This document shows, one piece after another, positions 1 through 56,059 of a stretch of DNA of 56,059 bases. The translations under genes and the position numbers were made by a program. Source of the DNA: a virus; the IMG/VR virus record IMGVR_UViG_3300008262_000247, positions 1 to 56,059 of that record. One strand, 5' to 3'. Under the pieces are notes generated by a model that was not told where the DNA came from, ran no database searches, and saw only the letters and a list, made by a program, of their open reading frames with translations. How positions within the stretch are numbered: position 1 is the stretch's first letter; every line of letters starts with the position of its first letter.

Positions 1-1
1 C

Positions 2-52
2 TCAAACGAATTAGCTAACCGCTTTAAGCAATTAGCTGGTATCGTAAAATAA
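2..52 (+). CDS. C-terminal end of upstream gene, probable prohead scaffold (gp22-like), partial
   Basis: Frame 2 is open from the window edge to a TAA at 50-52 and encodes SNELANRFKQLAGIVK. The two other frames stop early. In T4-like phages the gene directly before the major capsid gene is the prohead core scaffold gp22, and a basic, amphipathic end of this kind is plausible for it. Only 16 residues are visible, so the assignment rests mainly on gene order. Confidence 0.45.
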   Translation, partial: SNELANRFKQLAGIVK

Positions 53-76
53 CAATCCATAAAAAAATAATAAAAA

Positions 77-1126
77 ATGGCAAATTTTGATTTAGGAAAA
101 CTTATGGAAGGCAAAAACCCACAAGCTGTAATGTTGGCTGAAACTCGTCAACTTAAGAACAAATGGGAAAAAACTGGTCTTCTTGAAGGTTTAAAAGAAA
201 GAGAGCAACACTCTATGGCAGTGTTGTTAGAGAACCAAGCTAAGCAATTACTTGATGAGGCAACTCAAACAGGTACTTCTACTGGTTCTGAAGAATGGTC
301 TGGAGTAGCATTACCATTGGTAAGAAGAATTTTTGGTGAAATCGCAGCGAAAGAATTCGTTAGCGTACAACCAATGAACTTACCTTCTGGTCTTGTATTC
401 TTCTTAGATTTCAAATATGGTTCATCTCAAGGTGGTCCTTTACAGTTCGCTGGTAAATCACTTTTCGGTGGTACTAACACAACTGGTTCTGCGGCTAACT
501 TCGGTAGAACTAACTCAGCTGTAAACGGTCTTTACGGCGAAGGTAAATACGGATATTCAGTAAATGACGCTTCTGCAGCTTCATTAACTACATCTGCAGC
601 AACAGCTTCTTGGGCTGATGTTGGATTTGATGGTGCACTTTCTGCTTCTGCAGCTAAAGGTGATATCGTTAAATTAACTATTTCTTATGCAGGTGGTGCA
701 AACGAATTACCTGCAACTTCTGATGTAAACGCAGTACGTTCATTCCAAGTAGGCGCTGTTGGTAGCGGTACTTTGAATACTACTCTTGGTCAATTCAACT
801 ATTCATCTGGTACAAACGTAGTATTGTTCGTATCAATGTCTAAAGGTGCTAACCCATCTACATCAACTGTAATCTATTCTGAGCAACCAGTTGCTTACGA
901 TAGAGGTGATTTTGAAGATTCAACTGCAAATAGCGCTGGTAACACAACTACTGCATTGGATATTCCTGAAATTGATCTTGAATTAAAATCAGAGGCTATT
1001 GTTGCTAAGACTCGTAAGTTGAAAGCAGTATGGACTCCTGAATTAGCGCAAGACTTAAACGCTTACCATTCAATTGATGCAGAAGCTGAATTAACTTCTA
1101 TGTTATCTGATTATATCAAACTTTAG
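77..1126 (+). CDS. Major capsid protein, gp23-like, N-terminal part (reading frame breaks)
   Basis: This is the N-terminal two thirds of a T4 gp23-type HK97-fold capsid protein. The stretch around residues 15-50 (QAVMLAETRQLKNKWE, then SMAVLLENQAKQLL) and the block EEWSGVALPLVRRIFGEIAA at about 73-92, followed by VQPMNLPSGLVFFLDF, are family hallmarks. A low-complexity Ala/Ser/Thr/Gly-rich insertion fills about residues 115-290. The family motif WTPELAQDLNAYHSIDAEAE follows near residue 318. The frame then stops after SDYIKL at 1124-1126, well before the family's usual end. The rest of the capsid continues in another frame from about 1117, and a block that normally lies between the two parts is absent. 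The A-rich leader just before ATG 77 is typical of Bacteroidetes starts. Confidence 0.93.
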   Translation: MANFDLGKLMEGKNPQAVMLAETRQLKNKWEKTGLLEGLKEREQHSMAVLLENQAKQLLDEATQTGTSTGSEEWSGVALPLVRRIFGEIAAKEFVSVQPMNLPSGLVFFLDFKYGSSQGGPLQFAGKSLFGGTNTTGSAANFGRTNSAVNGLYGEGKYGYSVNDASAASLTTSAATASWADVGFDGALSASAAKGDIVKLTISYAGGANELPATSDVNAVRSFQVGAVGSGTLNTTLGQFNYSSGTNVVLFVSMSKGANPSTSTVIYSEQPVAYDRGDFEDSTANSAGNTTTALDIPEIDLELKSEAIVAKTRKLKAVWTPELAQDLNAYHSIDAEAELTSMLSDYIKL

Positions 1127-1554
1127 GTGTTAAAATCAATAAGGTATCTAATAAGATTCACCAATTGACTTTAAGAGGTGGTGCTAACTTCTTAGTTGCA
1201 TCTCCTGATGTATGTACTATCTTGGAATCAATTCCTGGATTCACAGTTAACGCTGATAAAGATGCAATGCAATTTGCAGCTGGTGTAACTGCAATCGGTT
1301 CTATGAGCAACAGATACACTGTTTATAAGAATCCTTATATGACTTCTAACGAAATCTTATTAGGTTTCAGAGGTAATAACTTCTTAGAGACTGGTGCTGT
1401 TTACGCTCCATATGTACCATTGATTATGACTCCATTAGTGTATGACCCACAAAACTTCACTCCAAGAAGAGGTGTGATGACTAGATACGCTAAGAAGATG
1501 GTAAGACCAGAATTCTATGGTAAGATTTTTGTTAAAGATTTAGCTAATATCTAA
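1111..1554 (+). CDS. Major capsid protein, gp23-like, C-terminal part (frame -1 to the N-terminal part)
   Basis: The frame opens after a TGA at 1108-1110 and encodes QTLGVKINKVSNKIHQLTLR from 1117, then GGANFLVASPDV, YTVYKNPYM, GAVYAPYVPLIMTPL and TPRRGVMTRYAKKM. These match the C-terminal third of gp23-type capsid proteins. There is no plausible start codon; a TTG at 1165 lies inside the conserved block, so this is not an independent gene. It overlaps the upstream frame by about 16 nt. Against the gp23 family as I remember it, some 50-70 residues between the conserved AEAELTSML and QTLG blocks are missing, so an internal deletion plus a frame change separates the halves. A strong hairpin terminator follows the stop. 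Confidence 0.9.
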   Translation, partial: LYQTLGVKINKVSNKIHQLTLRGGANFLVASPDVCTILESIPGFTVNADKDAMQFAAGVTAIGSMSNRYTVYKNPYMTSNEILLGFRGNNFLETGAVYAPYVPLIMTPLVYDPQNFTPRRGVMTRYAKKMVRPEFYGKIFVKDLANI

Positions 1555-1586
1555 TCTTAATAGAATCTAACTACGATTCATAATAA

Positions 1587-1616
1587 AAAGGGGGTGAGAA
1601 ATCACTCCCTTTTTTT
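1587..1616 (+). terminator. Intrinsic terminator after the capsid gene
   Basis: GGGGGTGA at 1590-1597 pairs with TCACTCCC at 1602-1609 (one G-T wobble) around a GAAA loop. Seven T follow at 1610-1616, and AAA before the stem can pair with the first Ts. It lies 33 nt after the capsid stop and 14 nt before the next TATTTATA box. Confidence 0.9.
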
Positions 1617-1629
1617 GCTTATTACGTGA

Positions 1630-1637
1630 TATTTATA
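1630..1637 (+). promoter_or_regulatory. Putative late promoter box TATTTATA before gene 1654
   Basis: The octamer TATTTATA lies 16 nt before ATG 1654 and 14 nt after a terminator. The same octamer recurs at a similar distance before ten other gene starts or near-variants in this window. It is the reverse complement of the T4 late promoter core TATAAATA. Confidence 0.6.
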
Positions 1638-1653
1638 ATAAATAAATTAAGAA

Positions 1654-2757
1654 ATGGGACAGATAAAAGGAAATCCTGCATCGGACCGCTCACCTCAAAA
1701 TCAAGCATATACTAATTTATATGGTGTGGGTAGCGCGGCATATAGAGATATGGGTTCAAAACCGGTAATGATTGATGACCAAACTACACTTGATGCTGTG
1801 GTTGATTCGGGTTCATTAAAATACACACAAGGATATGCAAAAGATACCGATTTAACGGATGGCACTATTAATGCAGCATTTAATACACTTACGGCAAATG
1901 AATATTATGTAACTATATATTCATCATCAATACTTTTTTCTTCCGGTTCAACTTTATTGGGGGATTCTTTAGATGATAGGCATCAAATAACCGGTTCTCT
2001 TAATGTAACTGGCTCTACATCATTTTTAGGTACACATACGTTAAGTGGTAGTAATACTATTGTTGGTAATACTTTAATGACGGGAACTAATACTATTATT
2101 GGTAACACTGTTATGAGTGGTAGTATTGATGTAAGTGGTAGTTCTAATTTTCATAACTCATTATTCATAGTAACTGGGTCTCAATTTTATACAGGTTCTT
2201 CCGATTATAAGGGTAATCAAACCATTACGGGCTCTTTGGATGTTAATGGTAATATAAATGTAGCAAGTGGTTCTGAATTTTATTTAGCAGGAAATAGATT
2301 ATTCAATTGGGGACAGTTTAGTGATACATCAACACAAAGTGGGTCTGCAAATACTGCTTATTCAATGAAGTTTAACACAACGGATTTTACACACCATATT
2401 GTTATAGAAAATGGTACAAGAATTAAAGTTGAACACACTGGGATATACAATTTACAATTTTCGGCACAATTATCAAATACCGCAAACACAAATATTACAT
2501 TTGATATATGGTTAGCATATACTGGAAGTAATGTTGTAAATTCAAACACACAATTGGATGTAAATAAATCCGCAGCACAGTTGGGTAGAAGTGTTGCAGC
2601 TTGGAATTATATGATGCCAATTAAAGCAAATGATTATATTGAATTAAAATGGAGTTGCAATGCAGCCACCGGTCAATTGGTAGCAATTGGTCCACAAACT
2701 ACACCTGATAGACCAGCAGTTCCATCGGTAATTGCAACATTGACACAAATAGGATAG
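1654..2757 (+). CDS. Fiber or decoration protein with C1q/TNF-like C-terminal domain
   Basis: A 367-residue virion-type protein. Residues 1-60 look like an attachment region. Residues about 88-200 are TGS/SGS-punctuated beta repeats (for example ITGSLNVTGS), including the module YSSSILFSSGSTLLGDSLDD that recurs in the two large fibers downstream. Residues about 215-367 look like a C1q/TNF-type jelly roll: WGQFSDTSTQSG, then YSMKFNTTDF, GTRIKVEHTGIYNLQFSAQL and a closing MMPIKANDYIELKWS. Such domains are usually trimeric binding heads, so a receptor-binding or head-fiber role is inferred. It stands alone between two terminators with its own putative promoter, which suggests independent, high expression. 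Confidence 0.7.
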   Translation: MGQIKGNPASDRSPQNQAYTNLYGVGSAAYRDMGSKPVMIDDQTTLDAVVDSGSLKYTQGYAKDTDLTDGTINAAFNTLTANEYYVTIYSSSILFSSGSTLLGDSLDDRHQITGSLNVTGSTSFLGTHTLSGSNTIVGNTLMTGTNTIIGNTVMSGSIDVSGSSNFHNSLFIVTGSQFYTGSSDYKGNQTITGSLDVNGNINVASGSEFYLAGNRLFNWGQFSDTSTQSGSANTAYSMKFNTTDFTHHIVIENGTRIKVEHTGIYNLQFSAQLSNTANTNITFDIWLAYTGSNVVNSNTQLDVNKSAAQLGRSVAAWNYMMPIKANDYIELKWSCNAATGQLVAIGPQTTPDRPAVPSVIATLTQIG

Positions 2758-2780
2758 TATTATATTTCATATAAAAAACT

Positions 2781-2810
2781 AAAAAGGAGTGTAACCCACT
2801 CCTTTTTTAT
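2781..2810 (+). terminator. Intrinsic terminator after gene 1654
   Basis: GGAGTG at 2786-2791 pairs with CACTCC at 2797-2802 around a TAACC loop. The stem is extended by AAA/TTT pairs and followed by a T run at 2803-2808. Confidence 0.88.
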
Positions 2811-2833
2811 TTTACCCCTTTAGAGAAACTTTA

Positions 2834-2841
2834 TATTTATA
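2834..2841 (+). promoter_or_regulatory. Putative late promoter box TATTTATA before gene 2862
   Basis: TATTTATA lies 20 nt before ATG 2862 and 24 nt after a terminator, the same arrangement as before gene 1654. Confidence 0.6.
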
Positions 2842-2861
2842 GTGGTAAACACACTAAATAT

Positions 2862-3239
2862 ATGGCAGCAGGTAAATATTCATTCATTATAGAGCAGGGA
2901 GCAACCACAAATTTTCAAATAAATTGGACAGATGAAAGTGGCTCTGCAGTAAATTTAACTGGTTATCAAGGAAGAATGCAGTTAAGAACTTCTTACGAAA
3001 CATCTCCATTACTTTCCCTATCGTCATCGCTAAAAGCAGATGGAACTGGTATTAATTTAAGTGGGTCTAATGGAACAACACCATTATCTTCTGGTTCAAT
3101 AGCAGTGTACATATCAGCAGCATCTTCATCACTTTTAGATTTTAGTGAAGCACTTTACGATTTGGAAATGGTAAAAGGAAATGAAGTTACCCGTTTATTA
3201 GAAGGTAAGGTTAAGTTATCTAAAAACGTAACTAAGTAA
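2862..3239 (+). CDS. Small virion protein, BppU-like N-domain type
   Basis: A 125-residue all-beta protein. It opens with SFIIEQGATTNFQINWTDE, then NLTGYQGRMQLR, and closes with LYDLEMVKGNEVTRLLEGKV. This pattern (an EQGAT-type start and a DLEL...V.RLLEG end) is common in small phage baseplate-upper or fiber-attachment proteins. I infer a small Ig-like or beta-sandwich adaptor near the fibers, not a catalytic role. The next ATG lies 3 nt after its stop, so the two genes are probably translated together. Confidence 0.6.
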   Translation: MAAGKYSFIIEQGATTNFQINWTDESGSAVNLTGYQGRMQLRTSYETSPLLSLSSSLKADGTGINLSGSNGTTPLSSGSIAVYISAASSSLLDFSEALYDLEMVKGNEVTRLLEGKVKLSKNVTK

Positions 3240-3242
3240 CAA

Positions 3243-3638
3243 ATGTCCGTAGAAATAAAAAAAGATATAACAACTGTCCAAGTTGAAGTCCCAAAGACCA
3301 ATGTAGCGGTAGAAAATGCTGTTACAAATATTAATGTCCAAACTTCTCAACCACATATTATAATATCGCAAGCCGGAGTTAGTGGTAGAGACGGAACATC
3401 AGGAACATCTGGGGTTTCAATAGATATTTCTTCATTTACAACAACTGGTTCAAATCAATTTAATGGAAATCAAACCATAACCGGTTCTTTAAATATTAGT
3501 GGTAATAATTCAACCATAATATTACCAAATCATTCAACTGCACCAACTTCACCTTTATCTGGAGCACTTTATTTTAACACTAGCGATTTTCATTTTTACG
3601 GATGGAATGGTGGACAATGGAAACAATTAGATAATTAA
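3243..3638 (+). CDS. Short fiber-like protein with a minimal collagen-like motif
   Basis: A 131-residue protein. Residues 1-45 are rich in Val-Glu-Val and Asn-Val repeats (VEVPKTNVAVENAVTNINVQ), as in the base of many phage fibers. A short Gly-X-Y stretch (GRDGTSGTSG) at about residues 48-57 is a miniature of the long stalks downstream. Residues about 65-85 carry NQTITGSLNISG, and the end (PLSGALYFNTSDFHFYGWNG, then QWKQLDN) is a common phage-fiber tip motif. It is probably a short tail or neck fiber. It follows gene 2862 by 3 nt, so they form one operon. Confidence 0.6.
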   Translation: MSVEIKKDITTVQVEVPKTNVAVENAVTNINVQTSQPHIIISQAGVSGRDGTSGTSGVSIDISSFTTTGSNQFNGNQTITGSLNISGNNSTIILPNHSTAPTSPLSGALYFNTSDFHFYGWNGGQWKQLDN

Positions 3639-3671
3639 TCCTCTTTAAATTACTAAACTTACTATTTCTAA

Positions 3672-3679
3672 TATTTATA
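3672..3679 (+). promoter_or_regulatory. Putative late promoter box TATTTATA before the neck operon
   Basis: TATTTATA lies 25 nt before ATG 3705. It would drive the tightly packed run 3705-8206 (neck genes through the start of the giant protein). No hairpin terminator is obvious between 3638 and this box. Confidence 0.55.
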
Positions 3680-3704
3680 GGTAACGTTAAAATAAGTACT
3701 TATA

Positions 3705-4871
3705 ATGGCATTAGAAACATTAATATATCCTGGTTCATCTTCGTTTTTCCCAGGGCAAACCCCTTTTGGAATATATGATAATGATTATGAGTTCCAAGAG
3801 GAAGCACCTAAAGTTGCTCTTTGGTGTGCTAGAAGATTGGGATATCCTATTCAAAATATAGAACTTTTAGATGAAAATTTCTACGCTTGTTTGGAAGAAG
3901 CCGTATCGGAATATGGTGCGCAAGTAAACCAATTCAACATTCGTAATAATTTGGATACTTTAAGGGGAAAATCTAAAAGTACAAATCTTTCAAGCAAATT
4001 AATTCAGGGTTCAAATTTACCTACTTTAATTGGTATTTCCGATGCATATGGAACATTAGCAGGAGTTGGTGGAAATACCGATATTAAAAAGGGATATATT
4101 GAATTAGTTCCTGGTCAGCAGGAATATAATTTAGATACTTTATGGGCTTCGGTTTCCGAAAGCGGAAAACGTATTGAAGTAGTTAAAGTATTTCATGAAC
4201 CAGTACCGGCAATCAACAGATTCTTTGACCCGTATTCGGTAAGTGGACAAGGTACATTAAACTTAATTGATGAATTTGGATTTGGTTCGTATTCACCGGC
4301 AGCACAATTTATATTGATGCCAATGTTTGAAGATATGTTAAGAATTCAGGCAATTGAGTTCAATGACCAATTCAGAAAATCGGCATTTACTTTCAATATT
4401 GTAAATGGAAAAATTCAAGTATTTCCACGACCAACATCTCAAAATATCAATCTTTATGGAAAATTATATTTTGATTATTTTGTAAAGGATGAATTTGTAA
4501 CAAACTCAACAACGGTAACACCAAGTGTAATCTCCGATTATTCGGATATTCCTTATGATTTTATGGAGTACAGTGGAATTAATGATGTTGGTAAACAATG
4601 GATTAGAAAATATACACTTGCATTAGTAAAAGAAATGTTGGGTGCCGTAAGAGAAAAATATTCAACAATACCGATACCTGGTTCTGAAATTCAATTAGAT
4701 GGCGCGGCATTGAGAGCAGAAGCAACAACTGAAAAGGAAGCTCTGATGACTCAATTAAGAGAAACATTGGAAGAATTGAGCAGAACAAAGCAGTTTGAAA
4801 ATAGAAATACAGAAGCTACTGCTCATCAAGAAATGTTACGAAAAGTACCTTTAGCAATCTATATAGGTTAA
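3705..4871 (+). CDS. Neck protein, gp13-like
   Basis: A 388-residue protein that I place with T4-type neck proteins (gp13, head completion). Seen directly: a start with YPGSSSFFPGQTPFG, a helical block with NIELLDENFYACLEEAVSEY at about residues 54-75, and a C-terminal helical block IRKYTLALVKEMLGAVREKY followed by IPIPGSEIQLDGAALRAEA at about 300-345. The last type of block is frequent in neck proteins of marine T4-like phages. The protein would close the filled head and form the platform for the tail. It opens an operon, with the next ATG 4 nt downstream. Length is slightly above the 309 aa of T4 gp13. Confidence 0.62.
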   Translation: MALETLIYPGSSSFFPGQTPFGIYDNDYEFQEEAPKVALWCARRLGYPIQNIELLDENFYACLEEAVSEYGAQVNQFNIRNNLDTLRGKSKSTNLSSKLIQGSNLPTLIGISDAYGTLAGVGGNTDIKKGYIELVPGQQEYNLDTLWASVSESGKRIEVVKVFHEPVPAINRFFDPYSVSGQGTLNLIDEFGFGSYSPAAQFILMPMFEDMLRIQAIEFNDQFRKSAFTFNIVNGKIQVFPRPTSQNINLYGKLYFDYFVKDEFVTNSTTVTPSVISDYSDIPYDFMEYSGINDVGKQWIRKYTLALVKEMLGAVREKYSTIPIPGSEIQLDGAALRAEATTEKEALMTQLRETLEELSRTKQFENRNTEATAHQEMLRKVPLAIYIG

Positions 4872-4875
4872 TATT

Positions 4876-5331
4876 ATGGCAAGATTTGCATTATCAAGAG
4901 ATATAAAGTTCTTTGAAAGCATAGCCAGAGAACTGGTTGATGTTGTTGTTGAAACAAGTGTAGTTTTATATAAACTCATTATAGAAGATAGTAAAACAAA
5001 TCTATATGGTGAATCATTAAATAAAACTTATTATCAAGGATTAGAGTGTACTGCATTAATTGAAAGAGAATCATCAACAACTGAATATGAAGGATTTGGT
5101 GCGGATAAAAATCAATTGGTTGAATTCCGTTTTAATAGATTTACTTTAGAAGATAAAGGATTTTATCCTGAAGTTGGTGATATTATTTTTCATAATAACG
5201 CTTATTTTGAAATTGATAATATAAGAGAAGACCAGTTGATTGGTGGACAAGTTGATAATAAATTTTCAATTATTTGTTCTACATTTATGACTAGAAGAAG
5301 TACTATACAAACTGAAATGAGAATCATATAA
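4876..5331 (+). CDS. Neck protein, gp14-like
   Basis: A 151-residue protein with a core of FRFNRFTLEDKGFYPEVGDI at about 77-97, followed by IIFHNNAYFEIDNIREDQLIGG. The PEVGDI...N..YFEIDN pattern is a hallmark of the gp14-type neck proteins of T4-like phages, which bind the gp13 ring in the head-tail joint. T4 gp14 itself is longer (about 256 aa), so this is a short form. Its TAA shares one base with the next ATG, and it lies 4 nt after the gp13-like gene; that context supports a neck role. Confidence 0.6.
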   Translation: MARFALSRDIKFFESIARELVDVVVETSVVLYKLIIEDSKTNLYGESLNKTYYQGLECTALIERESSTTEYEGFGADKNQLVEFRFNRFTLEDKGFYPEVGDIIFHNNAYFEIDNIREDQLIGGQVDNKFSIICSTFMTRRSTIQTEMRII

Positions 5332-6392
5332 TGGAAAAAAGAGAAACAAATAGAGCAAAACATCGTCCAATTGATAAAGAATTTATCAAAGGTGTAAAAA
5401 TAATAGATGTAGATACGGCTATTTCAGAGTATATGTCTAAAGTTATTATTCCTGATTTAGAAGAAAATGGTAATTTATTAAAAGTTCCATTGATATATGG
5501 AAATGCTGAAAGATGGGAAGGTGCTAGAAAGCAAGGATATTTGAGAGATGCTAGAGGTAGAATTCAAATACCTATGGTAATGTTTAAAAGAAACAGTGTA
5601 CAAAGAGACGAAAATTTACCACACTTTAGAGAAGCGATTACAATGCCTTTTGCAAAAAAATATTCTGCAAAAAATAGATATGATAAGTTTTCAATATTAA
5701 ATAATGCAAAGCCGGTTTACGAATATTATAATGTTGCAGTTCCGGCATATGTAACGGTTACTTACGATGTGATTATATGGACATCTTTTACGGAACATAT
5801 GAATAAAATCATAGAGGCATATCAAAACGAAACTGATAAATATTGGGGTACTGAACAAGGTTTTAAATTTAGGTCAAAAATTGATTCTTTTGAAACAACA
5901 CAAGAAGTTTCACAAGGAACTGAAAGAATTATAAGAACAAATTTTACAATTGATGTTAGTGCTTATTTATTGCCAGAACAAGTAAATAATAAACCAACGG
6001 TTACAAAAGCATTCTCACCAAAAAGAATTGTATTTGGATTGGAAACTGATTTAACAGGTGGTAATTTTACAAATGCAAATGCATATAATGAATATGCGAG
6101 TGTAATTAATTTTGTAGCCATAAGAGGTTCTCAGATGGCAACTTTTGTAAACTCAACAACTGCAAAATTAACTAATGTAAAAAAACCATTATTACCTTCG
6201 GAGTTAATTGGTGTATTTGATACTGATAACTGGTTTAAAGTTTATATCAATGGAGATTTTATCTCTCCATCTTTTTATACATATACATACAACGGTACTA
6301 CTAAAGAAATATATTTTAACTTTTCTAATTTAAGTTTTACGTTGGATGCAAATGATGAAATAGCTATAACTGGTAAATTTCAAGAACTATGA
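5331..6392 (+). CDS. Tail terminator / tail completion protein, gp15-like (tentative)
   Basis: A 353-residue protein. Residues about 95-225 contain AKKYSAKNRYDKFSILNNAK, then PAYVTVTYDVIIWTSFTEHM and the stretch FRSKIDSFETTQEVSQGTER ending in RTNFTIDVSAYLLPE. I recall this layout from structural proteins of marine T4-like phages next to the neck genes, where a tail-completion or terminator role (gp15 or gp3) is expected. The last ~55 residues (VYINGDFISPSFYTYTYNG ... DEIAITGKFQEL) form a module that also ends the next two proteins. Its ATG overlaps the upstream stop, and its own stop overlaps the next ATG, so translation is coupled. Family confidence is moderate. Confidence 0.5.
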   Translation: MEKRETNRAKHRPIDKEFIKGVKIIDVDTAISEYMSKVIIPDLEENGNLLKVPLIYGNAERWEGARKQGYLRDARGRIQIPMVMFKRNSVQRDENLPHFREAITMPFAKKYSAKNRYDKFSILNNAKPVYEYYNVAVPAYVTVTYDVIIWTSFTEHMNKIIEAYQNETDKYWGTEQGFKFRSKIDSFETTQEVSQGTERIIRTNFTIDVSAYLLPEQVNNKPTVTKAFSPKRIVFGLETDLTGGNFTNANAYNEYASVINFVAIRGSQMATFVNSTTAKLTNVKKPLLPSELIGVFDTDNWFKVYINGDFISPSFYTYTYNGTTKEIYFNFSNLSFTLDANDEIAITGKFQEL

Positions 6393-6745
6393 ACATAAAT
6401 CATATTAAAAATATAATGAAAGAAGTGAATGAACCAAATGAATTTCAATTAGAAGCATTTGATTTATCACATCCTTATTATTGGATTTTTAGAGTAAAAA
6501 ATGTAAGAATAAAAACATTATATAAAGATTTAGAAAGATTGAGAAAGCCAACCGCTAGATTTGATGTTTTCATAAATGGTTTATTTATAAGAGAAAATGA
6601 TTATGTGTTTGAAATGGAAGTTAATGATTTTTATGTAAAATTTATAAAATCTCAATTTCCAGAATTTGACAGATTTGGTAATCCATATCAATTAGATGAA
6701 ACCGATGAAATAAAAATTAATGGTGATTTAGAAATATTTAAGTAA
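6389..6745 (+). CDS. Small virion protein with the repeated C-terminal module (unknown function)
   Basis: An 118-residue protein that I do not recognise by family. Its C-terminal half (from about residue 55: FDVFINGLFIRENDYVFEME ... DETDEIKINGDLEIFK) matches in pattern the ends of the genes before and after it: a V-I/L-N/F-G strand, a Y strand, then a D-E-I-x-I-x-G close. The N-terminal half (PNEFQLEAFDLSHPYYWIFR) is distinct. It starts inside the stop of gene 5331 (ATGA overlap) and ends 1 nt before the next ATG. A structural role at the neck or tail end is inferred from context only. Confidence 0.55.
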   Translation: MNINHIKNIMKEVNEPNEFQLEAFDLSHPYYWIFRVKNVRIKTLYKDLERLRKPTARFDVFINGLFIRENDYVFEMEVNDFYVKFIKSQFPEFDRFGNPYQLDETDEIKINGDLEIFK

Positions 6746-6746
6746 T

Positions 6747-7133
6747 ATGGGAAGAAATTTACCAAATATAGATAATGGGAGAGATTTAATAAAAAGGCAA
6801 AGACTTGCTTTTAAAGAATTTGTTTTAAATGTAAATAAAGATACTTTTATTTATAGTTTTAATCCTGATACTTTGATTTTGGATGAAACTAATACGTTTT
6901 TTACACTTACTTTAATAAATAAAAAAATTATTATAGATAGACTTCAAGTAGATGATTTTAAAGATTACATTGATGTATATTTATTTGGAGTAAAACAGCC
7001 TCAAGATAGATATAGTGTTGAGGTTAGTGGAAATAATATTATTGTTACGTTTTTTGTAGATATCACACGAGTTCCTACTGATGTATTACCTACAAATTTT
7101 GAAATAAAAGGAAAAATATCTGAAATACTATAA
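6747..7133 (+). CDS. Small virion protein with the repeated C-terminal module (unknown function)
   Basis: A 128-residue protein, unrecognised by family. The N-terminal third is basic and helical (DLIKRQRLAFKEFVLNVNKD). Residues about 68-128 (YIDVYLFGVKQPQDRYSVEV ... NFEIKGKISEIL) repeat the module seen at the ends of genes 5331 and 6389. The three therefore look like products of duplication that share one interaction surface. Its stop overlaps the next ATG (TAATG), consistent with coupled translation. A TATTTATA inside it at 6848-6855 is not near a gene start. Confidence 0.55.
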   Translation: MGRNLPNIDNGRDLIKRQRLAFKEFVLNVNKDTFIYSFNPDTLILDETNTFFTLTLINKKIIIDRLQVDDFKDYIDVYLFGVKQPQDRYSVEVSGNNIIVTFFVDITRVPTDVLPTNFEIKGKISEIL

Positions 7134-8206
7134 TGGCAAGACTGATACCTCGTAAGCAAATAGAAGAACAACAAGATATAAGTGGTTCACTTAATATTAG
7201 ACAAGATGTTAATATCGGTAATAATGCCATTATTTCTGGTTCACTTTTTGTTTCTAAAAGTTTCTTTTTTGGAAATGATGAAAACGATAAAAGTGAAATA
7301 ACAGGTTCAGTATTTCTGACTGGTTCTCTTACAATAGATGGAGACTTATTAGTAAGTGCACCGGATACAATTCTATCATTTACCGCATCGTTTTCATCTG
7401 AATCACTAGATACACAACGATACGCCGGAATTTTAGCAAAAGATTTTGGTGCAAACCAACCTACATTGTATGTATCTTCAACCGATGGAGATGATACAAA
7501 TGATGGTAGAACTATTCAATATCCACTTCGTACAATTAAAAGAGCAGCTGCATTGGCATCTCCTGGATACGATGGTAGATATGGTTTTGATACAGGTTCA
7601 ATATATAATGGATATGTAATTAAAGTACAGGCTGGAACGTATTTAGAGGATAACCCTGTTATTCTTCCTAAGAATACAACTATTTGGGGTGCAGGTTTGC
7701 GTATTACTAAGATTAACGCTAAAAATCCAGAACAAGACCTTTTTTGGGTAAACTCTGGATGTTATATTGCAGAGGTAACAATGGGTGGTTTAAGATTGTG
7801 GCCAAGTGAGAAAGAGCCGCAAAGAGGATTTGGTGTAGCTTTTCAACCAGGTGCATTTATTACAACTTCACCATACGTTCAGAACTGTTCACAAATTTCT
7901 AACCAAGAGAATTCATTCACCGAACTTTACGAAGAAATTCCTCCAGGCGGTGGTGGTCTTTATGTTAATGGTGATGTGATAGATCCTGATTCTCCGTTGG
8001 CTTCAATGGTATTGGATGCTTATACGCAGATTTCTCCAAATGGTGTGGGGTGTTTGGTAAATGGTAGAGGATTCATTCAGTTGGTATCTTTCTTTAATAA
8101 CTTCTCATATTACGCAATTAGAGTAAACAATGGTGGACATGCTACACTAAACAACTCAAACATTTCGTTTGGTTTGTATGGTATGTATGCTAGTGGTGGC
8201 ATCTAA
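7133..8206 (+). CDS. Giant virion protein, N-terminal part: beta-helix (pectin-lyase-like) domain
   Basis: 357 residues that form the start of a very long protein continuing in the +1 frame at 8169-19649. Residues 1-110 are SGS/TGS beta repeats. Residues about 120-355 look like a right-handed beta-helix: YVSSTDGDDTNDGRTIQYPL followed by RTIKRA, IKVQAGTYLEDNPVILPKNT and TIWGAGLR, SMVLDAYTQISPNGVGCLVN and QLVSFFNNFSYYAIR. I recall the same order in large structural proteins of T4-like cyanophages. The frame stops at 8204-8206 just after LYGMYASGG, where the cyanophage-type proteins continue. Joined with the next frame it would give about 4,170 residues. It is probably a baseplate- or fiber-associated structural protein. 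Confidence 0.75.
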   Translation: MARLIPRKQIEEQQDISGSLNIRQDVNIGNNAIISGSLFVSKSFFFGNDENDKSEITGSVFLTGSLTIDGDLLVSAPDTILSFTASFSSESLDTQRYAGILAKDFGANQPTLYVSSTDGDDTNDGRTIQYPLRTIKRAAALASPGYDGRYGFDTGSIYNGYVIKVQAGTYLEDNPVILPKNTTIWGAGLRITKINAKNPEQDLFWVNSGCYIAEVTMGGLRLWPSEKEPQRGFGVAFQPGAFITTSPYVQNCSQISNQENSFTELYEEIPPGGGGLYVNGDVIDPDSPLASMVLDAYTQISPNGVGCLVNGRGFIQLVSFFNNFSYYAIRVNNGGHATLNNSNISFGLYGMYASGGI

Positions 8207-11200
8207 TATTGAAGAAATTGTTTCTGATTTTAATTTAATAAGTGCTATTGTAGATAGTGGAACTTCTAATTTTCCAACTCTATTGGCCAGAAGTTCTAAT
8301 AAAGGATATGGATTTGATTCGCCGTATAATATATTAGGAACTGAACAAATTACAGCATCTTATTCGGCATCAAATGAAGATTTATCACAAATAAGTTCTT
8401 CGTTTGGAGTAACTCTTGGAATATTTGCAGATGGTACTGGTTCATATAGTTTCACTACAAATACTAATAGTGGAGTAAAAACTACAAATCAAACACCAAT
8501 AACTGCAACAATACCGGCAACTGGTTTTATTAGTTCAAGTATATCTTCATCTTTTAGTACAATTATTTCTATACTTAAAAGCGGATTAACTGCAACACCT
8601 AGTTTAGTTACAAATTTAAGTGCAAGTATTATAGCAACTGATACACCATTTAGTTCAAGTGGAATATCTTCATCACTTTCAGTAATAAACAATGTAAGTG
8701 CAAGTTTAAGTATAGTTTATAATATAGTTGCAAATGGTACTGGAAGTAATACATTATCTATACCTGTAAATCATCAACAAAATTTCACAGTAGTAAATAG
8801 TGGCAGTTCTGCATATACATTTAATGGATTGGGTAATAATCCAACATTAACTTTATTTAGAGGTGAAACTTATAAATTTTATATAAGTGCTTCTGAAGCA
8901 ATTGGTGGCATAGATTATCCTTTCTGGATAAGAACACAACAGGTAGAAGGAATTGATAAAATTTATGATTATAACAAAGGAGTAATAAATAATGGTGATA
9001 GTGTAGGTAATATTACATTTAAAGTTCCATACGATGCACCAAATACACTTTATTATGTTGCGAGAAATAATAAAAATTTGGGTGGAAAAATTAATATAGT
9101 AAACAATTCTGCAACACCTATAAATTTAATAGCATCAACACTAACATATCCACCAACAGTATATTCGTCATCAATAGCAAGTGATAGTACCGATAAGATA
9201 AATGCATACGATTTAATTTTAAATAATAAAAAATTTATTCAAGATGAAACAATAGCATATCTTTCTTCTTCTTGGAGTGATTTTTCTTATGATGAAACAA
9301 CTTGTCGCAGAGATATTGGCTACATTATTGATGGTGTAGCAAAAGACCTTTTATACGGTGGTAATGAAGAATCAATAAGAAGTGGATTATTTTATTATCA
9401 ATACCCATCGGAAGCAACTACAACTCAATTATCACCAACACTTACTGCTATAAAATACTTTAGTAGATTAATTGAAAAAATATTAAAAAATCAAAACTTT
9501 GTTGAACCAAATATTGATAGAGAGTCAGCATGGGATTGTATTTTAAATAATAGACAATTCATTCAAAACGAAACTATTGCATATCTAAGTTCTTCGTGGA
9601 GTACATTTGAATATAACGAAGAAAAGTGTAAAAGAGATGTTGGATATATTTTAGATGCGGTAGCTACCGATATTAAATACGAAGGCAATGAAAGAAGTAT
9701 TGAAGCTGGTAGATTTTATTATTTATATCCATCTCAAGCAACCGGTTCACAATTAGTACAAACTATTGATGGTATCAAATATGCAGCTGGATTGGTTAAA
9801 AATTTAATTGTAAATAAAACATTTGTAACGGCATCTCAAACCACACAAGCGGCTTATTCATTAATAAGAAATAATAAATCGTTAGTACAAGATGAAACTA
9901 TACAATTTATCAATGTTGCGTATCCTACTTTGGAATATAATCAAGCTAAATGCCGTAGGGATGTTGGATATATTTTAGATGGTGTGGCAACTGACCTATT
10001 ATATGGTGGTAATGAAAGAAGTGTAGCTAGTGGTAGATTCTATTATGATTTTCCTTCAATTGCAACTTCTACGCAAAAAAGAGAAACTGCAGGTGGTATA
10101 AGATACGCAAAGATTATTACAGAATACATTGTTCAAAATATAATTTTAGATACACCTAGAATTATTGCAAATGATGAGAAAGGTATAAAGATTTCGGCTT
10201 TAACAAATATTACATCTTCTTATAGTGGAAGTTTAAATGAACAAGTTTCAATTAGTTCTTCTTTTAATATAGTTGAGGGTATTATTAAAAAAGGTGTTGA
10301 CTCAATTAAAGCAATTGTGGCAAAAAATACCGATTCAAATTGGTCATTAAATAATCCTTTAAAAGTTTCTTTAAATAATCAAATAACGAATTCATATGTA
10401 ACACCGGATGAGGTTAATCGTATTGGTGATAATTTTGATATTGTAACATCCATAATAAATAATGGAACAGGTTCATTACCTATATTAACATCGTCTGTAT
10501 CAGGATTATATAAAGTATCTGATATAGAACAAATATCTGCAACATCTGCAACAAATGCCGAAACTGCAAGTATAAGTTCTTCATTTGCGAATATCATTAA
10601 TATAATAAAAAATGGAACTGGTTCTTTACAACCATTCACATCTTCGGTTAATGATAATATTAAAGCAACCGCAACAAATTATTCTCAATTAATAGGTGGG
10701 AATTCTACATATAGTTCTAGTATTAGTGCATCAATGAAAGTAATTACTGATGTGTTGCAAAATGGATTATCATCTCTACCGGTTTTGGTTAATAATTCAA
10801 CAACCGGTTCTTTGATTAAAGTTGGTAATGTATCGCAAGTAACAACATCATCATTAGATACAAATCTTTCTGCATCATTGTTTGTTTCTCGTTCAATATC
10901 AATTGTAGTTGATATTTTAAGAACTGGAAATCTTGATGTGGCTAAAACTCCATATGTAACTCAATCTTTGGTATCCGATAAACAATCTTTGGCAAGTTCT
11001 CATATTGTTGCAAATTTGGATTTTATTAAAGAAGAAACTATTGCGTATCTTTCTTCTTCTTGGAGTGGATTTGATTATAATGAAGAAAAATGCAGAAGAG
11101 ATGTTGGATTAATTATAAGTGGTGCGGCACAAGACCTTTATTGGGGTAATATTTCAGCATCAATTGTTAATGGGCAATATTATTTTGAATATCCATCACA

Positions 11201-14200
11201 AGCGACAGGTTCACAATTACAACAAACTATTGATGGTATTATATACGCGAGTAATGTTGCACAAAAAGTAATTCAAGGTATAGAATATCAACAATTGACC
11301 GGTAGTTTAGCGAGTGCTTCTTTAGCATTAAAAAATAACAAAGGATTTATTATAGATGAAACCATAGCATATATGAGTTCATCTTGGGGTTCATTTGATT
11401 ATAACGAAACAACGTGCCGTAGAGATTTAAATTACATTATTGATTCGGTTAGAACTGATTTAGTATATGGTGGTAATCAAAGAACTAGATTATCTGCTGA
11501 ATATTATTTCTTATATCCATCACAGGCAACTGGTTCTCAACTTACACAAACTTTAGATGCTGTAAATTATGCAAGTAGAATAGCACAAAAAGTTGTAGTT
11601 GGACAAAACTTTATTGCAGCCAATACTAATAAATTAAATTTACCATCTGTAGCGGTATTGGCAGCAGCGGAATTAGTAAGAGCGGATATACCATTTATAC
11701 AACAAAATGTAATTGATTATACAAACGATACCTATCCAAAATTAAATTATAATCAGGCTAAATGTTTCAGAGATGTTAGATTTATTACCGATGCGGTAAT
11801 TACTGATTTAGTATATGGTGGTAATGAAAGAACTATTGAAGCTGGAACATTCTATTATCTATACCCATCGCAGGCAACTGATGACCAATTAGATGAAACA
11901 ATTGATGCAATTAATTTTGGTAGAGATTTAACTAAATTGGTTGCAATAGGTGGACTTGAAGTTGAAAGAAGTTTTGATGTAATTTCAAAAATTATAGCGA
12001 GTGGAAGTAATGGATACCCATCAACAATTATAAAAAATACTGAAAGTGCAATAAAAGCAACAAATATTAATCAAACTACATCATCTAATGTTGTAATAGA
12101 ATCTGATAAATTATTAGTATCTTCTTCATTTTCTAATATTATTAATATAATAGCAAATGGCACTGGGTCTATACCAACAATAGTTTCATCTTCATTTAAA
12201 GGAATACTCTTTAGCACCGGTTCACAAACAACATCATCAATAACACCAAATAATACTGAAATTAATAAAGTTAATTCTTCATTTGATGTTGTGACAAATA
12301 TAATAGCAAATGGTACTGGTTCAATTCCAACATTAATAACAAATGCAACAGGTTCAATAAAAAGAACAAACACTTTACAATTTACTACAACCGCATCTAT
12401 TTCTCAAGCAAATATAAACTTGTTCAAATCATCTATTGATATTGTTTTAGATATTGTAGAAAATGGTACAGGTTCAATTCCTTCTTTAGTAAAAAATACC
12501 GATGGATTAATAAAAGTTACAAATGCCGTACAAACAGTTGCAACTGGTTCTACATCTAGATCTGTAATAAACTCTATTACTTCTAGTTTTGATACTGTTA
12601 TTAATGTAATAAGTAATGGAACTGGTTCAATACCTTCTTTGGTAACGAATACGGTAAATAATATAAAAAGGACATTAGAAACACAATATATAGGAACTGG
12701 TTCGGCAACAAACGCCGAATCACAAATTATATCTGCATCAATTGGTATAGTTTCAAATATCGTATCAAATGGAACAGGAAGTTTGCCAGTAGTTATTCAA
12801 TATACATCTGCATCTACAAATACTAATGTAATAACTGCATATAATATTCTTAAAAACAATATTACATTTATACAAGAAGAAACAATTGCATATCTTTCTT
12901 CTTCTTGGAGTGGATTTGTTTATGATGAAGAAAAATGTAAGAGAGATGTTGGATTTATTTTAAGTGGTTCAGCAGAAGATTTATTGTGGAATTCAAACTC
13001 TGCATCAATTGTAAATGGTAAGTTCTATTATGAATATCCATCACAAGCTACCGTAGGAAATGATGGTGATACTGGTGGACAATTAAATCAAACATTAGAA
13101 GGAATTGAATATGCTAGCCGTTTGGCACAAAAAGTGGTTTTAAATACTTTATTTGTAACACAATCTACTGAAATAACTAATGCATATAATTTAATACGAA
13201 ATAATAAATCATTTATTCAAAGTGAATCTATTTCATACATAAGTTCTTCTTGGAGTACACATACATATAACCAACTAAGTTGTAGTAGAGATATTTCTTA
13301 TATTATAGATGCTGTTACAACCGATATATACTATGGTGGTAATGAAAGAGCATCTAAAGCTGGTTTATATTATTTCTTATATCCATCTGAAGCAACTGGT
13401 TCTCAATTAGATGAAACTGTAACCGGAATAAATTACGCTAAAAATCTTTCAAATAGAATATTAAAAGGCGGTTTATTACAATCAGTTACTAATAATAAAC
13501 TTCAGGCTAAAGAGTTAATATTCAATAACAAACAATTTATAGCAAATGAAGTAATTGCATATGTTTCTGCTAGTTGGAATGGATTTGTTTACAACGAGGA
13601 AACTTGTAAAAGAGATGTTGGTTATATTTTAGATGCAGCCATAACTGATTTAGTATATGGTGGTAATGAAAGAAGTATTGAAGCTGGTAAATTTTATTAT
13701 TTATATCCATCCGAAGCAACTACAACTCAATTAGGTCCAACTTTAAGTGGTATTAAGCACGCAAAAGGAATGAGTGAGAATGTAATGAAGAATTTAACTT
13801 ATTATACTTCTTCCGTTTCTGCTCAAACTGCATATGATTTGTTAGTTCAAAATAAACAACTTATACAAAACGAAACAATAGCGTTTGTAAGTTCTTCTTG
13901 GAGTTTCTTCAACTACAACGAAGCAAGTTGTAGTAGAGATACTGGCTACATTGTAGATGCGGTAGCAACTGATATTCTTTATGGTGGAAACGAAAGAGTA
14001 AGAGAGGCAGGAGAATACTATTACTTATATCCTTCATTAGCAACTGTTGATGGAGATGGGGATGCAGCTGGACAATTAGGACAAACTTTGGATGGTATTA
14101 ATTACGCTAAAGGTATTGCTAAAAAGATTGTATCAAATCAATTATTACAAACCGCAAGTATTTCAGAATTAACTGCTTGGACATTGTTAAGACAAAACAA

Positions 14201-17200
14201 ACCATTAATTCAAGCGGAAACAATTGCATACTTAAGTTCTTCTTGGACAGGTGTAGATGGATTCTACTACAATGAGGCTAGTTGTTCAAGAGATGTGGCA
14301 TATATCGTAGATAATGTGGCAACTGATATTTTGTATGGTGGTAATGAAAGAAGTTCTAAAGCAGGAGAATATTACTATCTGTACCCATCTAAAGCAATTG
14401 TTGGTGGAGTACCTTCTCAAACTGCACAATTGGAGCAAACGATAGATGGTGTACTATTTGCAGCAGGTAACGCACAAAATGTAATATCAAATAGAGTATT
14501 AACACAGCCAACCGAATTTGTATCATCTTCGGTTGAATTAATGAGAAAGAATAGAACGTTTATTCAAAATGAAACAATACAATACATAGACGCTTTCTAT
14601 CCTGATTTAGTTTACAATAGAGAGAAGTGTAGAAGGGATGTTGGGTATATTGTTGATAATGTAGCAACTGATTTGTGGTACGGTGGTAATGAAAGAGCAA
14701 TAACAGCCGGTCAATACTACTATTTATATCCTTCATTGGCAACAAAAACAGAACAAGTAAGAGAAACTGTATCAGGTGTTCAATATGCTAAAAATGTAGC
14801 TAGAAAAGTAGTTCAAAATATATTATTATCATCACCGCTATTATTATCAAATACAAATAATAACATTAAAGTTGGTAATATAAATCAAATTACATCTTCT
14901 ATTACTCCAAATGAAACTGAAGTAAACGGAATCAGTTCATCTTTTTCTATTGTTACTAAAATAATAGAAGGTGGATTGAGTGCGGCACCAACTAAAGTTT
15001 CTAATAGCTATAACACAATTAAAGTAACAAATGAAACTCAATACAAAACATTAGTTTCTGCTAGTTCAACTGAAATTGGTATTGTAACTGCATCGTTTGG
15101 ATTAATTAGAGATATAATTTATAAAGGTGATGCATCTTTACCTGATGCATTAGCTGAAAATTTCCAATATGGATTTGAAAATACAATTCCATCATTATTG
15201 CATATATCATCAATTGAACAAACTGCGGGTGGTGGTGTTGGATATAATTCATATACCTCTAGTATTAGTTCTTCATTTGCAAATGTAATTAAAATAATTA
15301 ACAATGGTACTGGTTCTATACCATCAATTGTAGAAAATACATCTGGTAGTATAAAGGCACAATCAATAGTATCTCAACTATTACCAGCAACCGATGGTGG
15401 AAAATATCAAAGAGATAGAATTGCAAATTTATATGATGTTGTTTTGGATATAATTGAAAATGAAACATATTCAACATTAATTCCAAATACATCAGCAAGT
15501 GTTAAAGTAACAAATACCCCACAATTTTTAAGTGGAAGTGGTGCAGACAGAATACAGGCTAAACTTGTATCTGCATCATTTGGTATTGTTACATCCATAC
15601 TTACAAATGGAACTGCATCGTTTGGATATGTTGGACCAAATGCAACACCTAATTCAAATAATAAAGTTAATTTAGCATATAACTTGTTATTGAATAATAA
15701 ACAAATGATTGTAGATGAAACTATAACATTTATGAGTTCATCTTGGAGTTCGTTTGAATATAATGAAGCAAGTTGCAGTAGAGATTTAGGATTTATTATT
15801 GATGGTGCAGCATATGACCTTCTTTATGGTGGAAATTCTGCATCGTTTGTAAATGGTAAATACTATTACGATTTCCCATCACAGGCAACTGGTTCTCAAT
15901 TAGACCAAACTGTGACAGCGATTAAGTTTGCAAGTGGGTTAGCGGAAAAAGTTGTTAGAAATATAACACTACAACATATTTCAGCATCAGCAGAAACATC
16001 AGCATCTTATGTGACATTAAGAAATAATAAATCATTTATACAAGCCGAAGCTATAACTTACTTATCTTCTTCTTGGAGTGAGTTTGATTATAATGAAACA
16101 ACTTGTAAAAGAGATATTGCATACATTATAGATGCAGTTTCAACTGACCTTCTTTATGGTGGAAATGAAAGAAGTTGGGTAGCAGGTGATTACTATTTTA
16201 GATATCCATCACAAGCAACTGATTCGCAACTACAACCAACATTAGATGGTATTGGATATGCTAAAGGATTATCAATGAGAGTAATCTCTGGTTCTGCTTT
16301 AACAAATGCAACATCGGATATATTGAATGTTTATAACTTGTTAAAAGATAATAAAGAATTTATACAAGAAGAAGTTGTGGCGTTTGTAAATGCAAAATAT
16401 CCTAACTTATATTATAGTCAAACTAAATGTAGACGTGATATTGGATACATTGTAGATGCGGTAATTACTGATTTTAAATGGGGTGGTAATCAAAGAAGTT
16501 CTAAAGCAGGTGAGTTCTATTATCTATATCCTTCTTTGGCAACTGAATCCGAACAAGTAGTTGAAACAACAACTGCAGTTGATTATGCTAGAAGATTGTG
16601 TGAACAAATTATAATAGGAAACGTAATAGAAACACCGCAAGTTGTACTAAATACTGCAAATAATATTAAAGTAACAAATATTCCGCAATACACTTCAGCA
16701 TCATCTGCAACAGTTTATGAAGTTAATAGAGTAAGTTCTTCATTTGCAGTTGTAACTAATACTGTTGAAAATGGATTAGGAGTGTTACCTACGATTATAT
16801 CAAATGTATCTGAAAGTATTAAAGTAACATTAACTTCACAAATTGGTGGAAATGCTGCTACACAAACTGAATCCGATTATATTAGTTCATCAATTTCAAT
16901 TGTAACTGATATTATACAAAATGGCACAGGTTCATTCCCTATATTAACTTCATATGGCGCAGCATCTACTGACCCTAACGTAATAAATGCATATAACAAT
17001 TTAATTCAAAATATTCCATTTATTCAATCAGAAACTATTGCTTATATTAGTTCTTCATGGAGTTTCTTTAATTATAATGAAGCAAGTTGTAGCAGAGATG
17101 TAGCTTATATTGTAAGTGGAGCAGCTGAAGATTTATTACATAATTCCACATCCGCATCATATATGAACGGATATTATTACTTCTTATTCCCATCAAACGC

Positions 17201-19649
17201 AACTGTAATTGGTGATGGTGATGGAATTGGACAATTAGGACAAACTTTGGATGGTATTAACTACGCAAGTAAATTAGCACAACAAATAGTGTTAGGTACA
17301 ACATTTGTTTCACCTTCTACTGAAAGAAAAGTAGCAGCAGAATTGTTGAAATTAAACAAATCATTCATCGCAGCGGAAACTATTGCATATATTAGTTCAT
17401 CTTGGGTGACTGGTTCTAATTCAGATGTGGCATTTACTTACAACGATTTAAGTTGTAGCAGAGATGTAAACTATATTTTAGATAATGTAGCAACTGATAT
17501 TTTATATGGTGGTAACGAAAGAACTATTAAAGCGGCTTCTTATTATTTCTTATATCCTTCACAAGCGACCGGTTCGCAATTAGATGAAACGTTGGATGGT
17601 ATTAGATATGCTGGACAATTAGCGGAGAAAGTTATTGTTAATACATTATTTGTAACTGCATCTGCACACGCTTCAGCATCTTATAACTTAATGAAAATAA
17701 ATAAACCATTCATCCAATCAGAAACTATCGCGTATGTTAGTTCTTCTTGGGTTGGCTTTAATTATAGTGAAGCTAAATGCCGTAGAGATGTTGGTTTATT
17801 AATAGATGCGGTTTCAACTGATATATTATATGGTGGAAATGAAAGAAGTGCTAAAGCTGGTACTTACTATTTCAAATATCCATCATCTGCAACTGGTTCT
17901 CAATTAGAACCAACCGTAAACGCAATTGATTTTGCAGGTGGAGTAGCTAAAAATATAATTCAAAACTTAACATTCATAACCGCATCTCAATCAGTATCCG
18001 CATCAGTTGCATTACTAAGAGATAATAGAGGATTTATACAAGAAGAAACAATGCAGTACTTAACTGCTAGTTGGAGTACATTTGATTATGATAAAGTTAA
18101 GTGCAGAAGAGACGTTGGATACATTTTAGATGGTGTAGCAACTGACCTATTATATGGTGGAAATGAAAGAAGTGTAATGAGTGGTGAATTCTACTTTAAG
18201 TATCCATCTAAAGCAACTTTATTAGGTGATGGTGATGGTGAAGGGCAATTAAAACAAACTGTAGAAGGAATTAATTATGCAAGTAGAATTTCACAAAAAG
18301 TTTCACAAAATATAGTATTCCAAACAGCATCATTGGAAGTATCCGCATCATTTGATTTATTAAGAAAAAATAAATCGTTCATAGCAGCGGAAACAATTGA
18401 ATATGTATCTTCATCTTGGAGTACTGTGGTTTACAACCAAGCTAGTTGTTCTCGTGATGTTGGATATATTATAGATGCAGCAGCAACTGACCTATTATAT
18501 GGTGGAACTGAAAGAAGTATTACCGCGGGAACATACTACTATTTATTCCCATCAAGAGCAACTAATGCGGGTGTTCCATCTGAAGCTAATCAATTAGACC
18601 CAACTACTACTGGTGTAAAATATGCGGGTAGATTAGCTAAAAAAATAATTACTAATCCGGTATTTAATTCACCATCACAATCAGTTTTATATGGTAGAGA
18701 ATTGTTGCAAAAAAATAAATCATTTATCCAAAAAGAAACTATAACATTCTTAAGTTCTTCTTGGAGTACTTTACAATACAACGAAATAAGTTGTTCTCGT
18801 GATATTGGATTTATTTTAGATGCAATTACAACTGATTTGGTTTATGGTGGTAATGAAAGAAGTATTGAAGCGGGTTCTTACTATTATAAGATTCCTTCAG
18901 TAGCAATTAAAGAATCATATACGGATAATGGTACGGTTGGACAGAAAAAACAAACTGTTGATGGAATTAATTACGCAAAAGGAGTATCTGAAAAAGTAGC
19001 TGGACAATTTGCATTAACTCCACCACCAACAAAACGTAAAGAAGCTTATCAAAGATTACTTGCGGCTAAAGAAGAATTAAAACAAAGAGCAATTGGATAT
19101 ACAAATGGAGCATTCCCATATTTAGTATATAATGAGGCAAGTTGTAGTAGAGACACCGGTTTGATTGTAGATGCGGTAGCAACTGACTTATTGTATGGTG
19201 GTAACGAAAGAAGTATTGCGGCGGCATCTTCTTACTACACAGGACAATATGGAAGTGCAGCGGCAGTAATTAACGCACAAAAATTGGAGACTCTTGAAAC
19301 AAACAGATATTTAAGAACGAGAGCTGAGTTTATCGCAGCTGGAGCACCATTGGAATCATTTGGTTCTCTAATTGTGGCAACCGGTATTGACTACTCTTAT
19401 AATGGTAGTGGTGTGACATTTAAAGCACTTCCACCGAATCAGGGTGGTAGTGGTGTGGCGAATCCGATTTATGAGATTACCGAATTGGCGGGTGGTAGAA
19501 TTTACTTTACCTCTGGTAACCAAGATGGTGACTTTAGAATTGGTACTGGTTTGAGTATTAACCAAGCGACTGGTACTCTTGTGGGTAGAACATTTAGTAA
19601 ATCTCTATTCTCATTAGTAACTCCGTTCTCATTGGCATTAGAAGCATAA
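8169..19649 (+). CDS. Giant virion protein, main part: two alternating repeat families
   Basis: 3,826 codons open in one frame. The apparent start is a TTG inside the previous frame, so the true start is probably ATG 7133. Two repeat types alternate. Type A (about 45-60 residues, SSSFxIVxxIIxNGTGSxP.L) forms spacer tracts. Type B (about 95-110 residues) runs NNKxFIQxETIAYLSSSWS, YNExxCxRDxGYIxDAVxTD, LYGGNERSxxAGxYYYxYPS. I count 22 type B copies by the C-x-R-D core, in five groups of 3, 3, 6, 3 and 7. Related RD...GGN domains occur in cyanophage structural proteins. Residues about 206-315 are a cupredoxin-like domain that has lost its copper ligands. The last ~150 residues (GGSGVANPIYEITELAGGRI, DGDFRIGTGLSINQATGTL) are a non-repeated cap. 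Probably a very long tail-associated filament or ruler-like fiber. Confidence 0.75.
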   Translation: MVCMVCMLVVASNIEEIVSDFNLISAIVDSGTSNFPTLLARSSNKGYGFDSPYNILGTEQITASYSASNEDLSQISSSFGVTLGIFADGTGSYSFTTNTNSGVKTTNQTPITATIPATGFISSSISSSFSTIISILKSGLTATPSLVTNLSASIIATDTPFSSSGISSSLSVINNVSASLSIVYNIVANGTGSNTLSIPVNHQQNFTVVNSGSSAYTFNGLGNNPTLTLFRGETYKFYISASEAIGGIDYPFWIRTQQVEGIDKIYDYNKGVINNGDSVGNITFKVPYDAPNTLYYVARNNKNLGGKINIVNNSATPINLIASTLTYPPTVYSSSIASDSTDKINAYDLILNNKKFIQDETIAYLSSSWSDFSYDETTCRRDIGYIIDGVAKDLLYGGNEESIRSGLFYYQYPSEATTTQLSPTLTAIKYFSRLIEKILKNQNFVEPNIDRESAWDCILNNRQFIQNETIAYLSSSWSTFEYNEEKCKRDVGYILDAVATDIKYEGNERSIEAGRFYYLYPSQATGSQLVQTIDGIKYAAGLVKNLIVNKTFVTASQTTQAAYSLIRNNKSLVQDETIQFINVAYPTLEYNQAKCRRDVGYILDGVATDLLYGGNERSVASGRFYYDFPSIATSTQKRETAGGIRYAKIITEYIVQNIILDTPRIIANDEKGIKISALTNITSSYSGSLNEQVSISSSFNIVEGIIKKGVDSIKAIVAKNTDSNWSLNNPLKVSLNNQITNSYVTPDEVNRIGDNFDIVTSIINNGTGSLPILTSSVSGLYKVSDIEQISATSATNAETASISSSFANIINIIKNGTGSLQPFTSSVNDNIKATATNYSQLIGGNSTYSSSISASMKVITDVLQNGLSSLPVLVNNSTTGSLIKVGNVSQVTTSSLDTNLSASLFVSRSISIVVDILRTGNLDVAKTPYVTQSLVSDKQSLASSHIVANLDFIKEETIAYLSSSWSGFDYNEEKCRRDVGLIISGAAQDLYWGNISASIVNGQYYFEYPSQATGSQLQQTIDGIIYASNVAQKVIQGIEYQQLTGSLASASLALKNNKGFIIDETIAYMSSSWGSFDYNETTCRRDLNYIIDSVRTDLVYGGNQRTRLSAEYYFLYPSQATGSQLTQTLDAVNYASRIAQKVVVGQNFIAANTNKLNLPSVAVLAAAELVRADIPFIQQNVIDYTNDTYPKLNYNQAKCFRDVRFITDAVITDLVYGGNERTIEAGTFYYLYPSQATDDQLDETIDAINFGRDLTKLVAIGGLEVERSFDVISKIIASGSNGYPSTIIKNTESAIKATNINQTTSSNVVIESDKLLVSSSFSNIINIIANGTGSIPTIVSSSFKGILFSTGSQTTSSITPNNTEINKVNSSFDVVTNIIANGTGSIPTLITNATGSIKRTNTLQFTTTASISQANINLFKSSIDIVLDIVENGTGSIPSLVKNTDGLIKVTNAVQTVATGSTSRSVINSITSSFDTVINVISNGTGSIPSLVTNTVNNIKRTLETQYIGTGSATNAESQIISASIGIVSNIVSNGTGSLPVVIQYTSASTNTNVITAYNILKNNITFIQEETIAYLSSSWSGFVYDEEKCKRDVGFILSGSAEDLLWNSNSASIVNGKFYYEYPSQATVGNDGDTGGQLNQTLEGIEYASRLAQKVVLNTLFVTQSTEITNAYNLIRNNKSFIQSESISYISSSWSTHTYNQLSCSRDISYIIDAVTTDIYYGGNERASKAGLYYFLYPSEATGSQLDETVTGINYAKNLSNRILKGGLLQSVTNNKLQAKELIFNNKQFIANEVIAYVSASWNGFVYNEETCKRDVGYILDAAITDLVYGGNERSIEAGKFYYLYPSEATTTQLGPTLSGIKHAKGMSENVMKNLTYYTSSVSAQTAYDLLVQNKQLIQNETIAFVSSSWSFFNYNEASCSRDTGYIVDAVATDILYGGNERVREAGEYYYLYPSLATVDGDGDAAGQLGQTLDGINYAKGIAKKIVSNQLLQTASISELTAWTLLRQNKPLIQAETIAYLSSSWTGVDGFYYNEASCSRDVAYIVDNVATDILYGGNERSSKAGEYYYLYPSKAIVGGVPSQTAQLEQTIDGVLFAAGNAQNVISNRVLTQPTEFVSSSVELMRKNRTFIQNETIQYIDAFYPDLVYNREKCRRDVGYIVDNVATDLWYGGNERAITAGQYYYLYPSLATKTEQVRETVSGVQYAKNVARKVVQNILLSSPLLLSNTNNNIKVGNINQITSSITPNETEVNGISSSFSIVTKIIEGGLSAAPTKVSNSYNTIKVTNETQYKTLVSASSTEIGIVTASFGLIRDIIYKGDASLPDALAENFQYGFENTIPSLLHISSIEQTAGGGVGYNSYTSSISSSFANVIKIINNGTGSIPSIVENTSGSIKAQSIVSQLLPATDGGKYQRDRIANLYDVVLDIIENETYSTLIPNTSASVKVTNTPQFLSGSGADRIQAKLVSASFGIVTSILTNGTASFGYVGPNATPNSNNKVNLAYNLLLNNKQMIVDETITFMSSSWSSFEYNEASCSRDLGFIIDGAAYDLLYGGNSASFVNGKYYYDFPSQATGSQLDQTVTAIKFASGLAEKVVRNITLQHISASAETSASYVTLRNNKSFIQAEAITYLSSSWSEFDYNETTCKRDIAYIIDAVSTDLLYGGNERSWVAGDYYFRYPSQATDSQLQPTLDGIGYAKGLSMRVISGSALTNATSDILNVYNLLKDNKEFIQEEVVAFVNAKYPNLYYSQTKCRRDIGYIVDAVITDFKWGGNQRSSKAGEFYYLYPSLATESEQVVETTTAVDYARRLCEQIIIGNVIETPQVVLNTANNIKVTNIPQYTSASSATVYEVNRVSSSFAVVTNTVENGLGVLPTIISNVSESIKVTLTSQIGGNAATQTESDYISSSISIVTDIIQNGTGSFPILTSYGAASTDPNVINAYNNLIQNIPFIQSETIAYISSSWSFFNYNEASCSRDVAYIVSGAAEDLLHNSTSASYMNGYYYFLFPSNATVIGDGDGIGQLGQTLDGINYASKLAQQIVLGTTFVSPSTERKVAAELLKLNKSFIAAETIAYISSSWVTGSNSDVAFTYNDLSCSRDVNYILDNVATDILYGGNERTIKAASYYFLYPSQATGSQLDETLDGIRYAGQLAEKVIVNTLFVTASAHASASYNLMKINKPFIQSETIAYVSSSWVGFNYSEAKCRRDVGLLIDAVSTDILYGGNERSAKAGTYYFKYPSSATGSQLEPTVNAIDFAGGVAKNIIQNLTFITASQSVSASVALLRDNRGFIQEETMQYLTASWSTFDYDKVKCRRDVGYILDGVATDLLYGGNERSVMSGEFYFKYPSKATLLGDGDGEGQLKQTVEGINYASRISQKVSQNIVFQTASLEVSASFDLLRKNKSFIAAETIEYVSSSWSTVVYNQASCSRDVGYIIDAAATDLLYGGTERSITAGTYYYLFPSRATNAGVPSEANQLDPTTTGVKYAGRLAKKIITNPVFNSPSQSVLYGRELLQKNKSFIQKETITFLSSSWSTLQYNEISCSRDIGFILDAITTDLVYGGNERSIEAGSYYYKIPSVAIKESYTDNGTVGQKKQTVDGINYAKGVSEKVAGQFALTPPPTKRKEAYQRLLAAKEELKQRAIGYTNGAFPYLVYNEASCSRDTGLIVDAVATDLLYGGNERSIAAASSYYTGQYGSAAAVINAQKLETLETNRYLRTRAEFIAAGAPLESFGSLIVATGIDYSYNGSGVTFKALPPNQGGSGVANPIYEITELAGGRIYFTSGNQDGDFRIGTGLSINQATGTLVGRTFSKSLFSLVTPFSLALEA
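9190..19260 (+). repeat. Array of 22 type B protein repeats in five groups
   Basis: Copies are recognised by the C-x-R-D core and the LYGGNERS / YYYxYPS stretch. Approximate groups are 9190-10150 (3 copies), 10990-11960 (3), 12830-14830 (6), 15660-16630 (3) and 16980-19260 (7). The first copy of groups 2-5 carries an NSAS-type loop in place of GGNERS. The last copy of each group has a YP-type segment (such as AYPTLEY) where the others have SSSWS. The repeats are conserved at the protein level but diverged in DNA, so they are old duplications under selection. Confidence 0.8.
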
Positions 19650-19667
19650 AAAAGAAAATAAAAACAA

Positions 19668-20582
19668 ATGGCACAAGTATTCGTACCGTTAAACCGATTT
19701 CAGTCAGTAATTACAAATTTGACAGGAGAACCAGATGAAGTATATGTAGTACCTGCAGGGGTATCTACAATTATGCTTTCAATGCAAATTACTAATACTG
19801 GCTTACAAACTCATCCGGTAACTATATTAATTAATTCAAATAATAATTTACCAGTACCTAATTTTAGTAATGTTTATAGTGGAAGTACATTTATAAGTGC
19901 ATCTACTGATATTGCGTATTTAAGTGGAAGCTTTTCAAGCGCATCCGCTCTTTTAAATCTTAATAGAAATTTTATAAAATCAGAAGTTACTTCATACATA
20001 CAGTTTTTAAATAATCAATCGGAAGAACCATTTGGATATTCTGCTTCTTTTTATGAAACTAATTTATTAAGAGATGTGGATGCTATTATTTATGATATTA
20101 AAAATAATACAACAATAAGAACGAATAAAGCTGCGAAAGCGTATTACGATAAAAATGGAGTAAGTTTAATTCCAACTGGACAAATAACAGCTTCGTTAAA
20201 TACAGTTTCATATGCAAATACACTCGCTAAACAAATTATAAAAAATCAATCGGTAACAGGTTCAGTTTCCGTTTCTAGATTATATCAAACCGCGGTTACG
20301 CAATCAATTAATACCGATTATTCGGTATCTGATGAGTTATTAAGTGGTTCTACTTATTTAATTGATGCTTTGTATAATATAATAAAAACAAATATAGAAG
20401 ATCCTGATTTAGAAGCACAACCAATTGTTGAATTGATAAAAAACGTTGAAATTCCAACTGGAGATTCGTTATCTCCTGTGGTAGCCGGAAAATTGGTAAT
20501 GGAAGAAGGATATAGTTTATATTTTTCTGGCTCTACTGAATTGAAAGTAATACTTTCTATTCTTGAAAGTGCTAACGAATAA
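19668..20582 (+). CDS. Companion virion protein with an inserted type B-like domain
   Basis: A 304-residue protein. Its ends match a small virion family also represented by gene 32632: N-terminal VYVVPAGVSTIMLSMQITNT and C-terminal VVAGKLVMEEGYSLYFSGST then LKVILSILESANE. Between them, residues about 90-210, lies a helical insert that follows the type B repeat of the giant protein (NRNFIKSEVTSYI ... LLRDVDAIIYDI ... KAAKAYYD ... SYANTLAKQIIKNQ). The insertion suggests that this protein docks with, or caps, the giant protein encoded 18 nt upstream. I know of no enzyme activity for this family; a tail-associated structural role is inferred. Confidence 0.65.
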   Translation: MAQVFVPLNRFQSVITNLTGEPDEVYVVPAGVSTIMLSMQITNTGLQTHPVTILINSNNNLPVPNFSNVYSGSTFISASTDIAYLSGSFSSASALLNLNRNFIKSEVTSYIQFLNNQSEEPFGYSASFYETNLLRDVDAIIYDIKNNTTIRTNKAAKAYYDKNGVSLIPTGQITASLNTVSYANTLAKQIIKNQSVTGSVSVSRLYQTAVTQSINTDYSVSDELLSGSTYLIDALYNIIKTNIEDPDLEAQPIVELIKNVEIPTGDSLSPVVAGKLVMEEGYSLYFSGSTELKVILSILESANE

Positions 20583-20586
20583 TTTG

Positions 20587-20604
20587 AGGAATACTTCCTT
20601 ATTT
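20587..20604 (+). terminator. Possible weak terminator
   Basis: AGGAA at 20587-20591 can pair with TTCCT at 20595-20599 around a 3-nt loop, followed by a TATTTT stretch. The stem is short, so this is only a possible terminator. Its place just before a TATTTATA box fits the pattern seen elsewhere. Confidence 0.3.
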
Positions 20605-20606
20605 TA

Positions 20607-20614
20607 TATTTATA
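20607..20614 (+). promoter_or_regulatory. Putative late promoter box TATTTATA before the large fiber gene
   Basis: TATTTATA lies 19 nt before ATG 20634, the usual spacing of this motif in the window. Confidence 0.58.
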
Positions 20615-20633
20615 ACAAAGCTTGTAGAATCGG

Positions 20634-23600
20634 ATGGCCAAAAGTAACTTATTAAGTAATAGGGTTAAACCCGTTAGTCCCAAAAATGTATCTGCAGATA
20701 GATATCAGTTTTTAGATATATCTCAGGCCGAACCAAATTTAGGTGTCCCTAATTTTAGTGCATCCTTATCAGGTTCACCTGCTATCGTAGTTTCAGATGA
20801 CCAGGGTAATAGAGGGTTTGTAAGAAGTTTAGATTTAGATAGAGTAACCGGACAATTTACTGGTTCTTTCACCGGTAGTGCGGAATCCCTAAGCGGTAGT
20901 TTTACAGGTTCTTATACTGGTTCATTCTCTGGTTCATATTTTGGAGATGGTAAAGGATTATTTAATTTACCTGCTGCAACATTTATAGCGAGTGGGTCAT
21001 CAACTGCATCTTTTATTGATAATGACTTAGATATAAATACAAATACTAAGATTCATGGCAATTTATATGTTGATGATGCAATATATGCAGAACAAATAAT
21101 TGTAACATATGTTTCATCTTCTGTAATTTATTCATCTGGTTCAAATATTTTTGGTGACGAAGATTCCGATATACAACAATTCACCGGTTCGGTAAGAATA
21201 CAAAGTGAATTGATTGGTAACAATATTACAGGTTCATCGTTCACTGGTTCATTTACTGGTTCTTTCTTTGGAGACGGTGCGAATTTATTTAATTTACCAC
21301 AAGCTACAAAATTAGCAAGTGGTAGTGTTACTGCGTCTGTATCACCAAACGAAGGATTTAAAGTAATATCAATTGATAGTGGTTCATCATTTACTGGAAG
21401 TTTATTTGTAAGTGGAAACGTTACAATACCTTCTGGTTCTGGATATTTTAGTGGTAGCGGTGAAGGATTATTTAATATCCCTCTTTCTGCACTTAATATT
21501 GATTCTTTAGTAGCTACTAGAATTGCAAGTGGTAGTGTAACTGCATCTGTTTCTCCAACTGAAGGATTTAAAGTACAATCATTACAAAGTGGTTCTCAAT
21601 TTACTGGCTCTGTTTTTGTAAGTGGTAGTTTAATTGCAATATATAGTGGTTCATTTAGTGGTAGTGGTGATAAATTATTTAACATTCCAAGATCTGCACT
21701 CACTCCTGATGCATTAGAATCTGACCGTATAGCAAGTGGTAGTGTAACTGCATCGGTATCTAATGCAGGATTTGTAGTAAATTCAGCCAATTCCGGTTCG
21801 TTCTTTACAGGTAGTGTAAGAATTAGTGGTAGTTTAACAGCAAATGGTGTTAGTGTAAGAAGTGGTTCATTTTTTAGCGGTAGTGGTAGAGACCTTTTTG
21901 ATATTCCACGTTCTGCTTTAACTCCTGATGCGTTAGATTCTACAAGAATTGCAACAGGTTCAGTAACAGCATCTGTTTCACCTGAATTTGGATTTAGAGT
22001 ACAATCCACGATAAGTGGTTCTCAATTTACTGGTTCTTTATTGGTAAGTGGAAATGTTGAATTATATACCGGTTCATTTAGTGGTAGTGGTAAAAATCTT
22101 AGAGAAATTCCTAAATCGGCAATTTCTGATTTAGATACATCATTAATATTCTCTGGTTCTGCAACAGCATCAATTAATCCTGTTAAAGGATTTAATGTAA
22201 ACATATTTTCCCAGTTTACCGGAAGTATGGTTGTATCAGCATCTAATTTTATAATACCAACTTCATCTTTAGATAAAACATTTTATGTAACTAATAATGG
22301 AGCATCTGCATATACGTTTAGTGGTGCAGCTAGTGGTTCAAATCCAACTATAACTTTAGTAAGAGGTGTTACATATACATTTGATGTAAATGCAACTGGA
22401 CATCCTTTTTATATTAAAACGGTACAAACTACTGGACCTGCTTCTGCATATAATGTGGGTGTAACAAATAACGGTGATGATAGTGGTTTAATAATTTTTG
22501 CTGTACAAAATGATGCACCACCTACTTTATATTATAATTGCCAGTTCCATAGTGAAATGGCGGGTGTTATTAATGTTGTAGATAATATTATAAGACCAAG
22601 TGAAATTAAATTTATAGGTGATACAACTATAAGTGGTTCATTGGCATTGAAGGGAGATGATGTTATTGATAGTGGTTTCCAAGAAGGACAAACTGTTGGT
22701 GCATATATAGATGGAAATATACATTTAAAATCTGGTTCATATTTTAGTGGTAGTGGTAAATACATTTTTGATATATCTTTATCAAATTTAACCGGAGATG
22801 CATTTAGAATTGCAAGTGGTAGTGTTACTGCATCCGTTTCACCAACTCAAGGGTTTAAAGTAGAAGCATTAAATGTAGGAAGTCAGTTTACGGGAAGTGT
22901 AAATATTTCTGGTTCACTTACTGCATCTTTAGGTGTAAATGGATATAAATTTGTTGGTACTGAATTTAGTGGTTCATCATTTAGTGGTTCATTTGAAGGA
23001 GATGGTAGTAGATTAAGAAATGTACCATCGGTAGAATCTGCAAAAATAGTATCTGGTTCAGTAACGGCATCAGTTTCTCCTGTATATGGATTTAAAGTTG
23101 AATCTGCGGAGTTTGGTAGTGAATTTACCGGTAGTATAAAACTAAGTAGTGGTTCATCATTTAGTGGTAGTGGTAGAAATCTTTTTGATATTCCTGAATC
23201 TGCACTTTCATTTGCACCTTATAGAATTGCAAGTGGCAGTGTAACTGCATCAGTCGCTCCAAATAGAGGATTTAGAGTAGAATCTTGGGAGTATGGTTCA
23301 GAATTTACTGGCTCATTGATAGTGAGTGGTACTTTGGGTATAAGAGTTGCATCTGGTTCATCATTTAGTGGTAGTGGTAGAAATCTTTTTGATATACCTC
23401 GTTCTGCGATTTCTGATTTAGATACATCGTTAATATTCTCTGGCTCTGCAACCGCATCTATTTCACCAAATAAAGGATTGCTTGTAAATACAGGTGTAAC
23501 CATTGGTGGTTATCTATTTACAACTGGTTCGGCAACTTTCTATGGTACATCTAGATTTACTTCAGGTGTATCTGCATCTGTATTTAGTGGTAGTGGTGCA

Positions 23601-26600
23601 GGATTGACTGATATTCCATTCTCTGCATTATCTCAAGAATTATTTAGAATTGCGAGCGGTTCGGTAACAGCTTCGGCATTACCAGATAGAGGATTTATTG
23701 TAGAAACTGGAAATTTAGGAGCTAGAATTAGTGGTTCATTATTTGTAAGTGGTGGATATGGTGGTGTTATACAAGCGGCTACCGGTTCTTGGTTTAGTGG
23801 TAGTGGTAGAGGTTTATTTGATATCCCAAGAAATGCATTAACTGAAGACGCATTACTTACAACTGAAATCAAATCAGGTTCGGTAACTGCTTCGGTTGAT
23901 CCTGATAGAGGATTTATTGTAAAATCGGTAGCAAGCGGTTCAGAATTTACTGGTTCTATTGATGTAAGTGGTAGTGTTAGTGTAATTAGTGGTTCTTACT
24001 TTATTGGTGATGGTAGATACCTTTCAAATATTACATTAGCTAATATAGCAATTGATTCAACAAAAATATTTAGTGGTTCTGCAACCGCATCAATTTCACC
24101 TGATGATGGATTTAATATAAACGTACAATCCACTTTGAGTGGTAGTTTGTATGTATATGCAACTGATAGAGAAACACCATCGTATTTAATTGATACCGTA
24201 TTTAATGTTTCAAATGATGGAAGTAGTGCATATACGTTTAGTGGTGCAGCGAATGGTTCAAATCCAATTATAACATTGGTTAGAGGTGTTGAATACACTT
24301 TTAATGTTAATGCTGGTGGACATCCTTTTTATATTAAATTCCAAAATTCAACCGGTACATCAAATATAGTTAGTGGAAGTATTACAAATAATGGTGTTGA
24401 TGTTGGGACATTAACATTTACTCCATATTCTGGTTCACCTGATACATTATTTTATAATTGTCAATACCATTCTTCAATGGCTGGACAAATTAATGTAGTA
24501 GATGCATTAATGTTACCTGCTGAAATTAAATTAGTAGGACCAACCGAAATTACGGGTAGTTTAAATACAACAGGTCCTATATCAGCATCAATGTTTAGTG
24601 GTAGCGGTAGAGGATTATTTGATATTCCTCGTTCTGCATTATCGGAAGAAGTATTCAGAATTGCAAGTGGTAGTGTAACAGCTTCGGTTACTCCAGAAAG
24701 AGGATTTTTAGTTGAATCATTAGAAAGTGGTTCTACCTTTAGCGGTAGTATCTTTATGGCTAGTGGTTCGTTTATCAGTTCATCTGGTAGATTGTTTTTT
24801 GATATACCTCGTTCTGCTCTTACTGAAGATGCGTTAATATCTGCGGAAATTAAATCTGGTTCGGTAACCGCTTCGGTAAGTCCAGTTGATGGATTTAAAG
24901 TATTGACACCATTTACATCTTCAATTGATGAATCTGGTTCATTTAGTACTCAAATAGCATCTCAATTCACCGGTTCAGTATCAATAAGTGGTAGCTTATA
25001 CTTAAATGACCCGAGTGGGGGCTTATTTATAGATTCCGCATCATTTATTTACGCAGAAGGTAGATTCTTAAGAAATATTCCTCGTTCATCTTTAACAGAT
25101 GATGCATTAATATCAACTGAAATTAAATCCGGTTCGGTAACTGCTTCTGTTTCTCCGGTTGATGGGTTCAGAGTAATAACTCCATTCACTGGTTCAGAAG
25201 TTGGTTCTCAATTCACTGGCTCAATTGAAGTTAGTGGAAGTATTAGAGCAACCGAATTCATTTATGGTGATGGTAGATATATTACAAATGTACAAGCGGC
25301 TGCAGCTCCATTGATAGCGAGTGGTAGTGCAACCGCATCAGTAGCAAGTGGTGAATCGTTTGTAGTAATAACTGCAAAAACTGGTTCTGCAGTAGGTTCT
25401 CAATTTACTGGATCAGTATCGGTTAGTGGTTCATTAACTGTGACAGATTTCTTCTATGGTGATGGTAGATATATCACAAATGTACAAGCGGCAGCGGCAC
25501 CATTCATTGGTAGTGGTTCTGCAACTGCATCTGTACAAAGTGGTGATACATTTATTGTAACAACTGGTGCAACTGGCTCCGCATATGGTTCCAGATTTAC
25601 TGGCTCTATTGATGTAAGTGGTAGTATAAAGGCATTTAGTTTTATAGGAGATGGTTCTCAACTTACAAACGTACAAGCGGCAGCAGCTCCATTAATTGCA
25701 AGTGGTTCTGCAACTGCATCGGTGCAAAGTGGAGATACGTTTAGAGTTATAACTTCTAAAACTGGCTCTGGCTTAACATATGATTATGGTTCGGAATTTA
25801 CTGGTTCTTTAATTGTAAGTGGTGCAATTTCGGCATCAATATTCATAGGTGATGGTGGTGGTTTATTTAATATCCCACCTGAAGCGATTGAAAATCTTGA
25901 ATTAGATAAAATTAATTCTGGTTCTGCAAGAGCAATAATTGACCCAACAACATTGGATGTAAACGTACCAATTACCGCGGCACTTTATCGTGGAGATGGT
26001 AGTGGATTATTTAATATCCCATTAGAAGCGTTAGAAGATTTACAATTGGATAGAATTCAATCGGGTTCTAAAGAAGCTGTAATCTCTCCAAACAAAGGAT
26101 TGGAAATAAATACATCAGTAAGAATATTTTCAGGCTCTTTATTTGTAAGTGGTGGTATATTTGTAACCGGCTCTGATGTTGTACTTCAATCTGGTAGTAC
26201 GTTTGTGGGTGATGGTAGTGGATTAAGAAATATCAATATTGCTAATTTATCATTTGAAACATTTATATTAAAGAGTGGTTCATTTACTGCATCAATTTCA
26301 CCGGATAAAGGATTTGTAGTTAATACATCTTCTTCAATTTGGGGAACTCTTTATGTTGGTGATAGTATTAAAGTACAAAATGATATTACATCTTCTCATA
26401 GAATACTTGCACCTTTATTTACCGGTTCATTCTTGGGCACATATAATTTCCAAGGAGTAGGACCTACTGCATCTGCAGAATATGATATTTTAAGATTTGA
26501 TGAAACTAGAGGATACTTTGTACCTCAACCTGAAACTTCATTAACTGAAACTGTATCATTTAATAATGTTAGTGATTTAACAATTGTACACAATTTAGGA

Positions 26601-29600
26601 ATTCGTTATCCAGTTGTGCAAGTTTACGCAACCGGTTCGGAAGACCAAATTATACCTGGTACTGTTAAATCAATTGATGAAGATACAATACAAATTAAAT
26701 TCGCAGGATTAACTTCTGGACATGTTGTAATTGGTAGTGGTGGTTCTTTAATCAATGGTACGATACCGGGTGATAGAGTATTTGGTACGGTTTTATCAGC
26801 ATCTTATGCAAGTAAAGCAGCATTAGCTGATGCTGTAACTGGATTTGATTCGGCATCATTATCGGCATTATCTGCATCTTTGGCAAACGCAAATGCATAT
26901 GTGAGAAATGACCAAACTGCATCAATGGCGGTGTTTAGAGCAGTAAGTTCTTCTTACGCATTAACTGCATCTTATGTAGAAAATTTAAGTGGATTAACTT
27001 TAACAGATTATGTAAGAAATGATGTTACTTCTTCAATGACAGTTTTAAGTGCATCTTATGCAGTTTCAACTTCATATGCAGCTTATGCAGCAAATGCGGC
27101 AAATGTTGATACATCTAACTTTGTATTAGCATCACAAACATCATCTATGTTAGTGGGTACTGCTTCATTGGCATTTACTGCGAGTGTAGCATTATTTGCA
27201 CTAAATGCAGCGAACACCGATACCGCATCATTCTTACAAATTAATAAAGACCAAACAATAAATGCTAGTTTATCTATTAGTGGTAGTTTAACTGTTACTG
27301 GTAGTATTACCGCTGTTAGTGATTTAAAAATAAATGCATTACAAAGTGGTTCATCTGAAGATGTAGTTGTTTGGAATAGTGTAACTAAGCGATTAGAAAA
27401 AAGAAATATAGCAGCCGCAGTTGGTTCATCTGGTACTGCAGGTACATCTGGTAAAGATGGCTCCGGTGGTACATCTGGAACAAGTGGCACGAGTGGCACA
27501 TCTGGTAGTGGTGGCACATCTGGAACTTCTGGAACTTCTGGTACTAGTGGACAAGACGGAACATCTGGTTCTTCTGGAAGTTCTGGTACATCTGGTAGTG
27601 GAGGCACATCTGGAACTTCAGGTACATCGGGTACGAGTGGCACGAGTGGCACATCTGGAAGTTCTGGAAGTAGTGGTACATCTGGTTCATCTGGAAGCTC
27701 AGGTTCATCTGGAAGTTCAGGAACAACCGGTTCAAGCGGTACATCTGGTTCATCTGGAAGCTCCGGCTCATCTGGTAGTAGTGGAAGTTCCGGTACATCC
27801 GGGTCATCCGGAAGTTCAGGAAGTTCAGGAACATCTGGTTCATCTGGTTCATCTGGAAGCAGTGGAAGTAGTGGAAGTTCCGGCTCATCTGGAAGCAGTG
27901 GAAGCTCTGGTTCATCTGGTACTACCGGCTCATCTGGAAGTAGTGGTACATCTGGTACATCCGGGTCATCTGGAAGTGGTGGTTCATCTGGTAGTAGTGG
28001 AAGTTCCGGTTCATCTGGAACAAGAGGTTCTGCAGGTTCATCAGGAAGTTCAGGTACATCTGGTTCCTCTGGTTCATCAGGAAGTAGTGGAAGTAGTGGA
28101 AGTTCTGGTTCATCTGGTACCGGTGGAACAGGTGGTTCATCGGGTAGTTCAGGAACTTCAGGAGAAAGTGGTTCTGCAGGTTCATCGGGTTCTTCTGGTT
28201 CATCTGGTACAAGCGGCAGCTCTGGAACATCTGGAACATCAGGTACGAGTGGACAAGCCGGCAGTAGTGGAACATCTGGTTCTTCTGGAACATCTGGTTC
28301 ATCTGGAAGTAGTGGCACATCCGGCACAAGTGGCACGAGTGGCACATCCGGGTCATCTGGTACATCTGGTACATCTGGTTCATCCGGAAAAGATGGTACT
28401 TCTGGTACTTCAGGTTCTTCTGGAAGTAGTGGTACAAGCGGCAGCTCTGGAACATCTGGAACAAGTGGCACGAGCGGCACATCTGGAACATCTGGTTCTT
28501 CTGGTTCATCTGGAAGTAGTGGAAGTTCTGGAACAACTGGTTCATCGGGAACATCAGGAAGCTCTGGTTCATCTGGTACATCTGGTACTGATGGCACATC
28601 TGGTTCATCTGGTACGAGTGGCACATCGGGAACATCTGGTACAACCGGTTCATCGGGAAGTTCTGGTTCATCTGGAACATCTGGTAAAGATGGAACATCC
28701 GGGTCATCTGGAAGTAGTGGAAGTAGTGGCTCATCTGGTACAACGGGAACATCTGGTACAACCGGTTCATCTGGAAGTAGTGGAAGCAGTGGCACATCTG
28801 GTTCCGATGGCACATCCGGAAGTAGTGGAAGTTCTGGTTCATCTGGTACAACTGGTTCATCTGGTACAACCGGTTCATCTGGAAGTAGTGGAAGTTCGGG
28901 AGAAGATGGAACATCTGGTACAAGTGGGTCTGATGGCACATCTGGAACAGGAGGCTCATCGGGTTCTTCTGGTACAACTGGTTCTTCTGGTACAACTGGT
29001 TCATCAGGAAGTTCTGGAACTAGTGGAAAAGATGGCACATCAGGAACTTCAGGAAGTAGTGGTAAAGATGGCACATCCGGTTCATCTGGTACAACCGGGT
29101 CAGCAGGTACTTCTGGTACATCTGGAACAGGTTCATCTGGAACTTCAGGAAGTAGTGGTGAAGACGGTTCATCGGGTACATCAGGTACATCTGGTAGTAA
29201 TGGCACATCCGGTAGCAGCGGAAGTAGCGGCAGCTCTGGTTCATCTGGAACATCTGGTAAAGATGGTACTTACTTTGGTTCATCGGGTTCATCTGGAAAA
29301 GATGGCACTTCGGGAACATCTGGCTCATCTGGAAGCACAGGTAGTGCAGGAACGGCCGGCACATCTGGAACATCTGGTAAAGATGGTACTTACTTTGGTT
29401 CATCAGGTACATCTGGTAAAGAAGGTACTTCGGGTACTTCTGGTTCATCTGGTTCGGCTGGTTCATCTGGAACTTCAGGAACATCTGGAAGTAGTGGTAA
29501 AGATGGTACATTCTTTGGTTCATCAGGTACATCAGGTGCATCTGGAACATCCGGTTCATCTGGAAGTAGTGGTACGAGTGGCAGCTCTGGTTCATCTGGA

Positions 29601-30929
29601 ACATCTGGTAAAGATGGTACATTCTTTGGTTCATCGGGAACTTCAGGAAGTTCTGGAACATCGGGTACATCTGGTAGCGGTGGCTCATCTGGTACAACTG
29701 GTAGTGCGGGCACATCGGGTAGTGGTGGTTCATCCGGAACTTCAGGAACATCTGGTAAAGATGGTACATTCTTTGGTAGTTCTGGTAAGGATGGTACTAA
29801 TGGTAGCGGTGGCACGGCAGGTACATCTGGTTCATCTGGTAGTAGTGGAAGCTCTGGAACATCTGGTTCATCTGGCACATCGGGTAAAGATGGTACTTTA
29901 TTTGGTTCATCGGGTAGTTCAGGAATTTCTGGAACTGCTGGTTCATCTGGTTCTTCTGGACAAAGTGGAAGCTCTGGTACATCTGGCACATCGGGTAAAG
30001 ATGGTACTTTATTTGGCTCATCCGGTTCATCCGGTACAACAGGCTCTTCTGGTTCATCGGGAGTAAGTGGAAGTTCTGGAAGTAGTGGAAGCTCTGGTAC
30101 ATCTGGCACATCGGGTAAAGATGGTACTTTATTTGGAAGTTCTGGAAGTAGTGGAACGAGTGGTGGAATAGGACCTCAGGGTTCGGCAGGTACATCTGGT
30201 TCATCCGGTACATCTGCACCTGGATTTAGTTCGGGTACATCCGGTGCATCGGGTACATCGGGTTCTTCCGGTACATCTTTTTATGGTGTAACTTCTGGTT
30301 CTTCTGGTACATCCGGTGTTAGTGGTTCATCTGGTACATCTGCACCTGGAATAACTTCTGGTACTTCTGGTTTCTCTGGTACTTCTGGTACATCTGCACC
30401 TGGATTTAGTTCCGGTACATCTGGTACAAATGGAGCACCTGGTAGTAGTGGTAGTTCTGGATTTGCATCAATTAGTGGTACAACTGATAATGGTGTGATA
30501 ACTTTAGAAGGTACATCTCCAAATGTAAGAGCTGAAAGTAATTTAACATTTGATGGAACATTATTAAGTATAACTGGTAATCTAACCAATAGTGGATATA
30601 TTACATCAACAACATTCAGAGAAACCTATTCTGATTTGGGAACTGGTGGAAGTGCAACTTTAGACCTTGCAACAGCTAATAACTTCAGAAGACAATTTAA
30701 TGGAGCGGCAACATTAACATTTAGTAATCCACCTGCATCAAACGCATTTGGATTCACATTGAGTGTTGTAAATGCAGGAGCATATTCAATAACATGGCCA
30801 AATAGTGTAGATTGGCCTGGCGGAAGTGCACCAATCCTTACATCAGCTGGAGTAGATGTTCTAACATTCTTTACATTTAATGGTGGTACAACATATTACG
30901 GATTTATTGTAGGAAAAAATATAAGTTAA
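20634..30929 (+). CDS. Large tail fiber with cupredoxin domains and a collagen-like stalk
   Basis: 3,431 residues in one frame. Residues about 1-170 are an attachment region with FTGS strands. A module follows about 15-20 times to residue ~1800: IASGSVTASVSP, GF.V.S, FTGS..VSGS, FSGSG..LF.IPRSAL. Two cupredoxin-like domains sit at about 549-652 and 1189-1290; both keep a full type-1 copper ligand set (H590, C636, H639, M642 and H1230, C1276, H1279, M1282). Residues about 1960-2030 contain VHNLGIRYPVVQVY, a common phage-fiber domain. An Ala/Ser/Tyr-rich helical region follows. Residues 2264-3275 are a Gly-X-Y collagen-like stalk. The C-terminal ~155 residues (FRETYSDLGTGGSATLDLAT ... TFFTFNGGTTYYGFIVGKN) form a globular tip. 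It probably acts as a long tail fiber in host recognition. Confidence 0.82.
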   Translation: MAKSNLLSNRVKPVSPKNVSADRYQFLDISQAEPNLGVPNFSASLSGSPAIVVSDDQGNRGFVRSLDLDRVTGQFTGSFTGSAESLSGSFTGSYTGSFSGSYFGDGKGLFNLPAATFIASGSSTASFIDNDLDINTNTKIHGNLYVDDAIYAEQIIVTYVSSSVIYSSGSNIFGDEDSDIQQFTGSVRIQSELIGNNITGSSFTGSFTGSFFGDGANLFNLPQATKLASGSVTASVSPNEGFKVISIDSGSSFTGSLFVSGNVTIPSGSGYFSGSGEGLFNIPLSALNIDSLVATRIASGSVTASVSPTEGFKVQSLQSGSQFTGSVFVSGSLIAIYSGSFSGSGDKLFNIPRSALTPDALESDRIASGSVTASVSNAGFVVNSANSGSFFTGSVRISGSLTANGVSVRSGSFFSGSGRDLFDIPRSALTPDALDSTRIATGSVTASVSPEFGFRVQSTISGSQFTGSLLVSGNVELYTGSFSGSGKNLREIPKSAISDLDTSLIFSGSATASINPVKGFNVNIFSQFTGSMVVSASNFIIPTSSLDKTFYVTNNGASAYTFSGAASGSNPTITLVRGVTYTFDVNATGHPFYIKTVQTTGPASAYNVGVTNNGDDSGLIIFAVQNDAPPTLYYNCQFHSEMAGVINVVDNIIRPSEIKFIGDTTISGSLALKGDDVIDSGFQEGQTVGAYIDGNIHLKSGSYFSGSGKYIFDISLSNLTGDAFRIASGSVTASVSPTQGFKVEALNVGSQFTGSVNISGSLTASLGVNGYKFVGTEFSGSSFSGSFEGDGSRLRNVPSVESAKIVSGSVTASVSPVYGFKVESAEFGSEFTGSIKLSSGSSFSGSGRNLFDIPESALSFAPYRIASGSVTASVAPNRGFRVESWEYGSEFTGSLIVSGTLGIRVASGSSFSGSGRNLFDIPRSAISDLDTSLIFSGSATASISPNKGLLVNTGVTIGGYLFTTGSATFYGTSRFTSGVSASVFSGSGAGLTDIPFSALSQELFRIASGSVTASALPDRGFIVETGNLGARISGSLFVSGGYGGVIQAATGSWFSGSGRGLFDIPRNALTEDALLTTEIKSGSVTASVDPDRGFIVKSVASGSEFTGSIDVSGSVSVISGSYFIGDGRYLSNITLANIAIDSTKIFSGSATASISPDDGFNINVQSTLSGSLYVYATDRETPSYLIDTVFNVSNDGSSAYTFSGAANGSNPIITLVRGVEYTFNVNAGGHPFYIKFQNSTGTSNIVSGSITNNGVDVGTLTFTPYSGSPDTLFYNCQYHSSMAGQINVVDALMLPAEIKLVGPTEITGSLNTTGPISASMFSGSGRGLFDIPRSALSEEVFRIASGSVTASVTPERGFLVESLESGSTFSGSIFMASGSFISSSGRLFFDIPRSALTEDALISAEIKSGSVTASVSPVDGFKVLTPFTSSIDESGSFSTQIASQFTGSVSISGSLYLNDPSGGLFIDSASFIYAEGRFLRNIPRSSLTDDALISTEIKSGSVTASVSPVDGFRVITPFTGSEVGSQFTGSIEVSGSIRATEFIYGDGRYITNVQAAAAPLIASGSATASVASGESFVVITAKTGSAVGSQFTGSVSVSGSLTVTDFFYGDGRYITNVQAAAAPFIGSGSATASVQSGDTFIVTTGATGSAYGSRFTGSIDVSGSIKAFSFIGDGSQLTNVQAAAAPLIASGSATASVQSGDTFRVITSKTGSGLTYDYGSEFTGSLIVSGAISASIFIGDGGGLFNIPPEAIENLELDKINSGSARAIIDPTTLDVNVPITAALYRGDGSGLFNIPLEALEDLQLDRIQSGSKEAVISPNKGLEINTSVRIFSGSLFVSGGIFVTGSDVVLQSGSTFVGDGSGLRNINIANLSFETFILKSGSFTASISPDKGFVVNTSSSIWGTLYVGDSIKVQNDITSSHRILAPLFTGSFLGTYNFQGVGPTASAEYDILRFDETRGYFVPQPETSLTETVSFNNVSDLTIVHNLGIRYPVVQVYATGSEDQIIPGTVKSIDEDTIQIKFAGLTSGHVVIGSGGSLINGTIPGDRVFGTVLSASYASKAALADAVTGFDSASLSALSASLANANAYVRNDQTASMAVFRAVSSSYALTASYVENLSGLTLTDYVRNDVTSSMTVLSASYAVSTSYAAYAANAANVDTSNFVLASQTSSMLVGTASLAFTASVALFALNAANTDTASFLQINKDQTINASLSISGSLTVTGSITAVSDLKINALQSGSSEDVVVWNSVTKRLEKRNIAAAVGSSGTAGTSGKDGSGGTSGTSGTSGTSGSGGTSGTSGTSGTSGQDGTSGSSGSSGTSGSGGTSGTSGTSGTSGTSGTSGSSGSSGTSGSSGSSGSSGSSGTTGSSGTSGSSGSSGSSGSSGSSGTSGSSGSSGSSGTSGSSGSSGSSGSSGSSGSSGSSGSSGSSGTTGSSGSSGTSGTSGSSGSGGSSGSSGSSGSSGTRGSAGSSGSSGTSGSSGSSGSSGSSGSSGSSGTGGTGGSSGSSGTSGESGSAGSSGSSGSSGTSGSSGTSGTSGTSGQAGSSGTSGSSGTSGSSGSSGTSGTSGTSGTSGSSGTSGTSGSSGKDGTSGTSGSSGSSGTSGSSGTSGTSGTSGTSGTSGSSGSSGSSGSSGTTGSSGTSGSSGSSGTSGTDGTSGSSGTSGTSGTSGTTGSSGSSGSSGTSGKDGTSGSSGSSGSSGSSGTTGTSGTTGSSGSSGSSGTSGSDGTSGSSGSSGSSGTTGSSGTTGSSGSSGSSGEDGTSGTSGSDGTSGTGGSSGSSGTTGSSGTTGSSGSSGTSGKDGTSGTSGSSGKDGTSGSSGTTGSAGTSGTSGTGSSGTSGSSGEDGSSGTSGTSGSNGTSGSSGSSGSSGSSGTSGKDGTYFGSSGSSGKDGTSGTSGSSGSTGSAGTAGTSGTSGKDGTYFGSSGTSGKEGTSGTSGSSGSAGSSGTSGTSGSSGKDGTFFGSSGTSGASGTSGSSGSSGTSGSSGSSGTSGKDGTFFGSSGTSGSSGTSGTSGSGGSSGTTGSAGTSGSGGSSGTSGTSGKDGTFFGSSGKDGTNGSGGTAGTSGSSGSSGSSGTSGSSGTSGKDGTLFGSSGSSGISGTAGSSGSSGQSGSSGTSGTSGKDGTLFGSSGSSGTTGSSGSSGVSGSSGSSGSSGTSGTSGKDGTLFGSSGSSGTSGGIGPQGSAGTSGSSGTSAPGFSSGTSGASGTSGSSGTSFYGVTSGSSGTSGVSGSSGTSAPGITSGTSGFSGTSGTSAPGFSSGTSGTNGAPGSSGSSGFASISGTTDNGVITLEGTSPNVRAESNLTFDGTLLSITGNLTNSGYITSTTFRETYSDLGTGGSATLDLATANNFRRQFNGAATLTFSNPPASNAFGFTLSVVNAGAYSITWPNSVDWPGGSAPILTSAGVDVLTFFTFNGGTTYYGFIVGKNIS
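22278..22590 (+). other. Cupredoxin-like domain 1 within the large fiber
   Basis: The segment runs from FYVTNNGASAYTF through LVRGVTYTFDV and GHPFYIK to YYNCQFHSEMAG. It has the order of a blue-copper fold with one upstream His (H590) and a Cys-x2-His-x2-Met cluster (C636, H639, M642). That is the ligand spacing I know from amicyanin. Copper binding itself is inferred. Confidence 0.65.
24196..24512 (+). other. Cupredoxin-like domain 2 within the large fiber
   Basis: A second copy with FNVSNDGSSAYTF, LVRGVEYTFNV, GHPFYIKF and YNCQYHSSMAG. Ligand candidates are H1230, C1276, H1279 and M1282, with exactly the same spacing as copy 1 (46 residues from His to Cys). Confidence 0.65.
27423..30458 (+). 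repeat. Collagen-like Gly-X-Y stalk (GSS/GTS repeats) of the large fiber
   Basis: About 1,010 residues of Gly-X-Y triplets, mostly GSS and GTS with occasional GKD, GTT, GAG, GQD and GED. Serine codons alternate among TCA, TCT and AGT/AGC, so the DNA is repetitive but not uniform. Eight copies of GKDGT-(Y/F/L)-FGSSG break the triplet phase near the C-terminal end, at about 29256, 29376, 29496, 29607, 29754, 29883, 29994 and 30114. The region also creates very long shadow frames on both strands, which are not genes. Confidence 0.9.
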
Positions 30930-30940
30930 TAATTAAAGTT

Positions 30941-31840
30941 ATGAGTATAGCAAGAAAATTGATACCTTCGGATTCTTCGCAAGTATATCCGTTTGTTTTT
31001 AAAATTACAACAACAACCGCTAATACGGTATTTACCGTTCCTTTGGTTGATTATGCTGGATTAACACCTAGTTTAAATATTTCTTGGGGTGATGGTAATA
31101 CATCTCCATTGATAACTTCTTCTACCGATGTTAATAGGGTGCATAATTATGTATCACCTGGTACATATACAATTACTATAAGTGGGTTTATGCCAGGATT
31201 CAAAGTAAATAATAATACATCAATTAGAAGTTTAATTACCGAATTAGTTCAATGGGGAATTGTTGGTTTGAGAACAATAGATTTTTATGGATGCATAAAT
31301 TTAACAGCAATACCAGGTAGTGCATCATTGAGTGGAGTTGGTGGTTATACTGGATTAGCGGAAGTTACCGTATTTACATCAACATTCAGAGGTACGGGAA
31401 TAACATCTATTCCAGCTGACCTTTTTGATTATTCTCCAAATGCAACAACAATTACGGATACGTTTACAAATACTACAATTACATCTATACCATCAGGATT
31501 ATTTGATAATGTAGTTAATGTAACAAACTTTTCTTCTTGTTTTAGTGGATGTACCTCTTTATCAACTGTACCTGCAACATTATTTGATTTAAATGTAAAT
31601 GTTGTAAACTTTTCTAGTACTTTTAGAAATTGTTTATCCATAACAAGTCCATTGCAATTTACATATAATACTGCTGTTACAAGTTTTAATAATTTGTATA
31701 ACATGTCAACATCTGCAAATGCTATGACAGGTACTGCACCTGAATTATGGAATAGAGTACCTGCACCGGCCGGAACTGATGCATTTAGAAACTGTTTAAA
31801 TTTAACAAACTACGCTTCTATACCAACTATATGGAAATAA
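30941..31840 (+). CDS. BspA-like leucine-rich repeat protein with PKD-like domain
   Basis: A 299-residue protein. Residues about 45-82 resemble a PKD-type beta sandwich (ISWGDGNTS ... RVHNYVSPGTYTITISG). Residues about 115-295 are BspA/DUF285-type leucine-rich repeats with recurring blocks such as TSIPADLFDYSPNATTITDT, TSIPSGLFDNVVNVTNFSSC and STVPATLFDLNVNVVNFSST. These repeats are common in surface proteins of Bacteroidetes. Here they probably act as an adhesion or receptor-binding unit that sits with the fiber encoded just upstream (11-nt gap, no box or terminator between, so the same transcript). The Gly-Cys-x-Ser/Asn-Leu turns (FSGCTSL, FYGCINL, FRNCLSI) are typical of the family. Confidence 0.72.
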   Translation: MSIARKLIPSDSSQVYPFVFKITTTTANTVFTVPLVDYAGLTPSLNISWGDGNTSPLITSSTDVNRVHNYVSPGTYTITISGFMPGFKVNNNTSIRSLITELVQWGIVGLRTIDFYGCINLTAIPGSASLSGVGGYTGLAEVTVFTSTFRGTGITSIPADLFDYSPNATTITDTFTNTTITSIPSGLFDNVVNVTNFSSCFSGCTSLSTVPATLFDLNVNVVNFSSTFRNCLSITSPLQFTYNTAVTSFNNLYNMSTSANAMTGTAPELWNRVPAPAGTDAFRNCLNLTNYASIPTIWK

Positions 31841-31847
31841 TAAGATT

Positions 31848-32291
31848 ATGTATTTAAGAATTATAAATAACGAAATAGATTATCCATACTCTTTGCAAAA
31901 ATTGAGAGAAGATAATCCTAATATAAGTTTCCCATCTGAAATGACAGAAAGTTTAATGGGGGAATGGAATATTCATGAAGTTAGACATACTCCAAAACCA
32001 AACGATTATACAAAAAATATTTACGAAGGAACACCAATATTAATAGAGGGTGTTTATTATCAAAATTGGGAAAATACAAACGCAACCGAATCAGAAATAA
32101 ATTTGAGAATAGCTGGAAAGTGGGAAGAAGTTAGACAAACTAGAAATGAATTACTATTAGAATGTGATTGGACACAATTATCTGATATTCCACAGTCCGT
32201 TAAAGATGAGTGGAGTTCTTATAGACAAGAATTAAGGGATATTACATCACAGAGTAATCCATACAATATTATTTGGCCTAACAAACCCTAA
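31848..32291 (+). CDS. Tail fiber assembly-like protein
   Basis: A 147-residue protein whose C-terminal third carries the pattern RNELLLECDWTQLSDIPQSV, then DEWSSYRQELRDIT and IIWPNKP. The CDWTQ...W..YRQ.LRD core is characteristic of phage tail-fiber assembly or fiber-tip proteins. The N-terminal half (MYLRIINNEIDYPYSLQKLR) is a variable adaptor. It sits 7 nt after the LRR gene and between two large fiber genes. A chaperone that helps fold or join those fibers is the most likely role; a small structural subunit is the alternative. Confidence 0.65.
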   Translation: MYLRIINNEIDYPYSLQKLREDNPNISFPSEMTESLMGEWNIHEVRHTPKPNDYTKNIYEGTPILIEGVYYQNWENTNATESEINLRIAGKWEEVRQTRNELLLECDWTQLSDIPQSVKDEWSSYRQELRDITSQSNPYNIIWPNKP

Positions 32292-32305
32292 AAGGATAAA
32301 AGTTA

Positions 32306-32313
32306 TATTTATA
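32306..32313 (+). promoter_or_regulatory. Putative late promoter box TATTTATA before gene 32339
   Basis: TATTTATA lies 25 nt before ATG 32339 and directly after the previous stop, the usual arrangement. Confidence 0.58.
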
Positions 32314-32338
32314 CCTATAACTAAAGGAATTGATATAA

Positions 32339-32620
32339 ATGGTAATTCATAATCCTATATTTTCTGGTTCTATTTCACAAGATAGAAACTTTGCATACGC
32401 AGATTTAAGCGGCTCGTTTACGGGTTCTCTGACAGGGTCTTTTAAAGGTACAATTGATGTTCAACAGGCATCTTTTGATATTTTAAATGTAAATGAAAGA
32501 TTAAAAGTTACTGGTTCTATGCAAATGACCGGTTCTATTAATTTAAGGAATGGTGGATATTTAGTAGAAGGAGTAAATGTTTTAGATACCGCTTTAGCAT
32601 ATGCTATAGCATTGGGATAA
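32339..32620 (+). CDS. Small fiber-like virion protein
   Basis: A 93-residue protein made of the same SGS/TGS strands as the large fibers (LSGSFTGSLTGSFKGT, then LKVTGSMQMTGSINLRNGGY). It ends with VNVLDTALAYAIALG. It has no collagen-like part and no enzyme motif. It resembles a detached base segment of the neighbouring fiber and may form a connector. The next ATG is 12 nt downstream. Confidence 0.5.
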   Translation: MVIHNPIFSGSISQDRNFAYADLSGSFTGSLTGSFKGTIDVQQASFDILNVNERLKVTGSMQMTGSINLRNGGYLVEGVNVLDTALAYAIALG

Positions 32621-32631
32621 AATAAAAATAA

Positions 32632-32964
32632 ATGGCAAACGTATTTAAAAATAGTATCACAGGTTCAATCGGCACAACGAATACAATAGTATATTCTACA
32701 CCAGCGGCAACTACAACAACAATTATAGGTGTTAATGTTGCAAATGTAGCTACACAAAATATTTCGGTTAGTGTAAGATTGACAGATACTTCGGCAACTA
32801 AAACCGTATATTTAGTAAAAGATGCACTTATTACTCCTGGTTCATCGGTGGTATTAGTGGGTGGTGAGCAAAAAATTGTTATGGAAGCAACCGATACATT
32901 AGCAGTAGTATCATCAGCAGCAACATCTGCAGATGTAATAGTTTCGGCATTAGAATTGACATAA
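32632..32964 (+). CDS. Small virion protein, compact relative of gene 19668
   Basis: A 110-residue all-beta protein (KNSITGSIGTTNTIVYSTPA, VIGVNVANV-type strand, VSVRLTDTSATKTVYLVKDA, LVGGEQKIVMEATDTLAVVS). I recall proteins of this pattern as small structural proteins in T4-like cyanophages. Its order of strands matches the two ends of gene 19668, which carries an extra helical insert. It lies between two fiber genes and is probably a fiber-associated subunit. Confidence 0.6.
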   Translation: MANVFKNSITGSIGTTNTIVYSTPAATTTTIIGVNVANVATQNISVSVRLTDTSATKTVYLVKDALITPGSSVVLVGGEQKIVMEATDTLAVVSSAATSADVIVSALELT

Positions 32965-32980
32965 AAAAGTAAGTTTGTAG

Positions 32981-35900
32981 ATGAGTAGTTTCATAGGAAA
33001 AAATTCAAATGGCCTAAATCAGGAAAGTTCAAGTTTATTAACACTCTATGTGAGTGGGTCTCCTGTAATTTATACATCACCTAATTCGGTTAGGGTTGTA
33101 AACGGCGCACCATTTTCCGCATCTATAATACAAACATCAACAATAACTCCATCCGGTTCATCTTTATTAATAAATGCGGAAGTAAACATTACTGGATCTG
33201 TATCTGCATCGTTGTTTAGAGGTGATGGTAGTGGATTATTCAATATTCAAGCCGATTCTATCGGAGATATTAATAGAATCAAATCTGGGTCTGCAATTGC
33301 ACAAATTTCACCAAATCAAGGATTAGTAGTAAACGTACCAACATCTATTAGTGGTGGATTATCCGTAAATGGAAATGCAAAGGTTACTGGTTCTATAACT
33401 GTAACTTCAAATTTATTTGTAGGTGGAATTATTCAAGCTGAAGAAATTCGTACAACATATATTTCTTCTTCTGTAATTTATTCATCTGGTTCAAATAAAT
33501 TTGGTGATAGTGTATCTGATAGACAAGAACTAACAGGTAGTGTTGGTATTAGTGGAAGTATAACCGTAACCGGAGATACTATACCAACTGATAATACAAC
33601 AAATGAAGTATTAGTAGTAAATTTAAGCACTGGTAGAGTAGGTAGAAGATTTGCAGCGGCAACATCTGGTACGTCTGGTTCCTCTGGTTCATCTGGAAGT
33701 AGTGGAAGTAGTGGTACAACCGGTTCGGCGGGGTCATCTGGAAGTTCAGGTTCATCGGGTTCATCTGGAAGTAGCGGAAGCAGTGGAAGTTCAGGTTCAT
33801 CTGGTTCATCAGGAAGCAGTGGAAGCTCTGGTTCATCAGGAAGTAGTGGAAGCTCTGGAAGTAGTGGCTCATCTGGAAGTAGTGGAAGTAGTGGTTCATC
33901 AGGAAGTTCAGGTTCATCAGGAAGTAGTGGAAGCTCTGGAAGTAGTGGCTCATCAGGTACAACTGGTTCGGCAGGTTCTTCTGGAAGTAGTGGAAGTTCC
34001 GGTACATCTGGAAAAGATGGCACATCTGGAACTTCTGGTACATCTGGTTCATCAGGAACTAGCGGAAGTTCTGGTTCATCTGGCTCAAGTGGAGCAAGTG
34101 GAAAGGATGGTTCTTCAGGTTCTTCAGGAACATCAGGAAGTGGTACATCTGGTTCTTCAGGCTCATCTGGAAGTAGTGGAAGTAGTGGTTCATCTGGAAG
34201 CTCTGGTTCTTCTGGTATATCTGGTGCTGGTGGTAGTGCCGGTTCATCTGGTTCTTCTGGTTCATCTGGAAGTTCTGGTGTATCCGGTTCATCTGGTTCA
34301 TCGGGAAGTAGTGGTTCATCTGGAAGCTCTGGTTCTTCTGGTATATCTGGTGCCGGTGGTCAAAGTGGTTCAGCAGGAACGAGTGGAAGTTCAGGTTCAT
34401 CTGGAAGTTCAGGTTCTTCTGGTTCTTCTGGTTCATCTGGAAGCAGTGGAAGTTCAGGTACAACGGGAAAAGATGGTACATCAGGTTCATCTGGTACATC
34501 TGGAGCAACTGGTTCACCTGGTACAAGTGGCACATCTGGAAGTTCAGGTTCATCGGGAAGTAGTGGTACTTCTGGAGTAACGGGAAAAGATGGTTCATCT
34601 GGAAGTTCTGGTTCATCCGGTTCTTCAGGAAGTAGTGGAAGCTCTGGTACATCCGGTGCTAGTGGAAAAGATGGTACATCGGGTTCATCAGGAAGTTCAG
34701 GTTCTTCAGGCTCATCTGGAAGCAGTGGAAGTTCCGGCTCATCTGGAGCTAGTGGTTCATCTGGAAGTAGCGGAAGTTCTGGTTCATCTGGAAGTTCTGG
34801 TTCATCCGGAAGTAGTGGAAGTTCTGGTTCATCTGGAGTTAGTGGCTCATCTGGCTCATCTGGAAGTAGTGGAAGCTCTGGAAGTAGTGGCACATCTGGT
34901 ACATCAGGTACGAGTGGCACATCGGGAACTTCTGGAAAAAGTGGTTCTTCTGGTTCTTCTGGTTCATCTGGAAGTAGCGGAAGCAGTGGAAGTTCAGGTT
35001 CATCCGGCTCATCTGGTTCATCAGGAAGTAGTGGAAGTTCTGGAAGTAGTGGTAGTGCCGGTTCATCTGGTTCATCTGGATTACTTTCTTTGACAGGTAC
35101 TACTGTAAATGGTGTGATAACATTAGCAGCAAGTGGAGCTCCAAATGCAAATGTAAATGCAAATTTAACTTTTAATGGTACTACATTAGCAGTAACTGGT
35201 AACGCTACAATTAGTGGTGACCTTACTGTAAGTGGTACTACAACATATATTAATACAACAACTCTTAATGTAGGTGATAACATCATTACGTTAAATGCGG
35301 ATATTGGTGCATCAACTGCTCCAACTGAAAATGCTGGTATTGAAGTTAAGAGAGGTAATGCTTCAACTGTTTCATTCTATTGGAACGAATCTACTGATAG
35401 ATGGTATGCGGATAATACTTTTGAAGTAAATGGTAATGTAATTCTTTCAGGTACAATAGATACTGGTCAGGGAGCAACTGAAGTTTATTTAATGAATCAA
35501 AACATCAGAACAACTGATGCTGTAACATTTGCAACCGTAAATACTGGCCAGGGTGCTAACGAATTATACGCAATGGACCAAAACGTTAGAACATCCGATA
35601 ACGTTCAATTTGCAAACGTAACTGCAACCGGATTTGTTAGAGCTACAAATGGATTTATTGCAAGTGATAACGTAAGAATTTTTGCACCACAAGGAGCATC
35701 TTATGTTACATCGGCATCAACTATAACTGGTGCTTGGAAAATAAAATTACCTACATCTAAAAATAACTCATCTACAATGATGAGAATGACTGTTCAAATT
35801 TATCAGTATAATACTGGTAAATCACATACATTCTATATTGGTGGATACAATTATAGTGGTGGTAACTGGTATAATATATTTGCAACAAATATAACCGATA

Positions 35901-38900
35901 GTGGTGATAACTATACTGTTAGATTTGGATACGATGGTTCATCCGATTGTATATGGATTGGTGAGACTGGTTCTTCTTGGTCTTATCCACAAGTATTTGT
36001 TACTGATGCTCAATTTGGATATAATGGATATGATACAAACTGGGGAACTGGATGGTCAATTAATCCAGTAACTTCATTTGATACTGTTGAACAAAGTAGA
36101 ACTGCAGCTCTTACCTTAAACTCTACATTACATCCATACGCAGCAAATATGAACCAATATGTTAGAACGTATGATACTGTAACATTTAACAATATCAACG
36201 TTACTAATAATATAGAATCGGTAGGTGGAGATATTAAATTCACTGGTTCTGATTCGTATATTTGGATGCCAAATAACAACTCTTACTCAACCGGATTTTA
36301 TGACCCAGTATCTGGATTAGTTCCGATTAACATTAGTGGGCCTTCTGATGGTATATTCATTGGTAACAATATGTGGATTAGCTATAATACTGCTAATAAC
36401 AATAACTACAATGAAAATATTAGACTGTATCCTGCAGGAAACGGTGTATCCGTAATTGGATTTAGAGCTGGGGCTGGTACAACTGGTGGAACACCTGATA
36501 CTTCTATATTGGGATATAGTACTTATTTTGAAACTCGTGTTGGTTCTACTTGGGAAACGAGGATATATAGTGGATATGCGGAAGCAAGAGGTGATTTTAG
36601 AGCACCAATATTCAGAGATAGTGCTGACCCAAGTAATAGATATGTAGACCCTAACTCTACTTCCCAAATGAACTTTATAAGATTGTATGATTCCGAATCA
36701 ATGCAATTATATGGTATTAGAGGCCGTTTTACAAACGAATATATACATCTTTATAATAAAGTTGGTGTAGGGCATCCAGGTGGATGGGGAGCCGGAGAAG
36801 GAAATACTCCTGTTTATGGCTTATCTACATATGGTGCAATGAATATCGGATATGGTTATACTGCTGATAGCAGTTTAACTGGTACGTTGAATATTAATGG
36901 TAGTACTATAAATGGTACAAACGATGCAACTCTTTATATAACTTCTACAAATAATAATGACTGGTTATTAAGACTAAATGCTTCCAATGGTTCTAAAACG
37001 GAATATGGTATGTACGTTGGTATTCCAGCCGGTGCATCTTATGCTTATGCTGTTTTAAGAGATAATAATACTTGGGTATATAGGGTAAGTGGGCAAGGAT
37101 ACGTTTATACAAATTATATAGAAGATATTACAAACTCAGCATATAGAATTGATTTTGAAAGTACATCCAGATTAAATGCATTACAGGTAAATAAAACATA
37201 TCAAAATGAACAATATATTGATGTACCTGGAACATTCAATGCATCATCTAGAAGATGGGTAAGATTTAGTATTAGTAGATTTAATGCAGGCGGTTCTCCA
37301 GTTAGAATATCAATATCTCGTTCTATTTCCGATAATGGTTCAAACCCTTATGGTGGTTGTACTGCAGAATTTGTAATTAATTCCAGAGAGTGGCATAGTG
37401 GACAAGAAAATATGTGGTATTTCTATACTGAACATGGTTCTTATAACGCTAACCAAAATCCTTATGCATATTTCATTTATCAAGCCGGTCCAAGAGATTT
37501 AGCGGGTGGTGGATATTGGTTCTATATGTTATTATTAGATGGTGTTCGTTATAGAATGTCTGTATCTGCAGATATGAACTTTAATAATGATGGAATAGGT
37601 GGTATAGAATATAGTGTTAGTGATCCTGGTGGTGTTCCAAGAATTCCATTAGGTTCTGGTGTAATTGGTAACAACTCAACTTATAATCAAATTACCGCAA
37701 CAAACGGTATGTTTGGTATAATATATGATTACGATGATAGAGGATTTTATGTAGACCCTAATAGTACAACAAACATTAGATACTTAAAAGTTAATACTAC
37801 CGGAACATCATCTGGTACAAGAGCATTAACTATTAAGCAAGATGGTCAAGGAGAAATTAACTTTGGCTCATATCCTGCATCTTGGACATCGGCATTACAA
37901 ATTCAAAATAATAATAATACTGATTATCTATGGATGTCTCCATTAGATGATGGATATGCTGGTAGAATTGTAATGGTGGGTGATAACTTAGATATCTATC
38001 CACAAAACTCATATTCAGCAACATTCGTACCTGGTGAAATTAGAAGTGCAATGTTGAGACACCCGTCATCAACGAGTTATTATGTTCAACCGGCAGATAC
38101 ATCGTTTATGGCCAGAGTTGTGTTACAACAAAATCCTGTTGGTACTGGATATGCAAATAACTCAAACGTTCCATCTTACTACTTTGGACAAGCGAGTGGT
38201 AATGATGATGGTTGGAAAATATATAGTGAATCTCCTGGTGGTTCAAATACCGGAGCACTTATTTTACAATCCGAAGATGATTATGATGGTAATGAATCTA
38301 TTAGATTAAGATTTAAGAGAACTTATCCTGGTTATCAAACAAGTGATATATTGGTTGCGTATTATAACTACGCACAATTTAATGGTGAATTAAGAGCACC
38401 AATATTTGTTGACTCAGATAACCCTGCGTACTTTGTAGACCCAAATAGCCGTTCTCGTTTGGCATCAATGGATTATGGTAACGCATCATACTACTTAGCA
38501 GGTGGTAGTTGGGGGTATCGTCATAATACTCCTTATGGATATATTGAATTTGGACCGGCTAACTCATCACATGCTCACATTTATACTGACCGTTCTAACT
38601 TCTACTACAACGTAGATGATTCTTATTTGAATGGTAGAAGAATATTGATGGAAAATCGTTGGTTGAGTAATCTTTATTTTGGCACTGGTGGTGATATATA
38701 CACAATACGATTAAGAAGTTCTTACGATGGCGGATATTACATAGAACCAAGAGGATATAGCTATATTGGTAGAGATAATGGTCCTGTAATGGAGATGGTC
38801 AAATATGGTTCAGCTCCTGGTAACAATACATCATTATTAGTAAGAAACCAATATGGTAACCACTCTTGGGGTATTGTTGCGGAATTCCGTGTTGAGGCAA

Positions 38901-39049
38901 GTGGTGGTACTGATAGACCTTCAATTCTATTCTCATCTGGATATAATAGCTGGACTTGGTCTGTTGGTTATGGTATGCGGATGATAACTTCCGTATTAAT
39001 GATAGACATGGTTGGAGAAATGGTAGTTGGGGTAATACTAGATTATTGA
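32981..39049 (+). CDS. Second large tail fiber, N-terminal and shaft part (frame breaks near 38975)
   Basis: 2,022 residues. Residues about 60-230 hold the shared strand modules (IKSGSAIAQISPNQGLVVNV, ISSSVIYSSGSNKFGD). Residues 230-699 are a collagen-like GSS/GTS stalk. The region after that (TLNVGDNIITLNADIG, EVYLMNQNIRTTDAVTF) and repeated YVDPNSTS-type motifs (near 36643, 37750, 38430) are typical of phage fiber shafts. The frame stops at 39049, but after about 38975 its product (GMRMITSVLMIDMVG) no longer looks like a fiber. The -1 frame there continues the shaft, so the real gene very likely runs to 40872 (about 2,630 residues). Confidence 0.8.
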   Translation: MSSFIGKNSNGLNQESSSLLTLYVSGSPVIYTSPNSVRVVNGAPFSASIIQTSTITPSGSSLLINAEVNITGSVSASLFRGDGSGLFNIQADSIGDINRIKSGSAIAQISPNQGLVVNVPTSISGGLSVNGNAKVTGSITVTSNLFVGGIIQAEEIRTTYISSSVIYSSGSNKFGDSVSDRQELTGSVGISGSITVTGDTIPTDNTTNEVLVVNLSTGRVGRRFAAATSGTSGSSGSSGSSGSSGTTGSAGSSGSSGSSGSSGSSGSSGSSGSSGSSGSSGSSGSSGSSGSSGSSGSSGSSGSSGSSGSSGSSGSSGSSGSSGSSGTTGSAGSSGSSGSSGTSGKDGTSGTSGTSGSSGTSGSSGSSGSSGASGKDGSSGSSGTSGSGTSGSSGSSGSSGSSGSSGSSGSSGISGAGGSAGSSGSSGSSGSSGVSGSSGSSGSSGSSGSSGSSGISGAGGQSGSAGTSGSSGSSGSSGSSGSSGSSGSSGSSGTTGKDGTSGSSGTSGATGSPGTSGTSGSSGSSGSSGTSGVTGKDGSSGSSGSSGSSGSSGSSGTSGASGKDGTSGSSGSSGSSGSSGSSGSSGSSGASGSSGSSGSSGSSGSSGSSGSSGSSGSSGVSGSSGSSGSSGSSGSSGTSGTSGTSGTSGTSGKSGSSGSSGSSGSSGSSGSSGSSGSSGSSGSSGSSGSSGSAGSSGSSGLLSLTGTTVNGVITLAASGAPNANVNANLTFNGTTLAVTGNATISGDLTVSGTTTYINTTTLNVGDNIITLNADIGASTAPTENAGIEVKRGNASTVSFYWNESTDRWYADNTFEVNGNVILSGTIDTGQGATEVYLMNQNIRTTDAVTFATVNTGQGANELYAMDQNVRTSDNVQFANVTATGFVRATNGFIASDNVRIFAPQGASYVTSASTITGAWKIKLPTSKNNSSTMMRMTVQIYQYNTGKSHTFYIGGYNYSGGNWYNIFATNITDSGDNYTVRFGYDGSSDCIWIGETGSSWSYPQVFVTDAQFGYNGYDTNWGTGWSINPVTSFDTVEQSRTAALTLNSTLHPYAANMNQYVRTYDTVTFNNINVTNNIESVGGDIKFTGSDSYIWMPNNNSYSTGFYDPVSGLVPINISGPSDGIFIGNNMWISYNTANNNNYNENIRLYPAGNGVSVIGFRAGAGTTGGTPDTSILGYSTYFETRVGSTWETRIYSGYAEARGDFRAPIFRDSADPSNRYVDPNSTSQMNFIRLYDSESMQLYGIRGRFTNEYIHLYNKVGVGHPGGWGAGEGNTPVYGLSTYGAMNIGYGYTADSSLTGTLNINGSTINGTNDATLYITSTNNNDWLLRLNASNGSKTEYGMYVGIPAGASYAYAVLRDNNTWVYRVSGQGYVYTNYIEDITNSAYRIDFESTSRLNALQVNKTYQNEQYIDVPGTFNASSRRWVRFSISRFNAGGSPVRISISRSISDNGSNPYGGCTAEFVINSREWHSGQENMWYFYTEHGSYNANQNPYAYFIYQAGPRDLAGGGYWFYMLLLDGVRYRMSVSADMNFNNDGIGGIEYSVSDPGGVPRIPLGSGVIGNNSTYNQITATNGMFGIIYDYDDRGFYVDPNSTTNIRYLKVNTTGTSSGTRALTIKQDGQGEINFGSYPASWTSALQIQNNNNTDYLWMSPLDDGYAGRIVMVGDNLDIYPQNSYSATFVPGEIRSAMLRHPSSTSYYVQPADTSFMARVVLQQNPVGTGYANNSNVPSYYFGQASGNDDGWKIYSESPGGSNTGALILQSEDDYDGNESIRLRFKRTYPGYQTSDILVAYYNYAQFNGELRAPIFVDSDNPAYFVDPNSRSRLASMDYGNASYYLAGGSWGYRHNTPYGYIEFGPANSSHAHIYTDRSNFYYNVDDSYLNGRRILMENRWLSNLYFGTGGDIYTIRLRSSYDGGYYIEPRGYSYIGRDNGPVMEMVKYGSAPGNNTSLLVRNQYGNHSWGIVAEFRVEASGGTDRPSILFSSGYNSWTWSVGYGMRMITSVLMIDMVGEMVVGVILDY
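33668..35077 (+). repeat. Collagen-like Gly-X-Y stalk of the second fiber
   Basis: About 470 residues of Gly-X-Y triplets, dominated by GSS, with GKD, GIS-GAG-G and GTT variants. It is more uniform than the stalk in the first fiber. It starts after RRFAAATS and ends before GLLSLTG. Confidence 0.9.
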
Positions 39050-40872
39050 TTGATACTGGTAGTACAACTTATATATATGGTTCTTTTCAAGCAGATATAA
39101 CATACGATAGAAATAGTACCGGTTATTATTTTGGTAGCGGTAATGGAGATGCTAGTTTTGCAGGAACATCTACAAACAATCTTTATGTAAGACCGGGATA
39201 TATGCTGTATTCTGATATGGGTGGTTGGACCGGAGAATATAATAAAATTCAATGGCACTCATCTCACTTGTACATGCAACAAAGAAGTGGTGGTTATCAC
39301 ATTATGAGAAGAACTGATGGTAATAACACTCACTATTTTGCAGAAGATGGAAATATATGGACAAGTTATTGGGGATGGTTGACGGGTATAATCAATCAGG
39401 CAGTAAGAACTGATTCATCACCAACATTCCAAGAAGTTTATGCAAATGGTTGGTTCAGAAACAATAACTCTGGACAAGGTTTGTATAATCAAAACAGAGG
39501 AATGCACTGGTATTCTAATAATGGATATTGGAAATCAGCTGGTGGTGGATATGCATATGGTGGTATAGTCTTTTACAATAACTACGAATCTGATTTAAGA
39601 GGATACGCTGGATATTGGGATGGTAGTGGATTTGGTATGTTGAATAGTTCTGGTAACTGGCAGATTCGTATTGAATATGGTAACGCTGATGGCAATGGTA
39701 ACTCTCAATGGCAAGGTCTGACTGATTATGGTAGAATGAGAACCGGCTTGACGGGTAAAGGTGGTTCTAACTATCGTAGAAATGATTATACCGGTGATAG
39801 TAACCACTGGACCGGTGTAATGGGTTGGGGTACTCAAGACCTGAATACTGTTCAAGGATGGGGAGCTGGATTTACCGATACTTGGTCAAATCCTGGAAAC
39901 CAGCCTCCTGGAACATCACACTGGTTAGGTATGCAGACATATCACTATGTTTATAGTGGTTATGGATATGGATGGCAAATAGAAGGTGGACCAGTTGATA
40001 GACTTTGGTTTAGAAACTCTTGGCCGTATAATTCAGGTTGGAAAGCACAGGTTGACTCAAATAATAGAGGTGAATATTGTATTCCTACTTATGACTACAA
40101 CCACTATTCAAGAGTTTACTTTACTTACAATAGAGGATACTACGCAACACAAACCGATTCGGCAATGTGTCAACCATACTCTACTGGTAATAATGGTGCG
40201 TTTATGTCATTCCACAAAGGAGGCTATTATGCTATTAACTTAGGTTTGGATGGTGATAACGTTGTAAGATGGGGTGGTTGGTCTTCCAGATGGCAGAGAT
40301 ACTATTTGAATGATGATACTTTGGGTACTCCTTATATCTTACGTTCAAACTTTGATAACTATGGTTCTGGTGGTATTTGGGTATCGGATGATGGTGATTT
40401 AGTTGACTTAAATGATGGTTATTTAGCATTAAGAGCTTCATATGGTTTAAGAATCCATAGTGGTAATAGAGGTGGTGGTGCAAACATCAACTTAAGATAT
40501 GATGGTGTGATTATCGCATCAAACAACATTATCGCATATGGCTCCCCTTCGGATAGAAGATTGAAAGATAATGTTAAGTACTATGAAAATGCATTGGATA
40601 AAGTACTTAGACTTAGAGGTGTTGAATTTGATTGGAAAGAAGGTACTGATGAGTATGAAACAACCGGATTAAGACATGATATTGGTTTCATAGCACAAGA
40701 AGTTGAAGATGTTGAACCATTATTAGTAAGACCTGATGATGGTGGATATTTAGCATTGAGAGATAGAGCAATACCGGCATTATTAGTAAACGCTATTCAG
40801 GAACAACAAAAAATGATTGAAGAATTGAAAGCGGAAGTAAAAATGTTAAAAGAAAAATTAGGGTTTGAGTAA
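38956..40872 (+). CDS. Second large tail fiber, C-terminal part with S74 chaperone domain
   Basis: 638 codons in the -1 frame relative to the upstream part. The first residues (MVCWLW) are out-of-frame noise. From YADDNFRINDRHGW onward it reads as fiber shaft, rich in Gly, Tyr, Trp and Asn. Residues about 532-600 (PSDRRLKDNVKYYENALDKV, then FDWKEGT, GFIAQEVEDVEPLLV) are a peptidase S74 intramolecular chaperone, ending in a coiled coil (NAIQEQQKMIEELKAEVKML). The SDRRLKDN motif with Ser just before Asp is the usual self-cleavage site, so the chaperone probably cuts itself off after the trimer folds. It has no start of its own. Confidence 0.85.
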   Translation: MVCWLWYADDNFRINDRHGWRNGSWGNTRLLIDTGSTTYIYGSFQADITYDRNSTGYYFGSGNGDASFAGTSTNNLYVRPGYMLYSDMGGWTGEYNKIQWHSSHLYMQQRSGGYHIMRRTDGNNTHYFAEDGNIWTSYWGWLTGIINQAVRTDSSPTFQEVYANGWFRNNNSGQGLYNQNRGMHWYSNNGYWKSAGGGYAYGGIVFYNNYESDLRGYAGYWDGSGFGMLNSSGNWQIRIEYGNADGNGNSQWQGLTDYGRMRTGLTGKGGSNYRRNDYTGDSNHWTGVMGWGTQDLNTVQGWGAGFTDTWSNPGNQPPGTSHWLGMQTYHYVYSGYGYGWQIEGGPVDRLWFRNSWPYNSGWKAQVDSNNRGEYCIPTYDYNHYSRVYFTYNRGYYATQTDSAMCQPYSTGNNGAFMSFHKGGYYAINLGLDGDNVVRWGGWSSRWQRYYLNDDTLGTPYILRSNFDNYGSGGIWVSDDGDLVDLNDGYLALRASYGLRIHSGNRGGGANINLRYDGVIIASNNIIAYGSPSDRRLKDNVKYYENALDKVLRLRGVEFDWKEGTDEYETTGLRHDIGFIAQEVEDVEPLLVRPDDGGYLALRDRAIPALLVNAIQEQQKMIEELKAEVKMLKEKLGFE

Positions 40873-40881
40873 ACAACTATA

Positions 40882-40889
40882 TATTTATA
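40882..40889 (+). promoter_or_regulatory. Putative late promoter box TATTTATA before gene 40911
   Basis: TATTTATA lies 21 nt before ATG 40911, embedded in an AT-only stretch. Confidence 0.55.
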
Positions 40890-40910
40890 TATATTAAAAA
40901 GAGAATAACT

Positions 40911-41336
40911 ATGGCAATTAAAATAGCAGCAGAAATTGGAACATCACAGGGTATAACCGATGAAGCGTATGTTAGAATTTATCGTTACGTTGTAGATAGA
41001 AACAAAGGTGCATTAGAACTTTATGTGAATGTATTTAAAAATGAAGAAACCGCAAGATTATTAGAAACTAATATTTCTAATCGTATGGGTGCACCAATTC
41101 AAGATAGATTCCTTGCAAAAGTTGATGCAATTCCACATTGGCATTCATTACCTATGATAAGAACCGAAGAAGAAATTATTGATGGTAGAGTTTATGAAAA
41201 GAAAGTTTCTGATTTTAGTGTATTGGAAGGTGCAGATATATTTGCAAAAGCATATCCTTTGTTAAAAGAAAAGATTGCGGCAGATTTAATTGAAAGAAAT
41301 GTAATAGCATCTCCATCGGTTTTAGTTGATTGTTAA
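40911..41336 (+). CDS. Small tail-region protein, unknown function
   Basis: A 141-residue protein that I do not recognise. It begins with a beta segment (TDEAYVRIYRYVVDRNKGAL, then LELYVNVFKNEETARLLE) and ends with a helical part (FSVLEGADIFAKAYPLLKEK). A middle segment is Ile/Glu-rich (IRTEEEIIDGRVYEKKVSDF). The opening strands resemble small phage adaptor proteins. It starts a three-gene group before the sheath, so a fiber-attachment or tail role is plausible but unproven. Confidence 0.55.
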   Translation: MAIKIAAEIGTSQGITDEAYVRIYRYVVDRNKGALELYVNVFKNEETARLLETNISNRMGAPIQDRFLAKVDAIPHWHSLPMIRTEEEIIDGRVYEKKVSDFSVLEGADIFAKAYPLLKEKIAADLIERNVIASPSVLVDC

Positions 41337-41351
41337 AATAAAATAATAAAA

Positions 41352-41639
41352 ATGCTTACAAAAGTAACTGATAAAAACTTATTTGGAAAAACTGTAAATA
41401 TAGTTTTTACAAACCTTCTTAATTATGATTTACAAAATGATGATTGTACATTAAGATATGAATTAAGATTTAGAGACCCTAATAGAGAGTCCGTAGCAAT
41501 TCCTGATAATTTGGTTGCAGCCGGAGAATGGAAAGTTCCGGCAAATGTTTTAACTGCATGGAGTGGTAGTAATCATTATTTAGCAGAAAAAATGTGTGAA
41601 GAATTTGGGTTTAATGTAGTTGAAGAATTACAATCATAA
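41352..41639 (+). CDS. Small tail-region protein, unknown function
   Basis: A 95-residue protein with no family that I can name. It contains DDCTLRYELRFRDPNRESVA at about residues 30-50 and a helical end (HYLAEKMCEEFGFNVVEELQ). It lies 15 nt after gene 40911 without a box or terminator between, so they are probably co-transcribed. Confidence 0.5.
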   Translation: MLTKVTDKNLFGKTVNIVFTNLLNYDLQNDDCTLRYELRFRDPNRESVAIPDNLVAAGEWKVPANVLTAWSGSNHYLAEKMCEEFGFNVVEELQS

Positions 41640-41657
41640 TAAAAAAGTTAATCTTAA

Positions 41658-41665
41658 TATTTATA
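41658..41665 (+). promoter_or_regulatory. Putative late promoter box TATTTATA before gene 41685
   Basis: TATTTATA lies 19 nt before ATG 41685, the usual spacing. Confidence 0.57.
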
Positions 41666-41684
41666 ATTAATTAAAAAACAAATT

Positions 41685-42074
41685 ATGGCATATACATACG
41701 ATTGGAAATTAACAGGCCTAAAAAAACAAAGTAGAAATGGTATAGAAGGAGCTGTTGTTCAAACATATTGGAAAGTTATTGCAACTGATGAAGATGGTGA
41801 TACTGGCGAATTCGTTGGTGGAACACCATTTCCTATAACATCTGTTGATCCAGAAAATTTTACTCCTTACGATGAATTAACCGAAGCAGATGTGCTTGAA
41901 TGGATTAAAAATTATGTAAGTGGTTCAAATGTATCAACGAATTATTGGGGACATATATCCAATGTAATAGAAAAACAATTAGAGGAAAAGAAATCACCAA
42001 TAGTTTCAATAGGAGAATTTGAATTCCCTTGGTCAACCGGCTCATTAGCAAGTGGTTCAACTATCCCTTACTAA
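41685..42074 (+). CDS. Small conserved phage tail-region protein (DUF7936-like)
   Basis: A 129-residue protein with the pattern YTYDWKLTGLKKQSRNGIEG, then VVQTYWKVIATDEDGDTGEF, PENFTPYDELTEADVLEWIK and a Lys/Glu-rich helix. I recall this layout from small conserved proteins in the tail regions of many phages and some myoviruses, with no assigned function. The C-terminal tail (EFEFPWSTGSLASGSTIPY) is Ser/Gly-rich. It is the last gene before a terminator and the sheath. Confidence 0.6.
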   Translation: MAYTYDWKLTGLKKQSRNGIEGAVVQTYWKVIATDEDGDTGEFVGGTPFPITSVDPENFTPYDELTEADVLEWIKNYVSGSNVSTNYWGHISNVIEKQLEEKKSPIVSIGEFEFPWSTGSLASGSTIPY

Positions 42075-42095
42075 TAACAATTTATAGAAGATTAG

Positions 42096-42139
42096 AACCC
42101 AAATCATAGTTTTAAATGAAATTGTGTTTTGGGTTTTTT
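42096..42139 (+). terminator. Intrinsic terminator before the sheath gene
   Basis: AACCCAAA at 42096-42103 pairs with TTTGGGTT at 42128-42135 across a 24-nt loop, and a T run follows at 42134-42139. The long loop makes it weaker than the others. A TATTTATA box follows within 6 nt. Confidence 0.7.
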
Positions 42140-42144
42140 CTTTA

Positions 42145-42152
42145 TATTTATA
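42145..42152 (+). promoter_or_regulatory. Putative late promoter box TATTTATA before the sheath gene
   Basis: TATTTATA lies just after a terminator and 53 nt before ATG 42206. This is the longest box-to-start distance in the window. Confidence 0.52.
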
Positions 42153-42204
42153 TCTGTATTTTTGTAAACAAATACCACTATTAAAAATCAAATCGGAGAA
42201 ATAA

Positions 42205-42360
42205 AATGGCAGAAAGAAGTTTCAAACATTATTTGGAGTTCCTGACGGAACATATTACACAGAAACGGCAGTAGCTAAATACCTTGAAAACGCAAATTCG
42301 GCAACAATTGTAAGAGTTGCGGGTATTGGTGGTTATTATCAAACCGCACCTTTAGCTATT
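42205..42360 (+). other. Tail sheath coding extension without start (deletion or frame break near 42220)
   Basis: The sheath frame is open back to a TAA at 42202-42204. From 42220 it encodes FQTLFGVPDGTYYTETAVAK, then NSATIVRVAGIGGYYQTAP, which matches the sheath region after the N-terminal arm. ATG 42206 (well spaced from a GGAG at 42195-42198) is in a different frame and gives only 22 codons (MAERSFKHYL...). The natural reading is that ATG GCA GAA AGA was the true start and that about 40-50 residues between it and FQTLF have been lost out of frame. Confidence 0.75.
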
Positions 42361-44394
42361 ATGGCATCCGGTTCTATTGGAAAGAAAATTGTAGCTACAC
42401 TACATTCAACTAAAGTTGGAGATGAAAAAGTAGGTTTTTCAAGTGCAGTTTTAACAAGTGATGGTAGAGCAGCATATTCTGGATCTTTTGCAATAACTGC
42501 ACCTTCATTGAGTGGTTCTTTTAGTGCATCCGTATTACCTTCATCTCAAAATGATATTAGAGATGTATTTGGTGAATCTCCATTTGGAAACAAAACTGCA
42601 TATTCTTATACATATTTTGAAAATATAGCAGCAGAATATGATACCGATGGTGGTGGTGATGAGGGAGTAAAAATTTACGCAATTCAATTACCTACACAAG
42701 ATTTTACAGTTGATGCAAAAGTAGCATCTACTCCTTGGGTACTTTCACAAAAAGATAATAACAATTTAAGATACGAACTTTTCCGTTTCCATACAATTGG
42801 ACATGGTAATGTTTATAATAAAAAATTCAAAATTGGTATTTCAAATGTAAAAGCGGCTGGTGAAAACGCATCAACTGATTACGCAACTTTTAATGTAACA
42901 TTAAGAAAATTTGATGATACCGATAAAAATTCATCAATCATTGAATCTTGGGGTGATGTAAATTTAGACCCAGCATCTCCAAGATATATTGCTAGAGTAA
43001 TCGGTGATAGAGAATATACAATTGGTAATGATGGTAAAATTACTGAAAATGGATATTATTCAAATAAATCATTGAATATAAGAGTAGAAGTATCTACTCC
43101 GGGTTCATTCCCAATATCTGCAGCACCATTTGGACATTCGGCTTACGAAAATCCAATTGTAACAACCAATGTATCAGAAGCAACTTGGGTACCAGCTGTA
43201 GTTTTCCAAAGTGGTTCAATTTCTAATACAACTACTAGTGCAAGATATTATTCAGGATTTGATTTTGAATCAACAACTAAATACATAGATAACTATCAAT
43301 ACTTAAAACCAATTCCTGAAGGAGCATTAACTGGTTCAAACGTAATATTTGCATTTGATTCTCAATTGAGCTATCAAATGACAGGTTCTGTTGCGGCTGA
43401 TATGGTTAAAAGACAATTTATTTTAGGATTCCAGGGTGGATTTGATGGTTTAAACCCAACTGTACCTGTTGCATTAGCAGGAGATGCTGATTGGGGAGCT
43501 GCAAACAATCAAGGATTAAAATGTAATGGTTTAACACAATCTGGATCTGTGGGTTATCAAAAAGCAATTAACGCACTTTCTAATCCAGATGAGTACGATA
43601 TTAATTTAGTATCAACTCCTGGATTAAACTATGAAAATCATCCAGATTTAGTTCAAAAGGTAATTGATATGTGTGAAGATAGACAAGATTGTTTTTACAT
43701 CGCTGACTTTACTGATTATCAATCTTCAATCACAACAGCAACTGAAAAGGCTAATTCAGTAGATTCAAACTATGTAGGTACTTATTATCCTTGGTTAATT
43801 AATAGAGTTGGTAATAAATCAATTATCACTCCACCATCGGTTATAATGCCAGCTGTTTACGCATCTAACGATAGATTTGCAGCAGAATGGTTCGCACCAG
43901 CGGGTTTGAATAGAGGTGGATTAACTGCATTTGGAGCTGAAAGTTTAAGAAATATACTTACACACGCTGAAAGAGATATACTTTATGAAAACAAAGTAAA
44001 TCCTATTGCAAAATTCCCAAATCAAGGTATTGTAGCGTTTGGACAAAAAACATTGCAAGATAAGGCATCGGCATTGGATAGAATCAATGTAAGAAGATTA
44101 TTAATTAACATTAAGAAATTCGTAGCATCTACATCTCGTTATTTAGTGTTTGAACAAAATACTACTGATACTAGAGCTAGATTTATCAATACCGTAACAC
44201 CTTATTTGGAATCAATTCAACAAAGACAAGGATTATACGCTTTCAATGTTGTAATGGACGATTCAAATAATACACCGGATGTGATTGACAGAAACATATT
44301 AGCAGGAGCAATCTTCCTTCAACCAGCTAGAACTGCGGAATTCATCGTAATTGATTTCAACATTCTACCAACTGGAGCAAGTTTTGGAGCATAA
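42361..44394 (+). CDS. Tail sheath protein, gp18-like (N-terminus disrupted)
   Basis: 677 codons from the first in-frame ATG; with the upstream extension the sheath frame covers about 730. The middle carries a variable Ser/Thr/Gly domain (GAASGSIGKKI...). The C-terminal third has the conserved sheath features NRGGLTAFGAESLRNILTHA, DILYENKVNPIAKFPNQGIV, GQKTLQDKASALDRINVRRL and a final FIVIDFNILPTGASFGA. The protein polymerises around the tail tube and contracts during injection. The next gene is the tube, the usual order. Codons before 42361 are coding too, and the true start lies upstream but out of frame. Confidence 0.88.
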   Translation: MASGSIGKKIVATLHSTKVGDEKVGFSSAVLTSDGRAAYSGSFAITAPSLSGSFSASVLPSSQNDIRDVFGESPFGNKTAYSYTYFENIAAEYDTDGGGDEGVKIYAIQLPTQDFTVDAKVASTPWVLSQKDNNNLRYELFRFHTIGHGNVYNKKFKIGISNVKAAGENASTDYATFNVTLRKFDDTDKNSSIIESWGDVNLDPASPRYIARVIGDREYTIGNDGKITENGYYSNKSLNIRVEVSTPGSFPISAAPFGHSAYENPIVTTNVSEATWVPAVVFQSGSISNTTTSARYYSGFDFESTTKYIDNYQYLKPIPEGALTGSNVIFAFDSQLSYQMTGSVAADMVKRQFILGFQGGFDGLNPTVPVALAGDADWGAANNQGLKCNGLTQSGSVGYQKAINALSNPDEYDINLVSTPGLNYENHPDLVQKVIDMCEDRQDCFYIADFTDYQSSITTATEKANSVDSNYVGTYYPWLINRVGNKSIITPPSVIMPAVYASNDRFAAEWFAPAGLNRGGLTAFGAESLRNILTHAERDILYENKVNPIAKFPNQGIVAFGQKTLQDKASALDRINVRRLLINIKKFVASTSRYLVFEQNTTDTRARFINTVTPYLESIQQRQGLYAFNVVMDDSNNTPDVIDRNILAGAIFLQPARTAEFIVIDFNILPTGASFGA

Positions 44395-44415
44395 TATGAA
44401 AACAAACTAAATAGA

Positions 44416-44423
44416 TATTTATT
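44416..44423 (+). promoter_or_regulatory. Putative late promoter box variant TATTTATT before the tube gene
   Basis: TATTTATT lies 24 nt before ATG 44448. It differs from the consensus only in the last base. Confidence 0.45.
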
Positions 44424-44447
44424 AATATAAATTAAAAGGAAAGAAAC

Positions 44448-44759
44448 ATGGCAGACGAATTAATATTACCGTATCAACAGATGACGTTTACAATCGTTCC
44501 TTCAGCGGCACAATTGGTAATGGAGTGGGTACGTTTATCTCATGAATCTATTACTGGTAGAGATGGATATGGTGAATTTTACAAAAAGAATATTAATTTC
44601 TATTTGTTAGGTCCAGTAGGTGATAAGATTGAAAAATGGACTCTTTATGGAGCATTCATTTCAAGAGCATCATTTGGTGAATTAGATTTTTCTTCAACAA
44701 ATGAGCCAGTATCAATTGAATTAACACTTACTTACGATTACGCTGTACTTGAATACTAA
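44448..44759 (+). CDS. Tail tube protein, gp19-like, short at the N-terminus
   Basis: 103 residues. The segment AAQLVMEWVRLSHESITGRD, then YGEFYKKNINFYLLGPVGDK, EKWTLYGAFISRASFGELDF and EPVSIELTLTYDYAVLEY is the C-terminal part of gp19-type tube proteins. T4 gp19 is 163 residues, so the N-terminal third or more is absent here. The ATG follows an A-rich, GGAAAG-containing leader and is in frame, so the product is readable, but an intact tube subunit would be expected to be longer. It lies between the sheath and the tail chaperone-like gene and is followed by a strong terminator. Confidence 0.78.
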   Translation: MADELILPYQQMTFTIVPSAAQLVMEWVRLSHESITGRDGYGEFYKKNINFYLLGPVGDKIEKWTLYGAFISRASFGELDFSSTNEPVSIELTLTYDYAVLEY

Positions 44760-44774
44760 TATTCAAACAAATAT

Positions 44775-44808
44775 AAAAAAAGGGATACCCAAAAAGTATC
44801 CCTTTTTT
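44775..44808 (+). terminator. Intrinsic terminator after the tube gene
   Basis: GGGATAC at 44782-44788 pairs with GTATCCC at 44796-44802 around a 7-nt loop. An A run precedes the stem and six T follow it. Confidence 0.92.
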
Positions 44809-44832
44809 ATTTTCAATTTTTTTAATTTAATG

Positions 44833-44840
44833 TATTTATA
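44833..44840 (+). promoter_or_regulatory. Putative late promoter box TATTTATA before gene 44867
   Basis: TATTTATA lies 26 nt before ATG 44867 and 25 nt after a terminator. Confidence 0.58.
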
Positions 44841-44866
44841 TATATATAAACTAAATAAACAAAGTT

Positions 44867-45631
44867 ATGAGTGAAAAACAATTTGATTTTCCAACGGAAG
44901 TATTAGACCTTCCATCAAGAGGAAAACTATATCCAAAAGAAAATCCTCTATCTTCGGGCCGTATAACAATAAAATATATGACGGCAAAAGAAGAAGATAT
45001 TCTTTCATCTGCAAATCTTATTAGAAAAGGGATTGTATTAGATAAACTTTTTGAATCAATTATTGTTGATAATATTAATATTGATGATATTTTATTGGGA
45101 GATAAGAACGCAATTGTATTGGCTACAAGAGTATTGGGATATGGTGCAGAGTACAAAGCATCATTCTTTTCCGCAAAACTTGGTAAGAATATAGAATTTG
45201 ATGTAGACTTATCAAAACTAAAAACAAAAGATGTAGATTTTTCATTATTTGAACATAAAAATGAATTTGAATTTACTCTACCTTCAAATGGTAAAAAGAT
45301 TACATTTAAACTTCTTACACATGGTGATGAGAAGTTGATTGATAAAGATATACAGGCTTTAGAAAAATTAAATAAAGATGGTTCTTTTGAAATCACTACT
45401 AGATTAAGATATATGATTAAGAGTGTAGATGGTAATACTGAATTAGGTAAGATTAATAAATTTATCAATAACGAATTTTTAGCTAGAGATAGCAGAGCAT
45501 TTAGAGAATATGTTAAAAAAATCTCTCCAGATATGAATATGACTTATGAGTATGTTCATGATGATGGAGAAACGGAGGTAGCGCCCATTGTGATGGGCGT
45601 GAACTTTTTTTGGCCTTCCGAAGAATCATAG
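44867..45631 (+). CDS. Tail/baseplate assembly chaperone-like protein, gp26-like family
   Basis: A 254-residue protein. It begins with FDFPTEVLDLPSRGKLYPKE, then GRITIKYMTAKEEDILSSAN and DILLGDKNAIVLATRVLGYG. I associate this with the T4 base plate protein family that includes gp26 (baseplate hub assembly). The centre has KKITFKLLTHGDEKLIDKDI. It ends FFWPSEES with a TAG at 45629-45631. Its place, after the tube and before the tape measure, is that of tail assembly chaperones in other phages, which are often extended by recoding. A T7 run at 45605-45611 and an open +1 frame that runs on to the next small gene make that possible here. Confidence 0.68.
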   Translation: MSEKQFDFPTEVLDLPSRGKLYPKENPLSSGRITIKYMTAKEEDILSSANLIRKGIVLDKLFESIIVDNINIDDILLGDKNAIVLATRVLGYGAEYKASFFSAKLGKNIEFDVDLSKLKTKDVDFSLFEHKNEFEFTLPSNGKKITFKLLTHGDEKLIDKDIQALEKLNKDGSFEITTRLRYMIKSVDGNTELGKINKFINNEFLARDSRAFREYVKKISPDMNMTYEYVHDDGETEVAPIVMGVNFFWPSEES

Positions 45632-45659
45632 TTATAATTTACACACTCAAATCTTTGAG

Positions 45660-45827
45660 ATGGTTGAATATAGTAATGGTTTTACAATGATGGAACTATA
45701 TAAAATGCCAACATATTTGAGAATGTTTTATTATAATAAATTGATAGAAACTAAAAAAAGAGAAGCTGAAGAGAATAAAAAAGCACAAAGGTCTTCAAAT
45801 GCTAGTAAAGTTAGGATTAAACGATAA
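45660..45827 (+). CDS. Short helical protein or frameshifted extension of the chaperone
   Basis: A 55-residue product from ATG 45660: MVEYSNGFTMMELYKMPTYL, then RMFYYNKLIETKKREAEENK, and a basic end. The frame is also open upstream through 45603, so this may be the C-terminal part of gene 44867 reached by a +1 (or -2) shift. The combined sequence would read FFWPSEESSYNLHTQIFEMV if the shift occurs at the TAG. The PTYLRMFYYNKL pattern is reminiscent of the C-terminal segment of tail chaperone extensions. Alternatively it is a separate small gp51-like gene. Its stop at 45825-45827 lies inside the terminator stem. Confidence 0.6.
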   Translation: MVEYSNGFTMMELYKMPTYLRMFYYNKLIETKKREAEENKKAQRSSNASKVRIKR

Positions 45828-45839
45828 TCCTAACTTTTT
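45809..45839 (+). terminator. Intrinsic terminator after the chaperone genes
   Basis: AGTTAGGATTA at 45809-45819 pairs perfectly with TAATCCTAACT at 45825-45835 around a 5-nt loop, and T residues follow to 45839. The 5' arm is coding and the stop codon of gene 45660 opens the 3' arm. Confidence 0.92.
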
Positions 45840-45850
45840 CTTTTTATAGA

Positions 45851-45858
45851 TATTTATA
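45851..45858 (+). promoter_or_regulatory. Putative late promoter box TATTTATA before gene 45885
   Basis: TATTTATA lies 26 nt before ATG 45885 and 12 nt after the preceding terminator. It would drive the long run 45885-55768, in which I see no further terminator. Confidence 0.6.
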
Positions 45859-45884
45859 GTTTGAATAAGTGTAAATAATATAAA

Positions 45885-46118
45885 ATGGCAAAGAAATACA
45901 AAATATCAGAAAGTAACATAATGGAATTTTGGGGATTGTTTACGAGTAAGAAAGCACCACAAAAACTCCAACAAGTAATAGATAATGATCCTGTATTAAG
46001 TAAATTACAGGATGAAATTGATGATATTAATGCTCAGGCAGAAGATTATTTAGAAAAAGTTAAAAAAAGAAATCCAGACATTTATCAATATTTGCAAAAA
46101 GCTGGAATCATAAAATAA
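45885..46118 (+). CDS. Small helical protein before the tape measure, unknown function
   Basis: A 77-residue, probably all-helical protein: ISESNIMEFWGLFTSKKAPQ, then KLQQVIDNDPVLSKLQDEID and YLEKVKKRNPDIYQYLQKAG. I recall similar short proteins (IDNDP.L..L pattern) in marine T4-like phages without an assigned function. It has its own putative promoter box and lies 13 nt before the tape measure start, so a chaperone-like or tail-core role is possible. Confidence 0.6.
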   Translation: MAKKYKISESNIMEFWGLFTSKKAPQKLQQVIDNDPVLSKLQDEIDDINAQAEDYLEKVKKRNPDIYQYLQKAGIIK

Positions 46119-46131
46119 AGTTGTAAGATAA

Positions 46132-48543
46132 ATGGCAGACGTTAGAAATTTATCATCTGAAGAATTAGAAGCTCAAAAAAATCTCTTAAAAGAGCAAGAC
46201 CTGATTCAACAAAGAATTGAGGAACGAAATAAGAGAATGGCTGTTGCTGGGCAAGAGGAAATCAAGCGTCTTAAAAAAAGAAATGAACAGGACGAAGAAA
46301 ATTTAAAAACTTTAGAAGATAAATTAGAAGCGTTTGATGATATTGAAGATAAGGCAAAAGATTATGTAAAGTTTTGGGAGCAAGCAGGAGAAAGACAGGA
46401 AGAATATCTAGATATGGTAGAAGGGTTTCAAACCTCTTTTACAAAATTAGGTAACGATGTAAAAAAAGTTCTTACATCCTCAACCAAAAATAGTAGTGCA
46501 TTTGCGGGTATTACAGCCAAAATACTTGAATTAAAAAAAGCAGAAGTAAATGCATCAGATGATGAAAGAAAAAATTTACAGGCAAGAAGAACTGTTTTAG
46601 AACAAATAAGACAATCACAAATAGATTCTGCAGAATCATTAGTAAGTGAATCACAAGATTTATTTGGAATGAGTGAAGCTGCGAGAAGGAGAATGGAATT
46701 TGAAACTTCAATCGTAGGATTAAGTGAAGAAGATAGAAAAATTGCAGAACAAGTATTTGCGGTAAATGAGAAATTAACTAAACAACAAGAAAGAATTGTT
46801 GAGTTAAAACAGCAAATGAGTGGAATAGTTGCGAGTTTGCCAGAAGGAATTCAAAGCATTGTAACGGGTATAGGCGATTTGGCAAAAGGAATAATCAATG
46901 GATTGGGTCCAATTGTTATTTTAGGCGGATTATTAGCAGCGGCTATTCATGAATTTTCACAAATGCAATCTGCAGCTAAGAAATTCAGAGAAGAAACTGG
47001 CCTAACAAAAAATCAAACCGAAGAACTAAATCATCAAGTGCATAGTATATACAAAAACTATGCTAAATTAGGTGTTACTGCGGATGACTATTATGAAACG
47101 GTGAAAGCTCTTAAAACGGAGTTTGGTGATACTGTTAAATTTTCAGAAGCAGTTGCGGCATCAATGATTGTTTTAAATAAAAACTTTGCCGTTGCAGAAA
47201 AAGATGCAGCAGCTGTTAATATGGCTTTCCAAAGTATAGGTGGATTGAGTGCGGAAACATCTCAAAACCTAGCGCAACAGGTAGCATATTTATCAGACCA
47301 AGTTGGAGTAGCACCTGCTAAAGTTTTTGAAGATATTTCAGAAGCTTCCGAAGATACATACAAATACTTTAGAGGTGATGTAACTCTATTAGCTAGACAG
47401 GCAATTCAAGCAAGAAGATTAGGTACAAACTTAAAAAGTGTATTAAAAACAACCGAAGGACTTTTAAATTTTGAAGAAGGTATAGAAAAAGAATTGTTAG
47501 CATCTTCAATGTTAGCTGGACAGTTCAATTTAAGTAAAGCAAGAGCATTGGCATTTGATGGGAAAGCAGCAGACGCACAAGCTGAAATACTTAGACAAGT
47601 TCAAAGATATAGGAAGTTTGCTGATATGGACCCAATAACAAAGCAGGCAGTTGCAGATGCAACTAATATGACAGTTGAAGAATTGGGTAAACAACTATTG
47701 ATGCAAGAGAAACTTACACATATGTCTGATTCTCAAAAGAAATTGGTAGAAACTGCAATGGATAAGGGGTTAGATATAACCAATATGAATGAACAACAAC
47801 TTGCAGCAAAAGTAAAAGAGTTAGAAACACAAGAACAAATTGCAGATAAAATAACACAATTAGAAAATTCATTCAAAGGAATAGTTGCGGCACTTTCATC
47901 TGGGTTTGTTCCATTAATAGAAGCGGTCACACCACTTGTTACTACACTTGCTAATATGTTTGGTGCGGTATTTGGGGCTTTAAATAAAATTCCAGGTTTA
48001 TTCCCTGCAATTATTGGTGGATTAACTGCAATGTATCTTTTGAGTAAAAAGACAGCAATTATGAAAACAAAAGAGGCTATTGCGAGTATTTTTGCAGGTA
48101 ATGCGAAATGGGGAGCTATTGGAGTTATTGCAGCCGGTGTTGCGATTGGTGGTTTGATGGGATACCTTGGTAGAGCGGAAAAAGTAGGAGATATGGCTAT
48201 GCAAGCTCAAAGTTCTGGCGGTTCAACTACAATTGCAACTTCTGAAGGTGGTATTTTTGAAACTAGTAGAAATGACCAAATCGCAGTAGGTCCGGATATT
48301 TTAGGACAATTAGATGCTGCTAACAAAAGTAGTGTAGGTCCTATTGCGGCAGTAGGCGGTGGTACATCTATGAATGGTGCTATAAAAGTTTTGGTTAATG
48401 AAATGAAACAATTAAGACAGGATATGAATTCTGGTAAAATAAGAACAACCGCATATTTGGATGGTAATAGAGTTTCATCTGGTATTGCAACATCCGTAGA
48501 CGAATCGTCTAGAAATGTGTTTAGTTATGGACAAAGAGGATAA
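46132..48543 (+). CDS. Tail tape measure protein (gp29 position)
   Basis: An 803-residue protein. Residues 1-240 are charged coiled coil (EELEAQKNLLKEQDLIQQRI, EEIKRLKKRNEQDEENLKTL). Hydrophobic segments lie at about 258-275 (PIVILGGLLAAAIH), 623-640 (FPAIIGGLTAMYLL) and 660-680 (WGAIGVIAAGVAIGGLMGYL), the last two typical of the membrane-active part of tape measures. The centre is helical with EETGLTKNQTEELN and QQVAYLSDQVGVAPAKVFED. The C-terminus is Gly/Ser-rich and includes TSEGGIFETSRNDQIAVGPD, a motif often seen at the end of tape measures. It follows the chaperone and precedes baseplate genes, the canonical order. It would set tail length and occupy the tube lumen. Confidence 0.85.
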   Translation: MADVRNLSSEELEAQKNLLKEQDLIQQRIEERNKRMAVAGQEEIKRLKKRNEQDEENLKTLEDKLEAFDDIEDKAKDYVKFWEQAGERQEEYLDMVEGFQTSFTKLGNDVKKVLTSSTKNSSAFAGITAKILELKKAEVNASDDERKNLQARRTVLEQIRQSQIDSAESLVSESQDLFGMSEAARRRMEFETSIVGLSEEDRKIAEQVFAVNEKLTKQQERIVELKQQMSGIVASLPEGIQSIVTGIGDLAKGIINGLGPIVILGGLLAAAIHEFSQMQSAAKKFREETGLTKNQTEELNHQVHSIYKNYAKLGVTADDYYETVKALKTEFGDTVKFSEAVAASMIVLNKNFAVAEKDAAAVNMAFQSIGGLSAETSQNLAQQVAYLSDQVGVAPAKVFEDISEASEDTYKYFRGDVTLLARQAIQARRLGTNLKSVLKTTEGLLNFEEGIEKELLASSMLAGQFNLSKARALAFDGKAADAQAEILRQVQRYRKFADMDPITKQAVADATNMTVEELGKQLLMQEKLTHMSDSQKKLVETAMDKGLDITNMNEQQLAAKVKELETQEQIADKITQLENSFKGIVAALSSGFVPLIEAVTPLVTTLANMFGAVFGALNKIPGLFPAIIGGLTAMYLLSKKTAIMKTKEAIASIFAGNAKWGAIGVIAAGVAIGGLMGYLGRAEKVGDMAMQAQSSGGSTTIATSEGGIFETSRNDQIAVGPDILGQLDAANKSSVGPIAAVGGGTSMNGAIKVLVNEMKQLRQDMNSGKIRTTAYLDGNRVSSGIATSVDESSRNVFSYGQRG

Positions 48544-48556
48544 AATAAAATAATAC

Positions 48557-50599
48557 ATGGCAACAACTTTAGAAGAATTATTTAAGACCAAAGTAATATC
48601 AGAAGGTCCAAATGCCGGAAAAACGGCGGAAGTTGCATACGCCATTAGAAATAGTAAAGATTTACCTATTGGTTCTTCTAACTTCTTGCTTAAAAAAATT
48701 AATCAAACTCAAAAAAATGGATTGATTGGAGATATTATCAATGGGTTTGATTTTATTGAAAAAATTAATGAAAGAAGAAAGAAATATAGTGATGCTTATA
48801 GTGAATCATTTGTAGAGCAAGACCAGGTTGGATTAAAACAGTTTTCAGTATTAACAAGACCTACTATATATGGTGGGGATATTTTTAGAATTGTAAATGG
48901 AAGAACTCGTACGGTATCTTTTCAAAAAAGACATACAAACCAAAATATATCAGGAGGTCTTGGTGATAAAATTGGTGATGCTGTTGCGAATGTTGCGGGT
49001 GATTATTTAAACAATATTTTTGCCGGTAAAAAAGGAAAAGATGCATTACCGCCAAAACCTGATTTAGTTGCATTGGGAACTGAATTGGCAATAAGTGCAA
49101 CTGATAGTATTAAAGGTGCGTTGTTTCCAATGCCAATGATACCTTCAAAAGTTGCGGAAGAACTTAATAGTAGAGGATTAAAAGAAAAATCATCAATTGG
49201 AAATAAAAAACCAAAAGATACATTACTATTTGCACACGAATATAATAGAAATAAAGCGTTATTACAATTAGCTAGTTCAGGTAAAGTTCCAAACGCTATT
49301 CAAAATATATTAAAATCAAATACAAACGCATTATCTCAATCAAAAGATTTTTTAATTGGAACTGCTACATCAATTGTTAAAAGTTTTATTTCAAAAGGAG
49401 TTTCTAAACTTATAACAAAAGGAGTAAACGCTTTACTTAGTAAAAAAATTAATAAAAATAAAAGTGCACAAACGGGATTTTCACAACAAGAAGGAAGACC
49501 GTTTACACCTTGGTCAAGTACAACACCTTATTCTAAAGCAGCTGAACTTGATGAACTTAAACCATTGGATAAACAGATTGGATTAAAGGCAATGGGAATC
49601 CGAAGAAGAGCGGAATATTTAAAAGCTTCTGGAGCAAAATTACCACCAAAGACATTGCCTAAAAAAGTAGGTACGAATTATATTCCAAATGAAGGAACTG
49701 GAGGTATTGATGAAGTAGATATCATTGAGGATGTGGATAATCCAGATTATGGTAAAGAATTGATGGAATTAATCAACAAAGAAGATGTTAATCCGGCACT
49801 TAAACTAACTAATGAAAATACTCTTTTTTCAAGAAGAGGAATGAGTACAAAAGGTGATGTTTTAAACTTATCATCAAATATTACATATGCTGGGGAAACT
49901 GCTGTAACTGCTGATAATCCAGATAAAACATTTGATGATTTTGATACGATTCCATTAAAATTTTATTCAATTGCATTAGATAGAACAGTTCAATTCAGAT
50001 GTACGGTATCCGAATTGTCAGAAACTTTTTCACCGGAGTGGGAGCCTAATAAATTTTTAGGAAATCCATTCCCATTCTACACATATAGTGGTATTGAAAG
50101 AAGTTTGACATTTAGTTTTAAAATATTTTCTTTGAACTTAGTCGAACATCAGAACGCATGGCAAAGATTGAACGCTTTAGCGGGATTAACGATGCCACAA
50201 GATTTTAAAGGTCAAGTTGGTGCGGTTGCTCCCCCAATAATTAAATTTACATTAGGAGACATGTATAAGGGTAGAGAGGCGGTTATTGATAGTTTAACTT
50301 TTACGGTTGACGTTGATACCCCTTGGGAAATTGGACTTAATAAAAAATTATTAAACTCTAAACCAATACAATTTCCAGGTTTGGCGGGAAATATAAGTGT
50401 TGTTGATCCAGATATAAGTGGTGAAGGTTTTAAATTACCTATGATAATTAATGCAGAAGTTTCACTTAAATTCTTAGAAAGTAGAGGAACGATGGGCAAA
50501 CTTTATAGTTATGGATATATTACCGAAGGAGTTGACTGGGGTTCACCAATGGCTATGACTCCAAATGGTGCTGTTTCGGTAAAACCAGATACATTTTAA
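48557..50599 (+). CDS. Baseplate tail-tube junction protein, gp48/gp54-like
   Basis: A 680-residue protein. The N-terminal ~400 residues are helical and basic with low-complexity parts and two internal hydrophobic stretches. The conserved part is residues about 465-660: LKFYSIALDRTVQFRCTVSE, then LSETFSPEWEPNKFLGNPFP, YSGIERSLTFSFKIFSLN, AWQRLNALAGLTMPQDF and KFTLGDMYKGREAVIDSLTF. This tube-like fold pattern is what I know from gp48 and gp54, which start the tail tube on the baseplate hub. I cannot separate gp48 from gp54. Its position after the tape measure supports the role. Confidence 0.68.
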   Translation: MATTLEELFKTKVISEGPNAGKTAEVAYAIRNSKDLPIGSSNFLLKKINQTQKNGLIGDIINGFDFIEKINERRKKYSDAYSESFVEQDQVGLKQFSVLTRPTIYGGDIFRIVNGRTRTVSFQKRHTNQNISGGLGDKIGDAVANVAGDYLNNIFAGKKGKDALPPKPDLVALGTELAISATDSIKGALFPMPMIPSKVAEELNSRGLKEKSSIGNKKPKDTLLFAHEYNRNKALLQLASSGKVPNAIQNILKSNTNALSQSKDFLIGTATSIVKSFISKGVSKLITKGVNALLSKKINKNKSAQTGFSQQEGRPFTPWSSTTPYSKAAELDELKPLDKQIGLKAMGIRRRAEYLKASGAKLPPKTLPKKVGTNYIPNEGTGGIDEVDIIEDVDNPDYGKELMELINKEDVNPALKLTNENTLFSRRGMSTKGDVLNLSSNITYAGETAVTADNPDKTFDDFDTIPLKFYSIALDRTVQFRCTVSELSETFSPEWEPNKFLGNPFPFYTYSGIERSLTFSFKIFSLNLVEHQNAWQRLNALAGLTMPQDFKGQVGAVAPPIIKFTLGDMYKGREAVIDSLTFTVDVDTPWEIGLNKKLLNSKPIQFPGLAGNISVVDPDISGEGFKLPMIINAEVSLKFLESRGTMGKLYSYGYITEGVDWGSPMAMTPNGAVSVKPDTF

Positions 50600-50611
50600 T
50601 AATTTAGGCAA

Positions 50612-52282
50612 ATGTCAAACGTAAACGATTATAGTGGTGGTGTTCCTAATAAATCTGGTGTTGGAGATAAAACTCCAAAAAAATCCAATAATATTAAACG
50701 TGAAGATTTAGGAAAAGGAAAAACTGGTCACAAGCTATCCGAAAATTCGGAAAATGAAACTTTTCAAATTAATCATGTTGTTTATGCGGATGATACTGAA
50801 TCTGCTGGTAAAGTTTATATAGAAACAAAAACCGGTCATGATAAAGGCCTTTATGATAAGGGAGGGGTAGCTGAGTTGCAAGAAGAAATGAATATTAGAA
50901 TACTTAAAGAAATTTCATATAGTATTGCAACAAAAAACCCGTATGCTATGGGTGCAATTTTAGCTGGTAGAGGTATATTAACATTTGCTGATGCAAGAAA
51001 TCAAGATAAAAGTATAGGTGCTTCATTGGCATATACGGTGATAGGAAACTATGGAAAGCCTACTACAATCACTTATTCTCCTTTTAACAAAATTATGCAT
51101 AAAGTAGAACATAGTGGTAAAGTTGGAAAAATGTTTGTTGAAAGTGCGGAATGGGTACATAAGCTCCAGGGTAAATTTGATATTAAATTACCAATAGGTG
51201 ACAACCCGGCCAATGTAATAAAACTCAATCCTTATATAATAAATGCATTTTCTAGAGCAGAAAAAGAAGGAACATTAGCCACATTCTATTATGCACCAAA
51301 AAAATTGTTGTTTGGAGATGATTCGCATAATAATTCACATGATGCACAAATAAATAAACATGTAGGTGATTTAGGACATGGTGCTACAAATCATGCAAAT
51401 TCATCACCTGGAACACATGGTGATAATAATGTTGTACTTCCTACAACCGGACTAACACTAACAACATCAGTAGAATCAGGAAATATTATAGATTCAACAC
51501 GTCCTCCTGTACATATTGAAGTTCCTGTATATGCAAATCCACATTCTGAAAAAGTAGAACAAGGTAATTTTTGGGAAAATAAACTTTTAAAGGCGAGTGA
51601 AGTTGGTGGTGGTGAAAAAGTAGAAAGTAAATCCAAATTCAACTTCTGGAACAGCCCAATATCAACCACAGTAGCGTGGTTAATAGAACCAATTGATGAT
51701 ATAATTAGAGATATTAATGTGGTTAATCGTGCAGAAGATAAGCTTGCTGCGGGTATAGATGAAAATGATGATAAGAGACAAAGAGTAGCAGCTGTACTTA
51801 ATGATATTGAACAACAAGGTGGTAGTTGGACTATTACAAATGGAAATTTAACAATCACGCCACCACCTAAAAAAACAGAAAATAACAACAGTTTACTTAA
51901 TCCAGGTACGATAACAATATCACAAGATAATCTTAGAAATACAGTAAAAGCAAATTCTTTGATGCAGATGAATGTTGCAAATACTAAAAAAATCAAAAAA
52001 ACGCTAGATGGTGCAGCTGCCCAGAAAAAAGTAGAAGATAACCTAAACGTTTTAAAGCAAAATAAACAAGCTAGTATGACACTGGCTGCCCAAGAGCAAG
52101 CTATTAATAATGCTAGGGCACGAGAAGGTGCAATATATGGACAAAAAGGTGAACAGGGATTGGGTATTGGTATTAGAAAGACACAATTTGGACAAGTTAA
52201 TATATATGTTCAACAAATGCAACAATTACGTGGAACTCCAGCTTTTGGTACTCCAACGATTGGGCCTGCAAGAGGATATTAA
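50612..52282 (+). CDS. Probable baseplate-region structural protein, unknown family
   Basis: A 556-residue protein. The N-terminal ~60 residues are basic and probably disordered (KSGVGDKTPKKSNNIKREDL). Residues about 100-160 are more ordered and hydrophobic (ISYSIATKNPYAMGAILAGR, then GASLAYTVIGNYGKPTTITY). The rest is hydrophilic, with an Asn/His-rich segment (HATNHANSSPGTHGDNNVVL-like, near residue 250-275) and a Gln-rich helical end (AAQEQAINNARAREGAIYGQ). I recognise no enzyme motif. It sits 13 nt after the gp48/54-like gene and before the LysM-type wedge gene, so a baseplate role is inferred from place only. Confidence 0.5.
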   Translation: MSNVNDYSGGVPNKSGVGDKTPKKSNNIKREDLGKGKTGHKLSENSENETFQINHVVYADDTESAGKVYIETKTGHDKGLYDKGGVAELQEEMNIRILKEISYSIATKNPYAMGAILAGRGILTFADARNQDKSIGASLAYTVIGNYGKPTTITYSPFNKIMHKVEHSGKVGKMFVESAEWVHKLQGKFDIKLPIGDNPANVIKLNPYIINAFSRAEKEGTLATFYYAPKKLLFGDDSHNNSHDAQINKHVGDLGHGATNHANSSPGTHGDNNVVLPTTGLTLTTSVESGNIIDSTRPPVHIEVPVYANPHSEKVEQGNFWENKLLKASEVGGGEKVESKSKFNFWNSPISTTVAWLIEPIDDIIRDINVVNRAEDKLAAGIDENDDKRQRVAAVLNDIEQQGGSWTITNGNLTITPPPKKTENNNSLLNPGTITISQDNLRNTVKANSLMQMNVANTKKIKKTLDGAAAQKKVEDNLNVLKQNKQASMTLAAQEQAINNARAREGAIYGQKGEQGLGIGIRKTQFGQVNIYVQQMQQLRGTPAFGTPTIGPARGY

Positions 52283-52293
52283 AATATTAATAT

Positions 52294-52575
52294 ATGAGAT
52301 ATATAAATGATAGAATAAAATATAATACTGGTGGAAAAGAAGTATATGTTTCCAAACTAATGGCAAATATACCAGAAGATGTAAATGATATCTATATACG
52401 AACAACGATAGGAGATAGATTAGATATTATAGCATCTACTTTTTACAATGATTCTTCTTTATGGTGGATTATTGCGGAAGCAAATAATATTCACGATGCA
52501 CCGATTGGATTAAAGCCTGGAATCGTTTTAAGAATACCTGTGAACTATCGTAATATATTACAAGCGAATATTTAA
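52294..52575 (+). CDS. LysM-like baseplate wedge protein (gp53-like)
   Basis: A 93-residue protein. Residues about 36-90 (TTIGDRLDIIASTFYNDSSL, then WWIIAEANNIHDAPIGLKPG and IVLRIPVN) are a LysM-like fold in the short form used in baseplates, where it binds neighbouring baseplate subunits and not peptidoglycan. T4 gp53 carries such a domain. The N-terminal 30 residues (NDRIKYNTGGKEVYVSKLMA) are a small strand-forming lead-in. It starts 11 nt after the stop of gene 50612 and 5 nt before the hub gene. Confidence 0.72.
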   Translation: MRYINDRIKYNTGGKEVYVSKLMANIPEDVNDIYIRTTIGDRLDIIASTFYNDSSLWWIIAEANNIHDAPIGLKPGIVLRIPVNYRNILQANI

Positions 52576-52580
52576 AATAT

Positions 52581-55388
52581 ATGGCATATCCTTTATTTAC
52601 AACAATAGAAAAACCAATTTATGATTCTATAACAACTATTAGTGATGGATTGTTAAATGGGTTACAAAAATCAACAGCAGCATCAAACTTAACTGCTTGG
52701 GTAAGAATTATTTCCGGAGTGGGGAATGGATTAGTGCTATTTTCAAATCCAGATATGCCAGTCACTGCTAATCCGGGTACACCAATATTTGATAGTAATA
52801 ATAAAATAATAGGATATAACTATATTGCATCTTTATATGGTAATGGTACAACTGCTGCACAAGTAGGAATTGATTGGAGTGGTAGACCTGTATTTGGAAA
52901 AGCAAATGAAACACTTGGTGAATTGGTTTTAAGACCACATCCGATAATAACTGGGTTGAGTGTAAAAGAAGGTAAAGACCAAATTTCAAGAGTATGTGAA
53001 CTTACGATAAAATGTTTTTCACTTTCTCAGGCTGAAAGATTGCAAGAATATGTGATGGAACCTGGATATACTCTATGTGTGGAATGGGGATTAAATACTG
53101 AAAAAGGATTAAGTCAATTAATTAATACTTCTAAAGGTGAAGGTATGGTGCAGGATATAACTGCAAAAAATTTAGACTATAATAATCTCCATAGAGTTAG
53201 AGTGGCCGCTGATGGTGATTATGATTCGTTTTTAGGCTTTATAGTGGGTGGCTCATTTACATCGGCTGATAATGACTCTTATACATTGACTATAAAACTG
53301 AGAGGTATGCCGGGTCTTCCAACGTTTTTACAACTTCAATATCCAATATTAGAATTAAGAACTACATATGATGCGAGTGGTAAAAAAATCGGTACACAAG
53401 TAAGAGATACACCAGCGACACAGACATATAGTGCAGCCGATGTATCAATAACAACAGGAGATGTAAATGAGACGTTGGGATTGAGGAGAGCTAAATGGCT
53501 TTATAATAATTTACCATCAAGCAAACAAATACCAGAAGTTAAAACAAATATTATTGAAGAAGCTGGTAATAGAAAAAATAATTTAGGTTGGTTTAATTTT
53601 ATAAATTTTGATTATGTAGTTAAATCTACAATAAAAAGTCATTTTGAAAGTACATCGGCTGAAATAAACATTGCGGGCTTTAAAGTACCAAAAGAAAAAT
53701 TTATATCAAATAACCAATATATCAACCTTGGATATGCAATAAAAATATTAAATGCAAATAATGGATTGATATCTTATAAATACAATGGTAAAAATGTTAA
53801 ATGTAGAATAAATCCAAGAAGTTTTATTGGTGCGTTTCCAAAAATGTTTTCAACAAGACCATCAAAGCTTTTAATACCAGGTAAAATGCCTGATTTTTAT
53901 AAATTATATTGTACAACCGAAACTGTAAGTTATAGAGACCTTATTAATTCTGAAATAGATAATTCAATTAATGCGGATATGTGGGTAGTTGATAGTGCAA
54001 CCGGTAAAGAAACTGTAAAACAGGGTTGGATGTCTTTCGTACAATATGAAGAAATACCACCAGCTAGTGTTAAAAAATCAAGTTACAATGGTTTCTTTGA
54101 ACTACCTGGATATTATGGAAAATTGGAACACTTGTATGTAAACTATGAAGTATTTAAAAATGCAATAATAAATTCAAATAACAAATCTATTAGAGACGTT
54201 TTATTAGAAATATTAAACGAAATGGCCAGTGCTGTAAATTCATTTTGGAATTTTCAAATTATAGAACAACAAATTGGAGATTCGGTAGAATTGCAAATAA
54301 TAGATGAAAACTGGACTGGATATAGAGATTCTAGTAAACCTGTTAGAACATTCGCACATAGTGGAGCGGCATCGGTATTTTTAGAAGCAAATTTAGATAT
54401 TGATATTCCATCTGAAATGACTAACCAAATTATTTTAAAAAGAGAATCTATAACTTACAATACAAAAACAAAAAAACCGGAATCCGGAAAAATGTATTCA
54501 GTTAATCCTGATTCTAAAAACATTGATGTTGGTGGCCTATTTTCAAATAAAAAAGATAAATTTTTATCAGCAATTGATGTGGATAGTATAAATAGTGAAA
54601 ATAGTAAGGAAAAACTTGCAAAAACAAAACCAGACCCAAATAAAGTGGCTTTTGAAGTTGACCCTCAAACAAAAACTGAAGCAGAAACTTACTATGATAC
54701 AATTGAACAAACTTTAGTAAAAAGTGATACTGGTATTATTCCAAATGTAAATGACCCACTAGGAAGTTATACGCAGTTTATTGGATGGCGTAATGCAAAA
54801 GGTGAATTGGTTATGGAAGTAGATTTGAGTCAAAGCGCAGGACGTTCTTTAGGAGAATGGTTGGGAATTCTTGACCCGAGAGAAACTGTATATTACGAAG
54901 CTACTCCAGAAGGCGCTAGATTAAAATATCTTGCTGATAAAATAAAAACACTTAAAGATATTGAATTAGATACGCAGGCAACCACATTAACCACAAATTT
55001 GGATAAGATTAATATCGTACCAAATCCAGATGTTAATATAATTGTTCCTGCTGTGTTGGGAAATTTAAATAATAATTTTACCGAATTTAATAAAAATTTT
55101 AAAATTTATTGTTGTGATGACCCACAACTATTTGATATTATAAAAAATGAAGCATTTGAATCATATCCTGGGGCAATGAAAACTTCACACTTATTACCAA
55201 TAAAATATTCTTTTAAAATTTTTGGAAAAAGTGGAATTAGAAGAGGTGATACTTTTGTTATAAAAGGTATTCCGGAAAAGTATGAAAAAAATGGATTCTT
55301 TCAAGTAGTGCAGGTTGAGCATGATATTCAAGATAGTAAGTGGGTTACCGAAGTTGTTGGACAATATAGACAACAAGTATCTAAATAA
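52581..55388 (+). CDS. Baseplate hub protein, gp27/gpD-like fold
   Basis: A 935-residue protein. Residues about 110-230 hold PHPIITGLSVKEGKDQISRV, CELTIKCFSLSQAERLQEYV and GYTLCVEWGLNT. The C-terminal ~115 residues (KYSFKIFGKSGIRRGDTFVI, then GIPEKYEKNGFFQVVQVEHD and KWVTEVVGQYRQQV) are typical of the hub fold shared by gp27 and late control protein D. There, a ring of three links the tube to the spike. The middle carries long insertions (residues 250-800) with Lys/Asn-rich loops, which makes it far longer than T4 gp27 (391 aa). No lysozyme motif is evident, so any spike enzyme must be encoded elsewhere. Confidence 0.72.
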   Translation: MAYPLFTTIEKPIYDSITTISDGLLNGLQKSTAASNLTAWVRIISGVGNGLVLFSNPDMPVTANPGTPIFDSNNKIIGYNYIASLYGNGTTAAQVGIDWSGRPVFGKANETLGELVLRPHPIITGLSVKEGKDQISRVCELTIKCFSLSQAERLQEYVMEPGYTLCVEWGLNTEKGLSQLINTSKGEGMVQDITAKNLDYNNLHRVRVAADGDYDSFLGFIVGGSFTSADNDSYTLTIKLRGMPGLPTFLQLQYPILELRTTYDASGKKIGTQVRDTPATQTYSAADVSITTGDVNETLGLRRAKWLYNNLPSSKQIPEVKTNIIEEAGNRKNNLGWFNFINFDYVVKSTIKSHFESTSAEINIAGFKVPKEKFISNNQYINLGYAIKILNANNGLISYKYNGKNVKCRINPRSFIGAFPKMFSTRPSKLLIPGKMPDFYKLYCTTETVSYRDLINSEIDNSINADMWVVDSATGKETVKQGWMSFVQYEEIPPASVKKSSYNGFFELPGYYGKLEHLYVNYEVFKNAIINSNNKSIRDVLLEILNEMASAVNSFWNFQIIEQQIGDSVELQIIDENWTGYRDSSKPVRTFAHSGAASVFLEANLDIDIPSEMTNQIILKRESITYNTKTKKPESGKMYSVNPDSKNIDVGGLFSNKKDKFLSAIDVDSINSENSKEKLAKTKPDPNKVAFEVDPQTKTEAETYYDTIEQTLVKSDTGIIPNVNDPLGSYTQFIGWRNAKGELVMEVDLSQSAGRSLGEWLGILDPRETVYYEATPEGARLKYLADKIKTLKDIELDTQATTLTTNLDKINIVPNPDVNIIVPAVLGNLNNNFTEFNKNFKIYCCDDPQLFDIIKNEAFESYPGAMKTSHLLPIKYSFKIFGKSGIRRGDTFVIKGIPEKYEKNGFFQVVQVEHDIQDSKWVTEVVGQYRQQVSK

Positions 55389-55402
55389 TAAAATTTTATA
55401 TT

Positions 55403-55768
55403 ATGGTAGGAAATGTATTACAATATGCAGCGGCTAGTCTAAATAATGCAAATAAAATAAAGCCTATTAAAATTCAAACTTATTTACCAACACCGGGTGA
55501 TGTAGAATATAGTATTGGATATATTGAAAGATATTTCGTACAAAAAATAAATGATAATGATTCTCCAATATACGAAATAAGTGAATCGTATAGGCCAATA
55601 ATTCAGGGTAATGGACTTTATAAAACTACATCAATTAGATGGAGAATTAAAGGTGTTCCACAAGAAATTATGAATTCAAATAAAAAATCAATAGAGTTTG
55701 TAAAAGAAGAAATGCCTAAACTCGGTCTATACCTTCCTAATCTTCTTCAGTTTGCGAAAGTAAATTAA
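55403..55768 (+). CDS. Conserved T4-like hypothetical protein (RYF...N..PIYEI type)
   Basis: A 121-residue protein. YSIGYIERYFVQKINDNDSP, then IYEISESY and YKTTSIRWRIKGVPQEI form a pattern I recall from hypothetical proteins next to hub genes in marine T4-like phages. No function is known to me. It is 14 nt after the hub gene, ends the baseplate run and precedes the tmRNA by 45 nt. Confidence 0.6.
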   Translation: MVGNVLQYAAASLNNANKIKPIKIQTYLPTPGDVEYSIGYIERYFVQKINDNDSPIYEISESYRPIIQGNGLYKTTSIRWRIKGVPQEIMNSNKKSIEFVKEEMPKLGLYLPNLLQFAKVN

Positions 55769-55800
55769 TTTGGTAATATAAATATTTTTTCGTATATTTG
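55769..55800 (+). promoter_or_regulatory. Bacteroidetes-type promoter before the tmRNA
   Basis: TTTG at 55769-55772 and TATATTTG (TAnnTTTG) at 55793-55800 are separated by 20 nt. That fits the -33/-7 promoter consensus of Bacteroidetes. Transcription would start about 5-8 nt downstream, a few bases before the tmRNA 5' end. A TATTTATT box at 55801-55808 overlaps the start region and would act as a late -10 element for a start near 55814. Confidence 0.65.
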
Positions 55801-55813
55801 TATTTATTGATAT

Positions 55814-56059
55814 GGGGATGCTTTGGAATTGATTGCGATGAGAAGCATAGTATCACACGTAGACAGAAGTGCTAGATGTCTTTAAATCTGTACAAAACAA
55901 TAACTGACGTAGAATTATCTACTTGGACCTTTGATGATGTAATGTCATTCATTGGTGCTGATTACGCTGTAGCAGCCTAATCACCTCCCGTATCACTCAT
56001 GGGGTTTAAAAAAGAAGTGAACAAAAAGGAGCTCTACCTATCGGCTCTCTAAAACTGAT
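55814..56059 (+). ncRNA. ssrA: tmRNA (transfer-messenger RNA), 5' part, truncated by window edge
   Basis: The 5' end GGGGATGCTTTGGAATTGAT matches the conserved tmRNA start (GGGG..., then TTTGGA..CGAC in standard ones). It would form the acceptor stem and D-like loop with a 3' end that lies beyond the window. A short in-frame tag sequence ends GCT GAT TAC GCT GTA GCA GCC TAA (ADYAVAA), the usual form of a proteolysis tag (ALAA-type end). After the tag come GC-rich segments of the pseudoknot region, such as CCCGTATCACTCATGGGG and GGAGCTCTACC...GGCTCTC. tmRNA with SmpB rescues stalled ribosomes and marks products for proteases. The T-arm and CCA end cannot be checked here. The gene follows phage baseplate genes directly, so it is most likely phage-borne. 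Confidence 0.88.
55906..55980 (+). other. tmRNA tag reading frame
   Basis: If translation resumes at GAC 55906, just after AATAACT, the tag reads DVELSTWTFDDVMSFIG then ADYAVAA and stops at 55978-55980. That is 24 residues, longer than the 10 of E. coli. The frame is certain from the 3' end; the resume codon is inferred from the conserved upstream AATAACT and is less sure. Confidence 0.65.

Follow-up and report, generated by a model that had tools for sequence, protein, structure and literature searches.

The 56,059-nucleotide IMG/VR virus record IMGVR_UViG_3300008262_000247, called the window here in its full length, contains a very long tail-fibre gene in which two related domains, d1 and d2, each carry a set of four predicted copper ligands (Table 1). 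The gene lies in a neighbourhood that encodes the major head protein, a head-tail adaptor, the tail sheath and several other tail-fibre proteins, and its product has the repetitive shaft and the matches to tail families expected of a phage tail fibre, the PHROG matches of the 3431-residue protein falling mainly in its low-complexity Gly/Ser/Thr-rich part. In the shaft, copies of the GS(A/V/F)TAS motif are mostly spaced 60–80 residues apart, and d1 and d2 are placed between such GSATAS-type repeats. Cysteine occurs only twice in the whole fibre, each time as a predicted ligand. A third copy of the domain, d3, lies in a second giant tail protein, for which the start codon was assigned mechanically. 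The closest annotated phages by sheath and capsid are the Microcystis phage Mel-JY01 and Flavobacterium phages of the immuto group, all at less than 60% identity, so that this freshwater-type phage is best read as a distant T4-like myovirus.

Table 1. Features of the window that bear on the cupredoxin-like domains (positions of the whole stretch)
Feature	Positions	Strand	Basis
Giant tail protein ORF carrying d3	8169..19649	+	3826 aa; PHROG 4527 short tail fibre protein, E 1.7e-187
Third copy (d3), ligands replaced by Y, A, N, L; same fold predicted	8781..9101	+	homology; AF2; Foldseek
Tail-fibre ORF carrying d1 and d2	20634..30929	+	3431 aa; PHROGs tail fibre / collagen-like tail families
Fibre shaft region, recurring GS(A/V/F)TAS motif	21321..26298	+	motif at aa 230-1882
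Cupredoxin-like domain 1 (d1), ligands intact	22272..22583	+	AF2 pLDDT 95.0; Foldseek cupredoxins; PHROG 677 C-terminal part E 1.1e-27
Codon of predicted ligand H590 (d1)	22401..22403	+	residue kept in 151/151 ligand-complete relatives
Predicted ligand loop C636-x2-H639-x2-M642 (d1)	22539..22559	+	sequence; relatives survey
Cupredoxin-like domain 2 (d2), ligands intact	24192..24503	+	homology to d1; Pfam PF25489 above curated cut-off
Codon of predicted ligand H1230 (d2)	24321..24323	+	sequence
Predicted ligand loop C1276-x2-H1279-x2-M1282 (d2)	24459..24479	+	sequence
Gly/Ser/Thr-rich collagen-like region of fibre	27414..30116	+	aa 2261-3161; PHROG 1806 collagen-like minor tail

The domains d1 and d2 are each around 104 residues long and are 62% identical to one another (E 1.8e-38). 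Both contain GHPFYIK and the NCxxHSxM cluster in the translated ORF, and all eight residues that the preliminary description had named as ligands are found exactly where it placed them, with codons starting at 22401 (H590), 22539 (C636), 22548 (H639) and 22557 (M642) in d1, and at 24321 (H1230), 24459 (C1276), 24468 (H1279) and 24477 (M1282) in d2. The ligand codons vary synonymously (CAT/CAC, TGT/TGC) while the residues stay constant. The 46-residue distance from the first His to the Cys, which had also been offered as a point in favour, is indeed the same in d1 and d2, but it was dropped as evidence because the family spans 43–63 residues (43 in 67 sequences, 46 in 48 and 47 in 25). A chance occurrence of the motif was ruled out by the homology of d1 to d2 together with the ligand-blind survey described below. 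Recent tandem duplication was likewise rejected as the explanation for two ligand-bearing copies, because the copies are only 62% identical, because d2 clusters in the tree with the d2 domains of other phages (80% support, at an open fork) and because paired copies recur in relatives. Besides the window fibre, 16 fibres of relatives have at least two domains in one ORF, 14 of them ligand-complete in every copy and the other two with one ligand-less copy each, and the paired copies are around 610–660 residues apart in 12 of these multi-domain relatives, as they are in the window fibre.

The structure of d1 was predicted with AlphaFold2 from 70 locus-derived sequences (pLDDT 95.0, pTM 0.87), and the model has eight strands in the Greek-key beta-sandwich that defines the cupredoxin fold superfamily. 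In the numbering of the model, H47 lies between strands 37–43 and 49–52, while C93, H96 and M99 lie between strands 88–93 and 100–106, which is the topology of a type-1 copper site, with a His after an inner strand and the Cys-His-Met group in the last inter-strand loop. This topology and the joint retention and loss of the four residues suggest that they may converge on one point, and neither of the two places the ligands far apart, the arrangement named at the outset as speaking against the site. The 50 PDB matches listed by Foldseek for d1 were all cupredoxins or cupredoxin-fold enzymes at a probability of 1.00, headed by rusticyanin and also including CueO, AcoP, Cu nitrite reductase and plastocyanin, with E values from 2.8e-5 (rusticyanin) to 5.9e-4, moderate TM-scores of 0.44–0.60 to the query and rmsd values of 5–9 Å. 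A sequence-profile search of the PDB gave 12 matches at E<=1, of which 11 are copper proteins and one is unrelated; the matches to solved cupredoxins were borderline, the best being auracyanin B (E 0.0076), with plastocyanin at E 0.078. Comparison with amicyanin and plastocyanin had been proposed at the outset: the cupredoxin fold was recovered and plastocyanin was among the matches, but amicyanin was absent from the profile hits and from the 50 Foldseek matches listed. The term amicyanin-type thus holds for the C-x2-H-x2-M spacing, which is present in 151 of 151 ligand-complete domains, but not for the fold, for which the nearest structures are rusticyanin, AcoP and the multicopper oxidases.

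The conservation of the ligands among viral relatives was surveyed by querying IMG/VR with nothing but the N-terminal half of the domain, in which no ligand lies, and so the possibility that ligands were retained merely through the search patterns was avoided. The first viral scan and a scan of cellular genomes, both made with ligand-bearing patterns, were left out of the counts, 29 sequences of a paralogous gp10-type domain were kept separate, and the domains of the nearly identical contig L004/L148 were taken as those of the same virus and not as independent evidence. Among the resulting 179 distinct full-length core viral domains, the survey found the His-Cys-His-Met set with the exact C-x2-H-x2-M spacing in 151. 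The other 28 comprise 27 that lack both the Cys and the second His and one that lacks the Cys only, with none lacking the second His only (Fisher p 3.6e-31 for the joint loss, a value that ignores relatedness). Where the Cys and second His are present, the first His and the Met are present as well (151/151), and in the 27 that have lost the pair the scaffold positions R28, G29, Y32, F34, I45, Y57, L83, Y85 and G95 are still conserved at or close to 100%. With the ligand columns removed, a tree of the domains requires about five changes of ligand state, many of its forks being unresolved. Since they are kept whole or lost together while the scaffold stays, the four positions behave, as far as sequences can tell, as one site. 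An all-or-none pattern of this kind is what a shared metal site would predict, and it is the strongest computed evidence for the predicted site.

The third copy had been missed in the first reading of the window. It is a homologous domain at 53% identity (E 6e-23), and its relatives in other phages, 19 sequences forming one well-supported clade, are likewise ligand-less. In one virus the fold thus occurs both with and without its ligands, each version in a different tail protein. The AlphaFold2 model of d3, made from an alignment that included ligand-complete relatives, reached a pLDDT of 92.1, and the matches listed in Foldseek were again cupredoxins and cupredoxin-fold enzymes. The fold assignment would thus not be driven by the ligands alone, given that a ligand-less copy is predicted to match the same structures. 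In the d1 model, the last two strands are joined by a six-residue loop that carries the His and the Met, with the Cys ending the preceding strand; in the d3 model, a turn of two residues connects these strands. Because d3 is predicted to fold without ligands, a general requirement of copper for folding is unlikely, and this weakens the earlier proposal that the metal might stabilise the fibre.

The existence of d3 also bears on the reading that d1 and d2 are metal-free adhesion or connector modules, derived from cupredoxins, whose ligand residues are held for structural reasons and bind no metal in nature. The predicted fold of the d3 lineage means that the sandwich can serve in virions as a plain module, and beta-sandwich decorations that have no metal are common in phage fibres. 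Against this stand the retention of the site as a whole, with the first His and the Met kept in every ligand-complete domain and the Cys and second His lost together from a scaffold that stays; the near absence of single-ligand loss (1/179), which fits a metal site better than four independent structural residues; and a fibre that has no other Cys. A metal-free module is considered unlikely on this balance.

Against Pfam PF25489 (At5g54830-like domain), which is named after a plant protein and was compared by profile score alone, d2 scored 29.9 bits and passed the cut-off of 27, while d1 stayed below it at 18.7–18.9, and 33 of 70 relatives matched at E<=0.1. No match to PF00127 (Copper-bind) was listed for d1 or d2; six of the 70 relatives gave one (best E 0.0015) and cellular relatives reached up to 19.8 bits against a cut-off of 21.2; an NCBIfam search with the domain returned nothing useful. 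When 84,980 species genomes were scanned, 21 loci came up, belonging to Marivirga, Gillisia, PS1-clade and OCS116 bacteria, Trueperaceae and others, and several of the homologues are short and, judged by eye, have secretion or lipoprotein signals. Nearly all bear the ligands, which is no measure of conservation since the scan used ligand-bearing patterns, and the departures are a Gln for the Met (L115) and an Asn for the first His (L123). The loci L112 and, in part, L124 resemble phage or prophage fibre genes.

Among phages, the domain is widespread in those of marine cyanobacteria. With d1 as the query, 338 records of a phage collection were hit, and the names of all except one refer to Synechococcus, Prochlorococcus, cyanophage or marine sources. 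The last 110 or so positions of PHROG 677, the cyanophage gp9 that connects the baseplate wedge to the tail fibre, are this domain. The match covers only positions 302–411 of 412, and so the window fibre is not a gp9 as a whole protein. In a gp9 clade from metagenomes, all ligands are present in 53 of 53 domains, and the cultured cyanophages that were inspected (18 and three more) all keep the four ligands, and some do so in two or more copies. They include ligand-complete gp9 proteins in S-RIM2, S-RIM8, ACG-2014a, ACG-2014d, P-SSM7, S-TIM4, P-RSM1 and S-ShM2, and fibres or tail proteins in P-SSM2, P-TIM68 and Bellamy; the podoviruses P-GSP1 and P-SCSP2 likewise have proteins with the complete set, and S-SKS1 is an exception in spacing, with C-x4-H. 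In at least one GenBank phage record, a fibre-like protein that contains the domain is called ‘PetE’. Presence in the virion is on record for two homologues: the 498-residue protein of S-SZBM1 (146110–147606) matches S-SZBM1_206 by length, name and gene order, and the latter was detected in purified virions by mass spectrometry with 9 peptides and 24.9% coverage (PMC9146016), while the database record of S-SCSM1 lists its fibre with the domain as a virion protein. A ligand-complete domain is present in tail parts of most known marine T4-like phages of cyanobacteria, which hints that many virions may carry copper.

This distribution also speaks to what the domain might do. Because the ligand-complete domain is conserved in the gp9 connector of cyanophages that belong to many genera and infect many hosts, a role in the contact of tail parts, or in gating, is favoured over the recognition of a single receptor. 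Binding of metal-containing receptors on the host, the other role suggested at the outset, is a conjecture on which the results bear neither way. The conservation in gp9 weighs against the idea that the fibre is a copper-bearing lure for a receptor through which the host acquires copper, the counterpart for copper of the iron ‘Trojan Horse’ that has been proposed for marine phages (PMC11705849). The domain does sit in adsorption proteins, as a lure should, but in the window it is in the shaft and not at the tip, and no link to a receptor was found; a lure is considered very improbable.

The central claim of the preliminary description, two cupredoxin-like domains with full ligand sets in a tail fibre, was borne out by the confident d1 model, the cupredoxin-fold matches in the PDB, the retention and loss of the ligands as a set and the annotated tail homologues in cultured phages. 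The homology of the copies, the fold class, the four ligand positions, their joint behaviour and the location in the tail are computed observations. What the site binds has to be argued further, as copper, zinc and a free redox cysteine would look alike in sequence. A Cys/His/His/Met set can hold Zn(II), and iron is found in phage fibres through HxH motifs (PMC11705849), two points that speak for a site for zinc or iron, or for a redox-sensitive Cys, in place of any copper site. Yet His, Cys, His and Met on this fold make up the set of a type-1 copper site, HxH motifs play no part, and the solved relatives, by the fold matches listed or by profile, are all copper proteins apart from the one unrelated profile hit; another metal or a bare redox Cys is accordingly thought improbable. 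The preferred reading, to which a probability of roughly two in three is given, is that d1 and d2 are cupredoxin-fold domains within the fibre shaft, that each His-Cys-His-Met set most likely binds one copper ion in a type-1 site or a close variant, and that they form a predicted module of the adsorption apparatus.

Under this copper reading, the metal would be bound in the virion and would probably be loaded after lysis, out of the surrounding water or the envelope of the host, because the cytoplasm, where virions are assembled, holds almost no free copper. With less certainty, copper may hold the loop that joins the last two strands in place and so shape an exposed surface patch, which might then dock onto the cell surface or onto another component of the fibre or baseplate; the second His of known cupredoxins is exposed to solvent. 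A much broader proposal would be that most T4-like cyanophages and their freshwater relatives have type-1 (blue) copper proteins as their tail fibres and baseplate-fibre connectors, that an early step, for instance fibre deployment, baseplate docking or cell attachment, is controlled by the copper or by its redox state, and that the ligand-less sisters in the same virion mark the positions that need no such control. That proposal is regarded as doubtful.

A literature search, with subscription journals mostly outside its scope, found no report of cupredoxin or plastocyanin-like domains in phage tail fibres, the single paper that mentions cupredoxins together with cyanophages being unrelated, and a known fold with its ligand set in place is thus described here for a setting in which it had no known report, a search of this kind being no proof of priority. 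If copper does bind, one of the most abundant groups of viruses in the ocean carries it in the adsorption machinery, the infectivity of these phages would be tied to the availability of copper, and copper would join a discussion of metals in phage particles that has so far dealt only with iron. The reading, if true, would also account for the conserved and so far unassigned domain at the end of cyanophage gp9. In a practical sense, phage domains of this type can be mistaken for photosynthetic plastocyanin genes, as in the ‘PetE’ record.

Several known systems can be set beside the window fibre. The Acidithiobacillus cupredoxins rusticyanin and AcoP are alike as the top Foldseek matches listed for both d1 and d3, share the His-Cys-His-Met set with d1 and d2, and have the motifs GHSF and YYVCQ..GH..GM, which resemble the GHPF and YY.CQ.HS.M of the phage domains; at 125–155 residues they are longer than the phage domain of about 100, which has a shorter ligand loop (C-x2-H-x2-M) and is built into a fibre, whereas they are soluble electron carriers. 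Amicyanin has the same C-x2-H-x2-M spacing and ligand set as the phage domains, but also a partner, methylamine dehydrogenase, for which the phage domain has no counterpart. Plastocyanin and auracyanin B are free electron carriers with a longer ligand loop, and in the profile alignment with plastocyanin its Cys, second His and Met ligands pair with the phage residues, with the first His unpaired. In cyanophage gp9 the domain is C-terminal, whereas in the window fibre, which has nothing of the rest of gp9, it is internal and occurs twice. The HxH iron motifs of T4 gp37 and of the Alteromonas phage R22Y (PMC11705849) are, like the site predicted here, a case of metal in a phage fibre; there the iron is octahedral and lies along the axis of the trimer, whereas the His-Cys-His-Met site of the window fibre would lie within a single domain and is predicted to hold copper.

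Both cupredoxin-like domains in the tail spike of the cultured cyanophage P-SSM2 are ligand-complete, and this protein is well suited to structure work; its C-terminus, judged by eye, resembles an S74-type chaperone domain. The PetE-annotated protein of Synechococcus phage S-SCSM2R consists of a cupredoxin-like domain joined to a fibre-type N-terminus, and tail proteins may be among the automated plastocyanin calls in cyanophages. Paralogous domains are also encoded in the ORF after that of the baseplate connector gp9 (loci L131, L134, L139 and L143-L146), with GHP and YYYC..H..M motifs in some copies and lost in others, and these may form a second cupredoxin-like family of the cyanophage baseplate.

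Tail ORFs of the window and related proteins (L-numbers denote relatives' loci)
Feature	Coordinates	Remarks
PetE-annotated protein	L308:2788-3294	168 aa; PQ898602.1
P-SSM2 tail spike	L309:2821-6105	two cupredoxin-like domains
Giant tail protein	window 8169-19649	22 CxRD motifs
Domain-bearing fibre ORF	window 20634-30929	
Second large fibre ORF	window 32981-39049	2022 aa

The second large fibre ORF shares Gly/Ser/Thr-rich tail-fibre repeats with the domain-bearing one, and the domain search of the window found no copy of the cupredoxin-like domain in it. In the giant tail protein, many of the CxRD motifs are spaced about 108 aa apart, and Cys and YGGNER segments are conserved with them.

The sole single-ligand loss seen in the ligand-blind viral survey separates the near-identical domains of loci L210 and L211 (positions 91-187 of ORF 2731), with Cys in one and Ala in the other; the difference either arose recently or is a sequencing artefact. 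The axial Met position is occupied by Gln in a short, secreted-looking cellular relative from an Acidobacteria MAG (L115:3842 ORF), as it likewise is in stellacyanin-type cupredoxins.
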